Origin: Haliotis asinina | Lineage: Eukaryota; Mollusca; Gastropoda; Lepetellida; Haliotidae | NCBI RefSeq assembly: GCF_037392515.1 | Contig: NC_090283.1 | Location: forward strand, 15,499,501-15,563,500 | DNA length: 64,000 bases | Reading direction: 5' to 3' | Part shown: positions 1 to 64,000 of the stretch, piece after piece | Layout: each line of letters opens with the position of its first letter | Position numbering within the stretch: the stretch's first letter is position 1 | Notes under the pieces: generated by a model | What the model saw: only the letters and a program-made list of their open reading frames with translations | Told to the model about the DNA's origin: nothing | Databases searched by the model: none | Translations under genes and position numbers: made by a program

Positions 1-1483
1 GTATTTCTACCTCTACAAGAAACATTAAAATCATCCACAAATAGTGATCCATCTACCGAATCACTTAAAACCTTAGAAGGACTATTGATTTTAATACTAA
101 ATAAAGTCACAGACAAAATACTGCCTTGTGGAACACCCTGATCTTGATGAAAGTAGTCTGAGAGGGTTGATCCCACACGTACTTGAAACTGTCATTTAAA
201 AAATAGATATAAACTGAGGCAAGCGACCTCTCAACCCAAAAGAATGTAAATCTCTTAAAATACCATGCTTCGAGATAAAAAAGATTGATACTGTGTGCAT
301 GTTGTTTTTTAATGAAAGAATTTTAACAAATGATTCCAAACGAACCAAGTGGTCAATTGTGCTTCGGTTTTTACGAAAACCACATTGTATATCAGTGATG
401 AGATTCTTGGTTTCCAAAAACCAAACTAAGCGATTATTTACCATTCGCTCCATGGTTTTTGCAAACGCTGCTAGTTAAGGAAATAGGTCGGTAGTTTGAT
501 GGATCTGTATGATCCCTCCCAGGCTATGGAATAGAAACAACTATGGCTTTTCGCCATGAAGGGGGAAAATGTTGTGTTATCCAAATATGGTCAAAAATGC
601 CAAGTAACGTTTCAAGACAAGATTCAGGCAAGTGTTTTAAGAGTTGGTAATGGATATCATCAGGTCCTAGTGCAGTATCGCGAGCCTGTGATAGCGCAGT
701 ATGAAGTTCATGTAATGAAAATAACTCATTATAATCTTCACCATTATCGGATCTAAAATTCACTGGTTTCTTCTCTTGGTGTGTTTGACAAGTCTGGAAA
801 TTTGGATGCTAATTTGAGGAGGACGAATGTTTAGCCAAAGTTTCACCCAACTTGTTTGCAATATCAGATTTTTCAGTTAGTATGTTATTATCATTTTTGA
901 GATGCTGAATACTACTGGATTTGAAACCTTTGCCTTTAATTTTTTGGATCATATTCCATACCCTTGACATAGGAGTACGGGAATATATTTTGGAAACGAA
1001 ATTTTTCCAAGTATGACGTTTAATGTGTTTAAACGTTTAGCATAACTGATTTTTACATTATTTAAGTTATGAACAGTGGGATGAAGACGAAAATATTTCT
1101 CTGCTTTCTTCCTCTTTTTCCTAGCCTGTTTGCATTCATCATTAAACCATGGTTTGCGGATGTGTGGATTTACAGTGGACTTAGGAATAGTTTCATCAGC
1201 TATATATTTTAGTTTGTCTGAGAACATTTTAATTGGAGCAGGTACATCCATGAAAAGGTCTGGTTTAAGTTCCTTAAGGCAGGTGGCCTGAAATAATTGG
1301 CCTTTGAAAAATTCCATCTTGTTACAGGCGGATCATCGGAAGGGTTAATTGCTGTAAGTACTGTTGGAAAATGGTCACTACCACAAAGATCATTATGGAC
1401 TGACCATTCAAACTCATTATAAACGTTTCAGTCAGTGAGTGATAGGTTTAAGGAAGAATATGCTCCCGTTGCAGGATGTAAAA

Positions 1484-1999
1484 TTATGTGTCACAGCCAT
1501 CATTTAATATATATAGATTATTATCAGATATAAACTCTTCAAGAACTTTCCCTTTACTGTTGGTATCAGGACTTCCCCATAATGGGTTATGACCATTGAG
1601 ATCACCCATTATGATACAGGGTTTTGGTAATTGGTCACACAAATCTTGAAGATCGTTCTGATGGAGAATGGAAGAAGGGGAGATATACAAGGAACAAAGA
1701 GTAAGAGTTATATGTAAAGTAAGACGAACGGCAACAGCCTGAAGATTGGTTTTAAGAGGAACAGGGCTATGAATAATACCATGTCTCACCAATATGGAAG
1801 AAACACCAGTGGCTTTGTCACCAGTGGGTGAAAAGGAATAAGAATGGTATTTACGCAATTCGAACTTATCATTTTGTTTCAAGTACGTTTCTTGAAAACT
1901 AAATGCTGATGGTTTAAAATCCTCTGCTAGTGATTGTACTTCATTAAAATTGGTCCTAGGTCCTCTGCAATGCCATTGGATTAAGGAATTATTGTTCAT
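1484..1999 (-). pseudogene. LINE-alpha copy 1 ORF2 start: AP endonuclease
   Basis: A 171-aa frame beginning MNNNSLIQWHCRGPRTNFNE, with FQETYLKQND and IIMGDLNGHNPLWG, which are the N, E and D/N active-site motifs of the APE-type endonuclease that nicks target DNA. The usual WNCRG is WHCRG here, so the first catalytic Asn is altered. A stop truncates it at DGCDT. The rest of ORF2 continues brokenly to position 1. Confidence 0.75.
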
Positions 2000-2607
2000 G
2001 TAATAGCAGGGGGTAGTACTGGGGACCGACTTTCCCCCTCCCGAGGTGAACTACTTCTATTTCGGGGATGCGGAGAGACGTCCATGTCTTCTAAAAGTTG
2101 AAACTTGTTATAGACTTGTACAGGATCACGTGGCCCCTTTTGTACTCTATCAGATTTTTGTCTATAATCTACTTCATGACAAGGATTTTTCACTGCGGGA
2201 GATACTGTTTGTGGGTCAGTCTGGCAAGCTGATGTTGCATGATTCTTATCAACAGCAGAATCTGATGTACTTAAAGTATGTTTGTCAGCTTTAACCCAGG
2301 TGATATCCGTCTGAGATGAAACAGACAGAACAGGTTTAGCATGAGGGCGAGAAACAGATACTGCAGTATTTCCAAGCTGTTTTGTACCTATGAGGGTAGC
2401 TGATTGTTTTGCTGTTTTACACTCTATGAGGAGAAACCCAGATCTAAGTTTTGTAACAGCTTGGACATCCCCAACAAGTCCATAAATTGCTTTTGATGTG
2501 GCAAATGGATTGAGTTTTAGAGGTTCACCGTCAGTAGAAGATACAACCAAAAATCTACTCCATGTATCCGGTAATCTGTTTGTAGCACTGTCCTCGTCAG
2601 AGGACAA
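1996..2607 (-). pseudogene. LINE-alpha copy 1 ORF1, zinc knuckles deleted
   Basis: A 203-aa frame with WSRFLVVSSTDGEPLKLNPF and LRSGFLLIEC, which match the N-terminal half of ORF1 in the other copies. The central part with the CCHC knuckles is missing: VSVSR is joined directly to the region before QTDITW. ORF1 proteins bind the element RNA; this one would lack its zinc-knuckle module. Its stop TGA overlaps the ORF2 ATG as ATGA (1999-1996). Confidence 0.75.
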
Positions 2608-3180
2608 ACACTCATCTAGTGCTCGTTTCTGGTTTTTTGGGTTGAGCCATGGTTAATAGTAGAAAGTTCACCATCCCAGCTCCCCACCCTCCACCGAGTA
2701 TCACATGGACAATGCTATATACCAGTGGCTCTCCGACTGGCAGCACCAAGGACTGGAATGGTATACTCCAGCAGAAGATTAATTCAAAATTAATCGATCC
2801 ACCAGATTGGCCCATGAGCCACCGCCTTCTGGGCATAAGACTCTAGGCAAAGTTCATAGCATCAGTTTCAAATCTAAAAGTGTTATGTGAATGAAAAAGC
2901 CAAGGCCAAAATTGAAACAGTACAAAATCAAATCTGTGCATTTACATGAATAATCCACGCACAGGGCTTGGCGTGACCAGCCGATTGGTCGAACCGGGCC
3001 CATTCGACCACCCGTCTAGGCGAAGTCAGGGTCAAAGTGGTGTATTGAGCAACAGGAACACGATTACAGGTCCGTATTGCCCTCAACCACCACGATCCCC
3101 TCCTCCGCCGACACAGGGCCGCAACCCACGACAAACGGGTTGGTGAACCAAATATCCCCCGGGTCAACTACGGGGGTGTC

Positions 3181-3238
3181 GGCGAGCTCTTGGCGTTACC
3201 CAGCACCCACCACGAGGAGGTAGCTCGCCACAGGTGCC
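3181..3238 (-). ncRNA. HDV-like ribozyme fold at LINE-alpha 5' end (copy 1)
   Basis: The fold starts at G1 = 3238. P1 pairs GGCACCT with GGGTGCT, including a G1-U wobble at the cleavage position. P2 pairs GGCGAGCT with AGCTCGCC (8 bp). P3 is ACC with GGT around loop TCCTCGT. GGGTAAC follows P1 and could form P1.1 with the loop CC. J4/2 is CCAAG-like, with a candidate catalytic C. P4 is nearly absent. Topology and order match the HDV family, which is known at the 5' ends of R2, RTE and other LINEs. Confidence 0.65.
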
Positions 3239-3953
3239 ACATTGCAGGTGATATTTCGGAAAGGAAAGGAGAAACAAGACAATAAATATCTGGAAGGTAA
3301 CAAACTGGTTCCGTCCTCGCATTTTTGTCGTTTCAGTGAAGACAGCATTGTCAAACAATGAGTTGCAGCTGTCTCGTGCAAAATGTGACAAAGTGGAGAA
3401 GGTGGGTAGATGATAATTTAATGTACTTTAGGTTGTAATCTGGACAAAGTCTGACATAAAAAGGGACCAGTACATGCACAACATAATAGAACAAGGAAAA
3501 ATCAGGCGCGCCGATATTTGTCGTTTCAGACACTGAGTGAAGAACTGGAGGCATATGCTGTTTTAATAGGTGTTCCAAGGTCACAGTCCCCAGACAGGGT
3601 GGACAATAGAGAGCAGGTTCAACATGCAGGTACAGTAGACAGATCAATAATCCGTCATGTATATGTGTAGTCTGGCAGGAAACCAAACACCGTTACGATC
3701 AGTTGACTGCCAGACAATAACATTAATTACAAAACTGTGTGAGTGTATTTGTCTAACTAAGTTTCGTGTCATTTGTATGGTTTTAGGTTCCACTGTGACA
3801 ATGTGCCAATTTTAGGCCGTGTCCTGTTATGATGAGAGTCAGCTTCGCCTTCTGCCATGCCTTCATTCTGCCTGCAAACCGTGTCATGATTATCAAGCTA
3901 CACAGACGGAAGAGAAGTGCATGCACTCCCCTTCCTGAGGCCATCAGTTCACC

Positions 3954-4625
3954 GTGGAGCAGACAACAATAGATCATGTCAGACGCAATGAAGCTGTCTA
4001 TAAAGTCAACGTTGATAGTGAGATGAAATGCAGCTACATCGATGAAGATCATGATGCAGAGGCTGTGGTGTACTGTCACGAATTTGATGACAATATCTGC
4101 TCTGACTGCCATAAACACCACGACACGCCTAAACAGAATCGAAATCACAGAGTAACTGCGATCAACCAGGCAGAGAATGTCCTTATGAGGCAGTGGCTGA
4201 AAGAACCTGCTTGTAGAGACCACCCTGACAACAACCTACAGCTGTATGATCACACGTGTAAGAAGGCCGTCTATCTTATATGTGTGCAATGGGCCCACAA
4301 AGGTCACAAGAATGAAGATTTATATCAGGCCTATGGCGTAGTGAAGAGTCAACTAGAGGAGCAAGTGAAAAAGCAACAAGAGAAACTGAAATATGTCACT
4401 AACAGCGTGAGAACTGTCACGGGTCACCAAACTGAGCTGGTAGCGACACGGAAAAGACTGGAGCAAGTTGCAACTAAAGTTTGTAAAGCTGTTGCTGCCA
4501 AGTTCCTTAATCGGCAGAGGCAACTCATGAAGGAAATTCAAATGAGTCTCAAAGCCCCAAAGGAAATGGTTCAGGAGAAACTTGACACTTTACATGACGT
4601 TCATACTGCAAAAGTATCAGCGATG
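3954..4625 (+). pseudogene. Readable B-box/coiled-coil part of TRIM paralogue
   Basis: This is the longest open piece (about 225 codons) of the broken paralogue, entered downstream of the RING stop. It keeps both B-boxes, although one zinc ligand is changed (YCHEFD instead of YCHECD), and the coiled coil. It ends where the SINE (GAGT)n tail begins. It could only be translated from an internal Met and is better read as a remnant. Confidence 0.7.
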
Positions 4626-4786
4626 GAGTGAGTGAGTGAGTGAGTGAGTTTAGTTTTACGCCACACTCAGCAATATTCCAGCTATATGGCGGCGGTCTGT
4701 AAAATAATCGAGTCTGGACCAGACAATCCAGTGATCAACAACATGAGCATCGATCTGCGCAATTGGGAACCGATGACATGTGTCAT
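4625..4786 (-). repeat. (GTGA)n-tailed SINE, head-truncated
   Basis: The tail is the (GAGT)n tract at 4625-4648 and the body extends to about 4786. It contains the conserved body strings TTTAGTTTTACG, AATATTCCAGCTATATGG and GATCTGCGCAATTGGGAACC. The 5' head is missing relative to the full copy at 12961-13225. Confidence 0.85.
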
Positions 4787-5483
4787 ACCTAAACTTACTC
4801 ACGCACTGACCGTATGTAATTGCACCAACTTGTGGCATGACCACATCACCATGGCACCCCATGGCATGAATTACATTATGTAAAAAGCGGTTTAACCACA
4901 ATCCATACACGAGGTGTCATGTAGCAATTACTTCATATCTTATCAATGTTCAGAAACAAATGTCTCTAATTTTGATGTTGTAAATCCTCTGTACAGCACA
5001 ACATAAGAGAGGACCGCAGGGTCAAAATCACCATCTTCTATTCATTATGAGTTTGCTATGAAATACAGTACATGTACTCTGATGGAGAGTCAAGTTATAT
5101 ATATCCTGATATATCCGATGTGACATGTGTTATATCCTAATCATACATATCACTTAAATATTCTGGGGGCATCGCTGACTGGTTACTCACTGAATGAAGG
5201 CCAATAACGGGGTGGATGTCACAAGGCTGGTCCTCAGTAAGCCATACTTGTCGTTAAAGGCGACTGATGGGTTCGGCGGGTCAGGTTGTTTTATTTTATG
5301 ATGTTTTGGGGAAATTACAGAACTAAAAGTTACAAATATTTACATACTGACCTCAAAATGGTTTCACTTCAGCTGCAACGAACAAACGCCCCCTAAAATA
5401 GTTCCTGTTCAATATACAGTTTTTTTCAGTCCACATGGTCAAATATGTACTTGAAGAAAAAGATTAAACATATGTTTTGTATA

Positions 5484-5694
5484 CAGTGGACTCTGTATAA
5501 TCGGACAACTGAATTATCCGACAATTTGTGATTTGAAACATAATTTGGGGTGGGTTGGTCCTCGCAGTGTTCTTCCAAACTATCATCATTTAAACATTGT
5601 ATTTTACGACATCCGTACATTCTGATTTCCGACATCACTTTCTATTACCAATGACACCATCAATCTGTACAATCTGACACACCGTAACATACTG
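5484..5694. mobile_element. Possible pogo/Tigger-like MITE
   Basis: The left end CAGTGGACTCTGTATAATCG and the nearby ATTATCCGACAA resemble the ends of pogo/Tigger-type Tc1-mariner elements. The right end (CATACTG) fits only loosely as an inverted partner, and a TA duplication is clear on the left side only. Confidence 0.3.
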
Positions 5695-5799
5695 GGCGAA
5701 AATAGCCAATCAACCTGTCAGTGGCCAGTTGACATGTAGCTTCCTGTTACTGGTAATGATCCCGCTCCGATCCAGCACAAACCCCTAGACTCTAATAAG

Positions 5800-5853
5800 T
5801 CCTAATTAGGAGATACAAAGTCCTAATTAGGAGATATTAAGTCCTAATTAGGA
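5800..5853. repeat. Three spaced TCCTAATTAGGA palindromes
   Basis: The perfect 12-bp palindrome occurs at 5800-5811, 5821-5832 and 5842-5853, a regular 21-bp spacing. Each has a TAATTA homeodomain-type core. Confidence 0.8.
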
Positions 5854-7605
5854 TATACTAATTCAGGCTATTGCACCAGGACGTTTCCATAACTAGGACG
5901 TTTCCGTACTGCCGTAGTAAACAAAATAAAACACTCGGGACCCCGCAAAAGTTAAAAGCGAACAATCACGAAAGCAAGAGTGGTGTCAGCTGTGTAGTGT
6001 GTATTGCTCAAATATAATCTTAAACAACTGATTTTTATAGCTGTAAATTTTAATATAGTTCAAATGAGCGTTAGTATATTCAGGTAATAAGTTATCTTAG
6101 AAAATCACTCACAGTAAGAACCACCAGACACACAATCACAAACACAAACAAATCACTGCACTATATCCACACAACAAAACAATTAAAATATATTGCAACC
6201 TACGTTCTCAACCTAATCATGGATTCATGATACAATATTCAAAGTATCTTCTGTTATCACAATATAATCACAGCATCAAAATCACAAGCAGAATCACAAT
6301 CAGGTTTTCAAATTAAAACCTTAGCATCCAGTCTCTCACTGTTTAGTAGAGAATCACCAATGTCCAAATAAACGTGGAGAACAGTCAGCGTCTGAATGAC
6401 ACAATATGTAACACAATTCTGCCACATGGCCAACTTCTCAAATCCTTCTGTGGACAACTCCTGGAGATTGGGCTTCCTCACTTGGGGCTCCAAATGTGAC
6501 CAGCTTTTCATATAACAACCAGCGGTGGTAGGGGTGAGGACGTTTATTTCTCGGTAGACTTTCAGTTATGAATCCAAATGGATTCCACCAACAAATCCCA
6601 TCCAGCATGAAAATGTTGTTAACATACAGGTTGCATAAATTGAATTAAACTAGTCATGTATTGCAATACACTCGGTCACAACATTTACACAAACTGAGAA
6701 AAATAACGTGTATATTTAAGAAAATAAACAAATAAACCTTACCCTTCTGTGGAAAGGAATGGCAGTTTAGATTCTGCTCTGTTTGGCACCTGTGGCAAGT
6801 AACACTGTCGTTGCTGTGATGTTCTCTCCTGTTCAAGGACTGGATGCTTAGTGCCATGTGCTTGGACTCTCAGTGTATTAATATCCCAAAAAGAACTTGT
6901 ACCCAATCAGAGACTTAATCTCTGGTCACATTACACACAATATGAAACTGAGGCCAGAATGAACCACCTCACTTTCTTAGTGATGTAAATGTTCCACAAA
7001 GAGGTATAATTTAGATGCACCTCAACCACACAGAATTTTCTACCTCAACGAAAACACTTATGAGCTTTGTGCATCAAATTACAGATAACCACAAAGTTTA
7101 TTAAATAATCCTTCATCAAAGAAACTTTTAAACATATTTTTGGAATTGTTACGGTGAAGAATTTCCAGTGACAAATGATGTAAGAAAACCCATGTGAACC
7201 AGCAAATAGAACAAAGACAAGTATTAAAGGTCACATGCAACGTAAAACACAACTTTGCAGATTCTGGAAACCTTCGGTATGTACTTACCGAAACAAATCA
7301 TAAAAGATGCCAATTCAACCTATAAGGTTGGAAAAACGCGATGAAAAAAAGCACGCGAAATCAGAGTTCAAACGTTTCACTAAATTCCCTCCAGCGCTGG
7401 GTTTCAACAGCTGTGCTGCGCTGCGTCCATAACGCATGCGCAGTGGATAGGTTCGCGGAGCTTGAAACAGTATGCATGCCCAGCGTCTGAGGTCGTGAGC
7501 AGTAGTCTAATCTTGGTTGTGTACACAAACAAGCAAATATTCTAGTCGTTACGTAAAACAACTTGTTGATTGAGTCTTTGAAGGGCATTTAGAAGTGAAA
7601 TGCAT

Positions 7606-8030
7606 AAGAATGAAGATTTTATGGATATCAACTTCTTTATATGAGAACACAACGTTTCGGAGTTAATGCTTACTCCTTCATCAGGTAATTGAGAATGGGG
7701 TACAGAGCTATCTTTATATGTACAGGTAAAAACAATAACAAAGTAACAAGTGGAATGAATTAACGAAAGCTGGAAGCCAGTATAAACAAGCGCTGATTGG
7801 AACCCGACAGTTATGATAACAATGATAGAAGCCAATGGTAATACATTACAGATGATGGGATATGTTTACATAACACAGGTAGGGGGTAAGGACGATGTAC
7901 ATGATAGGGGATAAGGATGGAAGCCAATGGTGGATGATGTTTACATAACACATGCTTGGGGATTAAGGATGATGTACATGACTGCATGACTGTTGATGGG
8001 CATGTTTACATGGGGGTTGATGATGTACAA
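7606..8030 (-). repeat. Left terminal repeat of Penelope element
   Basis: It is the reverse complement of 10336-10759 with few differences. It lies on the 3' side of the ORF and holds a hammerhead-like core in the same sense as the ORF. Confidence 0.85.
7646..7687 (-). ncRNA. Hammerhead-ribozyme core in left Penelope repeat
   Basis: CTGATGA (7684-7678), stem II GGAGT with ACTCC (perfect 5 bp) and GAAAC (7658-7654) are in the canonical order. The following GTT is a candidate cleavage triplet, and the next nucleotides can pair with those before the core to give a short stem I. Helix III would be only ACGT, which is self-complementary, so a dimer is expected, as reported for Penelope hammerheads. 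Confidence 0.7.
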
Positions 8031-8109
8031 ACACAAGTAGATAAGGATGTACACGGGTAGACTGGCTATACATGAATTACATAGATAGAATGTACACAGA
8101 TAGATGAGA

Positions 8110-10344
8110 TTAATTTATCAATAAGTCCCAGGCACTTGGTAGGTACACTCCTTGGTCACGGTTGATTGCTGGTTTCTGTCTCCGGATCTCGATGGCTTCT
8201 TGCAGTTTCCTTTGGCGCCAGTTGCTGTTGTTGGTAGATAGTATCCTAGTGTCCTCCCATCGGATTGAATGTCCAGGGTTCTTGAGAATGTGTTCAGAGA
8301 TGGCCGATTTCTGGTCGAGTTTGCTGACAGAGGTCTGGTGTTCCTTCATTCTGGTGTTGATTGGTCTCAGCGTTTCTCCAATGTATAGGTCGCCACAGTT
8401 GCAAGGGATCTGGTAGATGCATCCTCTCGGGTTAGGGTGTTCACAGCTGGGTCCTTTACCGTTGGCTTTTAGGTAGGTCTTGATAGTCTTGCCACTGGAG
8501 AAGGTGACATCGATGCTGGCTTTGGTCTTGATGAGGCGTGAAATTTGATGACTGATGGGGCCAAGGTAGGGTATGGTTACTCTGATGGGTGATCGAGAAG
8601 GCTTGAGGCGGGGTTCTCGGTCCTTGAGGGTCTTGTTGATGGTGGCTGTGACGAGCTGGGGAGGGTAACCGTTTAGTGTGGTGAATGTCTTTCTGAGGTG
8701 GTCCAGTTCATTGTTTAGGGCATCAGGATGGCAGAGGGCTTTGGCACGTCTGATAAGGGTGGCGATGATAGCTTGCTTGATCTGAGGATGGTGGCAGGAG
8801 TTGTAGTGGATGTACTGGTCGGTGTGCATCGGCTTGCGGTATACTGAGGTTCTGAGTCCATCGTCTGTGGTGTGGAGGGACACATCAAGGAAGGGCAGGT
8901 GTTGGTTGGTCTCAGTCTCCATGGTGAACTTGATTCTTGGATGTTGGTCGTTGAGGTGGTTGAGGAGCTCGCTGGGGTCGTTGTCATTGGCGATGGTGGT
9001 GAAGGTGTCGTCGACTTTGCGGTACCAACACAGGGGCTGGAACGGAGCTGTGGAGAGGGCTGCTTCCTCGAAGGAGGTCATGAAGATTTCTGTAATGAGG
9101 GGAGAAAGAGGTGAGCCCATGGGGAGACCGTGGATCTGCTTGTATATCTTACCATTAAATGTGAAGTAGGAGGAGTCAAAGCAGCTGCGGGCGAGGTTGA
9201 TGATGCTGTCTATGGTGAGATGGGAGTCCAAGTCATCTATCCTGTTGGCTAACTTGCTGCGAATGTTGGTAAAGAGGTCGTAGCTGACCATAGTGCCTGT
9301 GAGGTTGGATTCTTTCAGCTGGTTGACAAAGGATGAAGAGTCGCTGATGTAGGACTTGCCATCTTTGCCAAATGGAGAGAGGAGACGTGAGAGGAACTGG
9401 GCGGTGTTGTAGAAAACTGAACCTCTGGAGCAGACTAGGATCTGGGCTTTGGGCGGGTTCTTGTGGATCTTGATGGTAGCTCTTCCGTATGGGGCTTGGG
9501 AGTTGATAGGGTTCAGCTGGTTGAAGATGATGTCGTTGATTTCTCTCTTCTCATGAAGGTCCTTCAGGGTTTTCTTGTGTTGTCTTTCCAGTCTGGCCGT
9601 CGGATCTTTCTTGATGTTGAGGTAGGTGGTGGTGTCTGAGAGGCTGGTGTTGACCAGCTGAAGGAATTCCAGGGTGTCCATGATGACTGCTGCCTTGTCC
9701 TTGTCAGCTTCGGTGATGGTGATGGTGTCATCCTTCTTGAGTTCGGTGATGGCCTGTCTCTCTTGGTGCATGAGGTTGGAGCGGGGCTTGGGAGCTTGCT
9801 TGATGGTGTCTATAATCTGGTGTCGGAGATAGTCTATGTTGCCATTGGGAGCCAGTTGTTGAAGTCCACTTTCAATGCTGGTGATGAAGGCATCTGTGTT
9901 GATCTTGGCGGTGACTGGGACATACTTCAGGCCTTTGGCAAGGAGGGACGTCTGAGATGGTGTGAGAGGTTTACTGCTGAGGTTGATGACTGCCTTGGGG
10001 TTGGTGGTGTTGTTAGCTTCAGGAATGTTGGAGGTGGGAGGGCGTTGTAACTGGGTGAACTTGGTGATGTGGGTAGTTTTCACTTTCTCATGGAGGTGCT
10101 GCTTGGTCTTCTCTGCTAAGGACTGGGTCTTGTGGTAGAGGTCAGGCTCGAGGGTGTCTTGTAGATGGCTTCTGCTAGTTTCAATGTCTTTTTGGAGGTG
10201 GGACTTGTGGCGGCGTAGGTGCTGTATCTGGTGCTTGACTATTCTGGTGCTGGCATTGTGGAGTATCTTGTTGATGGCGGGTGAGCGAGGGACAGTTGAA
10301 ATCCTCTGGGAACGAGGTTGAAGGAGGTTGTGTTTGTACATCAT
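8110..10344 (-). CDS. Penelope-like RT with GIY-YIG endonuclease (744 aa)
   Basis: One uninterrupted frame. It copies element RNA and cuts target DNA during insertion. An N-terminal extension of about 200 residues is followed by the RT: GRATIKIHKNPP, SYDLFTNI (motif A), GLPMGSPLSPLITEIFM (motif B) and YRKVDDTF (motif C). The two Asp of motif C are kept, but the usual Tyr is Lys, and motif A looks two or three residues shorter than the usual SFDVxSLFTNI. The C-terminal GIY-YIG nuclease shows GCIYQIPCNCGDLYIGETLR then RMKEHQ, and later SEHILKNPGH with INRDQG. The start at 10344 is the first Met, near the inner end of the repeat. Long antisense frames here are shadows. An intact frame suggests recent arrival, although the motif changes may reduce activity. 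Confidence 0.9.
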   Translation of the reverse strand: MMYKHNLLQPRSQRISTVPRSPAINKILHNASTRIVKHQIQHLRRHKSHLQKDIETSRSHLQDTLEPDLYHKTQSLAEKTKQHLHEKVKTTHITKFTQLQRPPTSNIPEANNTTNPKAVINLSSKPLTPSQTSLLAKGLKYVPVTAKINTDAFITSIESGLQQLAPNGNIDYLRHQIIDTIKQAPKPRSNLMHQERQAITELKKDDTITITEADKDKAAVIMDTLEFLQLVNTSLSDTTTYLNIKKDPTARLERQHKKTLKDLHEKREINDIIFNQLNPINSQAPYGRATIKIHKNPPKAQILVCSRGSVFYNTAQFLSRLLSPFGKDGKSYISDSSSFVNQLKESNLTGTMVSYDLFTNIRSKLANRIDDLDSHLTIDSIINLARSCFDSSYFTFNGKIYKQIHGLPMGSPLSPLITEIFMTSFEEAALSTAPFQPLCWYRKVDDTFTTIANDNDPSELLNHLNDQHPRIKFTMETETNQHLPFLDVSLHTTDDGLRTSVYRKPMHTDQYIHYNSCHHPQIKQAIIATLIRRAKALCHPDALNNELDHLRKTFTTLNGYPPQLVTATINKTLKDREPRLKPSRSPIRVTIPYLGPISHQISRLIKTKASIDVTFSSGKTIKTYLKANGKGPSCEHPNPRGCIYQIPCNCGDLYIGETLRPINTRMKEHQTSVSKLDQKSAISEHILKNPGHSIRWEDTRILSTNNSNWRQRKLQEAIEIRRQKPAINRDQGVYLPSAWDLLIN

Positions 10345-10759
10345 CTACCCCCATGTAAACATGCCCATCAACCCTCATGCAGTCATGTACATCATCCTTA
10401 ATCCCCAAGCATGTGTTATGTAAACATCATCCAAAATTGGCTTCCATCCTTATCCCCTATCATGGACATCGTCCTTACCCCCTACCTGTGTTATGTAAAC
10501 ATATCCCATCATCTGTAATGTATTGCCATTGGCTTCTATCATTGTTATCATAACTGTCGGGTTCCAATCAGCGCTTGTTTATACTGGCTTCCAGCTTTCG
10601 TTAATTCATTCCACTTGTTACTTTGTTATTGTTTTTACCTGTACATATAAACATAGCTCTGTACCCCATTCTCAATCACCTGATGAAGGAGTAAGCATTA
10701 ACTCTGAAACGTTGTGTTCTCATATAAAGAAGTTGATATCCATAAAATCTTCATTCTTA
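10336..10759 (+). repeat. Right terminal repeat of Penelope element
   Basis: It is the inverted partner of 7606-8030. Shared strings include GTTCCAATCAGCGCTTGTTT and AATCTTCATTCTTA at the outer end. Confidence 0.85.
10677..10716 (+). ncRNA. Hammerhead-ribozyme core in right Penelope repeat
   Basis: CTGATGA is at 10680-10686, stem II at 10688-10692 and 10701-10705 (one G-U pair), and GAAAC at 10706-10710. Stem I could be CAC (10677-10679) with GTG (10714-10716). It is antisense to the ORF because the repeats are inverted. Confidence 0.65.
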
Positions 10760-11046
10760 ACTTGTTGATTGTGGTAAGCAGTCTCTGTCAGAGAGAAAGA
10801 TCAGTGTCTGGTTTATTCACACCAATATGTCTGGCTGCCTGTCTGCTAAAGACAACATGCAATGCACAGCTTCAGTCATTGACCACGTGCAATTTGAACT
10901 TAACACCTATCAAACTATATGACATAAAGAAAATAAGTTGATTTATGACTCGTGCACCCGAGTCCCGTCTCTGCCACAATATGTAAATAGGCACATGTGA
11001 TGCACATGACATGTTTTTATGCCTGTCGGTTGCAAACAAACTACAT

Positions 11047-11160
11047 TCATTTTTCTCGGATGACTGGATCTGACGGAAACTGGTGTAAACTCTTGTCAGT
11101 TTCAAGTCCTGCTTTGTACTTGGACGAATTACAGATTCCAGCCATGCAGTAGTTTACCAT
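11047..11160 (-). pseudogene. THAP zinc-finger fragment
   Basis: The minus-strand frame reads MVNYCMAGICNSSKYKAG, then SLHQFPSDPVIREK and a stop. The C-x4-C start and the FP-DPxxREKW signature are those of THAP domains, found in THAP proteins and P-element-like transposases. The expected Trp after REK is replaced by a TGA stop, and the later His/Cys ligands are not recognisable. It lies within the TTAA element and may be captured or transposase-derived. Confidence 0.55.
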
Positions 11161-12377
11161 TTCTACTGACATGATTTTTGATTGGATCGAGCGCAAATTC
11201 AGAGAACATGTATTTTCCAAACTCAACATCTCTATATACATTCTTCATGGATAATGACTTCTTTTCGTGTATATGATTTTGTTTGACAACAGTATATGAA
11301 TGAAACGATGCATGAAACGATGCATCAAGTACACAAAAAGAAGTTGTTATCCATAAAGAATCTTACTTTCTTGTGACTGGCTATACTTCTAAAATGCCCA
11401 TCAAACAGATCATCTTTCTGTGCACACAATGAACCCTCAGCATATCAGCAAATGAAACAGCCAATCGGAAGCCGTTGTTACACTTGAGTGCATATCCACC
11501 CGCTATGAATGGGTTCGGTGTCACGAGGGCTTCGTTTCGGGGAGTAAGCCCAAGTACAAAATATTGCACTTTTGAATCGCGATTGTACGCTTACAATAGT
11601 GTTTATTTGTTGTTTTTAAAAGCAGCAATGTACATTATATGTCATGAATAAGTGACAAATGTGTTTTAATTATATTTGATTTTTTGGTCGCATGTGACCT
11701 TTAAACATTCTAATATTATTATTAGCAAAGAGACCAAGTTATACAAAGTCCCAAGTCGATTTCACAATACTGATTCACAACACACAAGTGAGACAAAATC
11801 TAAGGCAATGGGTCACAAAATACATAGTAGTTAGCTCACCAAAGTCTTAGTGTGAGAGAAAAAGTTATCCAGAATGAAACATGGCGAGCGGTCTGACAGC
11901 AGTTAATGCTGATTATGGTGTTGGTGGAAAATGATAACGTAAACCCCAGTAATGTGTGAATGTGTCCGAACACGGCAACAAGCCTTTTTATAGATCTTCC
12001 GTCATTTCTCGAAAGTTCGGGCACATACGACTATCGCCAAAAGTGTAGAATGCTCTAGCAGTCTCCCGAAAGTCAGCAAATAATAGACAGTCAAGAACAG
12101 CAGATAATATCCGGACAGTCTACTACCAAAATCTTAAAAATGCTGACCATCTATTATATGAAATGTGACCAATTATAATTTTTATTCAAAACACGAAACG
12201 TTGTGACCCAATAATAATTATTACTTGATTAATAACAAAATATACAGAAAATACACACTGTTAGCAGAATTTAGCAGTGTATACTTTTTATTTGCATGCT
12301 TTTATAACTACATGAAACACCTTTACCTGACAGCAATATAATCTGGCATGTCTCAATTGACATCACTTCCTGATACA

Positions 12378-12951
12378 CCGATAAGGCTGCCTGACCTTTG
12401 CTGTCGTATTCTACTGTAACCTGAACATTCCATCGTGGTGCACGTAGACGATCGATTTTCCAGAAATTGGGTGTTACCTTAGTGATCACGTGATTTTGGT
12501 GTATTTTGGTGTTTTGTACTGTGAGTCACCTTCTTCATATAGCGCAGTTCATTCTGGCTGGACACAGATGACCAGAGTGAAGCACCTACAACCACTGTCA
12601 TTATTCTGGAGAAAGTAACTATCCTGATTCAGGATTTATCTGAGTGGACCTGCAACCAACAACGAACATAGATCAGGTGGGACTAGGTTGACTAACTATT
12701 TTTTTAATATTTATGTTCGTTACCTGCTCAAGCTAATTTGGTCTAGACTCTTCTCTCTGTGTAAATATGCCGTGTGAACTATACAGGTTGTACCTATACG
12801 TGTGGTCCAGGAGCCCCAGTTATACAAGAAACATGTATACAACCATTTGCCGATGCAGCTCTAAAACTGGGTTTACTGTTGGGCAACACTACCTTACATA
12901 TACCATACAGGTTACATCTGGAGTTCACTGCATAGCAACATACAAGTGTCT
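12378..12951. other. Unassigned non-coding stretch
   Basis: It lies between the solo LTR and a SINE. I see no conserved frame, repeat or RNA gene. Confidence 0.4.
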
Positions 12952-12960
12952 GTGTACATG

Positions 12961-13225
12961 AGTGAGTGAGTGAGTTTAGTTTTACGTCGCACTCAGCAAT
13001 ATTCCAGCTATATGGTCTGTAAATAATCGAGTGTGGACTAGACAATGCAGTGATCAACAACATGGGCATCGATCTGCGCAAATGGGAACCGATGACATGT
13101 GTCAACCAAGTCAGCGAGCCTGACCACCCGATCCCTTTAGTAGGATCTTACGACAGGCAAAGTCGCTTTTTATGGCAAGCATGGGTTGCTGAAGGCCTAT
13201 TCTACCCCGGGACCTTCACGGCCCC
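12961..13225 (-). repeat. Full-length (GTGA)n-tailed SINE with 9-bp target duplication
   Basis: The element is 265 bp. GTGTACATG flanks it at 12952-12960 and 13226-13234. On the minus strand it starts GGGGCCGTGAAGGTCCCG and ends in (ACTC)n. Its 3' segment resembles the LINE-alpha 3' end. Confidence 0.9.
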
Positions 13226-13515
13226 GTGTACATGAAGGGTGGCACATTGCGTAACTCGAACATGTCACTAAACATACCTGTCTGTGTGGTGGTGTTCTCG
13301 TGTAACAGACCCAAGCTCTGGTAGAGGGTTTTTATGCGATACAGGTATGTGTTTCCCGGATGTAAATCATAAACGTAATCAATGAGCACGGGATTGAAGA
13401 CCTCAAACCCCCTGCTTAACCGCTCACCGCGAACTATGTTCAAGTTGAACTTAGTGCAAATATTGCAAGTGTACTTCATGGAAAGAGTATGTGCACCCTG
13501 TGTAGCACAGGCCAC
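13216..13515 (-). other. Unrecognised 99-codon open frame with partial relative at 54 kb
   Basis: The minus-strand frame contains YTCNICTKFNLNIVRGERLS and IDYVYDLHPGNTYLYRIKTL. No family is recognised. The DNA of 13374-13520 has a diverged counterpart at 54388-54540, where the frame is broken. It could be an exon of an undetected minus-strand gene or part of a transposon. The last codons run into the SINE. Confidence 0.25.
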
Positions 13516-13635
13516 AGATCCAAATCCCTGCTCAGGATTTGTAGCGGTGACTCACCTATTTTCTCGTCATATTTCACAGAGTACATAAACGATGTGCAAC
13601 AAACCACATTAAACTGCCAGAACGCTACGTCAGAG

Positions 13636-13700
13636 CGAGTGAGTTAGTGTTACCCTGCTTTTAGCAATATTCCAGCAATATCACGGCTGAGGGACGCAAG
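13636..13700 (-). repeat. SINE/LINE tail fragment
   Basis: GCGAGTGAGTTAGTGTTACC followed by AGCAATATTCCAGCAATATC matches the shared tail region of the (GTGA)n SINE group. Confidence 0.6.
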
Positions 13701-13857
13701 AAATAGGCTTCTCAAAGTTTACTCCTCTGGGGGACACTTGGCTACCTCACTGTCCCCGCAACGTCATAGAACAAACGTAACCTCAAGGCATTGTTCATGA
13801 TGTCACATCACCTAGACAAAGTGACAGTTTTGCCCTTGGGCATCATCTGAAGACTTG

Positions 13858-13995
13858 TGAGTGAGTGAATGGATGCTGTTTTAGGGCGGACGTAGCAATA
13901 CTCCAGCAATGTCGGAAACGGGTTTGACATACTGTACCCCCGTCGAGAATCGAACCCAGACCATCAGGTGGTCGCTTCAACTACAGAGTCAAGAT
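13858..13995 (-). repeat. tRNA-derived SINE with the same tail
   Basis: On the minus strand it contains a pol III B-box-like GGTTCGATTC in the head and ends with the AATATTGCT-like block and (CACT)n tail. The head differs from the copy at 12961, so this is another SINE family sharing the tail. Confidence 0.6.
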
Positions 13996-13999
13996 ATTT

Positions 14000-14464
14000 C
14001 TTCTTGCCAAAATGCACAAGATCAGATGTACAATGAAAAATATGTCGTAATACACGACGGAAAATGGTAATCAAATGATCATCATTTCTATATTTATTGC
14101 TGCAGAAATCATCTTTTGTGTGGTTAATGGGCGCTTTCAGCGACTTGTTGGAACATGCAGTGAAGGAACTGGTTCAGTATTCATTGAGTGTATGTGAAAA
14201 GAAACCTTGTCAAAAACAGCAAAAAGTAACCACACCAACACAGTGTTTGATTCAGACGCCCAATCACAACAGTCTAGTGCATGTGGATAACAGACTTTCC
14301 AAGCAACTTGTGGCAACGGTTGAATTAGTGTCCTGGTGTGTTTCAGTACCCATGTTGCTCGCTGTTTTCATTTCAAACTCAACGCCAACGAATACTGAAT
14401 CAGTTGTTTCACTGCATGATCCACACATAGGTGTTATTGATAACATGTGATTTTCCTGTTACAG
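14000..14464. other. Upstream of CARD exon; first exon not found
   Basis: An open stretch of 117 codons (14097-14450) overlaps it, but it shows no domain and contains the splice acceptor region of the CARD exon, so I treat it as non-coding. No TATA-like promoter stands out. Confidence 0.3.
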
Positions 14465-14764
14465 ATATACAAACCACACTGCATGAGACAATGGACCTTC
14501 CCCACGTCCTCATCCTGCAGAAGAATCATCTGTATCTGAAGGAGAACCTTCAGGTCGAACCTGTGTTGGATGCCTTGTATCAGGAATGTATCTTCACACA
14601 GGCAGACTATGATAGATGTCGACACGCTGGGGCAGAGAAATGTCAGATGGTGTTGGAAACGCTGAAAAAGAAGGGAGTAGAAGGTTACAAGACACTCTGT
14701 GCCGTCCTCGACACCGTACAGCCTTTCATCAAGGAAAGGCTTGATAGTACCTCAACTGAAGCAG
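14465..14764 (+). CDS. TRIM gene exon: CARD death-fold domain
   Basis: The acceptor is at 14463-14464 and the donor GTAGGC at 14765. The likely start is the ATG at 14491, because the CARD begins a few residues later (LILQKNHLYLKENL). The reading VEPVLDALYQECIFTQADYD, then MVLETLKKKGVEGYKTLCAVL, follows the six-helix CARD pattern: hydrophobic helix 1 with N-R/H, the LD-L helix 2, and a KKG turn before the last helices. CARDs assemble homotypically with other CARDs in immune and death signalling. The exon is phase 1 to phase 1, which suits domain shuffling. An upstream 5' UTR exon is expected from the acceptor, but I could not place it. Confidence 0.8.
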
Positions 14765-17700
14765 GTAGGCAAACCTTACTTGATGTACGTACATATATTG
14801 CTAATCATCTAAGCAGCAAGGAAAAGGAACTTTGAACATATCAAGTGAAGTAACAGATGGAAACGGTCAAATATGTATCATGTGATATGCATACAATGGA
14901 TACCGTAGGTCTGTAAGTCTGCAAATTGAAAACTGTACTAATGGCCAATGCTCTGTCTTGAATACAAACACTTTGGCGACACTTGCCCGGTACGTCCATA
15001 TATTTGAGCATTTGGGCGCATTCAGCGTCACCCACCAGCGTTTCCCTTCTTCTTTTGTCGCGCCTCCTGCCTTCGATATGAATGCTGGTGAAATCCTGCT
15101 TGTGACCTGTGTGTTTTCTGGGACAGGTAGTCCCTTACATGTATTGACTGGCATTGCTAATGTGCTTGGAACTGGCGCTCCACTCTGCATGACTAAAAAC
15201 TCTACCATCAGCTCCCTTATGTGCTTGGAACTGGCGCTTCACACTGCATGACTATAATGTCTACCATCCGCTCCCTGATGTGCCTGTACTCGTGCTTCAC
15301 TCTCCAAGACTATAGTGTCTACCATCCGCCCTTCATTTCTTCCTGCAATTGTCAAGGAAGGAGGGACAGCGCATCATTGGTCATGGAATGATGGCTGTAG
15401 CTGGTTATCTTAGTGACGCTTCACTTTAAGTCAAAACGATTACAAACGACTCAGGTCTTGCCCAACACCCACAATGTCTGTATCAAGCAGTATTCCAATT
15501 CGTTGACTAAAGCTTTTGTTTCTAAATGTTGTGATAATGGGATGACGGACTGAAGGTGTCCTCTCTCAATCAGTACCTGTTTCTGTCGTTCAGGCTGTCT
15601 GTTTCAGTCGACCACTTGCTCCTTGTAAGCAAGATTGTGTACAGCGTAAATCTCTGAAGCACACAATGTCCTAAAAGGTTCCACATACATTCAATATGAT
15701 TTAGGTCTTGATTTTTTTGTCAAGTGTTTTCATATAAGCCTGCTTCTCTAAGGTGCCCCTTAGAAGTCTTTGGCAATCAAGAGTGCCTTTTAGAGTGACA
15801 AATTTCGTCTTTCAGTCATATGATAGCCGGACACTAAAACAAACGTGTAACCGAATGCAAACTGCCTCAGTATATCCCCCCACCCCGCCTCTGTTTCTTA
15901 TGATAAATCAAACAACATAATTTCTTTAAAAGGAAAGTGTTATATTTTTTAGGTAATACAGATCTCGTCTTTGTTATCAAGGACAAACTGGAAGCTATGT
16001 ACAAAAAGGAACTTGCTAAAAAAGATGGAGAGATAGCTGACTTGAAATCTGTAAGTTGTGATGATACATCGAAAGTACGTCTTCTTGTAAGGCTTAAATG
16101 CCCTTTGTCTTGTGAATGGTTGAAAATCGATAACACGCCTTTAGTGTTTTCCAAAGATAATGAAACACAAAACATACTCTGTCAATAACTGTGAATGTTA
16201 TATAAGACGTGCAGTCTGACAAAGTATCTGGTCGTTTATTTAAAAGGAGTCGGTATTTACTTGTTTTCTGGGCCCGGCCGTTTATTTTCAGACGATAGAA
16301 GGACTTGAACAACAAGTGGAACAAAGCAACGTTGATCATGCTGAACTGGAAGGAATCATGAAGAAAGAAAGTGATGAACACATATCAGAGATAGCAAAGA
16401 AAAACGAGGAAATTGAAACACGTAAGTTGACACTTATATATGACAATACTGTTACAAACAAACAAAGGTGATAACTAATGTGCTGGGTGTACTTGAAATG
16501 TATATTGACATTGTTAAAGTATTGCATCTGAAGGCAACAATAAAAAGACAAAACAAAAAAAACCCATATGCACACAGAAGCCCATAGAGAAACTCACACA
16601 TCGTACAATGCAACCAAGTATTGTAGAGTAGTAAGTAATTTAGTATATCTATAGATAATATAGTTTATATTGTCAGTGTCGATGGTGATATCCGCGATAT
16701 TCCATGTTGTAATACTTCTGAATAGAAAGGGAGCTATTTGCAAATAAATGACCATAAATATCTGGAAGGTGACAAACTGCTATTTGGCTCAGTCCTTCCA
16801 TTTTTGTCGTTTCAGTGAAGACAGCTGTGTCAAAGTTAAAGCATGAGTTGCAGCAGTGTCATGCAAAATGTGACAAAGTGGAGAAGGTGGGTAGATTATA
16901 ATTTAGTGTACTTTAGGTCGTAATGTGGACAAAATCTGAAATAAGAAAGGAACCAGTGTATGCAAAACATAATAAAACAAGGACAAATGAGATGAAATGA
17001 CATTTGTCGTTTCAGGCACTGAGGGAAGAACGGGAGGCATATGATGCTCTTGTAGGTGTTTCAAGGTCAGATTCTCCAGACAGGGTGGACAATAAAGAGC
17101 AAGTCCAACATGCAGGTACATTAGACAGATCAATAATCGGCCATGCATATGTGTAGTCTGGCAGGAAACCAAACACTGTCTAACTGCGGTTCTTGTCATT
17201 TGTATGGTTTTAGGTTCCACTGGGACAATGTGCCAGCTTTCGGCTGTGTCCTGTTGTGATGAGAGTCAGCTTCGCCTTCTGCCATGCCTTCATTCTGCCT
17301 GCAAGCCATGCCTTGATCACCAAGCTACACAGACGGAAGAGAATTGCATACACTGTCCTTCATGTGCCCGTCAGTTCACCGTGGAGCAGACAACAATAGA
17401 TCATGTCAGACGCAATGAAGCTGCCTATAAAGACAACGTTGATGGTGAGATGAAATGCAGCTACATCGATGAAGATCATGATGCAAAGGCTGTGGTGTAC
17501 TGTCACGAATGTGATGACAATATCTGCTCTGACTGCCATGAACACCACGACAAACGAAAACGGTATCGAAATCACAGAGTAACTGCGATCAGCCAGGCAC
17601 AGAATATCCTTATGAGGCAGTGGCTGAAAGAACCTTATTGTAAAGATCACCCTGACAACAAACTGCAGCTGTATGACCACACGTGTAAGAAGGCCGTCTG

Positions 17701-18755
17701 TCTTATATGTGTGCATGGGGCCCACAACAGGCACGAGAAGGAAGACTTGAATCAAGCATATGACGAAGCGAAGGGACAGCTAGAGGAGCAAGTGATAAAG
17801 CAACGAGATAAACTGCAATATGTCGCTAAAGGTGTGAAAACTGTCACGGGTCACCAAACTGAGCTGGTAGCGACTCAGAAAAGACTGGAGCAAGTTGCAA
17901 CTAAAGTTTGTAAAGCTGTTGCTGTAAAGTTTCTTCATAGACAGAAGCAACTCATGCGGGAAATTCAAATGAGTCTTCAAGCCCCAAACGAAAGGGCTCA
18001 AGAGAAACTTGACTCTTTACATGGCGTTTATTCGTCAATAGTATCAGCGATAGACTACACCCAGAGAACACTTGAATCTACGAGACGAGAGGAGCTCATT
18101 ACTCTCAAAGATGTACTGCAGACGAAATGTGATGAAAATCTGAAGTGGATGCTTCCAGAAGATGACACACGAGACACGAGAATCATCCTTTCCTTTCAAG
18201 GCCAGAGAGCTTTGGAGGAACTTATCGCCACATTTGGTTCTCTCGCCTCAAGTCTAAACATGGACCATATTCCAGATTCTCAACCCAGCTTACAAGGTAA
18301 TTACATAATCGAAACATGGACCAGTGTCTCACTAGAGTAAGTGAACCCTTCCTTTCTTGGTTCATCCCATTTGAACACTCTTACTTAAAACATACTGCTT
18401 GTTAATCAGCTATATTAATGTTCCTCGTAGGCACAGAAATATAATACCTTCAACCGATTTAATAATTATGGTGAATATTAGTTGAAAAGTGACAATCAGT
18501 TATGGATTGCGTTTTACATTGGTCTAGTCTGTACTCTATTACATTTACATAATACTCATGAGAAATGGACCGGTGAATCGATTTCAGTGCGATTAAGATT
18601 GGTCTGGTCTGTATTCTGTTTCAGATCTGATGACGATGACAAAGAGAGAACAAGAAACTATCATGGTATGATGTCATCACACAGTAAATGTAGTCTTCAA
18701 AATACGCACATGTTTGTATAGAGGTGTGTTTATGTATGCATGTGCATGTGTGTGC

Positions 18756-18839
<84 letters not shown>

Positions 18840-21800
18840 GTGTGTTTGCATGCGTGCAAATAGGTTGGGATGGTAGTGTCGGGTGATGATGTGTGTGTGT
18901 TTGGGTTGATGGATGGACAGATGCATGTACGTAGGCACACACATATTGTGCCACACAAGTGATCTGTTTGATGCAAGTGTTGTTGTTTCAGATGCATGAA
19001 GGGAGGTGGCAGCAACTTACACAGATGATATGTCACTTCATCCCAGGTACGTAGCGACACAAGGATGCAGGGTGGGAAAACTACACAGCAAATAATACAA
19101 GCAACTTTTAAACATTACAGTGTATAATAACCATAAAAATGTAAATGTATTTTCTACCTACATCATGTCACGTTATATCATGGAACTGTTCTGTAAATAT
19201 TAATAATGAGATATTTGTATGAAATTGAATATAAATATTTCTGTCTGATCAGAACTCCAAGAATCAGACAGCAGAGTGGCGAGACCACAGGAACCTGAAC
19301 AGCTGACATCAGAGGAAGTATATAGCATTTTTATAAAAGTACGTCCAATATTCCTATTAGTTCTTCACTGCACACTTTTTTTTATCGCAATGGAATTGAG
19401 AGGTCATTAAATTGAGAGCATGTCCTCGTAACATGATGGTATTCACTCAGCCATGCACATGGATACTACCGCTTTCATTATGCATTCTCTCAATTTAAAC
19501 TACATGACGTGGAAGATAGTCGACTAAATGTTCCTATATAAACCGTTTTCATGTATTTACTCTCTATATTTTACACCTTTACTTTCAGCTCATCCCCGTT
19601 GAGGCATTTTCACATGGTATTACCCTGAAAGGTATGTACACTATGATGTATTTTCATCCTCCTGTAGGGCGCCACATGCCTTCTCTGTTCGCAAACAGCA
19701 GGCACCCTCATTGATCTTCATCAAGCCGTCCCTAACGTTTCCCTGCCATTTTGTATAGTGGCCCCAACGAAATCTCTTTTTCAGCAGAAAGTATGGAATT
19801 CTGATGACGATAACGTTTTCAATAATAAAACTAGTTATTCGGCAAATATTTAGACCTCAAAATCCCTCAAATTCATGAAGAAATACTGTAACTGCTGCTT
19901 GGAGTTTATATTTCGCCAGGAACTCGGTCAATCATAATGTTCTTTCCACATAGCTGTTAAACGTTTATCAGCTTAACACGAAAATAACGTTTTTAGCAAA
20001 TGTATGGTTGAAGTGTTCAGTTGATTTAAGGTGACGATTCCAGCCTGTGCCCCAAACCGTTGTTTATGGTACAACAATTATCACTGATGCTTAGTATCAA
20101 CTTGCATACACACATCACCCCGACACCCCTGGTATGAGTTACATAATGTACAGGAGGTTTAACCATATCCCACTGACGAGGTATCCTGTTACAATTACTT
20201 CATAACTTATCAATGTTCAGAAACAAATGTGCCATTGTGATGTAACTCTTCTTTACAGGCTGCGCCACATTGCATACCATCAGGAAGGACTGTGGTATTG
20301 TTTTCATTATCTGTAAGTACATTTTGATCATCATGAGTTTTCAATGAGTGAGTGAGTGAGTGAGTTAAAGTTTAACGTCACATCGGCAATATTTCAGCCA
20401 TATCGCGACGGGAACGTAACATTAAAATGGAATATATTAGTATTATAAAAACCTGTCGACGAAGGACAGTAAAACAACTAGAACATCACAGAAAAGAATG
20501 TAAAACTAGTAGCTATGCCTAAAACAATTTATCTATAAAGGACAATACAATATAAAACTGGGCTATAGATTGCTAACAACTGAATGGAGATCACCATACT
20601 AGGGACCATGGGGACTTACAGTACCTTTGCTACCTTCATGGACCCTAGCTGGATTTACATCATCCCCTCAGCCATCAGCAATTTGGGAAATCTAGCCACA
20701 CAGTAAAAAACACTTATACTACGATTAAAAACCTGGAAATTTAGAAAATACTTTCAATGTTTGTGGACTTACGTACCCTCTCAGGAGGACAATAGTTTTA
20801 CAGTACTTCAACCCCCTTTGAGGATACAGCCACTAACAATTCTAGTTACTAATCTAAACTACCAATTATTAAAATACATATATCTACAGAATCGCAGTGC
20901 TCAAATTTCTACCATGAAATCAATTTCCTTTAAAAAACCAATGATTAAATGAGAACTAACAGTTGTAAAAAGATCCTTGATAGTTTTGACATTGAAATAC
21001 TTATCCCTTGTGATGGAGAATTCAACACAGTCAAGCAGAATATGCTTGACCGTAACTCTCTCATCACAAGGGATACAAAACGGAGGATCCTCACCTTTTA
21101 ACAGATACTTATGGGTATATCTTGTATGGCCAATACGACATCGTCGTATGATTACCTCTTCAAATCTCGACTGACAACCCAAGTGGGTATAACCAATGTA
21201 GGGTTTTATTTCATGTAGTTTATTGATATCTACTTGGGTGTCCCACTTCTTCTGCATCAGATCACGGATGTAAGTTCTAATGCTCGCTTTGTAATCAGAG
21301 TATGGAATAAGAAGTGGTGTCACAGATTTGTTGAGTGCTGCCTTGGCAGCAAGATCGGCAATTGCGTTACCGGAAATACCTACGTGGCTGGGTAACCAAC
21401 AAAAGACGATGTCGTATTGGCCAGTGGCAAGATTATTATACAATTCAATAATTTCAAATAAAAGTGGATGTTTACAAGAGATATTTTTAATAGCCTGAAG
21501 GCAAGAAAGAGAGTCGGAAAAGATTATATATTGTTTACGTTTAGGGTGTCTTTCAATATATTTAAGAGCTGTTAGTATGGCGTTAGCTTCAGCTGTAAAA
21601 ATGGAGCTGTTACCTGGAATTCTAGAAGATATTGTTCTGGATCCAATGACAGTGGCACAAGCCACTGCACCACCGTCCTTGGACCCATCTGTAAATAAGG
21701 ATTTATAATTGCTATATTTATGTTTTAATTGATTATATTCTTGTTTATACTGTAATTCATTAGTTTCTGATTTTTTAAATGAAGTTAATGTTAGATCAAC

Positions 21801-24800
21801 TTGTGGCCTAACCAACTGCCACGGAGGAGAAGAAAGAAGACGGGAGGGAGCTATGTTTTCCAGCTCAATGCCAGCCGAAGAAAGAAAGGGTTTAATTCTG
21901 TGCCCAAGAGGTGGAACAAGAGAAGACCTCTTGTCGTATAAATTTTCATAAAGTGGATTAAACACACAATTATATGCAGGATTAGATTCATTAGAATATA
22001 ATTTAGTGATGTACTGTAAAGATAATTTTATACGACGTTGAGTAAGAGATGGTTCATCGGTCTCAACGTAGAGACTGTCAATAGGTGAAGTTCTGAACGA
22101 CCCAAGACAAAGTCTTAGGCCTTGATGGTGGACAGAATCAAGAAGTTTTAGGTTGCTTTTACAGGCTCCACCATATACGATGGAGCCATAATCGAGTTTC
22201 GAACGAACCAGTGATCGATATAGGTGCAAGAGGGTAGTTTGATCCCCTCCCCACTTTGAGTTGGAAACAACTTTCAACAAATCTAGTGCCTTCAGGCATT
22301 TAGCTTTAAGGGATTTAATGTGCGGTAAGAAGGTTAAATGAGAATCGAAAATTAAACCCAAGAACTTGGCCTCCTTAACAACTTGGATGGGAGTGCCATT
22401 TAAAGATAGTTCAGGGTCTTTATGCGGTTTATATTTTCTACAAAAGTGTATACAATTAGTTTTGGATTTAGAAAATTTAAAACCGTTTTCAAGACACCAT
22501 TTATTTATTTTATTTAAACACAACTGTAATTGCCGTTCAATAGTACGCATATTTTTACCACGACAGGAAATATTAAAATCATCCACAAAAAGTGATCCAT
22601 CAATTGAATCATTTAAAACCTTGGATAAACTGTTGATCTTAATACTAAATAAAGTGACGGACAAAATACTACCTTGAGGGACACCCTGATCCTGACTGTA
22701 ATGATCAGACAGGGTTGAACCCACTCGGACTTGAAATTGCCTGTCTTTTAAAAACTGTGATATAAAAAGAGGCAAACGACCTCTTAACCCAAAGTCATGT
22801 AAATCCTTTAAAATGCCATGCTTCCAGGTCGTATCGTAAGCTTTCTCAAGATCAAAGAAGATCGATACAGCATGTTGTTTATTTACTATAGCATTTTTCA
22901 CGAAGGATTCTAAACGTACCAAATGATCAATGGTACTACGGTTTTTCCTAAAACCACACTGTATATTTGTGATCAGGTTATTGGTTTCAAGATACCAATT
23001 TAATCTGTTATTCACCATACGTTCCATGGTTTTACAGACACAACTTGTTAAAGAGATTGGTCTGTAATTAGACGGATCGCTATGATCCCGGCCAGGTTTT
23101 GGAATGGGGACTACAATGGCATTTCGCCAGGAAGCTGGGAAATTTCCTGATGTCCATATTGTATCAAAAATATTAAGCAACGTTTCGAGACATGATTCGG
23201 GCAAATGCTTTAGGAGCTGATAGTGGATATCATCAGCCCCTGTTGCTGTATCATGAGCTTGCTCAAGGGCGCACTGTAGCTCATATAGTGAAAATAATTC
23301 ATTGTAATCTTCACCGTTGTCTGAGTTAAAATTTAATCTTTTCTTCTCCTGCTGTTTCTGAAACTTTTGAAACTCAGGGACATAATTGGATGAAGATGAA
23401 TGCGTGGCGAGAGTTTCGCCAAGTTTATTAGCAATGTCAGATTTAATAGTTAGTAAATTATCACCATCCCTCAGATGGCGGACAGTAGATCTAGAACCCT
23501 TGCCCTTTATTCTTTGAATCATATTCCACACCTTTGACATAGGCGTGCGTGAATTTATTTTAGAAACGTAATTTCGCCATGACTGGTGCTTATTTTGTTT
23601 GAAAGTACGTCTGGCTTTGGCATTTAAAATTTTTACTTTATCTAAATTATGTACAGTAGGATGTCTGCGAAAATACTTTTCCGCTTTCTTCCTACACTTT
23701 CTGGCCTGTTTACATTCATTGTTGAACCATGGCTTACGAATGTGTGGAACTGCAGAGGACTTGGGTATAGTTTGGTCAGCAATGTTATTAAGTGTATCAG
23801 AAAACAACTGTATAGGATCTTCGCTATTCACGAAAACATCAGGTTTTAATTGTTCAGAACAAAGTGTGTTATATAATGACCAATCAGCCCTAGAGAAGTT
23901 TCGCCTGGATAAGGCTGGATCATCCCCTGGGATAATGCTTTTAAGAATGGTGGGGAAATGATCACTACCGCATAGGTCATCATGGACCTCCCAATCAAAT
24001 TCATTATATAAATTAGAATCAGCAAGAGATATATCCAGGGAAGAGTATATTCCCGTAGCTGGATGTAAATAAGTGGCTGAATCATCATTAAAAATACATA
24101 AGTTATTATCGGATATGAATTCCTCGATGATTTTACCTTTAGTATTTGTGTTGACACTTCCCCAAAGTGGGTTGTGTCCGTTAAGATCACCCATGACGAG
24201 ACATGGCTTCGGAAGTTGATCATATAGATTTTGAAGATCTGATTGTTGAATATTTAGTTTTCAATGAAACACAGGCCTCTGATGGAGAGTGTGGCTTTGC
24301 TCGAAAATCAACGTCATTAACGGCTCGTCATATAGCTTCGTTTCTTTTGTTAATCCAGCATATAAACATAACGTGTGCTTCTCACTGTATATTAGGTCAT
24401 CTCTTGTTTTCCCAGTATAACCGCATTTGAGGTTTTGGTTTTGAAGGACGGGTTTTACTTTTTGCTTGAAAGACTTCTTCCCAGGTTTTACCTTTCCTAA
24501 CTCTATATGAACATCAATGGTCAAATGACACATGCATCTTTGAAATCAATTGAAAAATATCGTACAGGATTAAACTCAAATGTTTCCCCAGCGGGATTGG
24601 AACCGTAAATCACAGGTCTGTAGGAAGACGCTCTACCGCACGGCCACCGGGCCGACAAAGATGGTGGGGTTAATTTATCTACTTATAGTAACTGCCATTA
24701 CATTGATTTTATGCGTGCTTCAGTTATTGTTATGTAACTTCATTAAATGATCATCTACATTGTAATTATCCGTCATTGACGGTATATATATATAAGTGAA

Positions 24801-27372
24801 AACACTTCTACTCGGTTTTGGTAGACAACGTAAAACCATCGGGGTCAGGATTTCACCCCGTCTCCGATTTTCCATTGTCTACCAAAACCTCGGAGGCGTG
24901 TTTTCTCCTATACATAAGACATAATTTTCTTTAGGGAAACTCTTCTGGCATTTACTAATCTACACCATTGCCCACCACCCGTGGTGATCCGAGTTAGAAT
25001 TGCTTTTTAGTAACCAATACTTTTCGTTAAAGGCAACTGAGGTTCTGGGGCTCTCTGATCTGGTTGACACATGTAATATCCCTGTTGTATAGATCTCTTA
25101 CCGTTGATCACTGGAATGTTTGGCCCAATGTTACGGTTAAAAATTTGCCGTGATATAAGGTGTAAGACATCCAATGTGAACCAGCAAAACAGAACAAAGA
25201 CAAGTCTAAAAAATTCAAATATTGTATGATTTAGCAAAGAGAGCAAGTTATACAAAGTCACAAGTCAGTTTCACAATACCGATTTCAAATACAATACAAA
25301 TGAGACAAAATCTAAGGCAACGGGTCACAAAATATTTAACAAACTCACCAAAGTCTTGATATGAAAGTGAGAAACAGTTATGCAGAATCTAACACAGCGG
25401 TCGGTCAGGCAGCGGCTATGCACATCAAGCGTTGCATAGCCGCTGCCTGACCGACCGCTGTGTTAGATTCTGCATTAACAGTTTGATATTACTCCATTTA
25501 ATCTCTGTGTCCATCGACAACACGGCATGCAGTATTGATATATACATTCAGTGACTTCCTGAAAGTTCGAGCACATACGACCACTGATATGGAATGCTCT
25601 AGAACAGTCTCCCGAAAGTCAACAAATAGAAAACCAAGGGCAGATAACTCCAAAGTACTGCCTTAGAGGCGTGCCACGTAAATACGTCTCTGTAGGAAAT
25701 GTCACCTATAATAACTAACACTAATACCTTGTGACCCAATTACAACTACAGCAATAATAATTAATAACAACTCAAATCATGGAAAGTACACTCTAGTAAC
25801 ACCACGCACAACAACAACAACAACAACAACAACAAAAACAACCACCCCGACAGGTGTGAATTTGCACCATTTATAAGAACTCTTTAACCACTACTTTATT
25901 TTCAAAAACATTAGTTTTCACTGGTTTAAAGGAGGATAAAATGTGACAAAACATGTTGTGTTATTACATGTTGTGTGAGGAGAACTGGAGAACCAATAAA
26001 TTGATTGGAAATATTTACATACTGGTCTTGTCTGAAATTGTTTCATAACAGTTGCAAAGGACGCGCCCCCAAAATTGTTACTTTCGAACCTGCAGTGGTC
26101 TTCAGTCAACATAGTTAAATATTTATTTAGCGAAAAGGAGGACATGTTTGATATGCATGTATATTCTATTGATTATTGTTATACTGCAATATTTTAGTGC
26201 ATGTATTATAGTCCATATCATTCACAAAGACGTATCTCAATCAACAGACAAGACCAGACAATTAACCTCCCAACACAGGGAGTGTCATGAAACTGTGTGC
26301 AGTGACTGAAGAGGTATGAGTTTAGAATACGGCTTTATTGTGTTATGATGTTGAAACATCTACATGTTAAGACAGTAGTGTCTATTTCTGGCCACCGTCA
26401 CAATAAACTACATTGTGGGTCAAACACAGTTTGGTGAGAAAAGTATTTAAACGAAGTTTTACATGTTTACCAATGCACGTAGAATTGTATGACAATTTAA
26501 ATACCCACATGAGTAGTATCATGTCGTTATTATTACTATCTATGACACGAGTATCTTTGTATTTACAAACACACAAAAATAGCAGTCGATCATTTACTGC
26601 GCTGTTTTGGAGTCACTGAAACGAGGCAAAGAATACAATGATATCTTGTAGGAAATACAGTTGCTAAACTTCATGAAATAAATTTGCAGGTCCTATACTC
26701 AAACTGGACGCTGCTCGAGCCAACGCAGACAGGTGCCATGTTACTACAGACGGTGAGCTGGTCAACTCGCAGTCCGCCACACAAAACACGGACTGTGACA
26801 GACTGCAGAGATTGAGCGGCACATGTAGCTCCACTCCCATCCCCCTTCCACCATCCCCCTATACTGTCACCCCTGTCCTCCCCACAGCACGATACTGGGA
26901 GGCCCACACCAGGGTGGGTGTGGTGGCTGGAGAGTGGTGGAGGCCTGTTCTAGAGGTGGGTGTTGGGGAAGAGAGCCACGTGGACAGTATGTGGTATGTT
27001 TGTGATCAGCGCCGCTCCTGGTGTGTCCGTGTAGGGAGCTGTGTAAAACACCTGGGGAGTGTCTGTACCAGGTTGTATTTGGCGGGGGTGTGGGAGAAGT
27101 GTTACAGAAACACAATGTCTGACACATCCGGCACACAGGCCACCCTTCACTACGGCGTTGTTTTGGATGTCAGGAGGGGTAGAATAGGATTTATTGACGT
27201 GGGCATGTCGGCTGTTTTAGGGAAGGTTGATGTGGAGTTCAAGGAGGATCTCCTCCCAGTATTTACTGTTGGTGAGCATAGTCGCTGCACAGCAAACATG
27301 AAGGTAGTCAGTGGGGAGGAGATCCATATGTCTGACACCAAGAAATCACTCATTAATAAAGTCCTGGGCTAA
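14465..27372 (+). CDS. CARD-TRIM-B30.2 gene (12 exons, 905 aa predicted)
   Basis: This is the gene-level entry; exons are listed separately. The exons are 14465-14764, 15953-16050, 16292-16421, 16816-16886, 17016-17115, 17214-18296, 18625-18665, 18992-19046, 19253-19338, 19589-19631, 20259-20312 and 26690-27372. Each internal exon has AG before it and GT after it, and intron phases alternate 1 and 0 consistently. From the ATG at 14491 the joined frame is 2,718 nt with no internal stop. The order is CARD (about 6-85), coiled coil (95-200), RING-like (231-275), B-box 1 (306-350), B-box 2 (365-405), coiled coil (405-500), a linker of small exons, and B30.2/SPRY (about 680-905). TRIM proteins are usually cytosolic E3 ubiquitin ligases, a CARD recruits signalling partners, and B30.2 binds ligands, so an innate-immune sensor is the inferred role. 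The last intron holds a LINE. If intron 6 is retained, the frame stops at 18340 and B30.2 is lost. Small linker exons are the least certain part. Confidence 0.75.
15159..15335. repeat. About 60-bp tandem repeat, three units
   Basis: GTGCTTGGAACTGGCGCT and CTCTACCATC/GTCTACCATCCGCTCCCT recur three times with divergence. It lies in the first TRIM intron. Confidence 0.7.
15953..16050 (+). CDS. TRIM gene exon: start of first coiled coil
   Basis: A 98-nt exon preceded by a T-rich tract ending in AG and followed by GTAAGT. It starts in phase 1 and ends in phase 0. It reads NTDLVFVIKDKLEAMYKKEL and continues with charged heptad-like residues (AKKDGEIADLKS), so it likely begins a coiled coil that separates the CARD from the RING. 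Confidence 0.65.
16292..16421 (+). CDS. TRIM gene exon: coiled coil
   Basis: A 130-nt exon, phase 0 to 1, with a TTTTCAG acceptor and GTAAGT donor. It encodes a Glu/Lys-rich helix beginning TIEGLEQQVEQSNVDHAELE, continuing the coiled coil between CARD and RING. Confidence 0.65.
16816..16886 (+). CDS. TRIM gene exon: coiled coil (duplicated in paralogues)
   Basis: A 71-nt exon, phase 1 to 0, with a GTTTCAG acceptor and GTGGGT donor. It encodes LKTAVSKLKHELQQCHAKCD and ends VEK. Homologous exons lie at 3337-3401 (two codons shorter, still in frame) and, weakly, 57587-57651. Conservation of splice sites between copies supports a real exon. Confidence 0.7.
17016..17115 (+). CDS. TRIM gene exon: linker before RING
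   Basis: A 100-nt exon, phase 0 to 1, with a GTTTCAG acceptor and GTACAT donor. It encodes ALREEREAYDALVGVSRSDS followed by PDRVDNKEQVQHA. Paralogous copies at 3530-3629 and about 57872-57991 keep the same end and the same donor, which supports the exon boundaries. Confidence 0.7.
17214..18296 (+). CDS. TRIM gene exon: RING-like, two B-boxes, coiled coil
   Basis: A 1,083-nt exon, phase 1 to 1, after a TTTTAG acceptor; the donor is GTAATT at 18297. The RING-like part keeps LLPCLHSACKPCL and CPSC, but the first Cys pair is irregular (Cys231, then Cys238/239, instead of C-x2-C), so zinc binding at site 1 may differ. B-box 1 reads CSYIDEDHDAKAVVYCHECD then NICSDC; B-box 2 reads CKDHPDNKLQLYDHTCKKAV then CLICVHGAHNRHE. 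A helical region of about 100 residues follows (QLEEQVIKQRDKLQYVAKGV onward), typical of TRIM dimerisation. Family knowledge: RING and B-box act in E2 recruitment and self-assembly. The open frame runs to a stop at 18338-18340 if the donor is not used, which would give a protein without B30.2. The broken paralogue at 3787-4625 aligns along its length. Confidence 0.85.
18625..18665 (+). CDS. TRIM gene small linker exon
   Basis: A 41-nt candidate exon, phase 1 to 0, with a GTTTCAG acceptor and GTATGA donor; it reads DLMTMTKREQETIM. It is needed to restore phase between the RING exon and the next exon, which supports it indirectly. Its short length makes it uncertain. Confidence 0.45.
18757..18845. 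repeat. Compound (TA)n(TG)n microsatellite
   Basis: A run of TA dinucleotides passes directly into TG/GT repeats inside a TRIM intron. Long antisense frames over it are low-complexity artefacts. Confidence 0.95.
18992..19046 (+). CDS. TRIM gene small linker exon
   Basis: A 55-nt candidate exon, phase 0 to 1, with a GTTTCAG acceptor and GTACGT donor; it reads MHEGRWQQLTQMICHFIP. No domain is recognised. Confidence 0.5.
19253..19338 (+). CDS. TRIM gene linker exon
   Basis: An 86-nt exon, phase 1 to 0, between TGATCAG and GTACGT. It reads ELQESDSRVARPQEPEQLTS then EEVYSIFIK. A charged, probably flexible linker before the C-terminal domain. Confidence 0.55.
19589..19631 (+). CDS. TRIM gene linker exon
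   Basis: A 43-nt exon, phase 0 to 1, between CTTTCAG and GTATGT; it reads LIPVEAFSHGITLK. No domain is recognised. Confidence 0.5.
20259..20312 (+). CDS. TRIM gene linker exon next to LINE insertion
   Basis: A 54-nt exon, phase 1 to 1, between CTTTACAG and GTAAGT; it reads GCATLHTIRKDCGIVFII. The preceding intron (about 20090-20258) is homologous to 4800-4996, and a decayed version of the exon follows there (4997-5048). A LINE target duplication begins only 24 bp after the donor. Confidence 0.55.
20336..24267 (-). mobile_element. LINE-alpha copy 2, 5'-truncated, perfect 12-bp target duplication
   Basis: AGTTTTCAATGA flanks it at 20336-20347 and 24256-24267; the element is 20348-24255. It has a (GTGA)n 3' end, a 3' UTR to about 20900, and an open ORF2. 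The 5' end is cut within the endonuclease. It sits antisense in the last intron of the TRIM gene. Confidence 0.95.
20901..24194 (-). CDS. LINE-alpha ORF2 (partial): endonuclease end, RT, RNase H
   Basis: An uninterrupted frame of 1,097 codons from MGDLNG, open upstream to the truncation. It starts inside the endonuclease (MGDLNGHNPLWG; SDHFPTIL is its closing motif). The RT carries PIPKPGRDHSDPSNYRPISL, FDLEKAYDTTW (motif A), GVPQGSILSVTLF (motif B) and LFVDDFNIS (motif C), all intact. RNase H follows with LFTDGSKDGG, FTAEANAILTAL, IIFSDSLSCLQ and WLPSHVGISGNAIADLAA, giving the full acidic set. The C-terminus has CRIGHTRYTH and CIPCDERVTVKHILLDC, a zinc-binding-like tail. It would lack DNA nicking because of the truncation. 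The RNase H domain places the family in the I-like group. The intact frame means the insertion is young. Confidence 0.95.
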   Translation of the reverse strand: MGDLNGHNPLWGSVNTNTKGKIIEEFISDNNLCIFNDDSATYLHPATGIYSSLDISLADSNLYNEFDWEVHDDLCGSDHFPTILKSIIPGDDPALSRRNFSRADWSLYNTLCSEQLKPDVFVNSEDPIQLFSDTLNNIADQTIPKSSAVPHIRKPWFNNECKQARKCRKKAEKYFRRHPTVHNLDKVKILNAKARRTFKQNKHQSWRNYVSKINSRTPMSKVWNMIQRIKGKGSRSTVRHLRDGDNLLTIKSDIANKLGETLATHSSSSNYVPEFQKFQKQQEKKRLNFNSDNGEDYNELFSLYELQCALEQAHDTATGADDIHYQLLKHLPESCLETLLNIFDTIWTSGNFPASWRNAIVVPIPKPGRDHSDPSNYRPISLTSCVCKTMERMVNNRLNWYLETNNLITNIQCGFRKNRSTIDHLVRLESFVKNAIVNKQHAVSIFFDLEKAYDTTWKHGILKDLHDFGLRGRLPLFISQFLKDRQFQVRVGSTLSDHYSQDQGVPQGSILSVTLFSIKINSLSKVLNDSIDGSLFVDDFNISCRGKNMRTIERQLQLCLNKINKWCLENGFKFSKSKTNCIHFCRKYKPHKDPELSLNGTPIQVVKEAKFLGLIFDSHLTFLPHIKSLKAKCLKALDLLKVVSNSKWGGDQTTLLHLYRSLVRSKLDYGSIVYGGACKSNLKLLDSVHHQGLRLCLGSFRTSPIDSLYVETDEPSLTQRRIKLSLQYITKLYSNESNPAYNCVFNPLYENLYDKRSSLVPPLGHRIKPFLSSAGIELENIAPSRLLSSPPWQLVRPQVDLTLTSFKKSETNELQYKQEYNQLKHKYSNYKSLFTDGSKDGGAVACATVIGSRTISSRIPGNSSIFTAEANAILTALKYIERHPKRKQYIIFSDSLSCLQAIKNISCKHPLLFEIIELYNNLATGQYDIVFCWLPSHVGISGNAIADLAAKAALNKSVTPLLIPYSDYKASIRTYIRDLMQKKWDTQVDINKLHEIKPYIGYTHLGCQSRFEEVIIRRCRIGHTRYTHKYLLKGEDPPFCIPCDERVTVKHILLDCVEFSITRDKYFNVKTIKDLFTTVSSHLIIGFLKEIDFMVEI
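24582..24655 (-). repeat. tRNA-like sequence, probably a SINE head or tRNA relic
   Basis: On the minus strand TGGCCGTGCGGTAGAGCG resembles an A box and GGTTCCAATCC a B box, but the acceptor and T stems do not pair well and no clear anticodon arm is seen. Confidence 0.4.
24798..24905. repeat. Fold-back element with about 47-bp arms
   Basis: The left arm (24798-24844) and right arm (24856-24905) are imperfect reverse complements centred on GGTTTTGGTAGACAA / TTGTCTACCAAAACC. A spacer of about 11 bp separates them. It lies in the last TRIM intron next to a TATATA run. Confidence 0.75.
25000..25130 (+). repeat. Degenerate SINE copy
   Basis: The order of blocks (CGTTAAAGGCAACTGA, GGTTGACACATGT, GTTGATCACTGGA) follows the SINE body from head to centre. 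Confidence 0.5.
25165..25805 (-). repeat. Decayed gypsy-family LTR fragment in intron
   Basis: It aligns with 11705-12250 and 63650-64000 (CCAGCAAAACAGAACAAAGA, GTCTCCCGAAAGTCAACAAA). It contains the perfect hairpin at 25381-25474. Confidence 0.7.
25381..25474. repeat. Perfect inverted repeat, 42-bp arms, 10-bp loop
   Basis: The arms at 25381-25422 and 25433-25474 are exact reverse complements around CATCAAGCGT. The left arm corresponds to normal LTR sequence; the right arm has no counterpart in the other LTR copies. Confidence 0.95.
25807..25844. repeat. (ACA)n microsatellite
   Basis: About ten ACA units in the last TRIM intron. Confidence 0.9.
26690..27372 (+). CDS. TRIM gene last exon: B30.2 (PRY-SPRY) domain
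   Basis: A 683-nt terminal exon after AATTTGCAG, entering in phase 1 and ending at TAA 27370-27372. The PRY half is seen in PILKLDAARANADRCHVTTD; the SPRY half in ARYWEAHTRVGV, then VLEVGVG, GVVLDVRRGRIGFIDVG and LLPVFTVGE. These match the LDxxTAN, YWEV, GVxLDxxxGxIxFxD and LxPxF hallmarks. The domain is about 215 residues, close to the usual B30.2 size. In TRIM proteins it binds the target. This exon is much more GC-rich than its surroundings, consistent with selection on coding sequence. The frame agrees with the upstream chain. Confidence 0.85.
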
Positions 27373-27915
27373 GGATTAAACTAAACATGACCCAGTGTCT
27401 TGTAAATATTACACATCTACTTCAGACAAATTCAGTACAACAGAACTGAAGGAGATAGCGGACATAGAAGTTAGCCGTTCATGTGTTGTATGTTGTGTGC
27501 AACAATGTAATGAGGTTAGCTAAATATGTCGGTTTTCTAAATGACTGCTTTCATGTGTGGACCAGCAGCATTTTGCATCCACACAGGAGTATTTTTATGA
27601 TTATTTTTATGTAATACCTGATCAGTTTATGAAACATTTCACACATATCTGGGGCATGTCACAACTAACAGCTGAGTTGATTATTGAGTAAAAAGTTATT
27701 TCAGATCGAGAATATCTTGACAAATTTTATTTCCACACTGTAAAATACATATTTTAAATAACATTTAGAGGCTATAGATTGAAATACAATATGTGTAGCT
27801 GTGAAAATAGACATTTGTTGATGTCAATGAAAGTGACTGAAGCGGACATATAATGTCCCGCTTTAAACGTGCAATGGTTCTTGTATCAGCAAATAAATGT
27901 AGCCACTAAACTGTC
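27373..27915 (+). other. Probable 3' UTR and poly(A) signal of the TRIM gene
   Basis: AT-rich sequence follows the stop codon without another exon. A canonical AATAAA lies at 27892-27897, about 520 nt after the stop. No other feature is seen. Confidence 0.5.
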
Positions 27916-28991
27916 CGTTTCTTTATCCTGATCAGTCCTGTTGTCTTTCGAAATAATTTAAATTCCCCACAGAAGGTTTCCTCTCGGTCTATTCATCTAT
28001 ACATATCATGACCAATGTGCAATCCTGCCATGTCACTGAGTCAATTACAATATGGCTCCCGATGTACATTTATATATGTGTATTAAGTTGAAGGTTGTTT
28101 GATATTTGCTGTTATAAAACACTGGGTCTGCCTCTAGCAATGAATGTGTAGAGATGGATGTGCCATTGTTTGAGTTTGACACGTATGGTTTTACCAAGGC
28201 TATATTTTTGGTCAGTAGTCTGACATGAGTTAATCTTTAAAAAACAACTACTGTGTATCCCCATTGTGTTAGACTCAGATCTGGCAACTCTTCCAGTAAA
28301 TTACATGGCTTAACCAGGGGGATAAAGTATCACCAGAATCCCGTATTTGGGAACTTCTTGTATTCAGTTACTTTGCGATGCCAAGTCCACCAGTAGACTT
28401 GTCTGATAAATGTATGAGTTGACTGTCTTGTTTTCTTAATGCATATATATGATAACTTGTCTGATGTTCATTGTGCACAATGGTATGGGTATTAGCTTAT
28501 ATTATTTAGTTTGCATTGGAACACATATTGGTATCAATCCTGATAGATTGTGCACTTTACCGTGCACAGAAAACTGCCTAACTGGACAATCATGATGTAT
28601 ATTTGCATTATCGGTTAGACTTTAGTGTTGCTTGAATTATGTACACTAGATGAATCAAATACTAGCATATATATTCAAGTTTGTCGAGAAAGTAGGAAAC
28701 AGTCTTCTCTCTATTTTCTCTTTTTAAATATCAAGACGTCTAGGCGGACCTGTGAGAACTGTATTCTGGGTTTTTTTTCTTTTTTTTATCAATTTAAATT
28801 TGCTGTTGCCAATCCGTGGTGTTTCATGCCAAATGTAGGTGACCCGAAAGTGAAAATGTTGAGACGTGCAATAACAGTTCTTTCCGGGATTCCGTAGGGT
28901 CTATATATGTCATTGGACGGTCATTAGCATATTTAAACAAAGTCTACTTTTACCTGTGAAACTATATGCTGTATTTTTTACACACTTATCA
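27916..28991. other. AT-rich stretch without genes
   Basis: It lies between the TRIM 3' end and the DIRS element. No supported frame, repeat or RNA gene was seen. Confidence 0.4.
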
Positions 28992-29120
28992 GGTAAGAAA
29001 GCCAACATTGTCCACTTGAGTGGCGCTTACTCAATTTTTTCATAACACAGTCTACACAAAGTAGAGATGCGAGGTCCACATACCCGTGGTAGGTCACCCA
29101 GGTCACGTGATGACCTATAC
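28992..29120 (+). repeat. DIRS left inverted terminal repeat
   Basis: It shares GCCAACATTG, GTGGCGCTTACTCAATTT, CAGTCTACACAAAGTAGAGA and GGTCACGTGATGACCTATAC with the reverse complement of the right repeat. Confidence 0.9.
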
Positions 29121-29699
29121 ATTTCCCTTACGTCATTTCCCTTAATAGAGACGAGCGAGTCAACACATGCTGCTTGGCCGCTCTATCTTATACTCTTGGA
29201 TATCAATAAAGTTGCATCTTTCTGTCTCTCTACTATCCCCTTTCTAGTTGGTTTTGGGTGCTTTTAGTTACCTGCAACTAGGAAGTTTTTTCTTTCTTAT
29301 TTGTTGTTTGTTGGGCCTGCTGTTGATTTCACTCGTAAGTCGGCGCTTCTCTTGCACGTGATAACGGGCTTCCCGCTTGTCTCTCGGCTCTCGCGCTTGT
29401 GTAGCTAGTGCGCTCGGGCCCTTGTTAGCCTTCCGCATTCCTCGCTGATAGGCGGATAGGCGGACCTTCCACCTTGACGAGCCCCTCGTCAGTTGATTGT
29501 CATTTACAATCCGACCTTGTACGGAGAGGCGAGGATAGGCGCAGCATTCTCCTGGGCGGACCCTTCGTTAGGCGTTTCTTCTGTCGTTCCCCTGTGCCAC
29601 GTCAGTAGAGGAGGATAGGCGAACCTCCTGCCTGGTCAGACCCTTCGCTTGTGACGTGCCTCTCCTCCTTGGATTGGAGCTTCAACCGACGTCACCTCT

Positions 29700-30720
29700 T
29701 CGTAGCGAACCCTTTCGTCCGTTCCACCATGGTACTCAGTGCGGGACTCAGAAGTCGGCTAAGTGGGACCCTCACACCTTGTGTAGGTTTTGCAAGAGCC
29801 CCTGCCCCCAAGCATAACACTTGCACAGAGTGTTAGGTTCTTTCTGAGCGGTACTTAGGAAGAGTACTAGTGAGAGGAAGTCTCACTGGAAGACTGCAGC
29901 GCCCTCTGCAGGTTCGCCCCTATTTTCAGCGTCGTCCAGACACTTGGTGCCCCACTTCCCCCTACGGCCTCCTTCTCCCTCTGCCTTTGAGGAGTTAGTT
30001 ATTCACGAGGAGGCAGGGGAGTTCTACTTCACGCTCCCGGCCCTTCTCTTCCCCTCGGAAGGAGAAGAAGAGGAGGAAGGAAAAAAAAGAGAAGTCAGGT
30101 TTGTTCGGAGAGGCTTCTCCTTTTGGTTAAAGGGCCAGTAGAGTCTATCTTCAAATAACCCCTTGGTCTGCCCACACCGTCAGGCTCCTCAGAACCCTCC
30201 TCACCGCTTTGCCCCCTTGCCTGGGGACGACTGTTCACTTCCCCAGGCGCACTCCTTCTCCCAGGTCCTAACCCCCTCGGAAGATTTTTTGACACGAGAG
30301 ACCCTCCTCTTATTCTCATCCTCCAGGAGGAGGTGGGGGGTGACAGCAACCCTATCCTTCTACTAATCTCCCTCCCTAAAGCTTCAGTGTCCTCAGACAC
30401 TTTGTTTGCGAGGGAGATCCCAGAAGCTATCCACATTCGCCATGAGATCCAGCATCAGGATCTAACCAATTGGATCATGACGAGTGGCGCATGCTCTGCA
30501 GGCTCCTCCTCCCGTCAGAAAGGTCCTCCAGCGGACCAGTCTTCTTCTAGGAGGCGGATGGGGAAGGTGGACTTTCAGTTCGGACGTCATGGCCGAGGAC
30601 CCACAAAGCAGTCCAACCAGCCCTGCCAGGCTAACCAGGGTTTCAAAGCGAAACCAAAGGGCATTCCCCAGAAGCGGAAAGAGGGCAGTCCTTCTGCCAC
30701 CTATCATTCCCCCGCTTGAC
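29700..30720 (+). pseudogene. DIRS gag-like ORF remnants
   Basis: Short open pieces precede the RT: one near 29730 with a Cys-containing stretch, then acidic sequence (30000-30120), then basic, Gln/Lys-rich sequence up to 30719 (PKGIPQKRKEG). The composition and position fit the first ORF of DIRS elements, but no firm domain is seen. Confidence 0.4.
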
Positions 30721-31710
30721 AGGCAGGTTGGCAGCCATCTGAGCCTCTTCGTCCTGTACTGGCATCAGCTAGGACTAGACCCGTTCATGTGTCAGACCCT
30801 GGAGCGGGGCTTCCACATCCCTATCTCCTCTCCGCCCCCTCTGACCTGCTCTCCGATGAACTCAGTCAGGTTCCAACTCACCATAGAGCAGGTGGAATCT
30901 CTCTTCTCCTAGGGGGTGGTTCAAGAAATTAACTGATTTCAGGCGGCTCATTCACGACTTGAAGGAGTTCAACTCCTCCTACCTCGAACAGCCGCCATTC
31001 TATCAGTCATGCGGTCGGTGGAGCCCTCGGACTATATGGTGTCCCTCGACCTCCAGGATGCATACCTGTGACATTCCCATTCACTTGCTAGGTCGCAGGT
31101 ACCTCCATTTCATCCTTGGGGGCAGGCACTTTCAGTGGATTTCCTCCACCCCATGGCTGTTCACTCGTGTGACCCAACCCATCGTCCAGTTCCTCCACAA
31201 ACTCCAGGTACATGAGGAACGATGGGTTCGTTCACAACCCTTTGTCGTCTGTTCTCGAGGCACAATGTTCTCGTCATCCGCCTCCTTTCGACGTCTAGGG
31301 TGGCTAGTGAACCTGGAGAAGTCGTCAGAGCAGTTCCCCTAAAGACACCTCCCCAGACCAGTCACTTTTCATGGACGCCTCCATCCAAGGATGGGGTGCT
31401 CACTTGGGGTCGGACCATATGGCAGGTACTTGCTCAGCAGCATCAATGTGCTGGAGTTCGACGCTGTCCAGCTTTCCATCCTCCACTAGTCCATTCCCCT
31501 CAGGCACCAGACCTTACTGGTCCACACGGACAGCTCAACCGAAGCTGCTCTTACACCTGACACTCTGCCTGTTCAAACTGGCAGACAGGCTCTGCCTGAG
31601 CATCCACGCAGTTCACATCACAGGAGCCAAGAACGTCCTGGCGGACGCTCTCCCAGCCTCCTTCAGCGAAGTGGCAGCTGAACCTCTGGACGTTTCAGTT
31701 TGGTAGGCCC
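30721..31710 (+). pseudogene. DIRS reverse transcriptase / RNase H, broken
   Basis: The RT start is visible as HLSLFVLYWHQLGLDPFM, then in another frame FRRLIHDLKEFNSSYLEQPP and VSLDLQDAYL. The catalytic DD block is lost by a deletion before RLGWLVNLEKSSE. RNase H follows as MDASIQGWGAHLGSDHMAGT and ITGAKNVLADAL. These phrases are diagnostic of DIRS RT-RH. At least four frame changes are needed to read it. Confidence 0.75.
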
Positions 31711-32029
31711 ATGCAGGATCTGTTCACTACCTGGCTGAACGTCCAGCTCACGATTTATGTATCCCCAGCGCCGGACCCAGCGGCCTGTGTTTGGACGGCT
31801 ATGCTTTCCCTCTCCCAGCAATTCTAGTACAGGTAGTGGCCAAACTTCTGACCACCAAGTCCTTCAGGCTGCTTCTGGTGGCTCCCATGTAGCCTGCTCG
31901 ACCCTAGTTCATTCCCCTTTGCATACTCTCTCTGCAGGAGACTGTTCAGACCCCTCTCTCAATGGACCTACTCCTAAGCAAACAAGTCGCTGCATTCATG
32001 AAAACCCTTAGGTATTCGAGGGGGCTCAT

Positions 32030-32750
32030 GAAGAGCTGAGTAGCCTCTGCCTTGGCACAGAGGAAAACCACTCAGAAGCTCTACGACTTCCAGTGGGGCT
32101 CCTTTTCCCCCTTCTGTGAGGACCAAGGCGTGGAGGCAGATTCTGCCATTCTGCCCCAGATAGCTGACTTCACGCTCTTCAGACGGACTTCCTGATATTC
32201 GAGGACGCATGAGGAAGGTCTGCATCCCTGGGCCTAACCCCCGACTTCATCTGCAAGAACCAACAGGCGGACAAACTGGGATATACCTTCCACATCCCTT
32301 CTTTAGGGCCGTTGGTAGACCCTGCAGAGGAAGGAGCGCTCTCCCTCTCTGCCCTGTCAGCGCTGTCCGAGTATACACTGACCGCACCCATTCCCTCAGA
32401 CAGGGGCGACGGAGGCTCTTCCTCCCCTACTCCCAGAGGAGCAAAATGGAGATTGATAGTAGAGCTCTTGGGGTCTACTTTCGGTCGGCCTTCATAGACG
32501 CCTACAAGGGTCAGGACAGGCCACGTCCTGCTCGGACCAACCTACATGGCTTATCACCGCAACATTGTGGTGGCGGACATCATGGTGGGCTGCTTCTGGA
32601 AGTCACGGCTTGATGTTCGTCAACCACTATTTCAGATCCCTCTCCAACGAGGATCTGGCGGGCATTTCTCGACTAGGGTCCCAGGTCTTTGCCCAGAAAA
32701 GAACAGGGGCTCCTCACCCTTTGAGTCTGCATTGTGCTCCTTCTCTTTAG
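32030..32750 (+). pseudogene. DIRS tyrosine recombinase remnant
   Basis: The start resembles KLYDFQWGSFSPFCEDQGVE, the N-terminal phrase of DIRS recombinases. The C-terminal part shows YHRNIVVADIMVGCFWKSR and, in another frame, FVNHYFRSLSNEDLAGISRL, which would contain the nucleophile Tyr. DIRS elements use this enzyme, not an integrase, to join circular DNA to the target. Frames are broken. Confidence 0.7.
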
Positions 32751-32956
32751 GAGGCCTACCCTCCGCCGCCTCTCGAAAGGTCCCCAGCTCTCAAATAAAC
32801 AATTCTATAGCTTCTCTCCACTCCTTTGGTGTTGAGTTGTTTTTTATCGTGTTGGGTTTCCCTTCAGGAGTTGCAGTCGGCTTCCCGCTCCTTAGCGGAG
32901 GTGGCCGGAGAGTGGTTCGTGTCCTACCTGCCCTCTAGTGGCCGGATGTTTGCATG

Positions 32957-33084
32957 TATAGGTCATCACGTGACCTGGGTGCTCTACCGCTCGTATGTTG
33001 ACCTCGCGTCTCTACTTTGTGTAGACTGTGTTATGAGAGAAATTGAGTAAGCGCCACTCAAGTGGGCAATGTTGGCTTTCTACC
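32957..33084 (-). repeat. DIRS right inverted terminal repeat
   Basis: It is the inverted partner of 28992-29120, ending with CAATGTTGGCTTTC and TACC. Confidence 0.9.
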
Positions 33085-33504
33085 AGCAAAGTATAAAAAC
33101 GACAAAATCGTATTTCCACATACACGTGTAGACATCAATTACAAATTGTGAACTTTTCCGCAACATGTATTTTCTGTAACGTGTGTTTTCTTACTGTGTT
33201 ACTGTGACTGTTACTTCCAACCCCTATCAAAGCTGCAAACAAACCGACTTTGTACCATAGGTCATGCATTCTTTATACAAAATAAAACACCATCTCTCTG
33301 TATGTGTCTCTCCCTGCAATTGTATCATCCCCTCAGAATAAGTGAAGCAGTTGGATGCATAATTATACGTATGACAAACTCATAATGTCCGTTTTTGTCC
33401 CCGACAATAATGATTAAAACGAACTCTCTCCGTCCTTCCATGCACATTGGTCGTTCCCGGAGTTGAAAGTTAGAAACGTTCATTATTTCTTCTCAAAAAC
33501 TTCG
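33085..33504. other. Unassigned stretch right of DIRS element
   Basis: AT-rich; no gene or repeat recognised. Confidence 0.4.
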
Positions 33505-33750
33505 CACATCGATAAGACTGGTGGTGTGCTAGTGCCTTTTGTAAATTATCAATTTCTGAATAAAATATTTTTTTGTGTTTCCTCAAGTTTGACTTGAACT
33601 TGAATTGTGGTAGTGCTCTTTTGGGGGGGCAGAACTTTAAATCCGTTCACTGTTTCCACCAACCTGGCACATTGATTGGGCTGGTGGTATACTCTTGCTT
33701 CTTGGTAGTTTCGGATTTCTGAAAAGAATATTTTGGGGGGTTTCCATAAA
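33505..33750. repeat. Two-unit diverged tandem repeat (about 163-bp period)
   Basis: Blocks such as GCACAT, GGCTGGTGGT / GACTGGTGGTGTGC and ATTTCTGAAAAGAATATTTT / ATTTCTGAATAAAATATTTT recur in the same order, ending in a T/G-rich run. Confidence 0.5.
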
Positions 33751-33754
33751 GCCA

Positions 33755-33890
33755 CTGTGACTTGGTCGACACATGTCATTGTATCCCAGTTGCGTAGATC
33801 CATGCACATGCTGTTGAATCACCAGATTATCAAGCCCAGATTCTGTTATTTACAAGCGGTTGCCTTAAGCCAGGATATTGCTGCGTGGGA
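33755..33890 (+). repeat. Diverged (GTGA)n-type SINE
   Basis: ACTTGGTCGACACATGTCAT, GCGTAGATCCATGCACATG and ATATTGCTGCGTG follow the SINE body in the opposite orientation to the copy at 12961. The tail is lost. Confidence 0.65.
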
Positions 33891-34150
33891 CCAAACAATA
33901 AAATCGGTCACCCAGTCTCTGATATACACGCCAAAACATTTGACATAGTCATAACCAGTGGACACATTCATGAAGAACATTTTGCCATTACGGGAAATAC
34001 TAATGACTGTGGCGACTTGTTATAAAATATGTTATGTCCTAATATGTCAAAATTCCTTTTTTATAGTTTTAGTTAATTCGGTTCCATCAGATTTATTTTC
34101 TACATCAAGGAACAGATACATCACATTGTGGGCCAGTCTAGAGTACGCAC

Positions 34151-34222
34151 TTACATACATGATGTAGTGGGTCCGTCTACACCACACACTAATAGATTGA
34201 CCCACTACGTCATGCATGTTAG
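34151..34222. repeat. Short inverted repeat, about 23-bp arms
   Basis: The arms TTACATACATGATGTAGTGG-GTC and GA-CCCACTACGTCATGCATGTT-AG pair with three mismatches over a 25-bp spacer. Confidence 0.6.
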
Positions 34223-34436
34223 TTTGTGCACCCGTTCAGATAGCTTAACACTCCAGGCCAGTGATGTGTGTTGTGTGATTATTGTGTGGCAAAACTGTTT
34301 AATGTTTGTGTGTAGTTGAAGTTATCAACAAAAGAACTTACTTGAACATTGCCTACTTTGTCAGTCTACACAACTGGAGCTTTAAATTCACGTCATGCAG
34401 CCTACACATACTTCTTTGTTGTGTAATGTTGCACTC

Positions 34437-34505
34437 AACAATCTGTATGGTGGCGGTCTGTAAATTATCTGGACCAGACAACTTAGTGATTGCATCTCGT
34501 GCAGT
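34437..34505 (-). repeat. SINE fragment
   Basis: TATGGTGGCGGTCTGTAAAT and CTGGACCAGACAA match the SINE centre. Confidence 0.6.
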
Positions 34506-34914
34506 CGGGGCACAGGGGACAAAGACCCACAGAAGTGAAAAAAATGTACAGAATGCATTGCATAAAAGTACGAGCTGGCATCCAGGTTCCTCCTCAAAAC
34601 TCCGAAACTACGAAAGTTCTGGTAAGTAATGAAGGACGACATACATTATGACTTTGGAAGAATAAAGCCTAATTGAAGGAACTACTCTTATGTGTAACTG
34701 GAATAGCTGTCTTTTGGGATGATACTTGAGAATCCCCAAGCTAGCACCTTAAAAACCACCTTAGGTCTGGGCTAGTACAAGCAGCCACACATACACACAC
34801 ATGCACGTCGTCATGTGAGCTAAATGTTAGCGTTAAACATCGCGTCACCTCGCCTCTTTATTGTGGAGGATTTTCTGGTATATTGTGGTTTTCAAATGGG
34901 TTAGAGTCGCACTA

Positions 34915-35115
34915 AACAATTGTTCACCTGTATTTATTCAATCTGGGCCAAACAATCTAGTGATTGACATCATAAGCACTGATCAACGCAGTAGGAATAC
35001 GAAGGCATGTGTCAACTAAGTCAGCGAACCTGTCCACTCGATCCCGTTAGTTGCCTTCAGTGGCAAGCATGGGTTGCTGGAGACCACTTCTAACCCCGAT
35101 CTTCATGGGGAATTT
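34915..35115 (-). repeat. Diverged SINE copy
   Basis: GTCGCACT, CTAGTGATTGACATCAT, GGCATGTGTCAACTAAGTCA and GCAAGCATGGGTTGCTG appear in SINE order with many substitutions. Confidence 0.7.
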
Positions 35116-35229
35116 TCGAAACTATACTATCGGAATATGTTATGGACCCTCTTAGACACTAATACCCACAATGGCAATGGTTGCGTTTCCTTTACCCCCG
35201 AGTTTACCTCGTACGTGTATATAGCATAT

Positions 35230-35830
35230 GTTTAACCAACCCTCCCAGTTATATGTTATATGTATAACATTGTGTACATCTGATCCAGCATGCATTATCT
35301 CAGCTGCCAAACTGGTCTCAAAAAGGGAGACGACTCGTACATGTATATTACTTGAAGTTTTTAATCAGTAACACTAAGGTTATTCGATATGTGTATACAT
35401 CTATATCCAAGTTAATATTAAAAGTGCTCTTTTATCTTAACTAAAGGATTCCATTTGGCGATGAAATTAACTGTGATTGGTATTAAATCAAGTCAATACT
35501 TTGGGCGCAAATAGGCCTCTTATTGGTCCAAGTCGTCCTAACACTATAAAACCAACCAACCAATTGGTCATGTTAACCAATCCACACGTCCTTCCAATCA
35601 TATCAGTTATGTTTCTACCCATTGAAACACACTGTGTAGATCTGGTCCAGCATGCATCGGCTGTCAAAGTGGTCTCAGTTTGGGAGATAACTCGTACATG
35701 CATATCACGTATGGTTAAACAACCCACACGGCGTTCCATCCTGTCATTTGTATGTCTACCCTCTGACACAACCTGTGTAGGTCTGGTCCAGCATGTATCA
35801 GCTGTTACTTCCTTGTCGCTTCCCACGATA
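35230..35830. repeat. Diverged tandem repeat with CTGGTCCAGCATG block
   Basis: Three to four units share AACCAACC-like starts, TGTGTAGATCTGGTCCAGCA and a GGGAGATAACTCGTACATG block. Open frames on both strands here derive from the repeat. Confidence 0.65.
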
Positions 35831-35839
35831 CGCTAATAT

Positions 35840-36400
35840 TGAGACACACAAGACTCCAATGGGTCACTTCTAGCATATTTAGCAGAATATTGCGAACTCA
35901 GCACAACAATGAGGTGTCTAAATACACTTGTTCTTTTAGTCACGCGAGGTAACGTATGGGTCGGATATGTTGAGCACATCTTTTATTTGTTCCCAACGAA
36001 TCATTTTTCGAATATTTTTAAAGATGCGGAAAACTCCTCGTATTGATGCACACACGCATCCACATCCAGTTAACTCACTAACGCAACTCAATCCCACAGA
36101 GGGATACTATTTACACCTCGGTATTCTCTTGGTCTCTTGTTAACGTGACTCGCTACTACTGAGTAACACGTTTCCAGCCACTAAAACCACCTCGCCAAAA
36201 CACAACCCCGACTTCCTTGTTGTTATCAATCAAGGAAAACCTGTTATTTTTGGTTACCGATGGGGACACGTAGTAACTGATTTCTGTAGACCTCAGATAC
36301 CGATATCTACACGGTGCAAAATGCTATCAACATTGTCTCCTCACTGTGGTGAAAGTCATGTAGGTCATTCAGCCTGGTCTCTGAACAAAATGAATGTAAA
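35840..36400. other. Unassigned stretch
   Basis: No gene or repeat was recognised before the minisatellite. Confidence 0.35.
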
Positions 36401-36404
36401 ATAT

Positions 36405-36851
36405 CAAAACCACCTAACGTACAGTAAATTAGAGAGGCTGATAACGCACAGTAAAGAATAGAGGCTGGTAACGTACAGTAAAGAATAGAGGCTGGTAACG
36501 TACAGTACAGTAGAGAGGCCGATAATGTATGCAGCACTGTAACGTATAGAGGCTTATGCCGTACAGTAAAGTACATTGGCTGATAACATCCACTGAAGTA
36601 TACAGGTTGATACATGTAGGGGTACATCAGCAATACTTAGAAGCTGATAACGTACAGTAAAGCACACTGGCTGATTTCATACACTGAAGTATACAGGTGC
36701 ATATGCTCAGTAACGTATAGAGGCTGGTAATGCTCAGTAAAGTACATTGACTGATGTCATACACTGAAGTATACAGGCTGATCCGTTCAGTAATGTAAAA
36801 AGGCTGATAACGCACAGCGCAACTATGTATAGATGCTGAAAATGTACAGTA
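36405..36851. repeat. AGGCTGATAACGTACAGTAAAG minisatellite
   Basis: Imperfect units of about 26-36 bp carry GGCTGRTAACGTACAGTA and CACTGAAGTATACAGG. The array continues at 53822-53910 beyond the LINE complex, so the LINE split it. Confidence 0.85.
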
Positions 36852-39754
36852 GTGAGTGAGTGAGTGAGTTAACATTTAACGTCACATCGGCAGTATTGCA
36901 GCCATATCGTGACGAGAGCATTCTTAAAAAAGAATCTATGTATATGATAAAAACCTGTCGACGACGGACAGTAAAACAACTAGAATATCACAACAAGAAA
37001 TAAAACTAGCGTGAAAAGTTAAAACTAACATTTCTATTCAGACACTACAATATAAAAACAGGCTATATAGATCACCAACAACTGAAGGTAGATCACCATA
37101 CTAGGGGCCATGGGGTACTTCTGCTACCTGCATGGTCCCTAGCTGGATTTACATCATCCCCTCAGCTGCTGGTGATTGTATGCAACATCAGCCACAAATT
37201 AAAATGACACATATTCTACGGCTAAGACAAAATGGAAGATCAAATTTGACTTAAAATGTTTTGGGACTTACGTACCCTCTCAGGAGGACAATAATTTTAC
37301 AGTGCTTTAACCCCCCTCGAGGATACAGCCACTAACACTCTAAGTTACTAATTCAAACTTCCAAGCATAAAATATGTATCTTTCATCACAAGGGATACAA
37401 AACGGAGGATCTTCACCTTTTAATAGATACTCGTAAGTATACCTCGTATGGCCAATGCGACATCGTCGCATAATGACCTCCTCAAATCTGGACTGACAAC
37501 CCAAGTAAGTATAACCGATATAAGGTTTTATTTCATGTAATTTATTGATACCCACTTGGGTGTCCCGCTTCTTCTGCATCAGATCACGGATATAAGATCT
37601 TATTGTAGCTTTATAATCTGAGTATGGAATAAGAAATGGTGTCACAGATTTGTTGAGTGCTGCTTTAGCAGCAAGATCGGCCATTGTGTTACCAGAAATG
37701 CCAACGTGACTAGGTAACCAACAAAGGACGATGTCGCACTGGCCAGTAGCAAGATTATTGTACAATTCAATAATTTCTATTAAAAGTGGATGTATACAAC
37801 AAATATGTTTAATCGCCTGAAGGCAAGAGAGAGAGTCTGAATAGATTATATACTGTTTATGTTTAGGGTGTCTTTGAATATATTTAAGACCAGTTAATAT
37901 GGCGTTTGCTTCTGCAGTAAAAATAGAGCTGTTAGCTGAAAGTCTAGAAGATATTGTTCTCGATCCAATGACAGTTTCACAAGCTACTGCACCACCGGTC
38001 TTGGAACCATCTGTAAATAAGGATTTATAATTGCTATGTTTAGTTTTTAATTGATTATATTCTTGTTTATATTGGAATTCATTAGTTTCTGATTTTTTAA
38101 TGAAGTTAATGTTGGGTCAACTTGTGGCCTAACCAACTGCCAAGGAGGAGAAGAAAGGAGACGGGAGGGAGCTATGTTTTCCAGCTCAATGCCGGCCGAA
38201 GAAAGAAAGGGTTTAATTCTGTGTCCTTGAGGTGGAAGAAGAGATGACCTCTTGTCGTACAAATTTTCATAAAGCGGATTGAACACACAGTCATAGGCTG
38301 GGTTAGATTTATTAGAAATATATTTTAGTAATGTACTGTAAAGACAATTTTATACGGCGTTGTGAAAGAGATGATTCATCAGCCTCAACATAGAGACTGG
38401 CAACAGGTGAGGTTCTAAAAGATCCAAGACAAAGTCTTAGACCTTGGTGATGGACAGAATCTAATAGTTAGAGGTTGCTTTTACAGGCTCCACCATATAC
38501 AATGGTACAATGGAGCCATAATCAAGTTTAGATCGTACCAATGATCTGTATAAGTGAAGGAGGGTAACTTGATCCCCTCCCCACTTGGAATTTGAAACAA
38601 CCTTTAACAAATCGAGTGCCTTCAGACATTTAGCTTTAAGTGATTTAATGTGTGGCAAGAAGGCTAAATGAGAATCGAAAATGAAACCCAGGAACGTGGC
38701 CTCCTTTACAACCTTGATGGGAGTGCCATTTAGAGATAGTTCAGGGTCCTTATGCGACTTATATTTTCTACAAAAATGTATAGAATTAGTTTTGGATTTA
38801 GAAACTTTGAAGCCATTTTCAAGACACCATTTATTTATTTTGTTCAAACATAACTGCAGTTGTCTTTCAATAGTGTGCATATTTTACCACGACAAGAAAT
38901 ATTAAAATCATCCACAAATAATGATCCATCAATTGAATCATTTGAAACCTTGGATAAACTGTTGATCTTAATACTAAACAAAGGGACAGACAAAATACTA
39001 AACAAAGGGACAGACAAAATACTACCTTCAGGGACACCCTGATCCTGATTGTAATGATCAGACAGGGTAGAACCTACTCGGACTTGAAATTGCCTGTCTT
39101 TTAAAAACTCTGATGTAAAAAAAGGCAAACGGCCTCTCAATCCAAATTCATGTAAATCCCTCAAAATACCATGCTTCCAGGTCGTATCATAAGCTTTCTC
39201 AAGATCAAAGAAAATTGATACAGCATGTTGTTTATGTACTATTGCGTTTTTCACGAAGGATTCTAAGCGTACCAAATGATCAATGGTACTGCGATTTTTC
39301 CTGAAACCACACTGAATATGTGTGATAAGATTATTGGTTTCAAGATACCAAACAAATCTATTATTCAAAATACCTTCCATGGTTTTACAGACACAGCTAG
39401 TGAGAGATATCGGTCTGTAATTCGACGGATCTGTATGATCCCTGCCAGGTTTCGGTATTGGAACTACAATGGCATTACGCCACGAAGGAGGAAATGCTCC
39501 AGACGTCCATATTTTGTCAAATATATCTCAAAGTGTGACCAGACATGGTTCAGGCAAACGTTTCAGTAGTTGATAATGAATATTGTCATCACCTGCTGCA
39601 ATGTCATGAGCTTGGTCAAGAGCTGTATATAACTCATGTAATGAGAAAACTTCATTATAATCTTCACCATTATTTGATTCGAAATTAAGTTTTATCTTTT
39701 CCTGTTGTTTGTGATCTTTCTGAAACTCAGGGACATAATTTGCCGATGAAGAAT
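36852..39754 (-). pseudogene. LINE-alpha copy 3: RT and RNase H part
   Basis: Readable pieces are the RNase H tail (37340-37765, CWLPSHVGISGNTMADLAAK), the connection region (38047-38286), the palm end (38461-38880) and the RT core (38844-39380, FDLEKAYDTTW and LFVDDFNISCRG). Frameshifts separate them. A 24-bp duplication at about 38976-39023 inserts ILSVPLFS a second time after motif B. The LINE tail starts with (GTGA)n at 36852. Confidence 0.85.
39189..39754. repeat. 566-bp target duplication, left copy
   Basis: It is nearly identical (about six differences, no indel seen) to 45377-45942, and immediately precedes the LINE-beta 5' end. Confidence 0.9.
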
Positions 39755-39770
39755 CGGTAGCATCGCGTTC

Positions 39771-39781
39771 AAGATGGCGGC
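39771..39781 (+). promoter_or_regulatory. YY1-like site overlapping LINE-beta ORF1 start
   Basis: AAGATGGCGGC is an exact match to the YY1 consensus and lies 17 bp inside the element's 5' end, containing the ORF1 ATG. Many LINE and gene promoters use YY1 here for start-site placement. Confidence 0.5.
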
Positions 39782-40820
39782 CGATGCGGACCTCCCGTCA
39801 CTACTCTCTGAGTCTCACCGAACCTTGAATGGATTTACTCATAATTATGAACTAGAGAGAGGTAATACTGACGCAACCTGCGAAGAGTCTTTGCTTAACC
39901 AGCACTCTCAACCGGGAATGTACCCAAATGTCGTAGAAAACGGAGATGAGTGTGCAAACAGCAGCTGCACGACACGGTCAAGCTCTGTAAGTACTATTCA
40001 CAATTCAGATGACATAAGTTTCATACCAGAGACTATTGAATTTATCAACTCAGACCTCTCAAATAGTCCTAAAGAAACCTTCATCAACAAAATCACCGGT
40101 GAAAAGGTGAAGGGAGATTCAACAAACTTGGATGTACTTCGTCATTCATTGCTACAGCTATGTAAACAAAGAAAAGATTTCCTGCACCAAAATAGTCACG
40201 TAAGACGACGAATGGATCGGAGATCAAAACACGGGGAATCATTTGTGAGGAAACTATCAAAAGATGTGTTTATTTTTTACAGAGCATATCTGGGTGATTT
40301 TTGGGAAGATCTGTATGATGTGATAAATATAACACGCAAAAAAACAGAGGGTGACATTATTGTGGACAATCCCAATTACGACCCAGCTTATCCAATCAGG
40401 GAAACAATGGAAAGAATTGAACGTGATGTGGCCGACCTCAGAGGAGAGTTCGTGCAGGAGATTGACTGCATGGGCTCGAAAATAACACATCCGCAGAGAG
40501 ACAATCAAACCCTGAAAACAGTAAATGACAACGTAAAGAGTGAAACTGACTCACTGAGGACGTCTGTTGATAAGCTGAAAGGCAACATGGTGAAAGCCGT
40601 GGAAGTTTTACGTAACGAAAACAAGGACAGAGTTGCTGAACTGTTAGAATGTAAATCTACCATGGAAAACCTGCGGCGTGTCGTAGACAGTCTGAGAACA
40701 GACATGGAGAAGGTTTCAGACGCGCATGCGCAAGTACTCAGTGATCTAAAGACACTTGAGAAAGAAAGAAACAAATCTGAAAACGCAAACAAAAGAGAGA
40801 CAAACGTATCAATGATTTGA
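39774..40820 (+). pseudogene. LINE-beta ORF1: N-terminal and coiled-coil part
   Basis: A 348-codon frame beginning MAADADLPSLLSESHRTLNG. After a Ser/Asn-rich start it holds a basic region (HVRRRMDRRSKHGESFVRK), then heptad-rich helix from about residue 215 (VADLRGEFVQEID, LRTSVDKLKGNMVKAVEVLR). Such coiled coils trimerise LINE ORF1 proteins. A frameshift near 40800 moves the coil to another frame, where it continues as NDLKKDLSTLKTETEERKME to 40983. Confidence 0.75.
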
Positions 40821-41342
40821 AGAAAGACCTAAGCACACTGAAAACAGAAACAGAAGAAAGAAAAATGGAATTAGTACGGATATCAGATGAAAGGAGCTTA
40901 GGAATTACCAACTTAAAATCAAAAGTGGCACTTGTCACCAAATCACTCGACTCACTGGATGCTGACATCACAGAAATAAATTAATCGAACAGGAACCCTG
41001 TCAGAGTAAGACCTTAAGAGGAAAATTGCGAATATTGAAAAACAGTTGAAACAAACACAAATGAGAGTACCTACAACTAAAACCTTTGTGTCAGAACAGA
41101 ATAAATCCGCTGACCGTCGTCAAGATAACCCACGTGACAACACTGCCACGGATATGCCAACCGATACTCTCACACAGAAAGTCCCAGGGTTACGCGGATA
41201 ACATAGCTCCACAGTGTACAGTAAGTCACAGCAAACTACCTTCAAATGCCAGCAACTTAACACATACTCTAATCGAGGTGGACAAAAACTTAAATTCTCA
41301 AGCAAAGATATCACCCCAAACAAGAGAGGTATCATATAGTCA

Positions 41343-41738
41343 ATGTGTGCAGAGAGATGTCAACGTGACAACGCAGTGTTTAAAAGGCCACCAGCTTGCA
41401 GTGTTAATACACTAGACCCTTCGGAGCCCAGACGTATCGAAACTCATGTGAGTAAGGACTGTTGTGCTGCGACCAGAGACATGCATCAGGCTGACTTTCG
41501 CGCAGTTCCTCCCAGAATAAGAACTGCTAGATTCTACATCGCTGGTATACACAAAGATAGCACTCAAGAGTCTGCTAGGAACTACCTTGAAAAGAATGGT
41601 GTCACAGTGACATACATTCGCTTCTTTAATCACCAACAAAAAGGAACAGCAGGTGCCCAAGTAAATGTTCTCTTCAAGGATAAAGAGATGCTAGAAAACC
41701 GTAAGTTTTGGCCGGAAAACATAATCGTCAAACCATGA
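41343..41738 (+). pseudogene. LINE-beta ORF1: RRM-like C-terminal domain
   Basis: A 131-codon frame. ARFYIAGIHKDSTQESARNY and VTVTYIRFFNHQQKGTAGAQ followed by VNVLFKD have the beta-alpha-beta pattern of RNA-binding RRM-like domains in LINE ORF1 proteins. A stop after IIVKP interrupts it; LPREQFWKTIRERKSAQDTS continues afterwards. Confidence 0.65.
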
Positions 41739-41828
41739 CTGCCCCGTGAGCAATTCTGGAAGACTATCAGAGAGCGTAAGAGTGCACAGGATACCAGTGC
41801 AAACGCACAACAGACCATCTAACTCAAC

Positions 41829-42581
41829 ATGATGGACGGCGCTCACCTAAACCTCATGTGCTGGAACTCCAGAGGGATTATGAGTAGTGTACCTTATCTG
41901 AATGAATGTTTCCAGAGTGACGACATAGACATTTGCGCAATCTCTGACCATCAACTGAGGGAGTACAATCTATGCTTTATGAACTCTCTTAACGCTAATT
42001 ATTTTGTAATTGCAAACCCAGCTCCAGAGCCAAATCATCATCCGAATAGAGCACCTTCATGTGGGGGTACTGCGCTATTATGTAAGCAAAATCTAAATCG
42101 ACACGTCAGAGAAATAGCAACAGACAATCATAGAATAAGTGGAATTGAGGTTGCAACGCTTGCACGTCGCCCCCTCTTCATATTCTCTGTATATTTGCCT
42201 CCGTCAAACAGATCTAATGACTTATTCTGTGAATATGTCACCATGATCAGGACCATTTATAACGCCTATTCGCCAAAAGGAGATGTAATAATGATGGGAG
42301 ACTTTAACGCAGCTATCGCTGGGCCAAGATACACACCAACTCTCAACAACAGAGATAGTCTTCTTAGTAACTGTGTTCTGGAACTAGGGTTAAAGTCAGT
42401 GAACATGGAATCCAACTGCAGCGGTCCGGTATTCACATTCGCATATAATGGAGGACCAATGGCAGCACTTGACCATATTTTAGTACCCAAAGAACTGTGC
42501 AATCTTATAACTAACGCTAAAGTCAGAGATGATAACCCACTAAATGTGTCCGATCACTATCCTATCTCATGCTCTCTCTGA
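41829..42581 (+). pseudogene. LINE-beta ORF2: AP endonuclease
   Basis: A 250-codon frame starting MMDGAHLNLMCWNSRGIMSS. Motifs are CWNSRG (Asn), ISDHQL (usually SEHWL, so the catalytic Glu is Asp here), FSVYLPPSN (Tyr), MMGDFNAAI (Asp/Asn), ALDHILVP and SDHYPISC (His). It nicks DNA for target-primed reverse transcription. A stop at 42579-42581 separates it from the RT. Length matches the family. Confidence 0.85.
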
Positions 42582-42608
42582 CTAAATCTGCATTCTATAG
42601 AGACAGAA

Positions 42609-44781
42609 GTGAATCACATATATAAAAGGTATGCCTGGAATAAAGCAGTGCAAAGTGGATCCACACTAGACTATACTTATGCAGTAACCAACATTCTGTG
42701 GCCACTGAACTTAAAAATTAAACCTTGTGATGAAGGAATAGAATGGCTGTACCAAACGATCATAGACTCTCTACTCAATGCAAGCGAAATGTGCATCCCT
42801 AAGAAACAGTTCCGGAGGTATCTCAAACCCTTCTGGAAGGATGCCGTCAAAGAAAATCACAAACTTATGACGAGAAGGAGACTTGAATGGCTGGATGCAG
42901 GCAGGCCAAGGGGGTTTGAACACAGCACATTCAAGCTCTACAAGGCGGCAAAGGACGTCTTTAGACAATGTCTGAGAAAAGAGTCTTCACGTTATCAATC
43001 AGAATACTTCAAGGACATAGACGATGCAGGTAATATAGACCAGAAACGTTTCTGGTCTTTCTTGTGTCAAGGAAGAAAACAACAACAGATTCCGTGTCTT
43101 GAGGTAGATGGTAAAAGGCTATATGATCCACACTCTATTTGCAATGCAATGGCAGATCATCTGAAGAGTGTATATAAGGACCAAGGAGAGAAACATTTTG
43201 ATGACAAGTATAAGAGGGACATAGAATCAGAAATAGAACAACTGAGAAACAAACTTCGCTCGCTAGAGTCTGACATAAGCAACATAACCACATCTGCAAA
43301 AGAAATCACCTCATTATGTAAAAGTCAAAAGAGCAACAAAGCTGCAGGAATAGATGGCATAAGTCATGAACATCTGAAATACGGTGAATCTTACCTGTAC
43401 GAAGCCTTAGCGGAGCTGTTCAACGCCATCCTGATGTCTGGATACATTCCAAGAGAGTGGTCCAAGGGACTCGTCATTCCCATATATAAAGGCGGCCAGA
43501 AATCGAAACTTCATCCAGACTCTTACCGTGGCGTCACGCTACTTCCCGTAATATTCAAGCTTTTCGAGTCTGTCCTCACTAAGAGGATTCCGGAATTTGC
43601 AGAATCTAAATCATTCCCGTCTAACCAACAGTATGGATTCCAGAAAGGACTGTCTTTCGTGTCATACATCCTTTGTCATTCAAGAAACTGTTCACCACTA
43701 CCTTGAGAGATCAGATAGTGTTAACGTCTGCTTCCTTGACAGCTCTAAAGCGCTTGACACCGTGTGGCATGCAGGCCTTCTCCTCAAACTGTACAATTTG
43801 GGCATACACAACGCCATATGGTTAGCCACTGACAGTATGTATAAATCCATGACAAGTTGTGTTGCAGCCAACAACGAATTATCTTACTGGTTCCCACTAT
43901 ACAGAGGTGTGAGACAAGGAAGCGTCCTCTCCGCTAAACTTACTCTACATAGATGGTCTACTACAACATCTCAGTCAAAGTAAGAAAGGTACAATGATTC
44001 TTGACTTTCATGTTGCGGCACCAACACAGGCGGATGACATTGCTTAATAAGCCCAGTGAACGCAAATCTACAGGACATGGTCAACATCTGTCAAGAATAC
44101 AGTTCAACATGGAGATTCACCTTCTCACCATCAAAATCCCAAGTCGTTCGGTTTGGCAAAAAGGACAAGCTGATGACACATATTCGTCTATACAAGGAAG
44201 TAGTTCCAGCAGTGTCAGAGATCAAGCATGTTGGGATTATCCTAAACTCCAAATTCAACTCCTGGGAGAGATAATTACAGAGCTGTTCCAAACTGAAATC
44301 GACCACAATGGCACTCTCTAGATCAGGTTGTCATCCACATGGGCTAAGTCCAGTGACTTCATCTAAGCTACTGCGATCAGTTGCTATACCGAAAGCGCTA
44401 TTCGGTTGTGAACTGTGGTCCAATATTACCAGTCATGAGATGCTAGCGTTAGAACGAGCACAGCGATTTGCCCTAAAACTCATACAAGGCCTCCCGCGCC
44501 ACAGTAGAACTGACATATGCAGTGCACACATCGGCTGGACTCCACTAGAATCACATATTGATATTAAGAAGCTCCTATTTCTTGGACAGCTGTGTAATAA
44601 CAAGAAGTATCTTCTACCACGCCAAATCCTCAGGACCAGGCTGTATTTACATAGATACAACGGCGGCAGACCCAGTGCTGGTTTCATTCCAGACATATAC
44701 AGAATTCTCGGAAAACATAGACAACTGGTGGATATGGAGAACTTTCTAAAGTCATGCATATTCGAAACACAACAGAAATGA
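42609..44781 (+). pseudogene. LINE-beta ORF2: reverse transcriptase and C-terminal region
   Basis: Frame pieces 42609-43706, 43597-43983, 44056-44274 and 44308-44781 follow one another. Motifs: SNKAAGIDGISHEHLKYG, IPIYKGGQKSKLHPDSYRGV, NVCFLDSSKALDTVWH (motif A), GVRQGSVLS (motif B), and QADDIALIS near 44030 (motif C). Frame changes fall near 43660, 43950 and 44280. The distal part (ALFGCELWSNITSHEMLALE) is the usual thumb/connection of CR1-like RTs. It continues brokenly to about 45235 with a Cys-rich tail (CKLCDEYAQTS). Confidence 0.8.
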
Positions 44782-45376
44782 AAAAGAATTGTAAAGACAG
44801 CCGTTCACAAAACAGAGGTCACCAACTGGAACACACGTCTCAACTCAGACCCTGATCTCCAACACTTCAAGACCATCCACCCAACACTGCGTCCTCATAC
44901 AGCTTGGCTGATCTCCAAAGACTACCCTGAACTGAAAAGAGCAGCTCTATCCATCATCAGAAAATGTGCGTCATGAAGACAAGGAAGAGACACAGGGGTG
45001 TGCAAACTCTGTGACGAGTATGCGCAGACCTCCTGACTCATGGTGTATGTCAGTGTGAGCCGGCTACGTACCTAAGGGATATCCTGTGGTCTGACATCAG
45101 TTGTGTTGGTCCCATTGAGATAAGCTTATGTCTTCACGGAAAGACAGATGTAGACATTGTTGCATGTCTGTTGTCCTGCAACCCACCATTACAAATCGAC
45201 GAGGAAACCAGCCAGATACTCCCAAGAGAGTCATAAAAGACTTTTCTATTTTCACCTCTATTTTTTGTAGTGCATAGCAAAGTATTCAAAACAGCCAAAT
45301 CAGTCTGTAAATCTATGTAAATAATGCTTCGCCATATCCTTGTACTCTCCGTTGGAGGAAATAAAAAAGAATAATA

Positions 45377-45942
45377 ATAAGCTTTCTCAAGATCAAAGAA
45401 AATTGATACAGCATGTTGTTTATGTACTATTGCGTTTTTCACGAAGGATTCTAAGCGTACCAAATGATCAATGGTACTGCGATTTTTCCTGAAACCACAC
45501 TGAATATTTGTGATAAGATTATTGGTTTCAAGATACCAAACTAATCTATTATTCACCATACCTTCCATGGTTTTACAGACACAGCTAGTGAGAGATATCG
45601 GTCTGTAATTCGACGGATCTGTATGATCCCTGCCAGGTTTCGGTATTGGAACTACAATGGCATTACGCCACGAAGGAGGAAATGCTCCAGACGTCCATAT
45701 TTTGTCAAATATATCTCAAAGTGTGACCAGACATGGTTCAGGCAAACGTTTCAGTAGTTGATAATGAATATTGTCATCACCTGCTGCAGTGTCATGAGCT
45801 TGGTCAAGAGCTGTATATAACTCATGTAATGAGAAAACTTCATTATAATCTTCACCATTATTTGATTCGAAATTAAGTTTTATCTTTTCCTGCTGTTTGT
45901 GATCTTTCTGAAACTCAGGGACATAATTTGCCGATGAAGAAT
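45377..45942. repeat. 566-bp target duplication, right copy
   Basis: It starts directly after the LINE-beta 3' tail. Beyond 45942 the host LINE continues normally. Confidence 0.9.
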
Positions 45943-46172
45943 TTTTGGCAAGTGTTTCGCCAATTTTATTTGCAATATGAGACTTGTCAGTAATTAAATT
46001 ATCACCATCTTTGAGATGGTAAACTGAAGATTTTGAACCTTTACCTTTAATTCTTTGAACCTTTACCTTTAATTCTTTGAACCATGTTCCATACCTTGGA
46101 CATTGGCGTGCGCGAATTAATCTTGGAAACGTAGTTCCTCCAAGATTGCCGTTTGTTTTGTTTGAAGGTACG
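45377..46172 (-). pseudogene. LINE-alpha copy 3: RT N-terminal part after LINE-beta
   Basis: The minus-strand frames read NFESNNGEDYNEVFSLHELY, VYHLKDGDNLITDKSHIANK and RTFKQNKRQSWRNYVSKINS. The first 566 bp repeat the left flank. A 20-bp tandem duplication near 46033-46080 disturbs the IKGKGSK region. It ends at the junction with the plus-strand LINE. Confidence 0.8.
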
Positions 46173-46173
46173 A

Positions 46174-46231
46174 GGCACCCGTGGCGAGCCACCTCCTCGT
46201 GGCGGGTGCTGGGTAACGCGAATAGCTTGCC
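46174..46231 (+). ncRNA. HDV-like ribozyme fold at LINE-alpha 5' end (copy 4)
   Basis: P1 pairs GGCACCC with GGGTGCT (G1-U first pair, 7 bp). P2 pairs GGCGAGC with GCTTGCC, where a G-U replaces the G-C of copy 1, a pairing-compatible change. Loop L3 is TCCTCGT, and J4/2 reads GCGAAT. One P3 pair is A-C here. Confidence 0.65.
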
Positions 46232-46742
46232 GACACTCCCGTTGTGGACCCGGGGGGATTTTTGGTTCACCAACCCGTTTGCCGTGGGTTGCGGCCCTGT
46301 GTCGGCGGAGGAGGGGATCCTGGTGGTTGAGGGCAATAGGGGCCTGCAATCGTGTTCCTGTTGTTCAATACACCACTTTGGCCCTGACTTCGCCTAGACG
46401 GGTGGTCGAATGGGCCCGGTTTGACCAATCGGCTGGTCATGCCGAGCCCTGTGGCATGTATATTTTTGATGCACGTCTGCAAGAAAACTATTTACACGTC
46501 TTGTCAGATGCATTGGTTTGTGCGTATATGTTTAAAACGAAAAGAGAAAACATCTTCAATTTTGTATTTTGCCTAGACTGATATGCCCAGAAGGCGGTGG
46601 CTCATGGGCCAATTTGGTAGAATAATTACTTTCTATTATTCCGCTTGAGTATATCTTTCCAGTATCCTTGGTGCTGCAAGTAGGAGGTCCACTTGCTTAT
46701 AGCATTGTCCTTGTGATACTCCGTGGTGGGTGGGGAGCTGGA

Positions 46743-48107
46743 ATGACGAATCTAAATACATTAACATGGATCCTGTTAAAGAAAAAGAAACGTCAACTTG
46801 AAACTGATCAAAGTACACCTGATAGTTGTAGACCATCTAAGCAAGTAGACTACTGGCCAAGATTTTTAGTGATAGAATCCCCGGATAAAAAACCACTTAA
46901 ACTCAACCCGTTTACTGTTTCTAAAGCAGTGTACGGTATAGCAGGGGACGTAAAAAATATCAAGAGAATGAGATCTGGGTCTTTACTCATAGAATGTAGC
47001 AAACGACAACAAGCATCTAACCTGATGTCAATTGATACATTGGCTGGAATACCTGTTTCAGTGTAGGTTCATCGGACCCTCAGTTATAGTAAAGGTATAG
47101 TCAGAGATAGGGATCATCTGTTAGCGGACATGACCGAACTTGACATCATGCTAGAACTTAAAGATCAAGGTGTCACGTTCGTGAAGCGATTTACGAGACG
47201 TCAGAATTCAGAAGTGGTTCCAACTAACACGTATCTGTTTTCATTTGTATCACCATCGCCACCGAGATCAATAAAAGCTGGATATTGTAGCCTTCAGGTT
47301 GAAATGTATATTCCCAATCCGTTGAGGTGTTTTAAATGCCAAAAATTTGGTCATGGGATGAATTCATGTTCAAACTCAATAACTTGTGCACATTGTGGGG
47401 AACAATCACACGTAACAGAAGATTGTACAAACAATTTTAGAAAATGTGTCAACTGCTCAGGCATGCATTCTTCATCGTCCAAAGATTGCCCGGTTTGGAA
47501 AAGGGAAATGGAAGTAAACAAAATAAAGCATACTCAAAATATCAGTTATGCTGAAGCTAAGACACTTGTGCCATCTGTCCTCCCAGGTGAATCTTATGCT
47601 TCTGTTACCAGAAAACATTCTACAACCCCAGTCTCCATCGAATGTCAGACAGAACTGACATGGACAAAGTCTACTGCTCCTATACTTGTCTCAAATCAAG
47701 AACTGTTAATACGAGGAGAATCTGCTACGCAGACTGCTGACGTTTCACCAGCTACAGTGACGTCCTCTCAACATATGCCTTCTTCCCCAAAAGGTCCAAC
47801 ATATCCAAAGACACAACCAGACAAAAGAAGATCCTCCAGTCCCAAATCTAGACCAGATTCATGTTCATCAAAACCTGTACAAGAACCTCATGTTAAACAA
47901 ATTGTGAAAGGAAACCCAAAACTAACTAGACTTAACCAATGCGATAGATTCGCTAAGGGTTCAAATGATGAGATCCAGCTATACAATAAGTTTGGATCCC
48001 TCGAGGACATGAATGTGTCCGACCATAGCACTGGTAGGACACATAGCTTGTCACCGTCAAGGAAGGCGCGGGGTAGATCTCCTGTACATCCTCCTCGGAA
48101 GAAATAA
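46743..48107 (+). pseudogene. LINE-alpha copy 4 ORF1 (zinc-knuckle protein), one stop
   Basis: One frame except for a TAG at 47064-47066, directly after GIPVSV, and a small frame change near the start. The N-terminal half (DYWPRFLVIESPDKKPLKLN, MRSGSLLIEC) resembles the RRM-like part of I/Jockey ORF1. Three knuckles follow: CFKCQKFGHGMNSC, CAHCGEQSHVTEDC and CVNCSGMHSSSSKDC. The tail is Ser/Pro/Lys-rich. It would bind element RNA as a ribonucleoprotein. Its TAA stop overlaps the ORF2 start as TAATG. Confidence 0.85.
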
Positions 48108-48904
48108 TGTCTTCGTCTATAATTCAGTGGAACTGAAGAGGACTCAGAACTAATTTTAATGACTTACAACTGTTGGTCCAAGATCTTAATCCGTCAATAT
48201 TTTGCATTCAAGAAACCTATCTAAAGCAGACGGATAATTTTGATCTACGTCATTTTAATGCATACCATTATTTTTCTACCCCGGGCGACAGGGCTACTGG
48301 TGGATCATCTATCCTGGTGAGGAATAATGTTATTCATAGTCAAGTCACGCTCAAAACAAATCTCCAAGCCGTGGCGGTGCGACTTACATTACATGTTGCA
48401 TTTACTCTATGTTCATTGTATCTTCCACCATCTTCTGCTGTTCAGTTAAGTGATTTGCAAGCTCTTTATGATCAACTACCTAAACCCTGTTTGATCATGG
48501 GTGATTTAAACGGCTACAACCCACTCTGGGGTGGTACTAATACAAACACCAAAGGTAAATTACTGGAGGATTTCATCGCAAATAATGTTCTATGCATTTA
48601 TAATGATGGTTCAAAGACATATTTACATCCTGGCACGGGAACATATTCAGCTCTCGATTTATCAATGACTGATTCCACCCTATTTAGTGAATTTGAGTGG
48701 TCAGTCTATGATGACCTGTGTGGAAGTGACCACTTCCCAGCAATATTAAAACCTGTCAACCCATCTGATATTCCGCCATCATTACGATGGAATTTTAAAA
48801 AGGCCAACTGGGCTTTATATGAAACCCTGTGTGCTGACAAACTTAGACCTGACTGTTTTCTTAATGTTCCCGATGCTATAAAAGATTTCTCTGAAACAAG
48901 CTAG
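48108..48904 (+). pseudogene. LINE-alpha copy 4 ORF2 start: endonuclease
   Basis: The ATG overlaps the ORF1 stop. MSSSIIQWN is followed at once by TGA where other copies have Cys in WNCRG. From 48173 the frame is open: CIQETYLKQTDNFDLRHFNA, LIMGDLNGYNPLWG, DDLCGSDHFPAIL, all endonuclease motifs. A deletion after KDFSETS joins to the KARKKAENYF region in another frame. Confidence 0.8.
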
Positions 48905-48947
48905 GAAGGCACGGAAAAAGGCCGAAAATTATTTCCGTCATCATCCT

Positions 48948-51092
48948 ATGGTTCATAATTTGAACAAATTTAAAATCCAAAATGCTAAAGCTCGGCATAC
49001 TTTCAAGCAAAGTAAACGTAAATCGTGGCAAAACTATGTATCTAATATCAATTCGCGCACACCTATATCTAAGGTATGGAATATGATCCAGAAAATCAAA
49101 GGTAAGGGCTCTAGATCTAGTGTTCACCATCTCAAAGATGGAAACCAGTTATTAACTAATAAAGCAGATATAGCCAATAAACTTGGAGAAACACTGGCAC
49201 AACTTTCTTTTTCCTCGAATTATGCACCTCAATTCCAAAAGTATCAAAAACAGCAAGAAAAGAAAGCTATTAATTTTACTTCAGATAACGGGGAAGATTA
49301 TAACGGGGAAGATTACAACGTGGTATTTTCGATTCATGAGCTCCATACAGCTCTTGACCAGGCCCATGATACTGCTACAGGAGTTGATAACATACATTAT
49401 CAACTTCTGAAACATTTACCGGAATCATGTTTAGAGACCCTTTTACATATATTTGATGATATCTGGACATCTGAAAAGTTTCCTTCTTCATGGCATGATG
49501 CTATAGTTATCCCTATCCCTAAACCTGGACGTGATCATACGGATCCTTCGAACTATCGGCCTATATCGCTAACAAGCTGTGTTTGTAAAACCATGGAGCG
49601 CATGATTAATAATCGACATGTTTGGTACTTGGAAACCAATGACCTCATTACAGATATTCAGTGTGGTTTCCGTAAAAACAGGAGTACCGTTGATCACTTA
49701 GTGCGTTTAGAATCATTTGTTAAAAACGCACTAATTAATACACAACACGCTGTGTCTATCTTTTTTGATCTTGAAAAAGCATATGACACAACCTGGAAAT
49801 ATGGCATTTTAAGAGATTTACATGACTTCGGCTTGCGAGGCCGTTTGCCTGAATTTATTGCCAAGTTTTTAAATAACAGACAATTCCAGGTCCGCGTGGG
49901 CTCTACCCTGTCTGATCATTACAATCAGGATCAGGGTGTTCCACAAGGCAGTATTTTGTCAGTCACTCTTTTTAGCATCAAGATCAACAGTTTATCTAAA
50001 GTTTTAAACGATTCAATTGATGGATCGTTATTTGTGGATGATTTTAATATTTCTTGGCGTGGTAAAAATATGCATACCATTGAACGGCAATTGCAGTTGT
50101 GTTTAAACAGGATTAATAAATGGTGTCTTGAAAACGGCTTTAAATTTTCTAAATCGAAAACTAACTGCATACATTTTTGTCGAAAATACAAACCACATAA
50201 AGACCCTGAACTGTCTCTAGATGGGATGCCCATTAAAGTTGTGAAGGAAGCCAAATTCTTGGGTCTAATCTTTGATTCACACTTAACGTTTTTACCACAT
50301 ATTAAATCACTTAAAAGTAAATGCCTGAAAGCTCTTGACTTGTTGAAAGTGGTTTCAAATTCAAAATGGGGAGGGGATCAAGCTACCCTTCTCCATTTAT
50401 ATCGATCACTCGTTCGTTCTAAACTTGATTATGGCTCCATCGTCTATGGTGGAGCCTGCAAAAGCAATCTTAAACTTCTTGATCCTCTCCATCACCAAGG
50501 TCTAAGACTTTGTCTTGGGTCCTTCAGAACTTCACCTATTGACAGTCTTTACGTTGAGGCCGATGAACCATCTCTTGCACAACGCCGTATCAAATTATCT
50601 TTACAATATATCATAAAACTATACTCTAACGAATCTAACCCTGCATATAACTGTGTCTTCAATCCCCTTTATGAGGATTTGTATAGCAAAAAGGCTATTA
50701 AAAATATCTCTTGCAAACATCCACTTTTAATTGAAATTATTGAATTGTATAATAATCTTGCCACTGGCCAATACGACATCGTCTTTTGTTGGTTACCCAG
50801 CCACGTAGGCATTTCTGGTAACGCACTGGCCGATCTTGCTGCCAAGACAGCACTCAACAAATCTGTGACACCACTTCTTATTCCATACTCTGATTATAAA
50901 GTTAGCATTAGAGCTTACATCCGTGATCTAATGCAGAAGAAGTGGGACACCCAAGCAGGTATAAATAAATTACATGAAATAAAACCGTATATTGGTTACA
51001 CCTACTTGGGTTGTCAGTCCAGATTTGAAGAGGTTATTTTAAGACGATGTCGGATTGGCCATACTAGATATACTCATGTGCACCTGTTGTAA
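48948..51092 (+). pseudogene. LINE-alpha copy 4 ORF2: RT, part of RNase H
   Basis: A 714-codon open frame. RT motifs are intact: PIPKPGRDHTDPSNYRPISL, FDLEKAYDTTWKYG, GVPQGSILSVTLF and LFVDDFNISW. After NPLYEDLY a deletion of roughly 0.5 kb removes the DGSKDGG and EANAIL part of RNase H, and the frame resumes at KKAIKNISCKH with WLPSHVGISGNALADLAAKT. The last residues (YTHVHLL) end at a stop where other copies continue KGEDPPF. A small NGEDY duplication occurs near 49295. Confidence 0.85.
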
Positions 51093-51279
51093 GGTGAGGA
51101 TCCTCCGTTTTGTATCCCTTGTGATGAGAGAGTCACGGTCAAGCATATTCTGCTTGACTGTGTTGAATTCTCCATCACAAGGGATAAATATTTTACAGTT
51201 AAAACAATGAAGGATCTTTTTACCAGCGTTAATTCATTTTTAATTATAGGTTTTTTAAAAGAAATTGATTTTTTGATGG

Positions 51280-51842
51280 AATTTTGAATGTTATGTTGTG
51301 TAAATAGATGTATTTTAATGATTGGTAGTTTGGATTAGTAACTTGAATTGTTGGTGGCTGTACCCTCAAAGGGGGTTGAGGTATTGTAAAATTATTGTCC
51401 TCCTGAGAGGGTACGCAAGTCCATAACATTCACAGTAAATTTAAGTCTACCAGGATTTTAATCGTAGTATTCATGTGAATTTAATTTCGGCTAACTTTTC
51501 ATACAATCGCCAGCAGCTGAAGGGATGGTGTAAATCCAACTAGGGACCATGTAGGTAGCAAAGGTACTGTAAGTCCCCATGGTTCCTAGTGTGGTGATCT
51601 ACCTTCTGTTGTTGGCGATCTATAGTCTGTTTTTATACTGTATTGTCTAAATAGTGCTATTAGTTTTAACTTTCCATGCTAGTTTAAATTGAAATTGTGA
51701 TATTCTAGTTGTTTTACTGTCCTTCGTCGACAGGTTTTTATGATGTATATGTGCTCTTTTTCATTGTCGAATGTTCTCGTCACGATATGGCTGAGATATT
51801 GCCGATGTGACGTTAAATATTAACTCACTCACTCACTCACTC
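51280..51842 (+). other. LINE-alpha 3' UTR and tail shared with SINEs
   Basis: The end reads ATATGGCTGAGATATTGCCG, then ATGTGACGTTAAATATTAAC and (TCAC)n. The same layout ends the SINEs (ATATAGCTGGAATATTGCTG, then GTGCGACGTAAAACTAAAC and the same repeat). Copies 2 and 3 have the same end. Confidence 0.85.
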
Positions 51843-53821
51843 AAAGTGTCTGTCTCCTTGAGATAGGTTTCCTGGAGACAGAAGCCGATAGTGCGAAATC
51901 CTGGACAAGTAGCTGTAACTCGTTGAAATTGGTCCTTAGGCCTCTACAGTTCCACTGTACAATATTTTGGGAATGGATCATCGTTTGGGCGGTTTGATTG
52001 GGGATCTACCCCGTACTTTTTTTGAGGGCGACAAGCTGTGCGCCCTTGATTGGACGTTTTCAGACACGTCCATGCCCTCAAGTGATCCGTATTTGTTATA
52101 AACCTTAATTCTGTTCTCAGACCCTTTGGGGGCTCTGCCACTTTGCTTTTTTTTTAAGAATCAGGCATAGGTTTAGTTTTTCCTTTAAGAATTTGTTGGA
52201 CATTTGACAAAGATTGACACCTTTCAGGTGGCTGTGATGATGAATCATGATCAGAAGCTGGCCCTGATTTACTTTGCGACATGCAAGGACGTAGGTCAGC
52301 GGTCTGAGTGGAAATAGCGGGTGAAAAAACCTCTGGGGAATCCGTGTGCACCCAAGTCAAGTTTGTTTGAGCAGCTGAAGAAGACTTAGAAGCCTTAGAG
52401 GATGGTTCAGATGATGTTTTTTGTTTAAGAAGCATATGTTTCTTGTGTGTCGCATCTTTGAACAAGTTGTTTTGCTTCAGCAAAGCTGATATTTTGAGTA
52501 AATTTTAGTTTGTTTATTTCCATCTGGTACTTCCAAATCGGACACTCTTTTGAGAAAGAGGAATGGTCTCCTGAACAATTGCTGCATTTCTTGTAATTAC
52601 TGTCACAATCTTCTGTTGTGTGGGTCTTCTCACCACAGTGAGCACACACAACAGACAATGTGCAGGAATTTACACCGTGACAATACTTTTGACACTTGAA
52701 ACATCTGATTAGGAATAAAAGTTTCCACTTTGATGTGACAGTAGCCGGCCTTTATTGATTTTGGAGCCGTTGGAGTGGAAAATGAAAATAAATAGGTGTT
52801 GGTGTGTTGGATGTGGTTGTTTCTTCGGGTTGTGAAACGTTTGACAAGTAACACGCCTTGGTCCTTCATCTCTGCAGAAATGGCAATTTCCAGCATATCA
52901 GCAAATAGTCTATCACGGTCTCTCATAATACCCTTACTAGTGTTAAGAGTACGGTGAAGAGAGACGGAAACTGGAATGCCTACAAATGATTTTGTTGAAA
53001 GGAGATTGGTTGCCTGTTGCCTCCTATTGCACTCAACAAGCAAAGAACCTGTTCGTAAACGCCTAACGTTTCTAAAATCACCTGCAATGCCCTGTATGCC
53101 TTTTGATACCGCAAAAGGGTTAAGCTTTAACGGAGTGTTGTCAGTGGTCTCAATTACACTAAACCGTGGCCAGTAGTCAATGGATATGGACAGTCCTTGG
53201 TCTTCAACATCAGGATCAGTAGTATCAAGAGGACGTTTTGTTTCTTTTACGGGAGTTTCGTAAGCCATTGTAAGTTTATATTGTTTCATCATCCGAGCTC
53301 CCCACCCGCCACGGAGTATCACAAGGACAATGCTAAAAGCAGGCGGGTTTCCTGCCTGCAGCACCAAGGATACCCGGATGATATACTCAAGCAGAATAAT
53401 ACAAAAATAATTATTCCACTTGATTGGCCTATGAGCCACTGCCTTCTGGACATAGGACCCTAGGTAAGTTACGAAATTTGAATTGTACAATCGAAATACA
53501 AATGAATCACCATAAAGCCAAGACAAAAAATTAAATATTTTCTCCAATTTGTGAAACAACATTTACATGTACAGTGCTTAGATTGACCAGCCGATTGGTT
53601 GAACCGGGCCCATTCAACCACCCGTCTAGGTGAAGTCAGGGCCAAAGTGGTGTGTTGAGCAATAGGAGCAGTGGTCCTGCTCCCATCCTCTCAACCACCA
53701 GGATCCCTTCCTCCACCGACACAGGGCCGCAACCCAGGGCAAACGGGTTGGTGGACATAATATCCCCCCGGGTCCACAACGGGGGTGTCGGCGAGCTCTT
53801 GCCGTTACCCAGCACCCACCA
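51843..53821 (-). pseudogene. LINE-alpha copy 3: endonuclease start, ORF1, 5' UTR
   Basis: From the right: a 5' UTR beginning GGTGGGTGCTGGGTAACG, so the first ribozyme strands are missing; ORF1 from the ATG at 53268 (MAYETPVKETKRPLDTTDPD) through KGIQGIAGDFRNVRRLRTGS; a frameshift in the first zinc knuckle; then CAHCGEKTHTTEDC and CSNCSGDHSSFSKEC in another frame (52425-52658); then a Ser-rich tail (52154-52483). ORF2 begins near 51980 with NIVQWNCRGLRTNFNELQLL and breaks off at the join with copy 4. Confidence 0.85.
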
Positions 53822-53915
53822 GAAAATGTACTGTAATGTATACTGACTGATACATTACACTGAAGTATACCGGTTGATAACGTACAGCACAGAAGCCGAT
53901 TTCTTCTACACTCCA
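53822..53915. repeat. Minisatellite, right half of the split array
   Basis: It carries ACACTGAAGTATACCGGTTG and ATAACGTACAGCACAGAAGC, the same units as 36405-36851. Confidence 0.8.
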
Positions 53916-56900
53916 CTCAGCACTACAAAGAACACAACCAATAAATGGTATATCATATGCGGTGCACTCCTGAGAACATATTTTTTATGACATGCGTCCC
54001 GCGTTCAAAATAACCGCCGGCCTGGAGGCAAGTCTGGTTTTCGTTGGTCTTCATAGTGTTTGGCCGGCAGTTTCAAATAGCAGGCCCTTGTGGCCTTCAA
54101 CATATTACCTGTCTTTCTTGCAGCTAGAAACTTTCCCTTGTTTTTCCCTTTAATAACGTTCGGGACTGATCCATGATATATCATGTTATGATAACTTAGT
54201 TTCATTTCACGCCATTTCAGTCCTTTGCGCAAAGGAATTCTTCATAACCAGCTTCTAACAAATAGAAACGTCTCTCTGCGCCACAGGTTTGCCTAATCGA
54301 TTATTTGGCAGGTTATGTGGTAGTGTCAGGCTACAGTGTGCACATATCTAATACAGATACAGATACTGTCGTTCTGTGTGTACAAACGTAATCAATGAGC
54401 ACGGAAAAATGTGCAGACCTCGAACCCGAACTATTTTAACCGCTCACCGCGACCTATCTGCAAGTTGTGGTCTGCATAAATATTGCAAGTGTGCTTTAAG
54501 GAAAGAGTCCGACAAACACACCCTGTGAAGCATGTCCAGAAAGAAAAGACAGCATTTTTCACATGTACAGATTGTGAACGTTCTGCATGGTGGTATTTTA
54601 AGACCCAAAACCTTTCTTTTTGTGTTCATGGTAAAACTTGCAGTGGTAACAATTGCAGTCACTGCATTTGATAATAACTTTGTAACGACATGATAGTGAA
54701 CTTTGATCGAAACTTATGTTTAAGCCTAGATGCCAAAGTACGACTTCATACCTAACTTTATGAGCGGGCGACTAGTATCGAATTACAAGAAGTTAGCTTA
54801 AAGTAAGAAGATTTACAATAATAACTGACCCCGGGCTCCCCTAAAACTGAGGGAAACTGTCTGTGGCATTGTTTTCTTGTTGTCAGACATAATATTGCAG
54901 AAAACATGCAGCTTTATCAATGTAATTTGCACATCACCGATGCTAGTTGAAACATAAACATTTGATTGTAAAAATTTCCTGTATCCTGATTTTATGTATA
55001 TTCTGTATTCTTGTTGATCCTGTCCTAGGCCTTCTTAATGTCTTGTGAAAGAAGCAAATGTTGAATAGTTTTTCTTCTTCCTTGACTCCACGATATTAGT
55101 TATGGTTGACAGATGACCAATAGTGTTACGCCCTTGTTATGAAACCATTTTATGCATCCACCAAAAGTCCTTTTTCTTCTGCCAATTAATAAGTTGAAAC
55201 ACGTGGTACTAGAGTTACGGTAGGAAAGTGGGTCTCTACTGTCCTATGTACCTGGCTTGGGTATAGGTTCAATGATTACACGTGTACACATCATAGTAAC
55301 GCACCCAGATTCAAAGCGTAAGTTAAAAGCTTGAACAAAAATGACACAATATTTTTATTTCTTAAAATATTCCTAGGCAAATCATCGTCTCCAAAAGCTT
55401 TTCAGGTCTTCCGTTTCTGAGTTGTTGGTGCGTTTTACGACGCACTCAGGTTCAGTTTCTGAAGAGCTGTATGTAATTCATGTAAAGTTGTTGGATTGTC
55501 TATATGAAGAATATATATATTCCCGTGGTCATACCGGTAGAGGTAACGGATTCTATGGATACACATTGTCACCATTCCACATTTCAAGGACAACGTCAAA
55601 TGAGCTTGAAATAGTTCAATCCTCCAGTTTCACCGCCTTTGATTTAGTTTTAGTTTGATTTAGTTTAGAGTCTTACACCCACATATGTACCCTACAACTC
55701 GACTTGATTTGATTTTACAAACACACCATACAAATTGTAGCAGGGCTGTCGTCAGACTGCATTCCAGTAACGGCACATTTCCGCTCCACATCCCGACAGT
55801 CATCTGTGAAAAGGAATCTTTAGTCAGGTGTGATACTGCACAAAACGTACCAAGATATGTCGTCAGACAGCAGTCCATCAGTGCATGTCAGCGAATATGT
55901 CAACCCCTGTCATGAATGGTTTGACACAGAACATAACCCAGTACACCTATCAGGAGGTACTTTAGTCAGGTCGGATATAACATTTTTTAAGTGCAATATC
56001 ATATTTGCAACATTTTATGTTTCCACACTCATATTTTGAACCTACGTGTTTGATATATTGTCCGTCGCTTATATCTGAATTTCTGCTGAAACCGGAACTG
56101 TCTCAATATATGAACAGACACGGAGGTGTTCGCAATATGGCCTTTATTTATACTCATGTGGAAAAAAAAACCTGAAACAAATAAAACATCCTTTAGGTAC
56201 AACTCAAGTATATGCTGATAGATAATATCATTCATTAATACAATCCGTGTATATATATAACCATTTACAGAATATTATCGTTGCTGAGCCATTTCATACA
56301 CATTGCCTCAACATTTAATTGATAGCAGATTCCATATACTAGTATACTTTAATTCATACATAGAACACAAATATCTATGTACACATCATATCACATGGAG
56401 AAACAAACTAATATCATACATTGAATATATCATGACAAGTAATCATTACATAATGCGTTAAATACACTGAACCCACCAAGTATGTGGACCTGGGTCTGCT
56501 GATTTAAAGACACTACAGCTGCACGAGCAATACAGCTACATCTGTACAAGTAAATGAAACATATATACACACTGTGCAGACTAATCTAATCGAATGGCAG
56601 CAACAACAATGTAAACAAATACGTTTAGGAATTGTTGATCAATGGGAAACACTTAAAATATATTTATTGGTAAAACCCTGCTTCATTCTTACATGCTTTC
56701 GTTCATTTACACATTATACATTCATACATTTACACATAACATACACATTCACGCATCACGCATTTACACATCGTACATGTATATCACTTACCGAATTATT
56801 TACTATTTGTAAATAATTAAACTCATGGTTTATTGCAATCTGCAAAACAACTAATTATCACAAACTACTCAATACCTACAATATGACAAAGCAGCCAAAT

Positions 56901-57586
56901 TATCAAAGCATATATAGACTGTACGCATGACATGAATATGTACAACCATAAAAAGTATTGAAAGAGAGGAACCTCTGGAAATGAAAATCCCCACAGCTCC
57001 AACAAACTAAATGGCAAAATCAAATCATCCAAATGTGCTTTGTGACCAGTAGAAATGTTAAAACTCAACTGCTAATAGACAGCAAACTTTAAACAGGGGA
57101 CAGCTAGAAAGCTGACAAGGTTTATGACAAAGGGACGCTAAGTGGCGCGCTTGGGTTGGCTATTGTGTGGCAGTGCTCAGGGTAAGCTTAGAGAAAGGGG
57201 TTAGAGAAACTGGAGAGTGAAGTATATAGTGTTTAAAAATATGCTAAACTGAATATTTAATTCAGTTAAAACTAAAGAATAAAAACGCAGAATATTTACA
57301 AATATTTCATCCTGTCACACTGCTACTGTGCTACTCGCCGGCGATAAGTTTGTTATTGGGACCGGTGTTGATGAATTCTGCTTGTGGTACTTTAATTATA
57401 ATCTGTGTTTTGAATTGCGATAATGCGTACACTGCCTGTGTCTATATATGTTCTTGTGTGTGCGCGGATGGGAGTGCCCCGGTGTGTGCGCGCGCGAGTT
57501 GGGGGGTGGGGATCGAGAGTTGGGGTATTTACTGTCACACGGGTTTTGCTTTTTCGTGATTTGTCATTCGATTTTCTCCTTTCAGA
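53916..57586. other. Gene-free stretch, AT-rich
   Basis: No supported gene. A 75-codon minus frame at 54005-54232 (YHNMIYHGSVPNVIKGKNKG) is not recognised. 54388-54540 is a diverged copy of 13374-13520. 56200-56900 is low-complexity, rich in ACATTCATACA-like words. 57475-57535 is GC-rich with a CG/TG run and G runs. Confidence 0.4.
54388..54540. repeat. Diverged copy of the 13374-13520 segment
   Basis: Shared blocks are AAACGTAATCAATGAGCACG, AACCGCTCACCGCGA, AAATATTGCAAGTGT and GGAAAGAGT in the same order and spacing. Confidence 0.7.
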
Positions 57587-59050
57587 AAAGTCACAGATAT
57601 CCATGACAGGTGCTGATTTACAACACCGTAAAACTAAATGTGAGATAGTGAAAAATGTCAGGCTAAGTTTGTTCAATTCTTTTTGGAGTAGTCACATGCA
57701 GTGCATACGAAAAACACCTGTCTTATCGTGGTTTGCTGATAGAGAGGTGACTATTGCAATATGCGAGAAAAAAGTGTAAAATGTGTTTTTTGACATTGAA
57801 AGTGAGGAACATCTTCAGAAATAAAATGTCAAAAGATCACATACGATCAGCAGAGGATGCGTTTTGATGAAGTTAAAAATATCGTTACAGAGACTTCAAG
57901 AAAAACAGGAGGAATATGATGGTCCAGTGGGTGTTCCAAGGTCACCGTCTCCAGACAGCGTGGACAATACAGAACAAGTCCAACATCCAGGTACAGTGTG
58001 TGAAGGGACAAGCTTTCTTTCAAACCGAAACAGTTATCTCAGAGGTGAATACTAGCATGAATGCATAACCCTATATCCGGTCCATTTAATATTACCTCTT
58101 TTGTATTGCTTTACTTCGATCAGATTTGTTAGAGCGAATGTGCCATATTTTTTTAATGCAATCCTGTTGTGATGAGAGACAGCTTTGTCTTCTGCCATGC
58201 CTTGATCACCAAGCTACACAGACAGACGGAAGAGAACTGTATACACTGCCTTTCCTGTGGACATGAGTTCATCGTGGAGCAGACAATAGTAGATCATGTC
58301 AGACACAATGAAGCTGTCTATAAAGTCAACGTTGATGGCGAGATGACCATGTAGCAAAACCTGTGATGTACAGTGACGCCAAGTTATGTTCTGACTGTCA
58401 TAAACTCCATGACTCGCTGCGACCAAACCAAAGCCACAGGGCGAGAGTGAGATCAACCGGGCAGAGCATATCCCTATGAATCAGAGGCTCACATAATCTG
58501 ATTGCACAGACCACCCTGAAAACAAACAGAGGCACAGAATGTCCGTTGAAAAGGGTCAGCTGGAGGAGCAAGTACGGAAGCAACAAGTTGAACTGAAGGA
58601 TGTCACTGCCAGGATGGGAAGTGTCTCCTGTCACCAACATGAACAAGCAGAGACGCAGAGAAAGCTGAAAGAGGACATCACGGCAGCTTGCTAAAGTGTT
58701 GCTGTAAAATTTCTTCATCGACAGAGACAACTCATGAAGGAACTTAAAATGAATCCTCAAGCCACAAACGAAAGGGTTCAAGAAAAACTTCGCATTTACA
58801 TAACGTTCATACTGCAATTGTATCAGCGATAGACTACGCCCAGAGAACACTTGAAAATACAGGACGAGAGGAGCTCATTTCTCTCACAGATGTATTGCAG
58901 ACGAAATGTGATGAAACTTCCAGAAGACACTTGAGATACCAGAATCCATGTTACTTCTCAACGCAAGAGAGGAACTCATCGATACAATTGATGGACTTGC
59001 CTGCAATCTTGACGTGGATGACATTCCAGAGAAACGACCTACTCTACAGG
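57587..59050 (+). pseudogene. Second broken TRIM paralogue
   Basis: The exon-like pieces are 57587-57651 (resembling LKHELQQCHAKC), about 57872-57991 (GVPRSPSPDSVDNTEQVQHP, donor GTACAG) and a RING/B-box/coiled-coil region from about 58165. The last reads CIHCLSCGHEFIVEQTIVDH and then breaks by stop and frameshifts. Remnants of the coiled coil (58560-58800) and of the ILxFQ region (58840-59040) follow in changing frames. It is older than the copy at 3337 by its mutation load. There is no B30.2 downstream. Confidence 0.7.
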
Positions 59051-59276
59051 GTTACTATACTTTACAAAGTGTTAGGCACAAAACTATGTTCCTGTTACAA
59101 AGAAGTCTCATTTAAAAGTTTTGCCAAGAGTTCATTGTATGCAAATACACATAACTGTAAATCGGAAACATTTACCACATTCCTTGTATGAGTTACAACT
59201 TCATTTGAAACTGATAACTTCCTTCTCCAGTGATATTCTCCCCAAGTTTACCATTTGTGTCCCATAGGCTCTAAAA

Positions 59277-59294
59277 CACACACACACACACACC
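59277..59294. repeat. (CA)n microsatellite
   Basis: A short run of CA dinucleotides. Confidence 0.8.
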
Positions 59295-59315
59295 AGGACA
59301 CCCCACTGGAGATGA

Positions 59316-59490
59316 TGATATCATGTCAGAGATCCTCCCACTAACCAGTTGTGTATGCTGGTGATGTCAGAGATCTCCCTAAGCAGGTATTTGCGCTGGT
59401 GATGTCAGAGATCCCATAAACCGGTTATATTTGTTGGTGCTGGCAGAGATCTCACTAACCAGGTAATTGTGCCGGTGATGTCAGAATTTC
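59316..59490. repeat. About 45-bp minisatellite, four units
   Basis: Units share GCTGGTGATGTCAGAGATC and ACTAACCAGGTA-like blocks. Confidence 0.75.
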
Positions 59491-59494
59491 GACA

Positions 59495-60372
59495 TTATGT
59501 CAATAATTAAACGGTGATTAAGGAAATCACCTCAAATCATGCTACTATCATCCTTTTTTGCATTAGACATTGACATGACATAAAATATTGCACAGTTACT
59601 TTATTACAGTAGTGTTTTAGAAAGGTAGTGTAGTCGCAGTTTCTATCAATTTGCTTTGGAGAGTAACAAATAGAATACCAATTACTACACACCAGTACCA
59701 GAATACCAAACCCGTGAAAGATTTGGTATCAAACGAGCGTTTAATAAAAAATGGTATTGCACGGAAGGTCGTTTAGAATCCTCTGTGGGGGACATGGTGG
59801 GTATGAGAATCAGCTATGGGTGGAGCTGCTCCTTGGTAAGGTCCAGCTAAAATGTTAAAAGGACCACGATTCTATCTGGTTGACAACATGAGATCTCCAT
59901 TGTTAACTGAACGGGCGATTCATTTACCTTCGTTTCGGCATCCTGCAATTCTAACATTGTGTTCAGTTGTCCAAGTCACACGTAAGCTATCCGATATCAA
60001 GAGATGGCTCAGAGAATCAGTTAGGTATTATGTGGATTGGTGTCGTAAGAACTACATCTGTTCAGCCTTTCTTGCCACAGTAACCTTACACACTCTGGTA
60101 TAAGTGATAAGTAAAAAAGCATTGAATACAATCGCTTCATCCTTCTCTAAGCCACAATAACTCAGTGAGTGATTTCAGTGTTTAGATCGTTCATGTTGGT
60201 GAATGCATGCTGGACATAGTACAATGATAATTACCAATGAAGAGGCAAAACATTACACTCTTAATCAAAGGTCCATACTGGTTGTTAAGAACACATTGAA
60301 AGGTCAAAGCCAGCGTGTCATGACGACTGCTCAAAACCAGCTTACATACTATCCAACTGCATGTCATACCGA
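59495..60372. other. Unassigned stretch left of gypsy LTR
   Basis: No supported gene or repeat. Frames of 60-80 codons here show no domain. Confidence 0.35.
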
Positions 60373-61094
60373 TGTGACCAGCTCTTCATATAACAACCAA
60401 CGGTGGTAGGGGTGAGGATGTTTATTTCTCGGTAGACTTTCTGTCATGAATCCACATGGATTCCACCAACAAAACCCATCCTGTACCATTTGCCAATATC
60501 AGTATAAACATAAAAATATATCATACTTGAAGATGTTGTATAACATGGGTTAACATACAGGTTGCATAAATTGAATTAAACTAGTCATGTATTACAATAC
60601 ACTCGGTCACAACATTCGCACAATAAACTGACAAAAATAAAATGTATATTTAAGAAAAATAAACCTTACCCATCTGTCCAATGAATTGCAGTTTAGATTC
60701 TACCCTGTTTGGCACACATGGCAAGTAACACTGTCGTTGCTGTGATGTTCTGTCTCTGGTAACATTACACACAATATGGAACTGAGGCCAGAATGAACCA
60801 CTTCACTTTCTTAGTGATGTAAATGTTCCACAAAGGGGCATAATTGAGATGCACCTCAACCACATAGAATTTTCTACCAAACCCTCAACAAAGCCTCATA
60901 TGAACTTTGTACATCAAATTTTAGATAACCACAGTGTTTAGTACATAACCTTTCACCAAAGAAACTTTTAAGCATAGTTTTGGAATTTAGCAGTTTATTT
61001 TTTTTTATTTCCATGATTTTATAACTACATAAAGCGCCTTCAACTGACAACAATAAAATCTGGTATGTCCCCATTGACATCACTTCCTGTTACA
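60373..61094 (-). repeat. Gypsy 3' LTR, internally deleted
   Basis: On the minus strand it runs TGTAACAGGAAGTGATG to TGGTCACA. It lacks about 0.7 kb present in the solo LTR between TTGGAATT and TAGCAGT. A purine tract (AATGGGGGGAAG) lies just upstream in the element's sense, as a polypurine tract should. Confidence 0.8.
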
Positions 61095-61446
61095 TACTTC
61101 CCCCCATTGAAAAGTTGACGTCCTCGTCAAACATTAAAAAAAACTGCAACTAACAATGCACTAGCCTTCCTTACCTCTGCAGGCAATTCACAGCAAGCAC
61201 CAGTCATTGCGAGAAAATGAAGACACTGTGCTCTCTCCAACCACTCGGGAAGTGGTGTAGTGTGAGATAACCACCACCTCTCATCCATTGTGGTTCTCTT
61301 CTGTGGCGACGTGAAAGTCGAATTTGTATCCTGTGTATCAGATTCCCCAAAGGATTCTTGACCATTTGACCAATACTAGCTGTGCAAATATCTGCATGTA
61401 AATCACTGGAGGCACCTGAATCCGGTTTTGAAACGCCCTCATGTGA

Positions 61447-62074
61447 CTATACACCTACCCCATTATGAGGTGAATATCCTGTACTTTCATGTTGTGTACA
61501 ATTGTACGCATGGACTAAAGCGGTTACATGTGATTTCCAATCCACTTTCTGATCCGGGTGCAAGGTACCTAACATATCAAGTAAAGTCCTATTGAAACGT
61601 TCACACTGACCATTACCCATAGGGTGATATGGTGTGGTCCTAGACTTCTTGATTCCCATGATGGTACACAACACTTCAATGAGACGCGACTCAAAGTTTG
61701 CTCCCTGATCAGAATGTATCCTCGATGGCAACCCATAATGTACAACAAAGTTGTTTAAAAAAAACTTCTGCTGCAGTACGAGCCGACATATTCTTTGTGG
61801 GAATTGCTTGGGAATACTTAGTGAAATGGTCTGTAATAACCAAGATATGTTGATACTTACTTTTTGACGGTTGTAGAGTTAGAAAATCCATGGCAATCAA
61901 CTCCAGTGGGTACATTGTTTTGATGAGTGGAGCTCTTGTATTTGTCTGAGATTTTCTCAGAACACCGTTCACAAATTCTGATCTAGTTCTCAGTATCACT
62001 TGGCATTCCAGGCCAGTAAAATCAGTCCCTAAGCAACGGCAATGTCGTGTATCGACCCATGTGTCCCATATCAT
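61447..62074 (-). pseudogene. Gypsy integrase
   Basis: Two frames. The first (61709-62074) has the end of the zinc-binding head and [20 protein letters not shown], then [20 protein letters not shown]. The second (61447-61731) has [20 protein letters not shown], then [16 protein letters not shown]. Together these hold the D, D and E of the catalytic core. A frameshift separates them near 61740. The C-terminal end is lost. Confidence 0.85.
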
Positions 62075-62149
62075 TATGGGGAGACACCTGACCTAACATA
62101 ACCAATCATGGTCGAAATGACAGGATCCTTGGCCTTCTCTTCTCTCCAA

Positions 62150-62760
62150 TCACGTGGAGTCATCGCAGTCATCTGCATCCTTGTTGGACTTTCCTTCTCT
62201 GTATTTGACATCAAAGTTGTAAGAAAAGAGATTGGCTAACCACCTGTGACCAGTCGCATCTAGTTTTGCAGTTGTCAAAACATACGTCAGTGGATTATTA
62301 TCAGCAAACACAGTGAAATCGTGATGCTACAAATAGTCATGGGTTTTTTTTCTGTTACTGACCATTTCAGAGCAAACAGTTCCAATTTATAGGTGGTGTA
62401 ATTTCTTTCCGACTTTGTCAAACCTCGACTTGCATAAGCAATGACCTTGAGTTTTCCATCCTGACGCTGATAAAGAACAGCTCCTAACCCCGCTTGACAA
62501 GCATCTGTATGGAGTTCAAAAGGAAGGGAGTAATCAAAGAAACCAAGTCAGTTGATTCTTCGGTGTCACAAATGCATCTTTTTGCTCTTCACCCCAAACC
62601 AATCCTCAGGTATTCGTTTACTACCCTTCTTACTATCCAACAATGATGGCATTAGCTGAGACAGAGGTTTAGTAATCTGTGCAAAGTTCTTAACAAAACG
62701 CCTATAATAACCTGAGAGTTGGCTGGAATATTTATGTTGCGAGACTCACCATTCTTCACA
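62150..62760 (-). pseudogene. Gypsy RT end and RNase H
   Basis: In broken frames the minus strand reads YYRRFVKNFAQITKPLSQLM (RT thumb), FELHTDACQAGLGAVLYQRQ and VIAYASRGLTKSERNYTTYK (RNase H), then FADNNPLTYVLTTAKLDATG. The order is normal for Ty3/gypsy pol. Confidence 0.8.
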
Positions 62761-63179
62761 AGTCCTAAATGACAACTATGCCTAGCCAGTTGCTTCTCGG
62801 CCAAAACCGTACTAAGGAAAGACAAATACCAAGGTGTATGCAAATTTGCTTTTTTAAAACTCTTGGTCCATGTATGTCCCGACAGCTATCCAAAAGATTT
62901 GACAACATTTTTTTCCCAAACGAAACTGGCACTGAGTGATTATATCTACTCGATGGAACCAACAACACCATACATGGTAACTTATTACCCCGTGTCAAAC
63001 CTCTAGCCTCAAGGTCTGCTGTGATATTGAATGTCAGCTTCAGAATCTAACATCATAGCCACACGACGTTCTTCGCCTTTGAATGAACGTCTAATGGCCT
63101 GGGATGTTATAAGGTGTGGGTAAGCATTTTCCTTCATCAAACAATCGGTTTCATAACGCCAGAGATCATAACTTGCTTA

Positions 63180-64000
63180 CAATACACTCGGTCACAAGAT
63201 TCACACAATAAACTGAGAAGTATAAAGTGAAGAAGATAAACAAATAAACCTTACCCATCTGTGGAAAGGAATGGCAGTTTAGATTCTACCCTGCTTGGCA
63301 CCTGTGGCAAATAACAATGTTGTTGCTGTGCTGTTCTGTCCCGTTCAAGGGCTGGATGCTATGTGTCATGTGCTTGGACACTCACTGTATTAATATCCCA
63401 AAAAGAACTTGTACCCAATCGGAGACTTAATCTCTGGTCACATTACACACAATATGGAACTGAGGTCAGAATGAACCACCTCACTTTCTTAGTGAATAGA
63501 ATTTTCTACCAAACCCTCAACAAAACCGCTTATGAGCTTTGTACATCAAATTACAGATAACCACAAAGTGTATTAAATAACCCAAAAAACTTTTAATCAT
63601 ATACTTGGAATTGTTGCGGTGCAGCATTTCCAGTGACAAACGATGCAAGGAAACCCCTGTAGACCAGCAAAACAGAACAAAGACAAGTTTAAAACATTCA
63701 AATATTATTATTAGCAAAGAAACCAAGTTATTCAAAGTCACAAGTCGATTTCAGCATACAGATTTCAAGTACAACACAAGTGAGACAAAATCTAAGGCAA
63801 TGGGTCACAAAATATATAGTAGCTAGCTCACCAATGTCTTAGTGATAGAGAAAACGTTATGCAGAATGAAACATGGCGAGCGGTCTGACAACAGCCTTTT
63901 AATATATCTTCAGTCATTTCTCGAATGTTCGGCCACATACGACCATCGCCAACACTGTAGAATGCTCTAACAGTCTCCCAGAAGTCAGCAAATAATTTCC
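63180..64000 (-). repeat. Gypsy 5' LTR, partial
   Basis: It matches the solo LTR from TACACTCGGTCACAA to the window edge, including the part deleted from the 3' LTR. The inner end (the GGTCACA side) is missing. Confidence 0.75.

What the first reader, a model, noticed from the sequence alone, without database searches (positions are those of the whole stretch)
14465..27372. CARD-RING-B-box-B30.2 gene with a pyrin-like plan in a mollusc-like genome
Twelve exons with good splice sites and consistent phases give one 905-aa frame joining a CARD, a TRIM core and a B30.2 domain. Vertebrate pyrin pairs a different death fold (PYD) with B-box, coiled coil and B30.2 and triggers inflammasomes. A CARD fused to a TRIM in an invertebrate suggests a single-protein sensor that links ligand recognition, ubiquitination and death-fold signalling. 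I do not know of a described protein with this exact order.
Basis: partly seen in the sequence, partly recalled or inferred. Interest (0 to 1): 0.9.

Follow-up and report, generated by a model that had tools for sequence, protein, structure and literature searches.

The report
Abalone CARD-TRIM-B30.2 immune receptor family
The window holds one gene, in an abalone genome, for a protein that joins a cell-death signalling domain (CARD) to a TRIM-type scaffold and a recognition-type domain (B30.2); it belongs to an unnamed abalone gene family that resembles, by convergence, the plan of the human inflammation sensor pyrin.

Summary
Twelve coding exons (14491-27372, +) join in phase into exactly 905 aa: CARD, coiled coil, RING-like domain, two B-boxes, coiled coil, B30.2. 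Twelve full-length relatives in four Haliotis species align over the same order. A tandem copy starting 39 kb beyond the gene repeats it, stop-free in its three large exons.

Corrections: the RING is non-canonical (C-x7-C first pair in 25 of 26 CARD-type copies), so ligase activity is doubtful. Pyrin likeness is in plan, not membership: no PYD.

In seven recent paralogues B30.2 is 83% identical against 92% for CARD and TRIM core. The B30.2 exon has moved between this and a second abalone TRIM family: TRIM cores separate at 100/100, B30.2 domains interleave, as in fish NLR-B30.2 genes. Best reading: a lineage-specific set of cytosolic receptors with exchangeable sensor and fixed CARD output. 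No transcript or functional evidence was available. Ten paper searches found no description.

The parts
14491..14764 (+). Exon 1 coding part: CARD (aa 1-91); exon begins at 14465 after an acceptor, 26 nt before the ATG
   Evidence: Pfam CARD 1.1e-7, 32.2 bits vs cut-off 23.9; splice sites
15953..16050 (+). Exon 2: coiled coil 1
16292..16421 (+). Exon 3: coiled coil 1
16816..16886 (+). Exon 4: coiled coil 1
17016..17115 (+). Exon 5: end of coiled coil 1 / linker
   Evidence: matched in both dead copies in the window
17214..18296 (+). Exon 6: RING-like zinc domain, B-box 1, B-box 2, coiled coil 2 (aa 225-585)
   Evidence: Pfam zf-B_box 4.8e-7; TRIM28 RBCC 1.5e-16 by sequence; Foldseek KAP1 tripartite motif 1.3e-6
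18625..18665 (+). Exon 7: linker
18992..19046 (+). Exon 8: linker
19253..19338 (+). Exon 9: linker
19589..19631 (+). Exon 10: linker
20259..20312 (+). Exon 11 (54 nt) leading into B30.2; absent from some annotated relatives (e.g. P0006)
   Evidence: 63% identical to the H. asinina P0002 peptide over 19 aa, score 61 vs next 36
26690..27372 (+). Exon 12: B30.2 (PRY-SPRY) domain and stop codon
20344..24260 (-). LINE-type retrotransposon (endonuclease, RT, RNase H ORF 20904-24260) in intron 11; not part of the product
3278..5044 (+). Copy A remnant: coiled-coil exons, TRIM exon with two in-frame stops, probable trace of exon 11 (E 0.004); no B30.2 found; a CARD piece that may belong to it lies outside the window (L009)
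57866..59070 (+). Copy C remnant: frame-broken TRIM exon, no CARD or B30.2 found

Best explanation
A member of an abalone family of cytosolic innate receptors. Inferred mechanism: the B30.2 domain binds a microbial or altered-self ligand; the RBCC coiled coil dimerises the chain and the B-boxes cluster the dimers (recalled TRIM behaviour); clustering brings the N-terminal CARDs together to nucleate a CARD assembly that recruits a CARD partner (caspase or adaptor) and starts death or inflammatory signalling. The RING-like domain would mainly help assembly; ligase activity is uncertain. Shown by computation: gene structure, domain order, B30.2 fold, TRIM-core homology, strongly conserved CARD, B30.2 exchange between two TRIM families, tandem duplication. 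Inferred: ligand binding, clustering, CARD signalling, immune role.
For: 12-exon in-phase model. 12 full-length relatives in 4 Haliotis species. Tandem copy D, C4:15566011-15608650, same exon order, no stops in CARD, RBCC and B30.2 exons. dN/dS gene vs D: CARD 0.29, RBCC 0.46, B30.2 0.73. CARD has the lowest mean entropy of seven parts, 0.58, with 40% invariant columns. 12 of the 14 most variable B30.2 sites lie in predicted loops, p 0.0017. Seven recent paralogues, 21 pairs: CARD 91.6%, RING-B-box-CC 91.7%, B30.2 83.1% mean identity. RBCC tree separates the two TRIM families 100/100; B30.2 tree does not, one-clade p-AU 1.7e-4. Passages of PMC11508797 report CARD-bearing NLRC in abalone, caspase-1 and GSDME homologues in Mollusca and no PYD-type ASC in invertebrates.
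Against: No transcripts, ligand or partner. Database relatives are computer annotations. dN/dS is below 1 in all three parts measured, so positive selection is not shown. By mean entropy the linker (1.39) and coiled coil 1 (1.10) vary more than B30.2 (0.86), and RING, B-boxes and coiled coil 2 (0.80-0.83) are close to it. Against copy D the RBCC is less identical (71.9%) than the B30.2 (74.2%). In seven recent paralogues only 7 of 12 most variable B30.2 sites lie in loops, p 0.26. Without P0022 and P0015 the exchange test weakens to p 0.025.
Confidence: 0.58

Rival explanations
1. A regulator rather than a receptor: a TRIM-like scaffold or E3 that uses its CARD to dock on other CARD proteins (MAVS-, NLRC- or caspase-like) and modifies or sequesters them, much as TRIM25 and RIPLET act on RIG-I (recalled).
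For: The B30.2 structural matches listed include TRIM25 and RIPLET. The genome is rich in CARDs: at least 150 matches, so docking partners exist.
Against: The RING is non-canonical in 26 of 26 copies (25 C-x7-C, one Ser). A regulator of one fixed target would not be expected to keep its CARD while its B30.2 differs most sharply among recent paralogues and is exchanged between families.
Confidence: 0.27
2. Two adjacent genes (CARD-TRIM and a separate B30.2 gene) wrongly joined across the 6.4-kb intron that holds the LINE.
For: Five of 18 CARD-bearing database models end before B30.2 and one has a truncated B30.2; the same B30.2 also sits on other N-termini.
Against: Exon 11 lies before that intron in phase and matches the relatives' sequence leading into B30.2. 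12 of 18 models run through. Copy D repeats the order. The B30.2 exon starts in phase 1 after an acceptor.
Confidence: 0.04
3. A recently dead gene: still open, flanked by dead copies.
For: Two copies in the window are broken. No entry in the protein search was identical to it; the best full-length one is 77%.
Against: One open frame over 2718 nt with GT-AG at all 11 introns. dN/dS below 1 against copy D in all three large exons.
Confidence: 0.07

Closest known systems
Pyrin (MEFV, TRIM20)
   Different: CARD not PYD, extra coiled coil, RING-like domain present, two B-boxes, multigene family
Zebrafish NLR-B30.2 family (PMC4852459, passages incl. abstract)
   Same: Large lineage-specific family; B30.2 homogenised across groups by gene conversion, with exon shuffling, while the core domain keeps groups apart
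   Different: Core is NACHT-LRR, not RBCC
TRIM class IV proteins (RING-B-box-CC-B30.2), e.g. TRIM25, finTRIM
   Same: RBCC core and B30.2
   Different: No death fold; canonical RING (both recalled)
PML-like abalone TRIM family (P0027-P0047)
   Same: B30.2 59-64% identical to the window's for 21 of 21, same genus, exchange of B30.2
   Different: TRIM core only 21-25% identical for 21 of 21; no CARD in the listed Pfam domains; C-x2-C RING in 16 of the 17 whose RING was extracted
CARD-coiled-coil proteins (CARD9/CARMA; recalled) and cIAPs (BIR-UBA-CARD-RING; recalled)
   Same: CARD followed by coiled coil; CARD and RING in one chain
   Different: No B-box or B30.2; cIAPs carry BIR domains

Membership tests
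TRIM / RBCC | B-box zinc finger(s) | tested here: met
   zf-B_box 30.3 bits vs cut-off 24.1; ANCHR-like B-box 24.9 vs 27, just below its cut-off
TRIM / RBCC | Long coiled coil after the B-boxes | tested here: met
   Helix 216-352 of the exon-6 model; aligns with TRIM28 RBCC
TRIM / RBCC | Canonical C3HC4 RING with first pair C-x2-C | tested here: not met
   C-x7-C in 25 of 26 CARD-type RINGs, Ser in the other; last pair C-P-C in 12 of 26, not in this protein. A RING-like fold is modelled at pLDDT 69-89 from residue 51 on, but the first Cys (residue 46) lies at about 34; Foldseek RING matches E 0.06-0.3
TRIM class IV | C-terminal B30.2 (PRY-SPRY) | tested here: met
Pyrin (TRIM20) | N-terminal PYD | tested here: not met
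   CARD over cut-off; no PYD family listed at E up to 1 or 10 (filters drop most above 0.1)
Pyrin (TRIM20) | Nucleates an inflammasome | not testable with these tools
   needs a protein assay
NLR-B30.2 | NACHT NTPase domain | tested here: not met
   no NACHT listed in the Pfam scan of the 887-aa version
CARD protein | CARD | tested here: met
   Pfam 1.1e-7 here, 4e-11 in P0008; profile matches RAIDD CARD 6.1e-4. CARD not folded
cIAP (CARD-RING) | BIR domains | tested here: not met
   none listed
E3 ubiquitin ligase | Ligase activity | not testable with these tools
   needs biochemistry

The most novel reading that the evidence does not exclude
A protostome counterpart of pyrin and of fish NLR-B30.2 receptors, invented independently in abalones: one-chain inflammasome-like sensors in which ligand binding by B30.2 directly seeds a CARD filament without a PYD adaptor, and in which new specificities spread by copying the B30.2 exon among CARD-TRIM, plain TRIM and perhaps further receptor chassis in the same genome.
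Probability: 0.4. Interest if true: 0.82.

Novelty: new variant of a known kind. Interest (0 to 1): 0.63.

Why it matters
Inflammasome biology is best known from vertebrates. A mollusc family with a fixed CARD output and an exchangeable B30.2 would show that the death-fold + TRIM + B30.2 plan arises repeatedly. It would also give a direct test of how animals without antibodies diversify intracellular recognition. Abalones are farmed and suffer viral and bacterial disease (recalled), so the repertoire could have practical use.

Tried and rejected
Own-genome protein searches, meant for a family count, did not complete (below). One family search was answered (PF00619, 150 of 235 candidates scored and listed, a lower bound: the window's own CARD is not in the list). 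The eight loci it gave are 3.2 kb each, too short to show a TRIM exon; 4 of 8 match our CARD at 36-40%. NCBIfam gave nothing useful. The CARD-only database searches (7 of 139 and 16 of 228 candidates) returned only Haliotis. They need shared five-letter words and missed known members, so absence outside Haliotis is not shown. One search listed 75 proteins, all Haliotis, the weakest at 9e-59; P0076, a CARD-type relative, was missing, so that list is incomplete too. A two-gene and a dead-gene reading were considered and judged unlikely. I rejected filing it as pyrin or as a proven E3. The CARD was not folded: both fold jobs went to the B30.2 and TRIM exons.

Results against my reading: by mean entropy B30.2 is not the most variable part (linker and coiled coil 1 exceed it), and against copy D the RBCC diverges more than B30.2. 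The loop enrichment held in 17 sequences (12 of 14, p 0.0017) but not in seven recent paralogues (7 of 12, p 0.26). The B30.2 tree's bootstrap had not settled, and I had seen an interleaved FastTree before testing.

Rows dropped: one search used 16 CARD-type and 16 PML-like rows. Left out were P0001 (two TRIM units), P0024 and P0025 (B30.2 present but no RING motif extracted), CARD-type models without a complete B30.2 (P0012, P0016, P0017, P0019-P0021, P0023, P0026, P0076), and PML-like P0036, P0038, P0043, P0044, P0046, P0048. 'CARD-type' means by TRIM core; some such models (P0001, P0005, P0014, P0018 and others) have no CARD in the database entry.

Papers: passages were read in PMC8195603, PMC9334734, PMC3137616, PMC4852459, PMC11508797 and PMC2575513; all others were seen only as listings. 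Preprints and most subscription papers are not held.

Full report
What was checked. A first pass gave 11 coding exons and 887 aa with GT-AG introns and consistent phases. Alignment with annotated relatives showed a missing short exon; a scan of stop-free in-phase AG..GT candidates from 19640 to 26600 found 20259-20312 with score 61 against 36 for the runner-up.

The RING. CARD-type copies have an odd first zinc pair: C-x7-C in 25 of 26 segments, Ser for the first Cys in the other. In 12 of 26, not in this protein, the last pair is C-P-C rather than C-P-x-C. The second abalone TRIM family has C-x2-C in 16 of 17 extracted RINGs. The first Cys is kept in 25 of 26, so it may still be a zinc ligand, though the model does not place it with confidence. 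E3 activity cannot be assumed. From general knowledge, the E2-contact residue between the first two Cys and the basic residue just after the last Cys are not in their usual places.

The family. The joined protein finds 75 proteins, all Haliotis (H. rufescens, rubra, cracherodii, asinina), named only by computer. Eighteen clusters carry a Pfam CARD; 12 run to a complete B30.2 (rufescens 6, asinina 3, cracherodii 2, rubra 1), one to a truncated B30.2, five stop earlier. One of the 12, P0003, has extra TRIM-like sequence before the CARD. Nothing outside Haliotis appeared in two CARD-only searches (7 of 139, 16 of 228 candidates), but those searches are word-limited.

The neighbourhood. The window lies at C4:15499501-15563500 of a 1.14-Gb genome. 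In the 283 kb around it I see four copies on one strand: A, a rearranged dead copy with a TRIM exon at window 3750-4628 and probably the CARD piece in L009; the gene itself; C, a dead TRIM remnant at window 57866-59070; and D, at C4:15566011-15608650, with CARD, coiled-coil exons, TRIM exon, linker exons and B30.2 in the same order. D is stop-free in CARD, RBCC and B30.2. Against D, amino-acid identity is 92.3% (CARD), 71.9% (RBCC) and 74.2% (B30.2), and dN/dS 0.29, 0.46 and 0.73; dS differs between parts (0.13, 0.36, 0.20), which conversion could cause. Against dead copy A exon 6 gives dN/dS 0.55.

How the parts vary. Among 17 sequences the CARD is the most conserved part (mean entropy 0.58, 40% invariant columns). 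B30.2 mixes invariant scaffold with a few very variable positions: 21 of 227 sites have six or more residue types, more in number than any other part but less dense than the linker (16 of 93); 12 of the 14 with highest entropy lie in predicted loops (p 0.0017). Its mean entropy (0.86) is below that of the linker (1.39) and coiled coil 1 (1.10). In seven recent paralogues (21 pairs) CARD and RING-B-box-CC2 are 92% identical, coiled coil 1 85%, B30.2 83%, linker 79%; loop enrichment is not significant there (7 of 12, p 0.26).

Exchange of the B30.2 exon. PML-like abalone TRIMs are 21-25% identical to the window's TRIM exon (21 of 21 rows) but 59-64% identical to its B30.2 (21 of 21). In trees of 16 + 16 sequences the cores split 100/100, while the B30.2 domains interleave, and the best tree with CARD-type B30.2 as one clade is rejected (lnL 89 lower, p-AU 1.7e-4). 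Without the long branch P0022 p is 1.2e-7; without P0022 and P0015 it is 0.025. The classes were set by TRIM-core type, not from the B30.2 tree, but I had seen an interleaved FastTree first. A third group of long Haliotis proteins (P0049-P0075) carries this B30.2 at 51-58% identity; no Pfam domains are listed for them. Zebrafish NLR-B30.2 genes show the same behaviour, with conversion across groups in B30.2 (PMC4852459, passages).

Mechanism. The plan suggests recognition by B30.2, assembly through coiled coil and B-boxes, output through CARD-CARD contact. Passages of PMC11508797 report CARD-NACHT-LRR NLRC in abalone, caspase-1 and GSDME homologues in Mollusca and no PYD-type ASC in invertebrates, which makes a CARD a natural output in place of a PYD. 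This is inference; nothing here measures ligand, assembly or signalling.

Relation to what is known. SPRY-like domains joined to TRIM, NACHT or death-like domains are known as a theme (PMC8195603, passages), and that paper reports TRADD-N fused to TRIM parts in invertebrates. The specific chain CARD-CC-RING-like-B-box-B-box-CC-B30.2 was not found described in the ten searches listed. I rate it a new variant of a known kind.

Noticed in passing
genome of the window (G000): At least 150 CARD matches (150 of 235 candidates scored) in one genome, some in clusters (for example C10:30.06-30.76 Mb, C8:8.82-8.85 Mb): a very large CARD repertoire.
   Followed up: partly
P0049-P0075: Long Haliotis proteins with the same B30.2 but unrecognised N-termini; P0049 (no Pfam family at E 0.01, only a weak leucine zipper at 0.03) has two repeats whose text looks to me like a degenerate P-loop/helicase-like unit (eye only).
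   Followed up: no
P0001 and P0003 (both H. rufescens): Models with two TRIM units, or an extra TRIM tail in front of the CARD: tandem copies fused by annotation or real read-through.
   Followed up: no
window 8113-10344 (-): 744-aa ORF with a weak RT match (3.5e-6, 27.3 bits, just under cut-off), Penelope-like by eye.
   Followed up: partly
window 1-1654, 36851-39754, 45378-46172, 48452-51843: Further copies of the LINE-type element found in intron 11, 72-86% identical; the ORF at 48882-51089 (+) has an RT domain.
   Followed up: partly
window 41823-42578 (+): Endonuclease domain of another retroelement (Pfam 1.6e-8) with ORFs going on to about 44778; not similar in DNA to the intron 11 element.
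   Followed up: no
window 61450-62092 (-): Retroelement integrase piece (Pfam rve_3 8.7e-9 for 61450-61878).
   Followed up: partly
contig C4, 83,059,240 bases: Close in length to the H. asinina contig of 83,060,790 bases that carries P0002, yet none of 14 H. asinina proteins tested matched over 95% in the 283 kb around the window: species or assembly not settled.
   Followed up: partly
window 15160-15326: Tandem repeat of a 59-bp unit, 2.8 copies, in intron 1.
   Followed up: no
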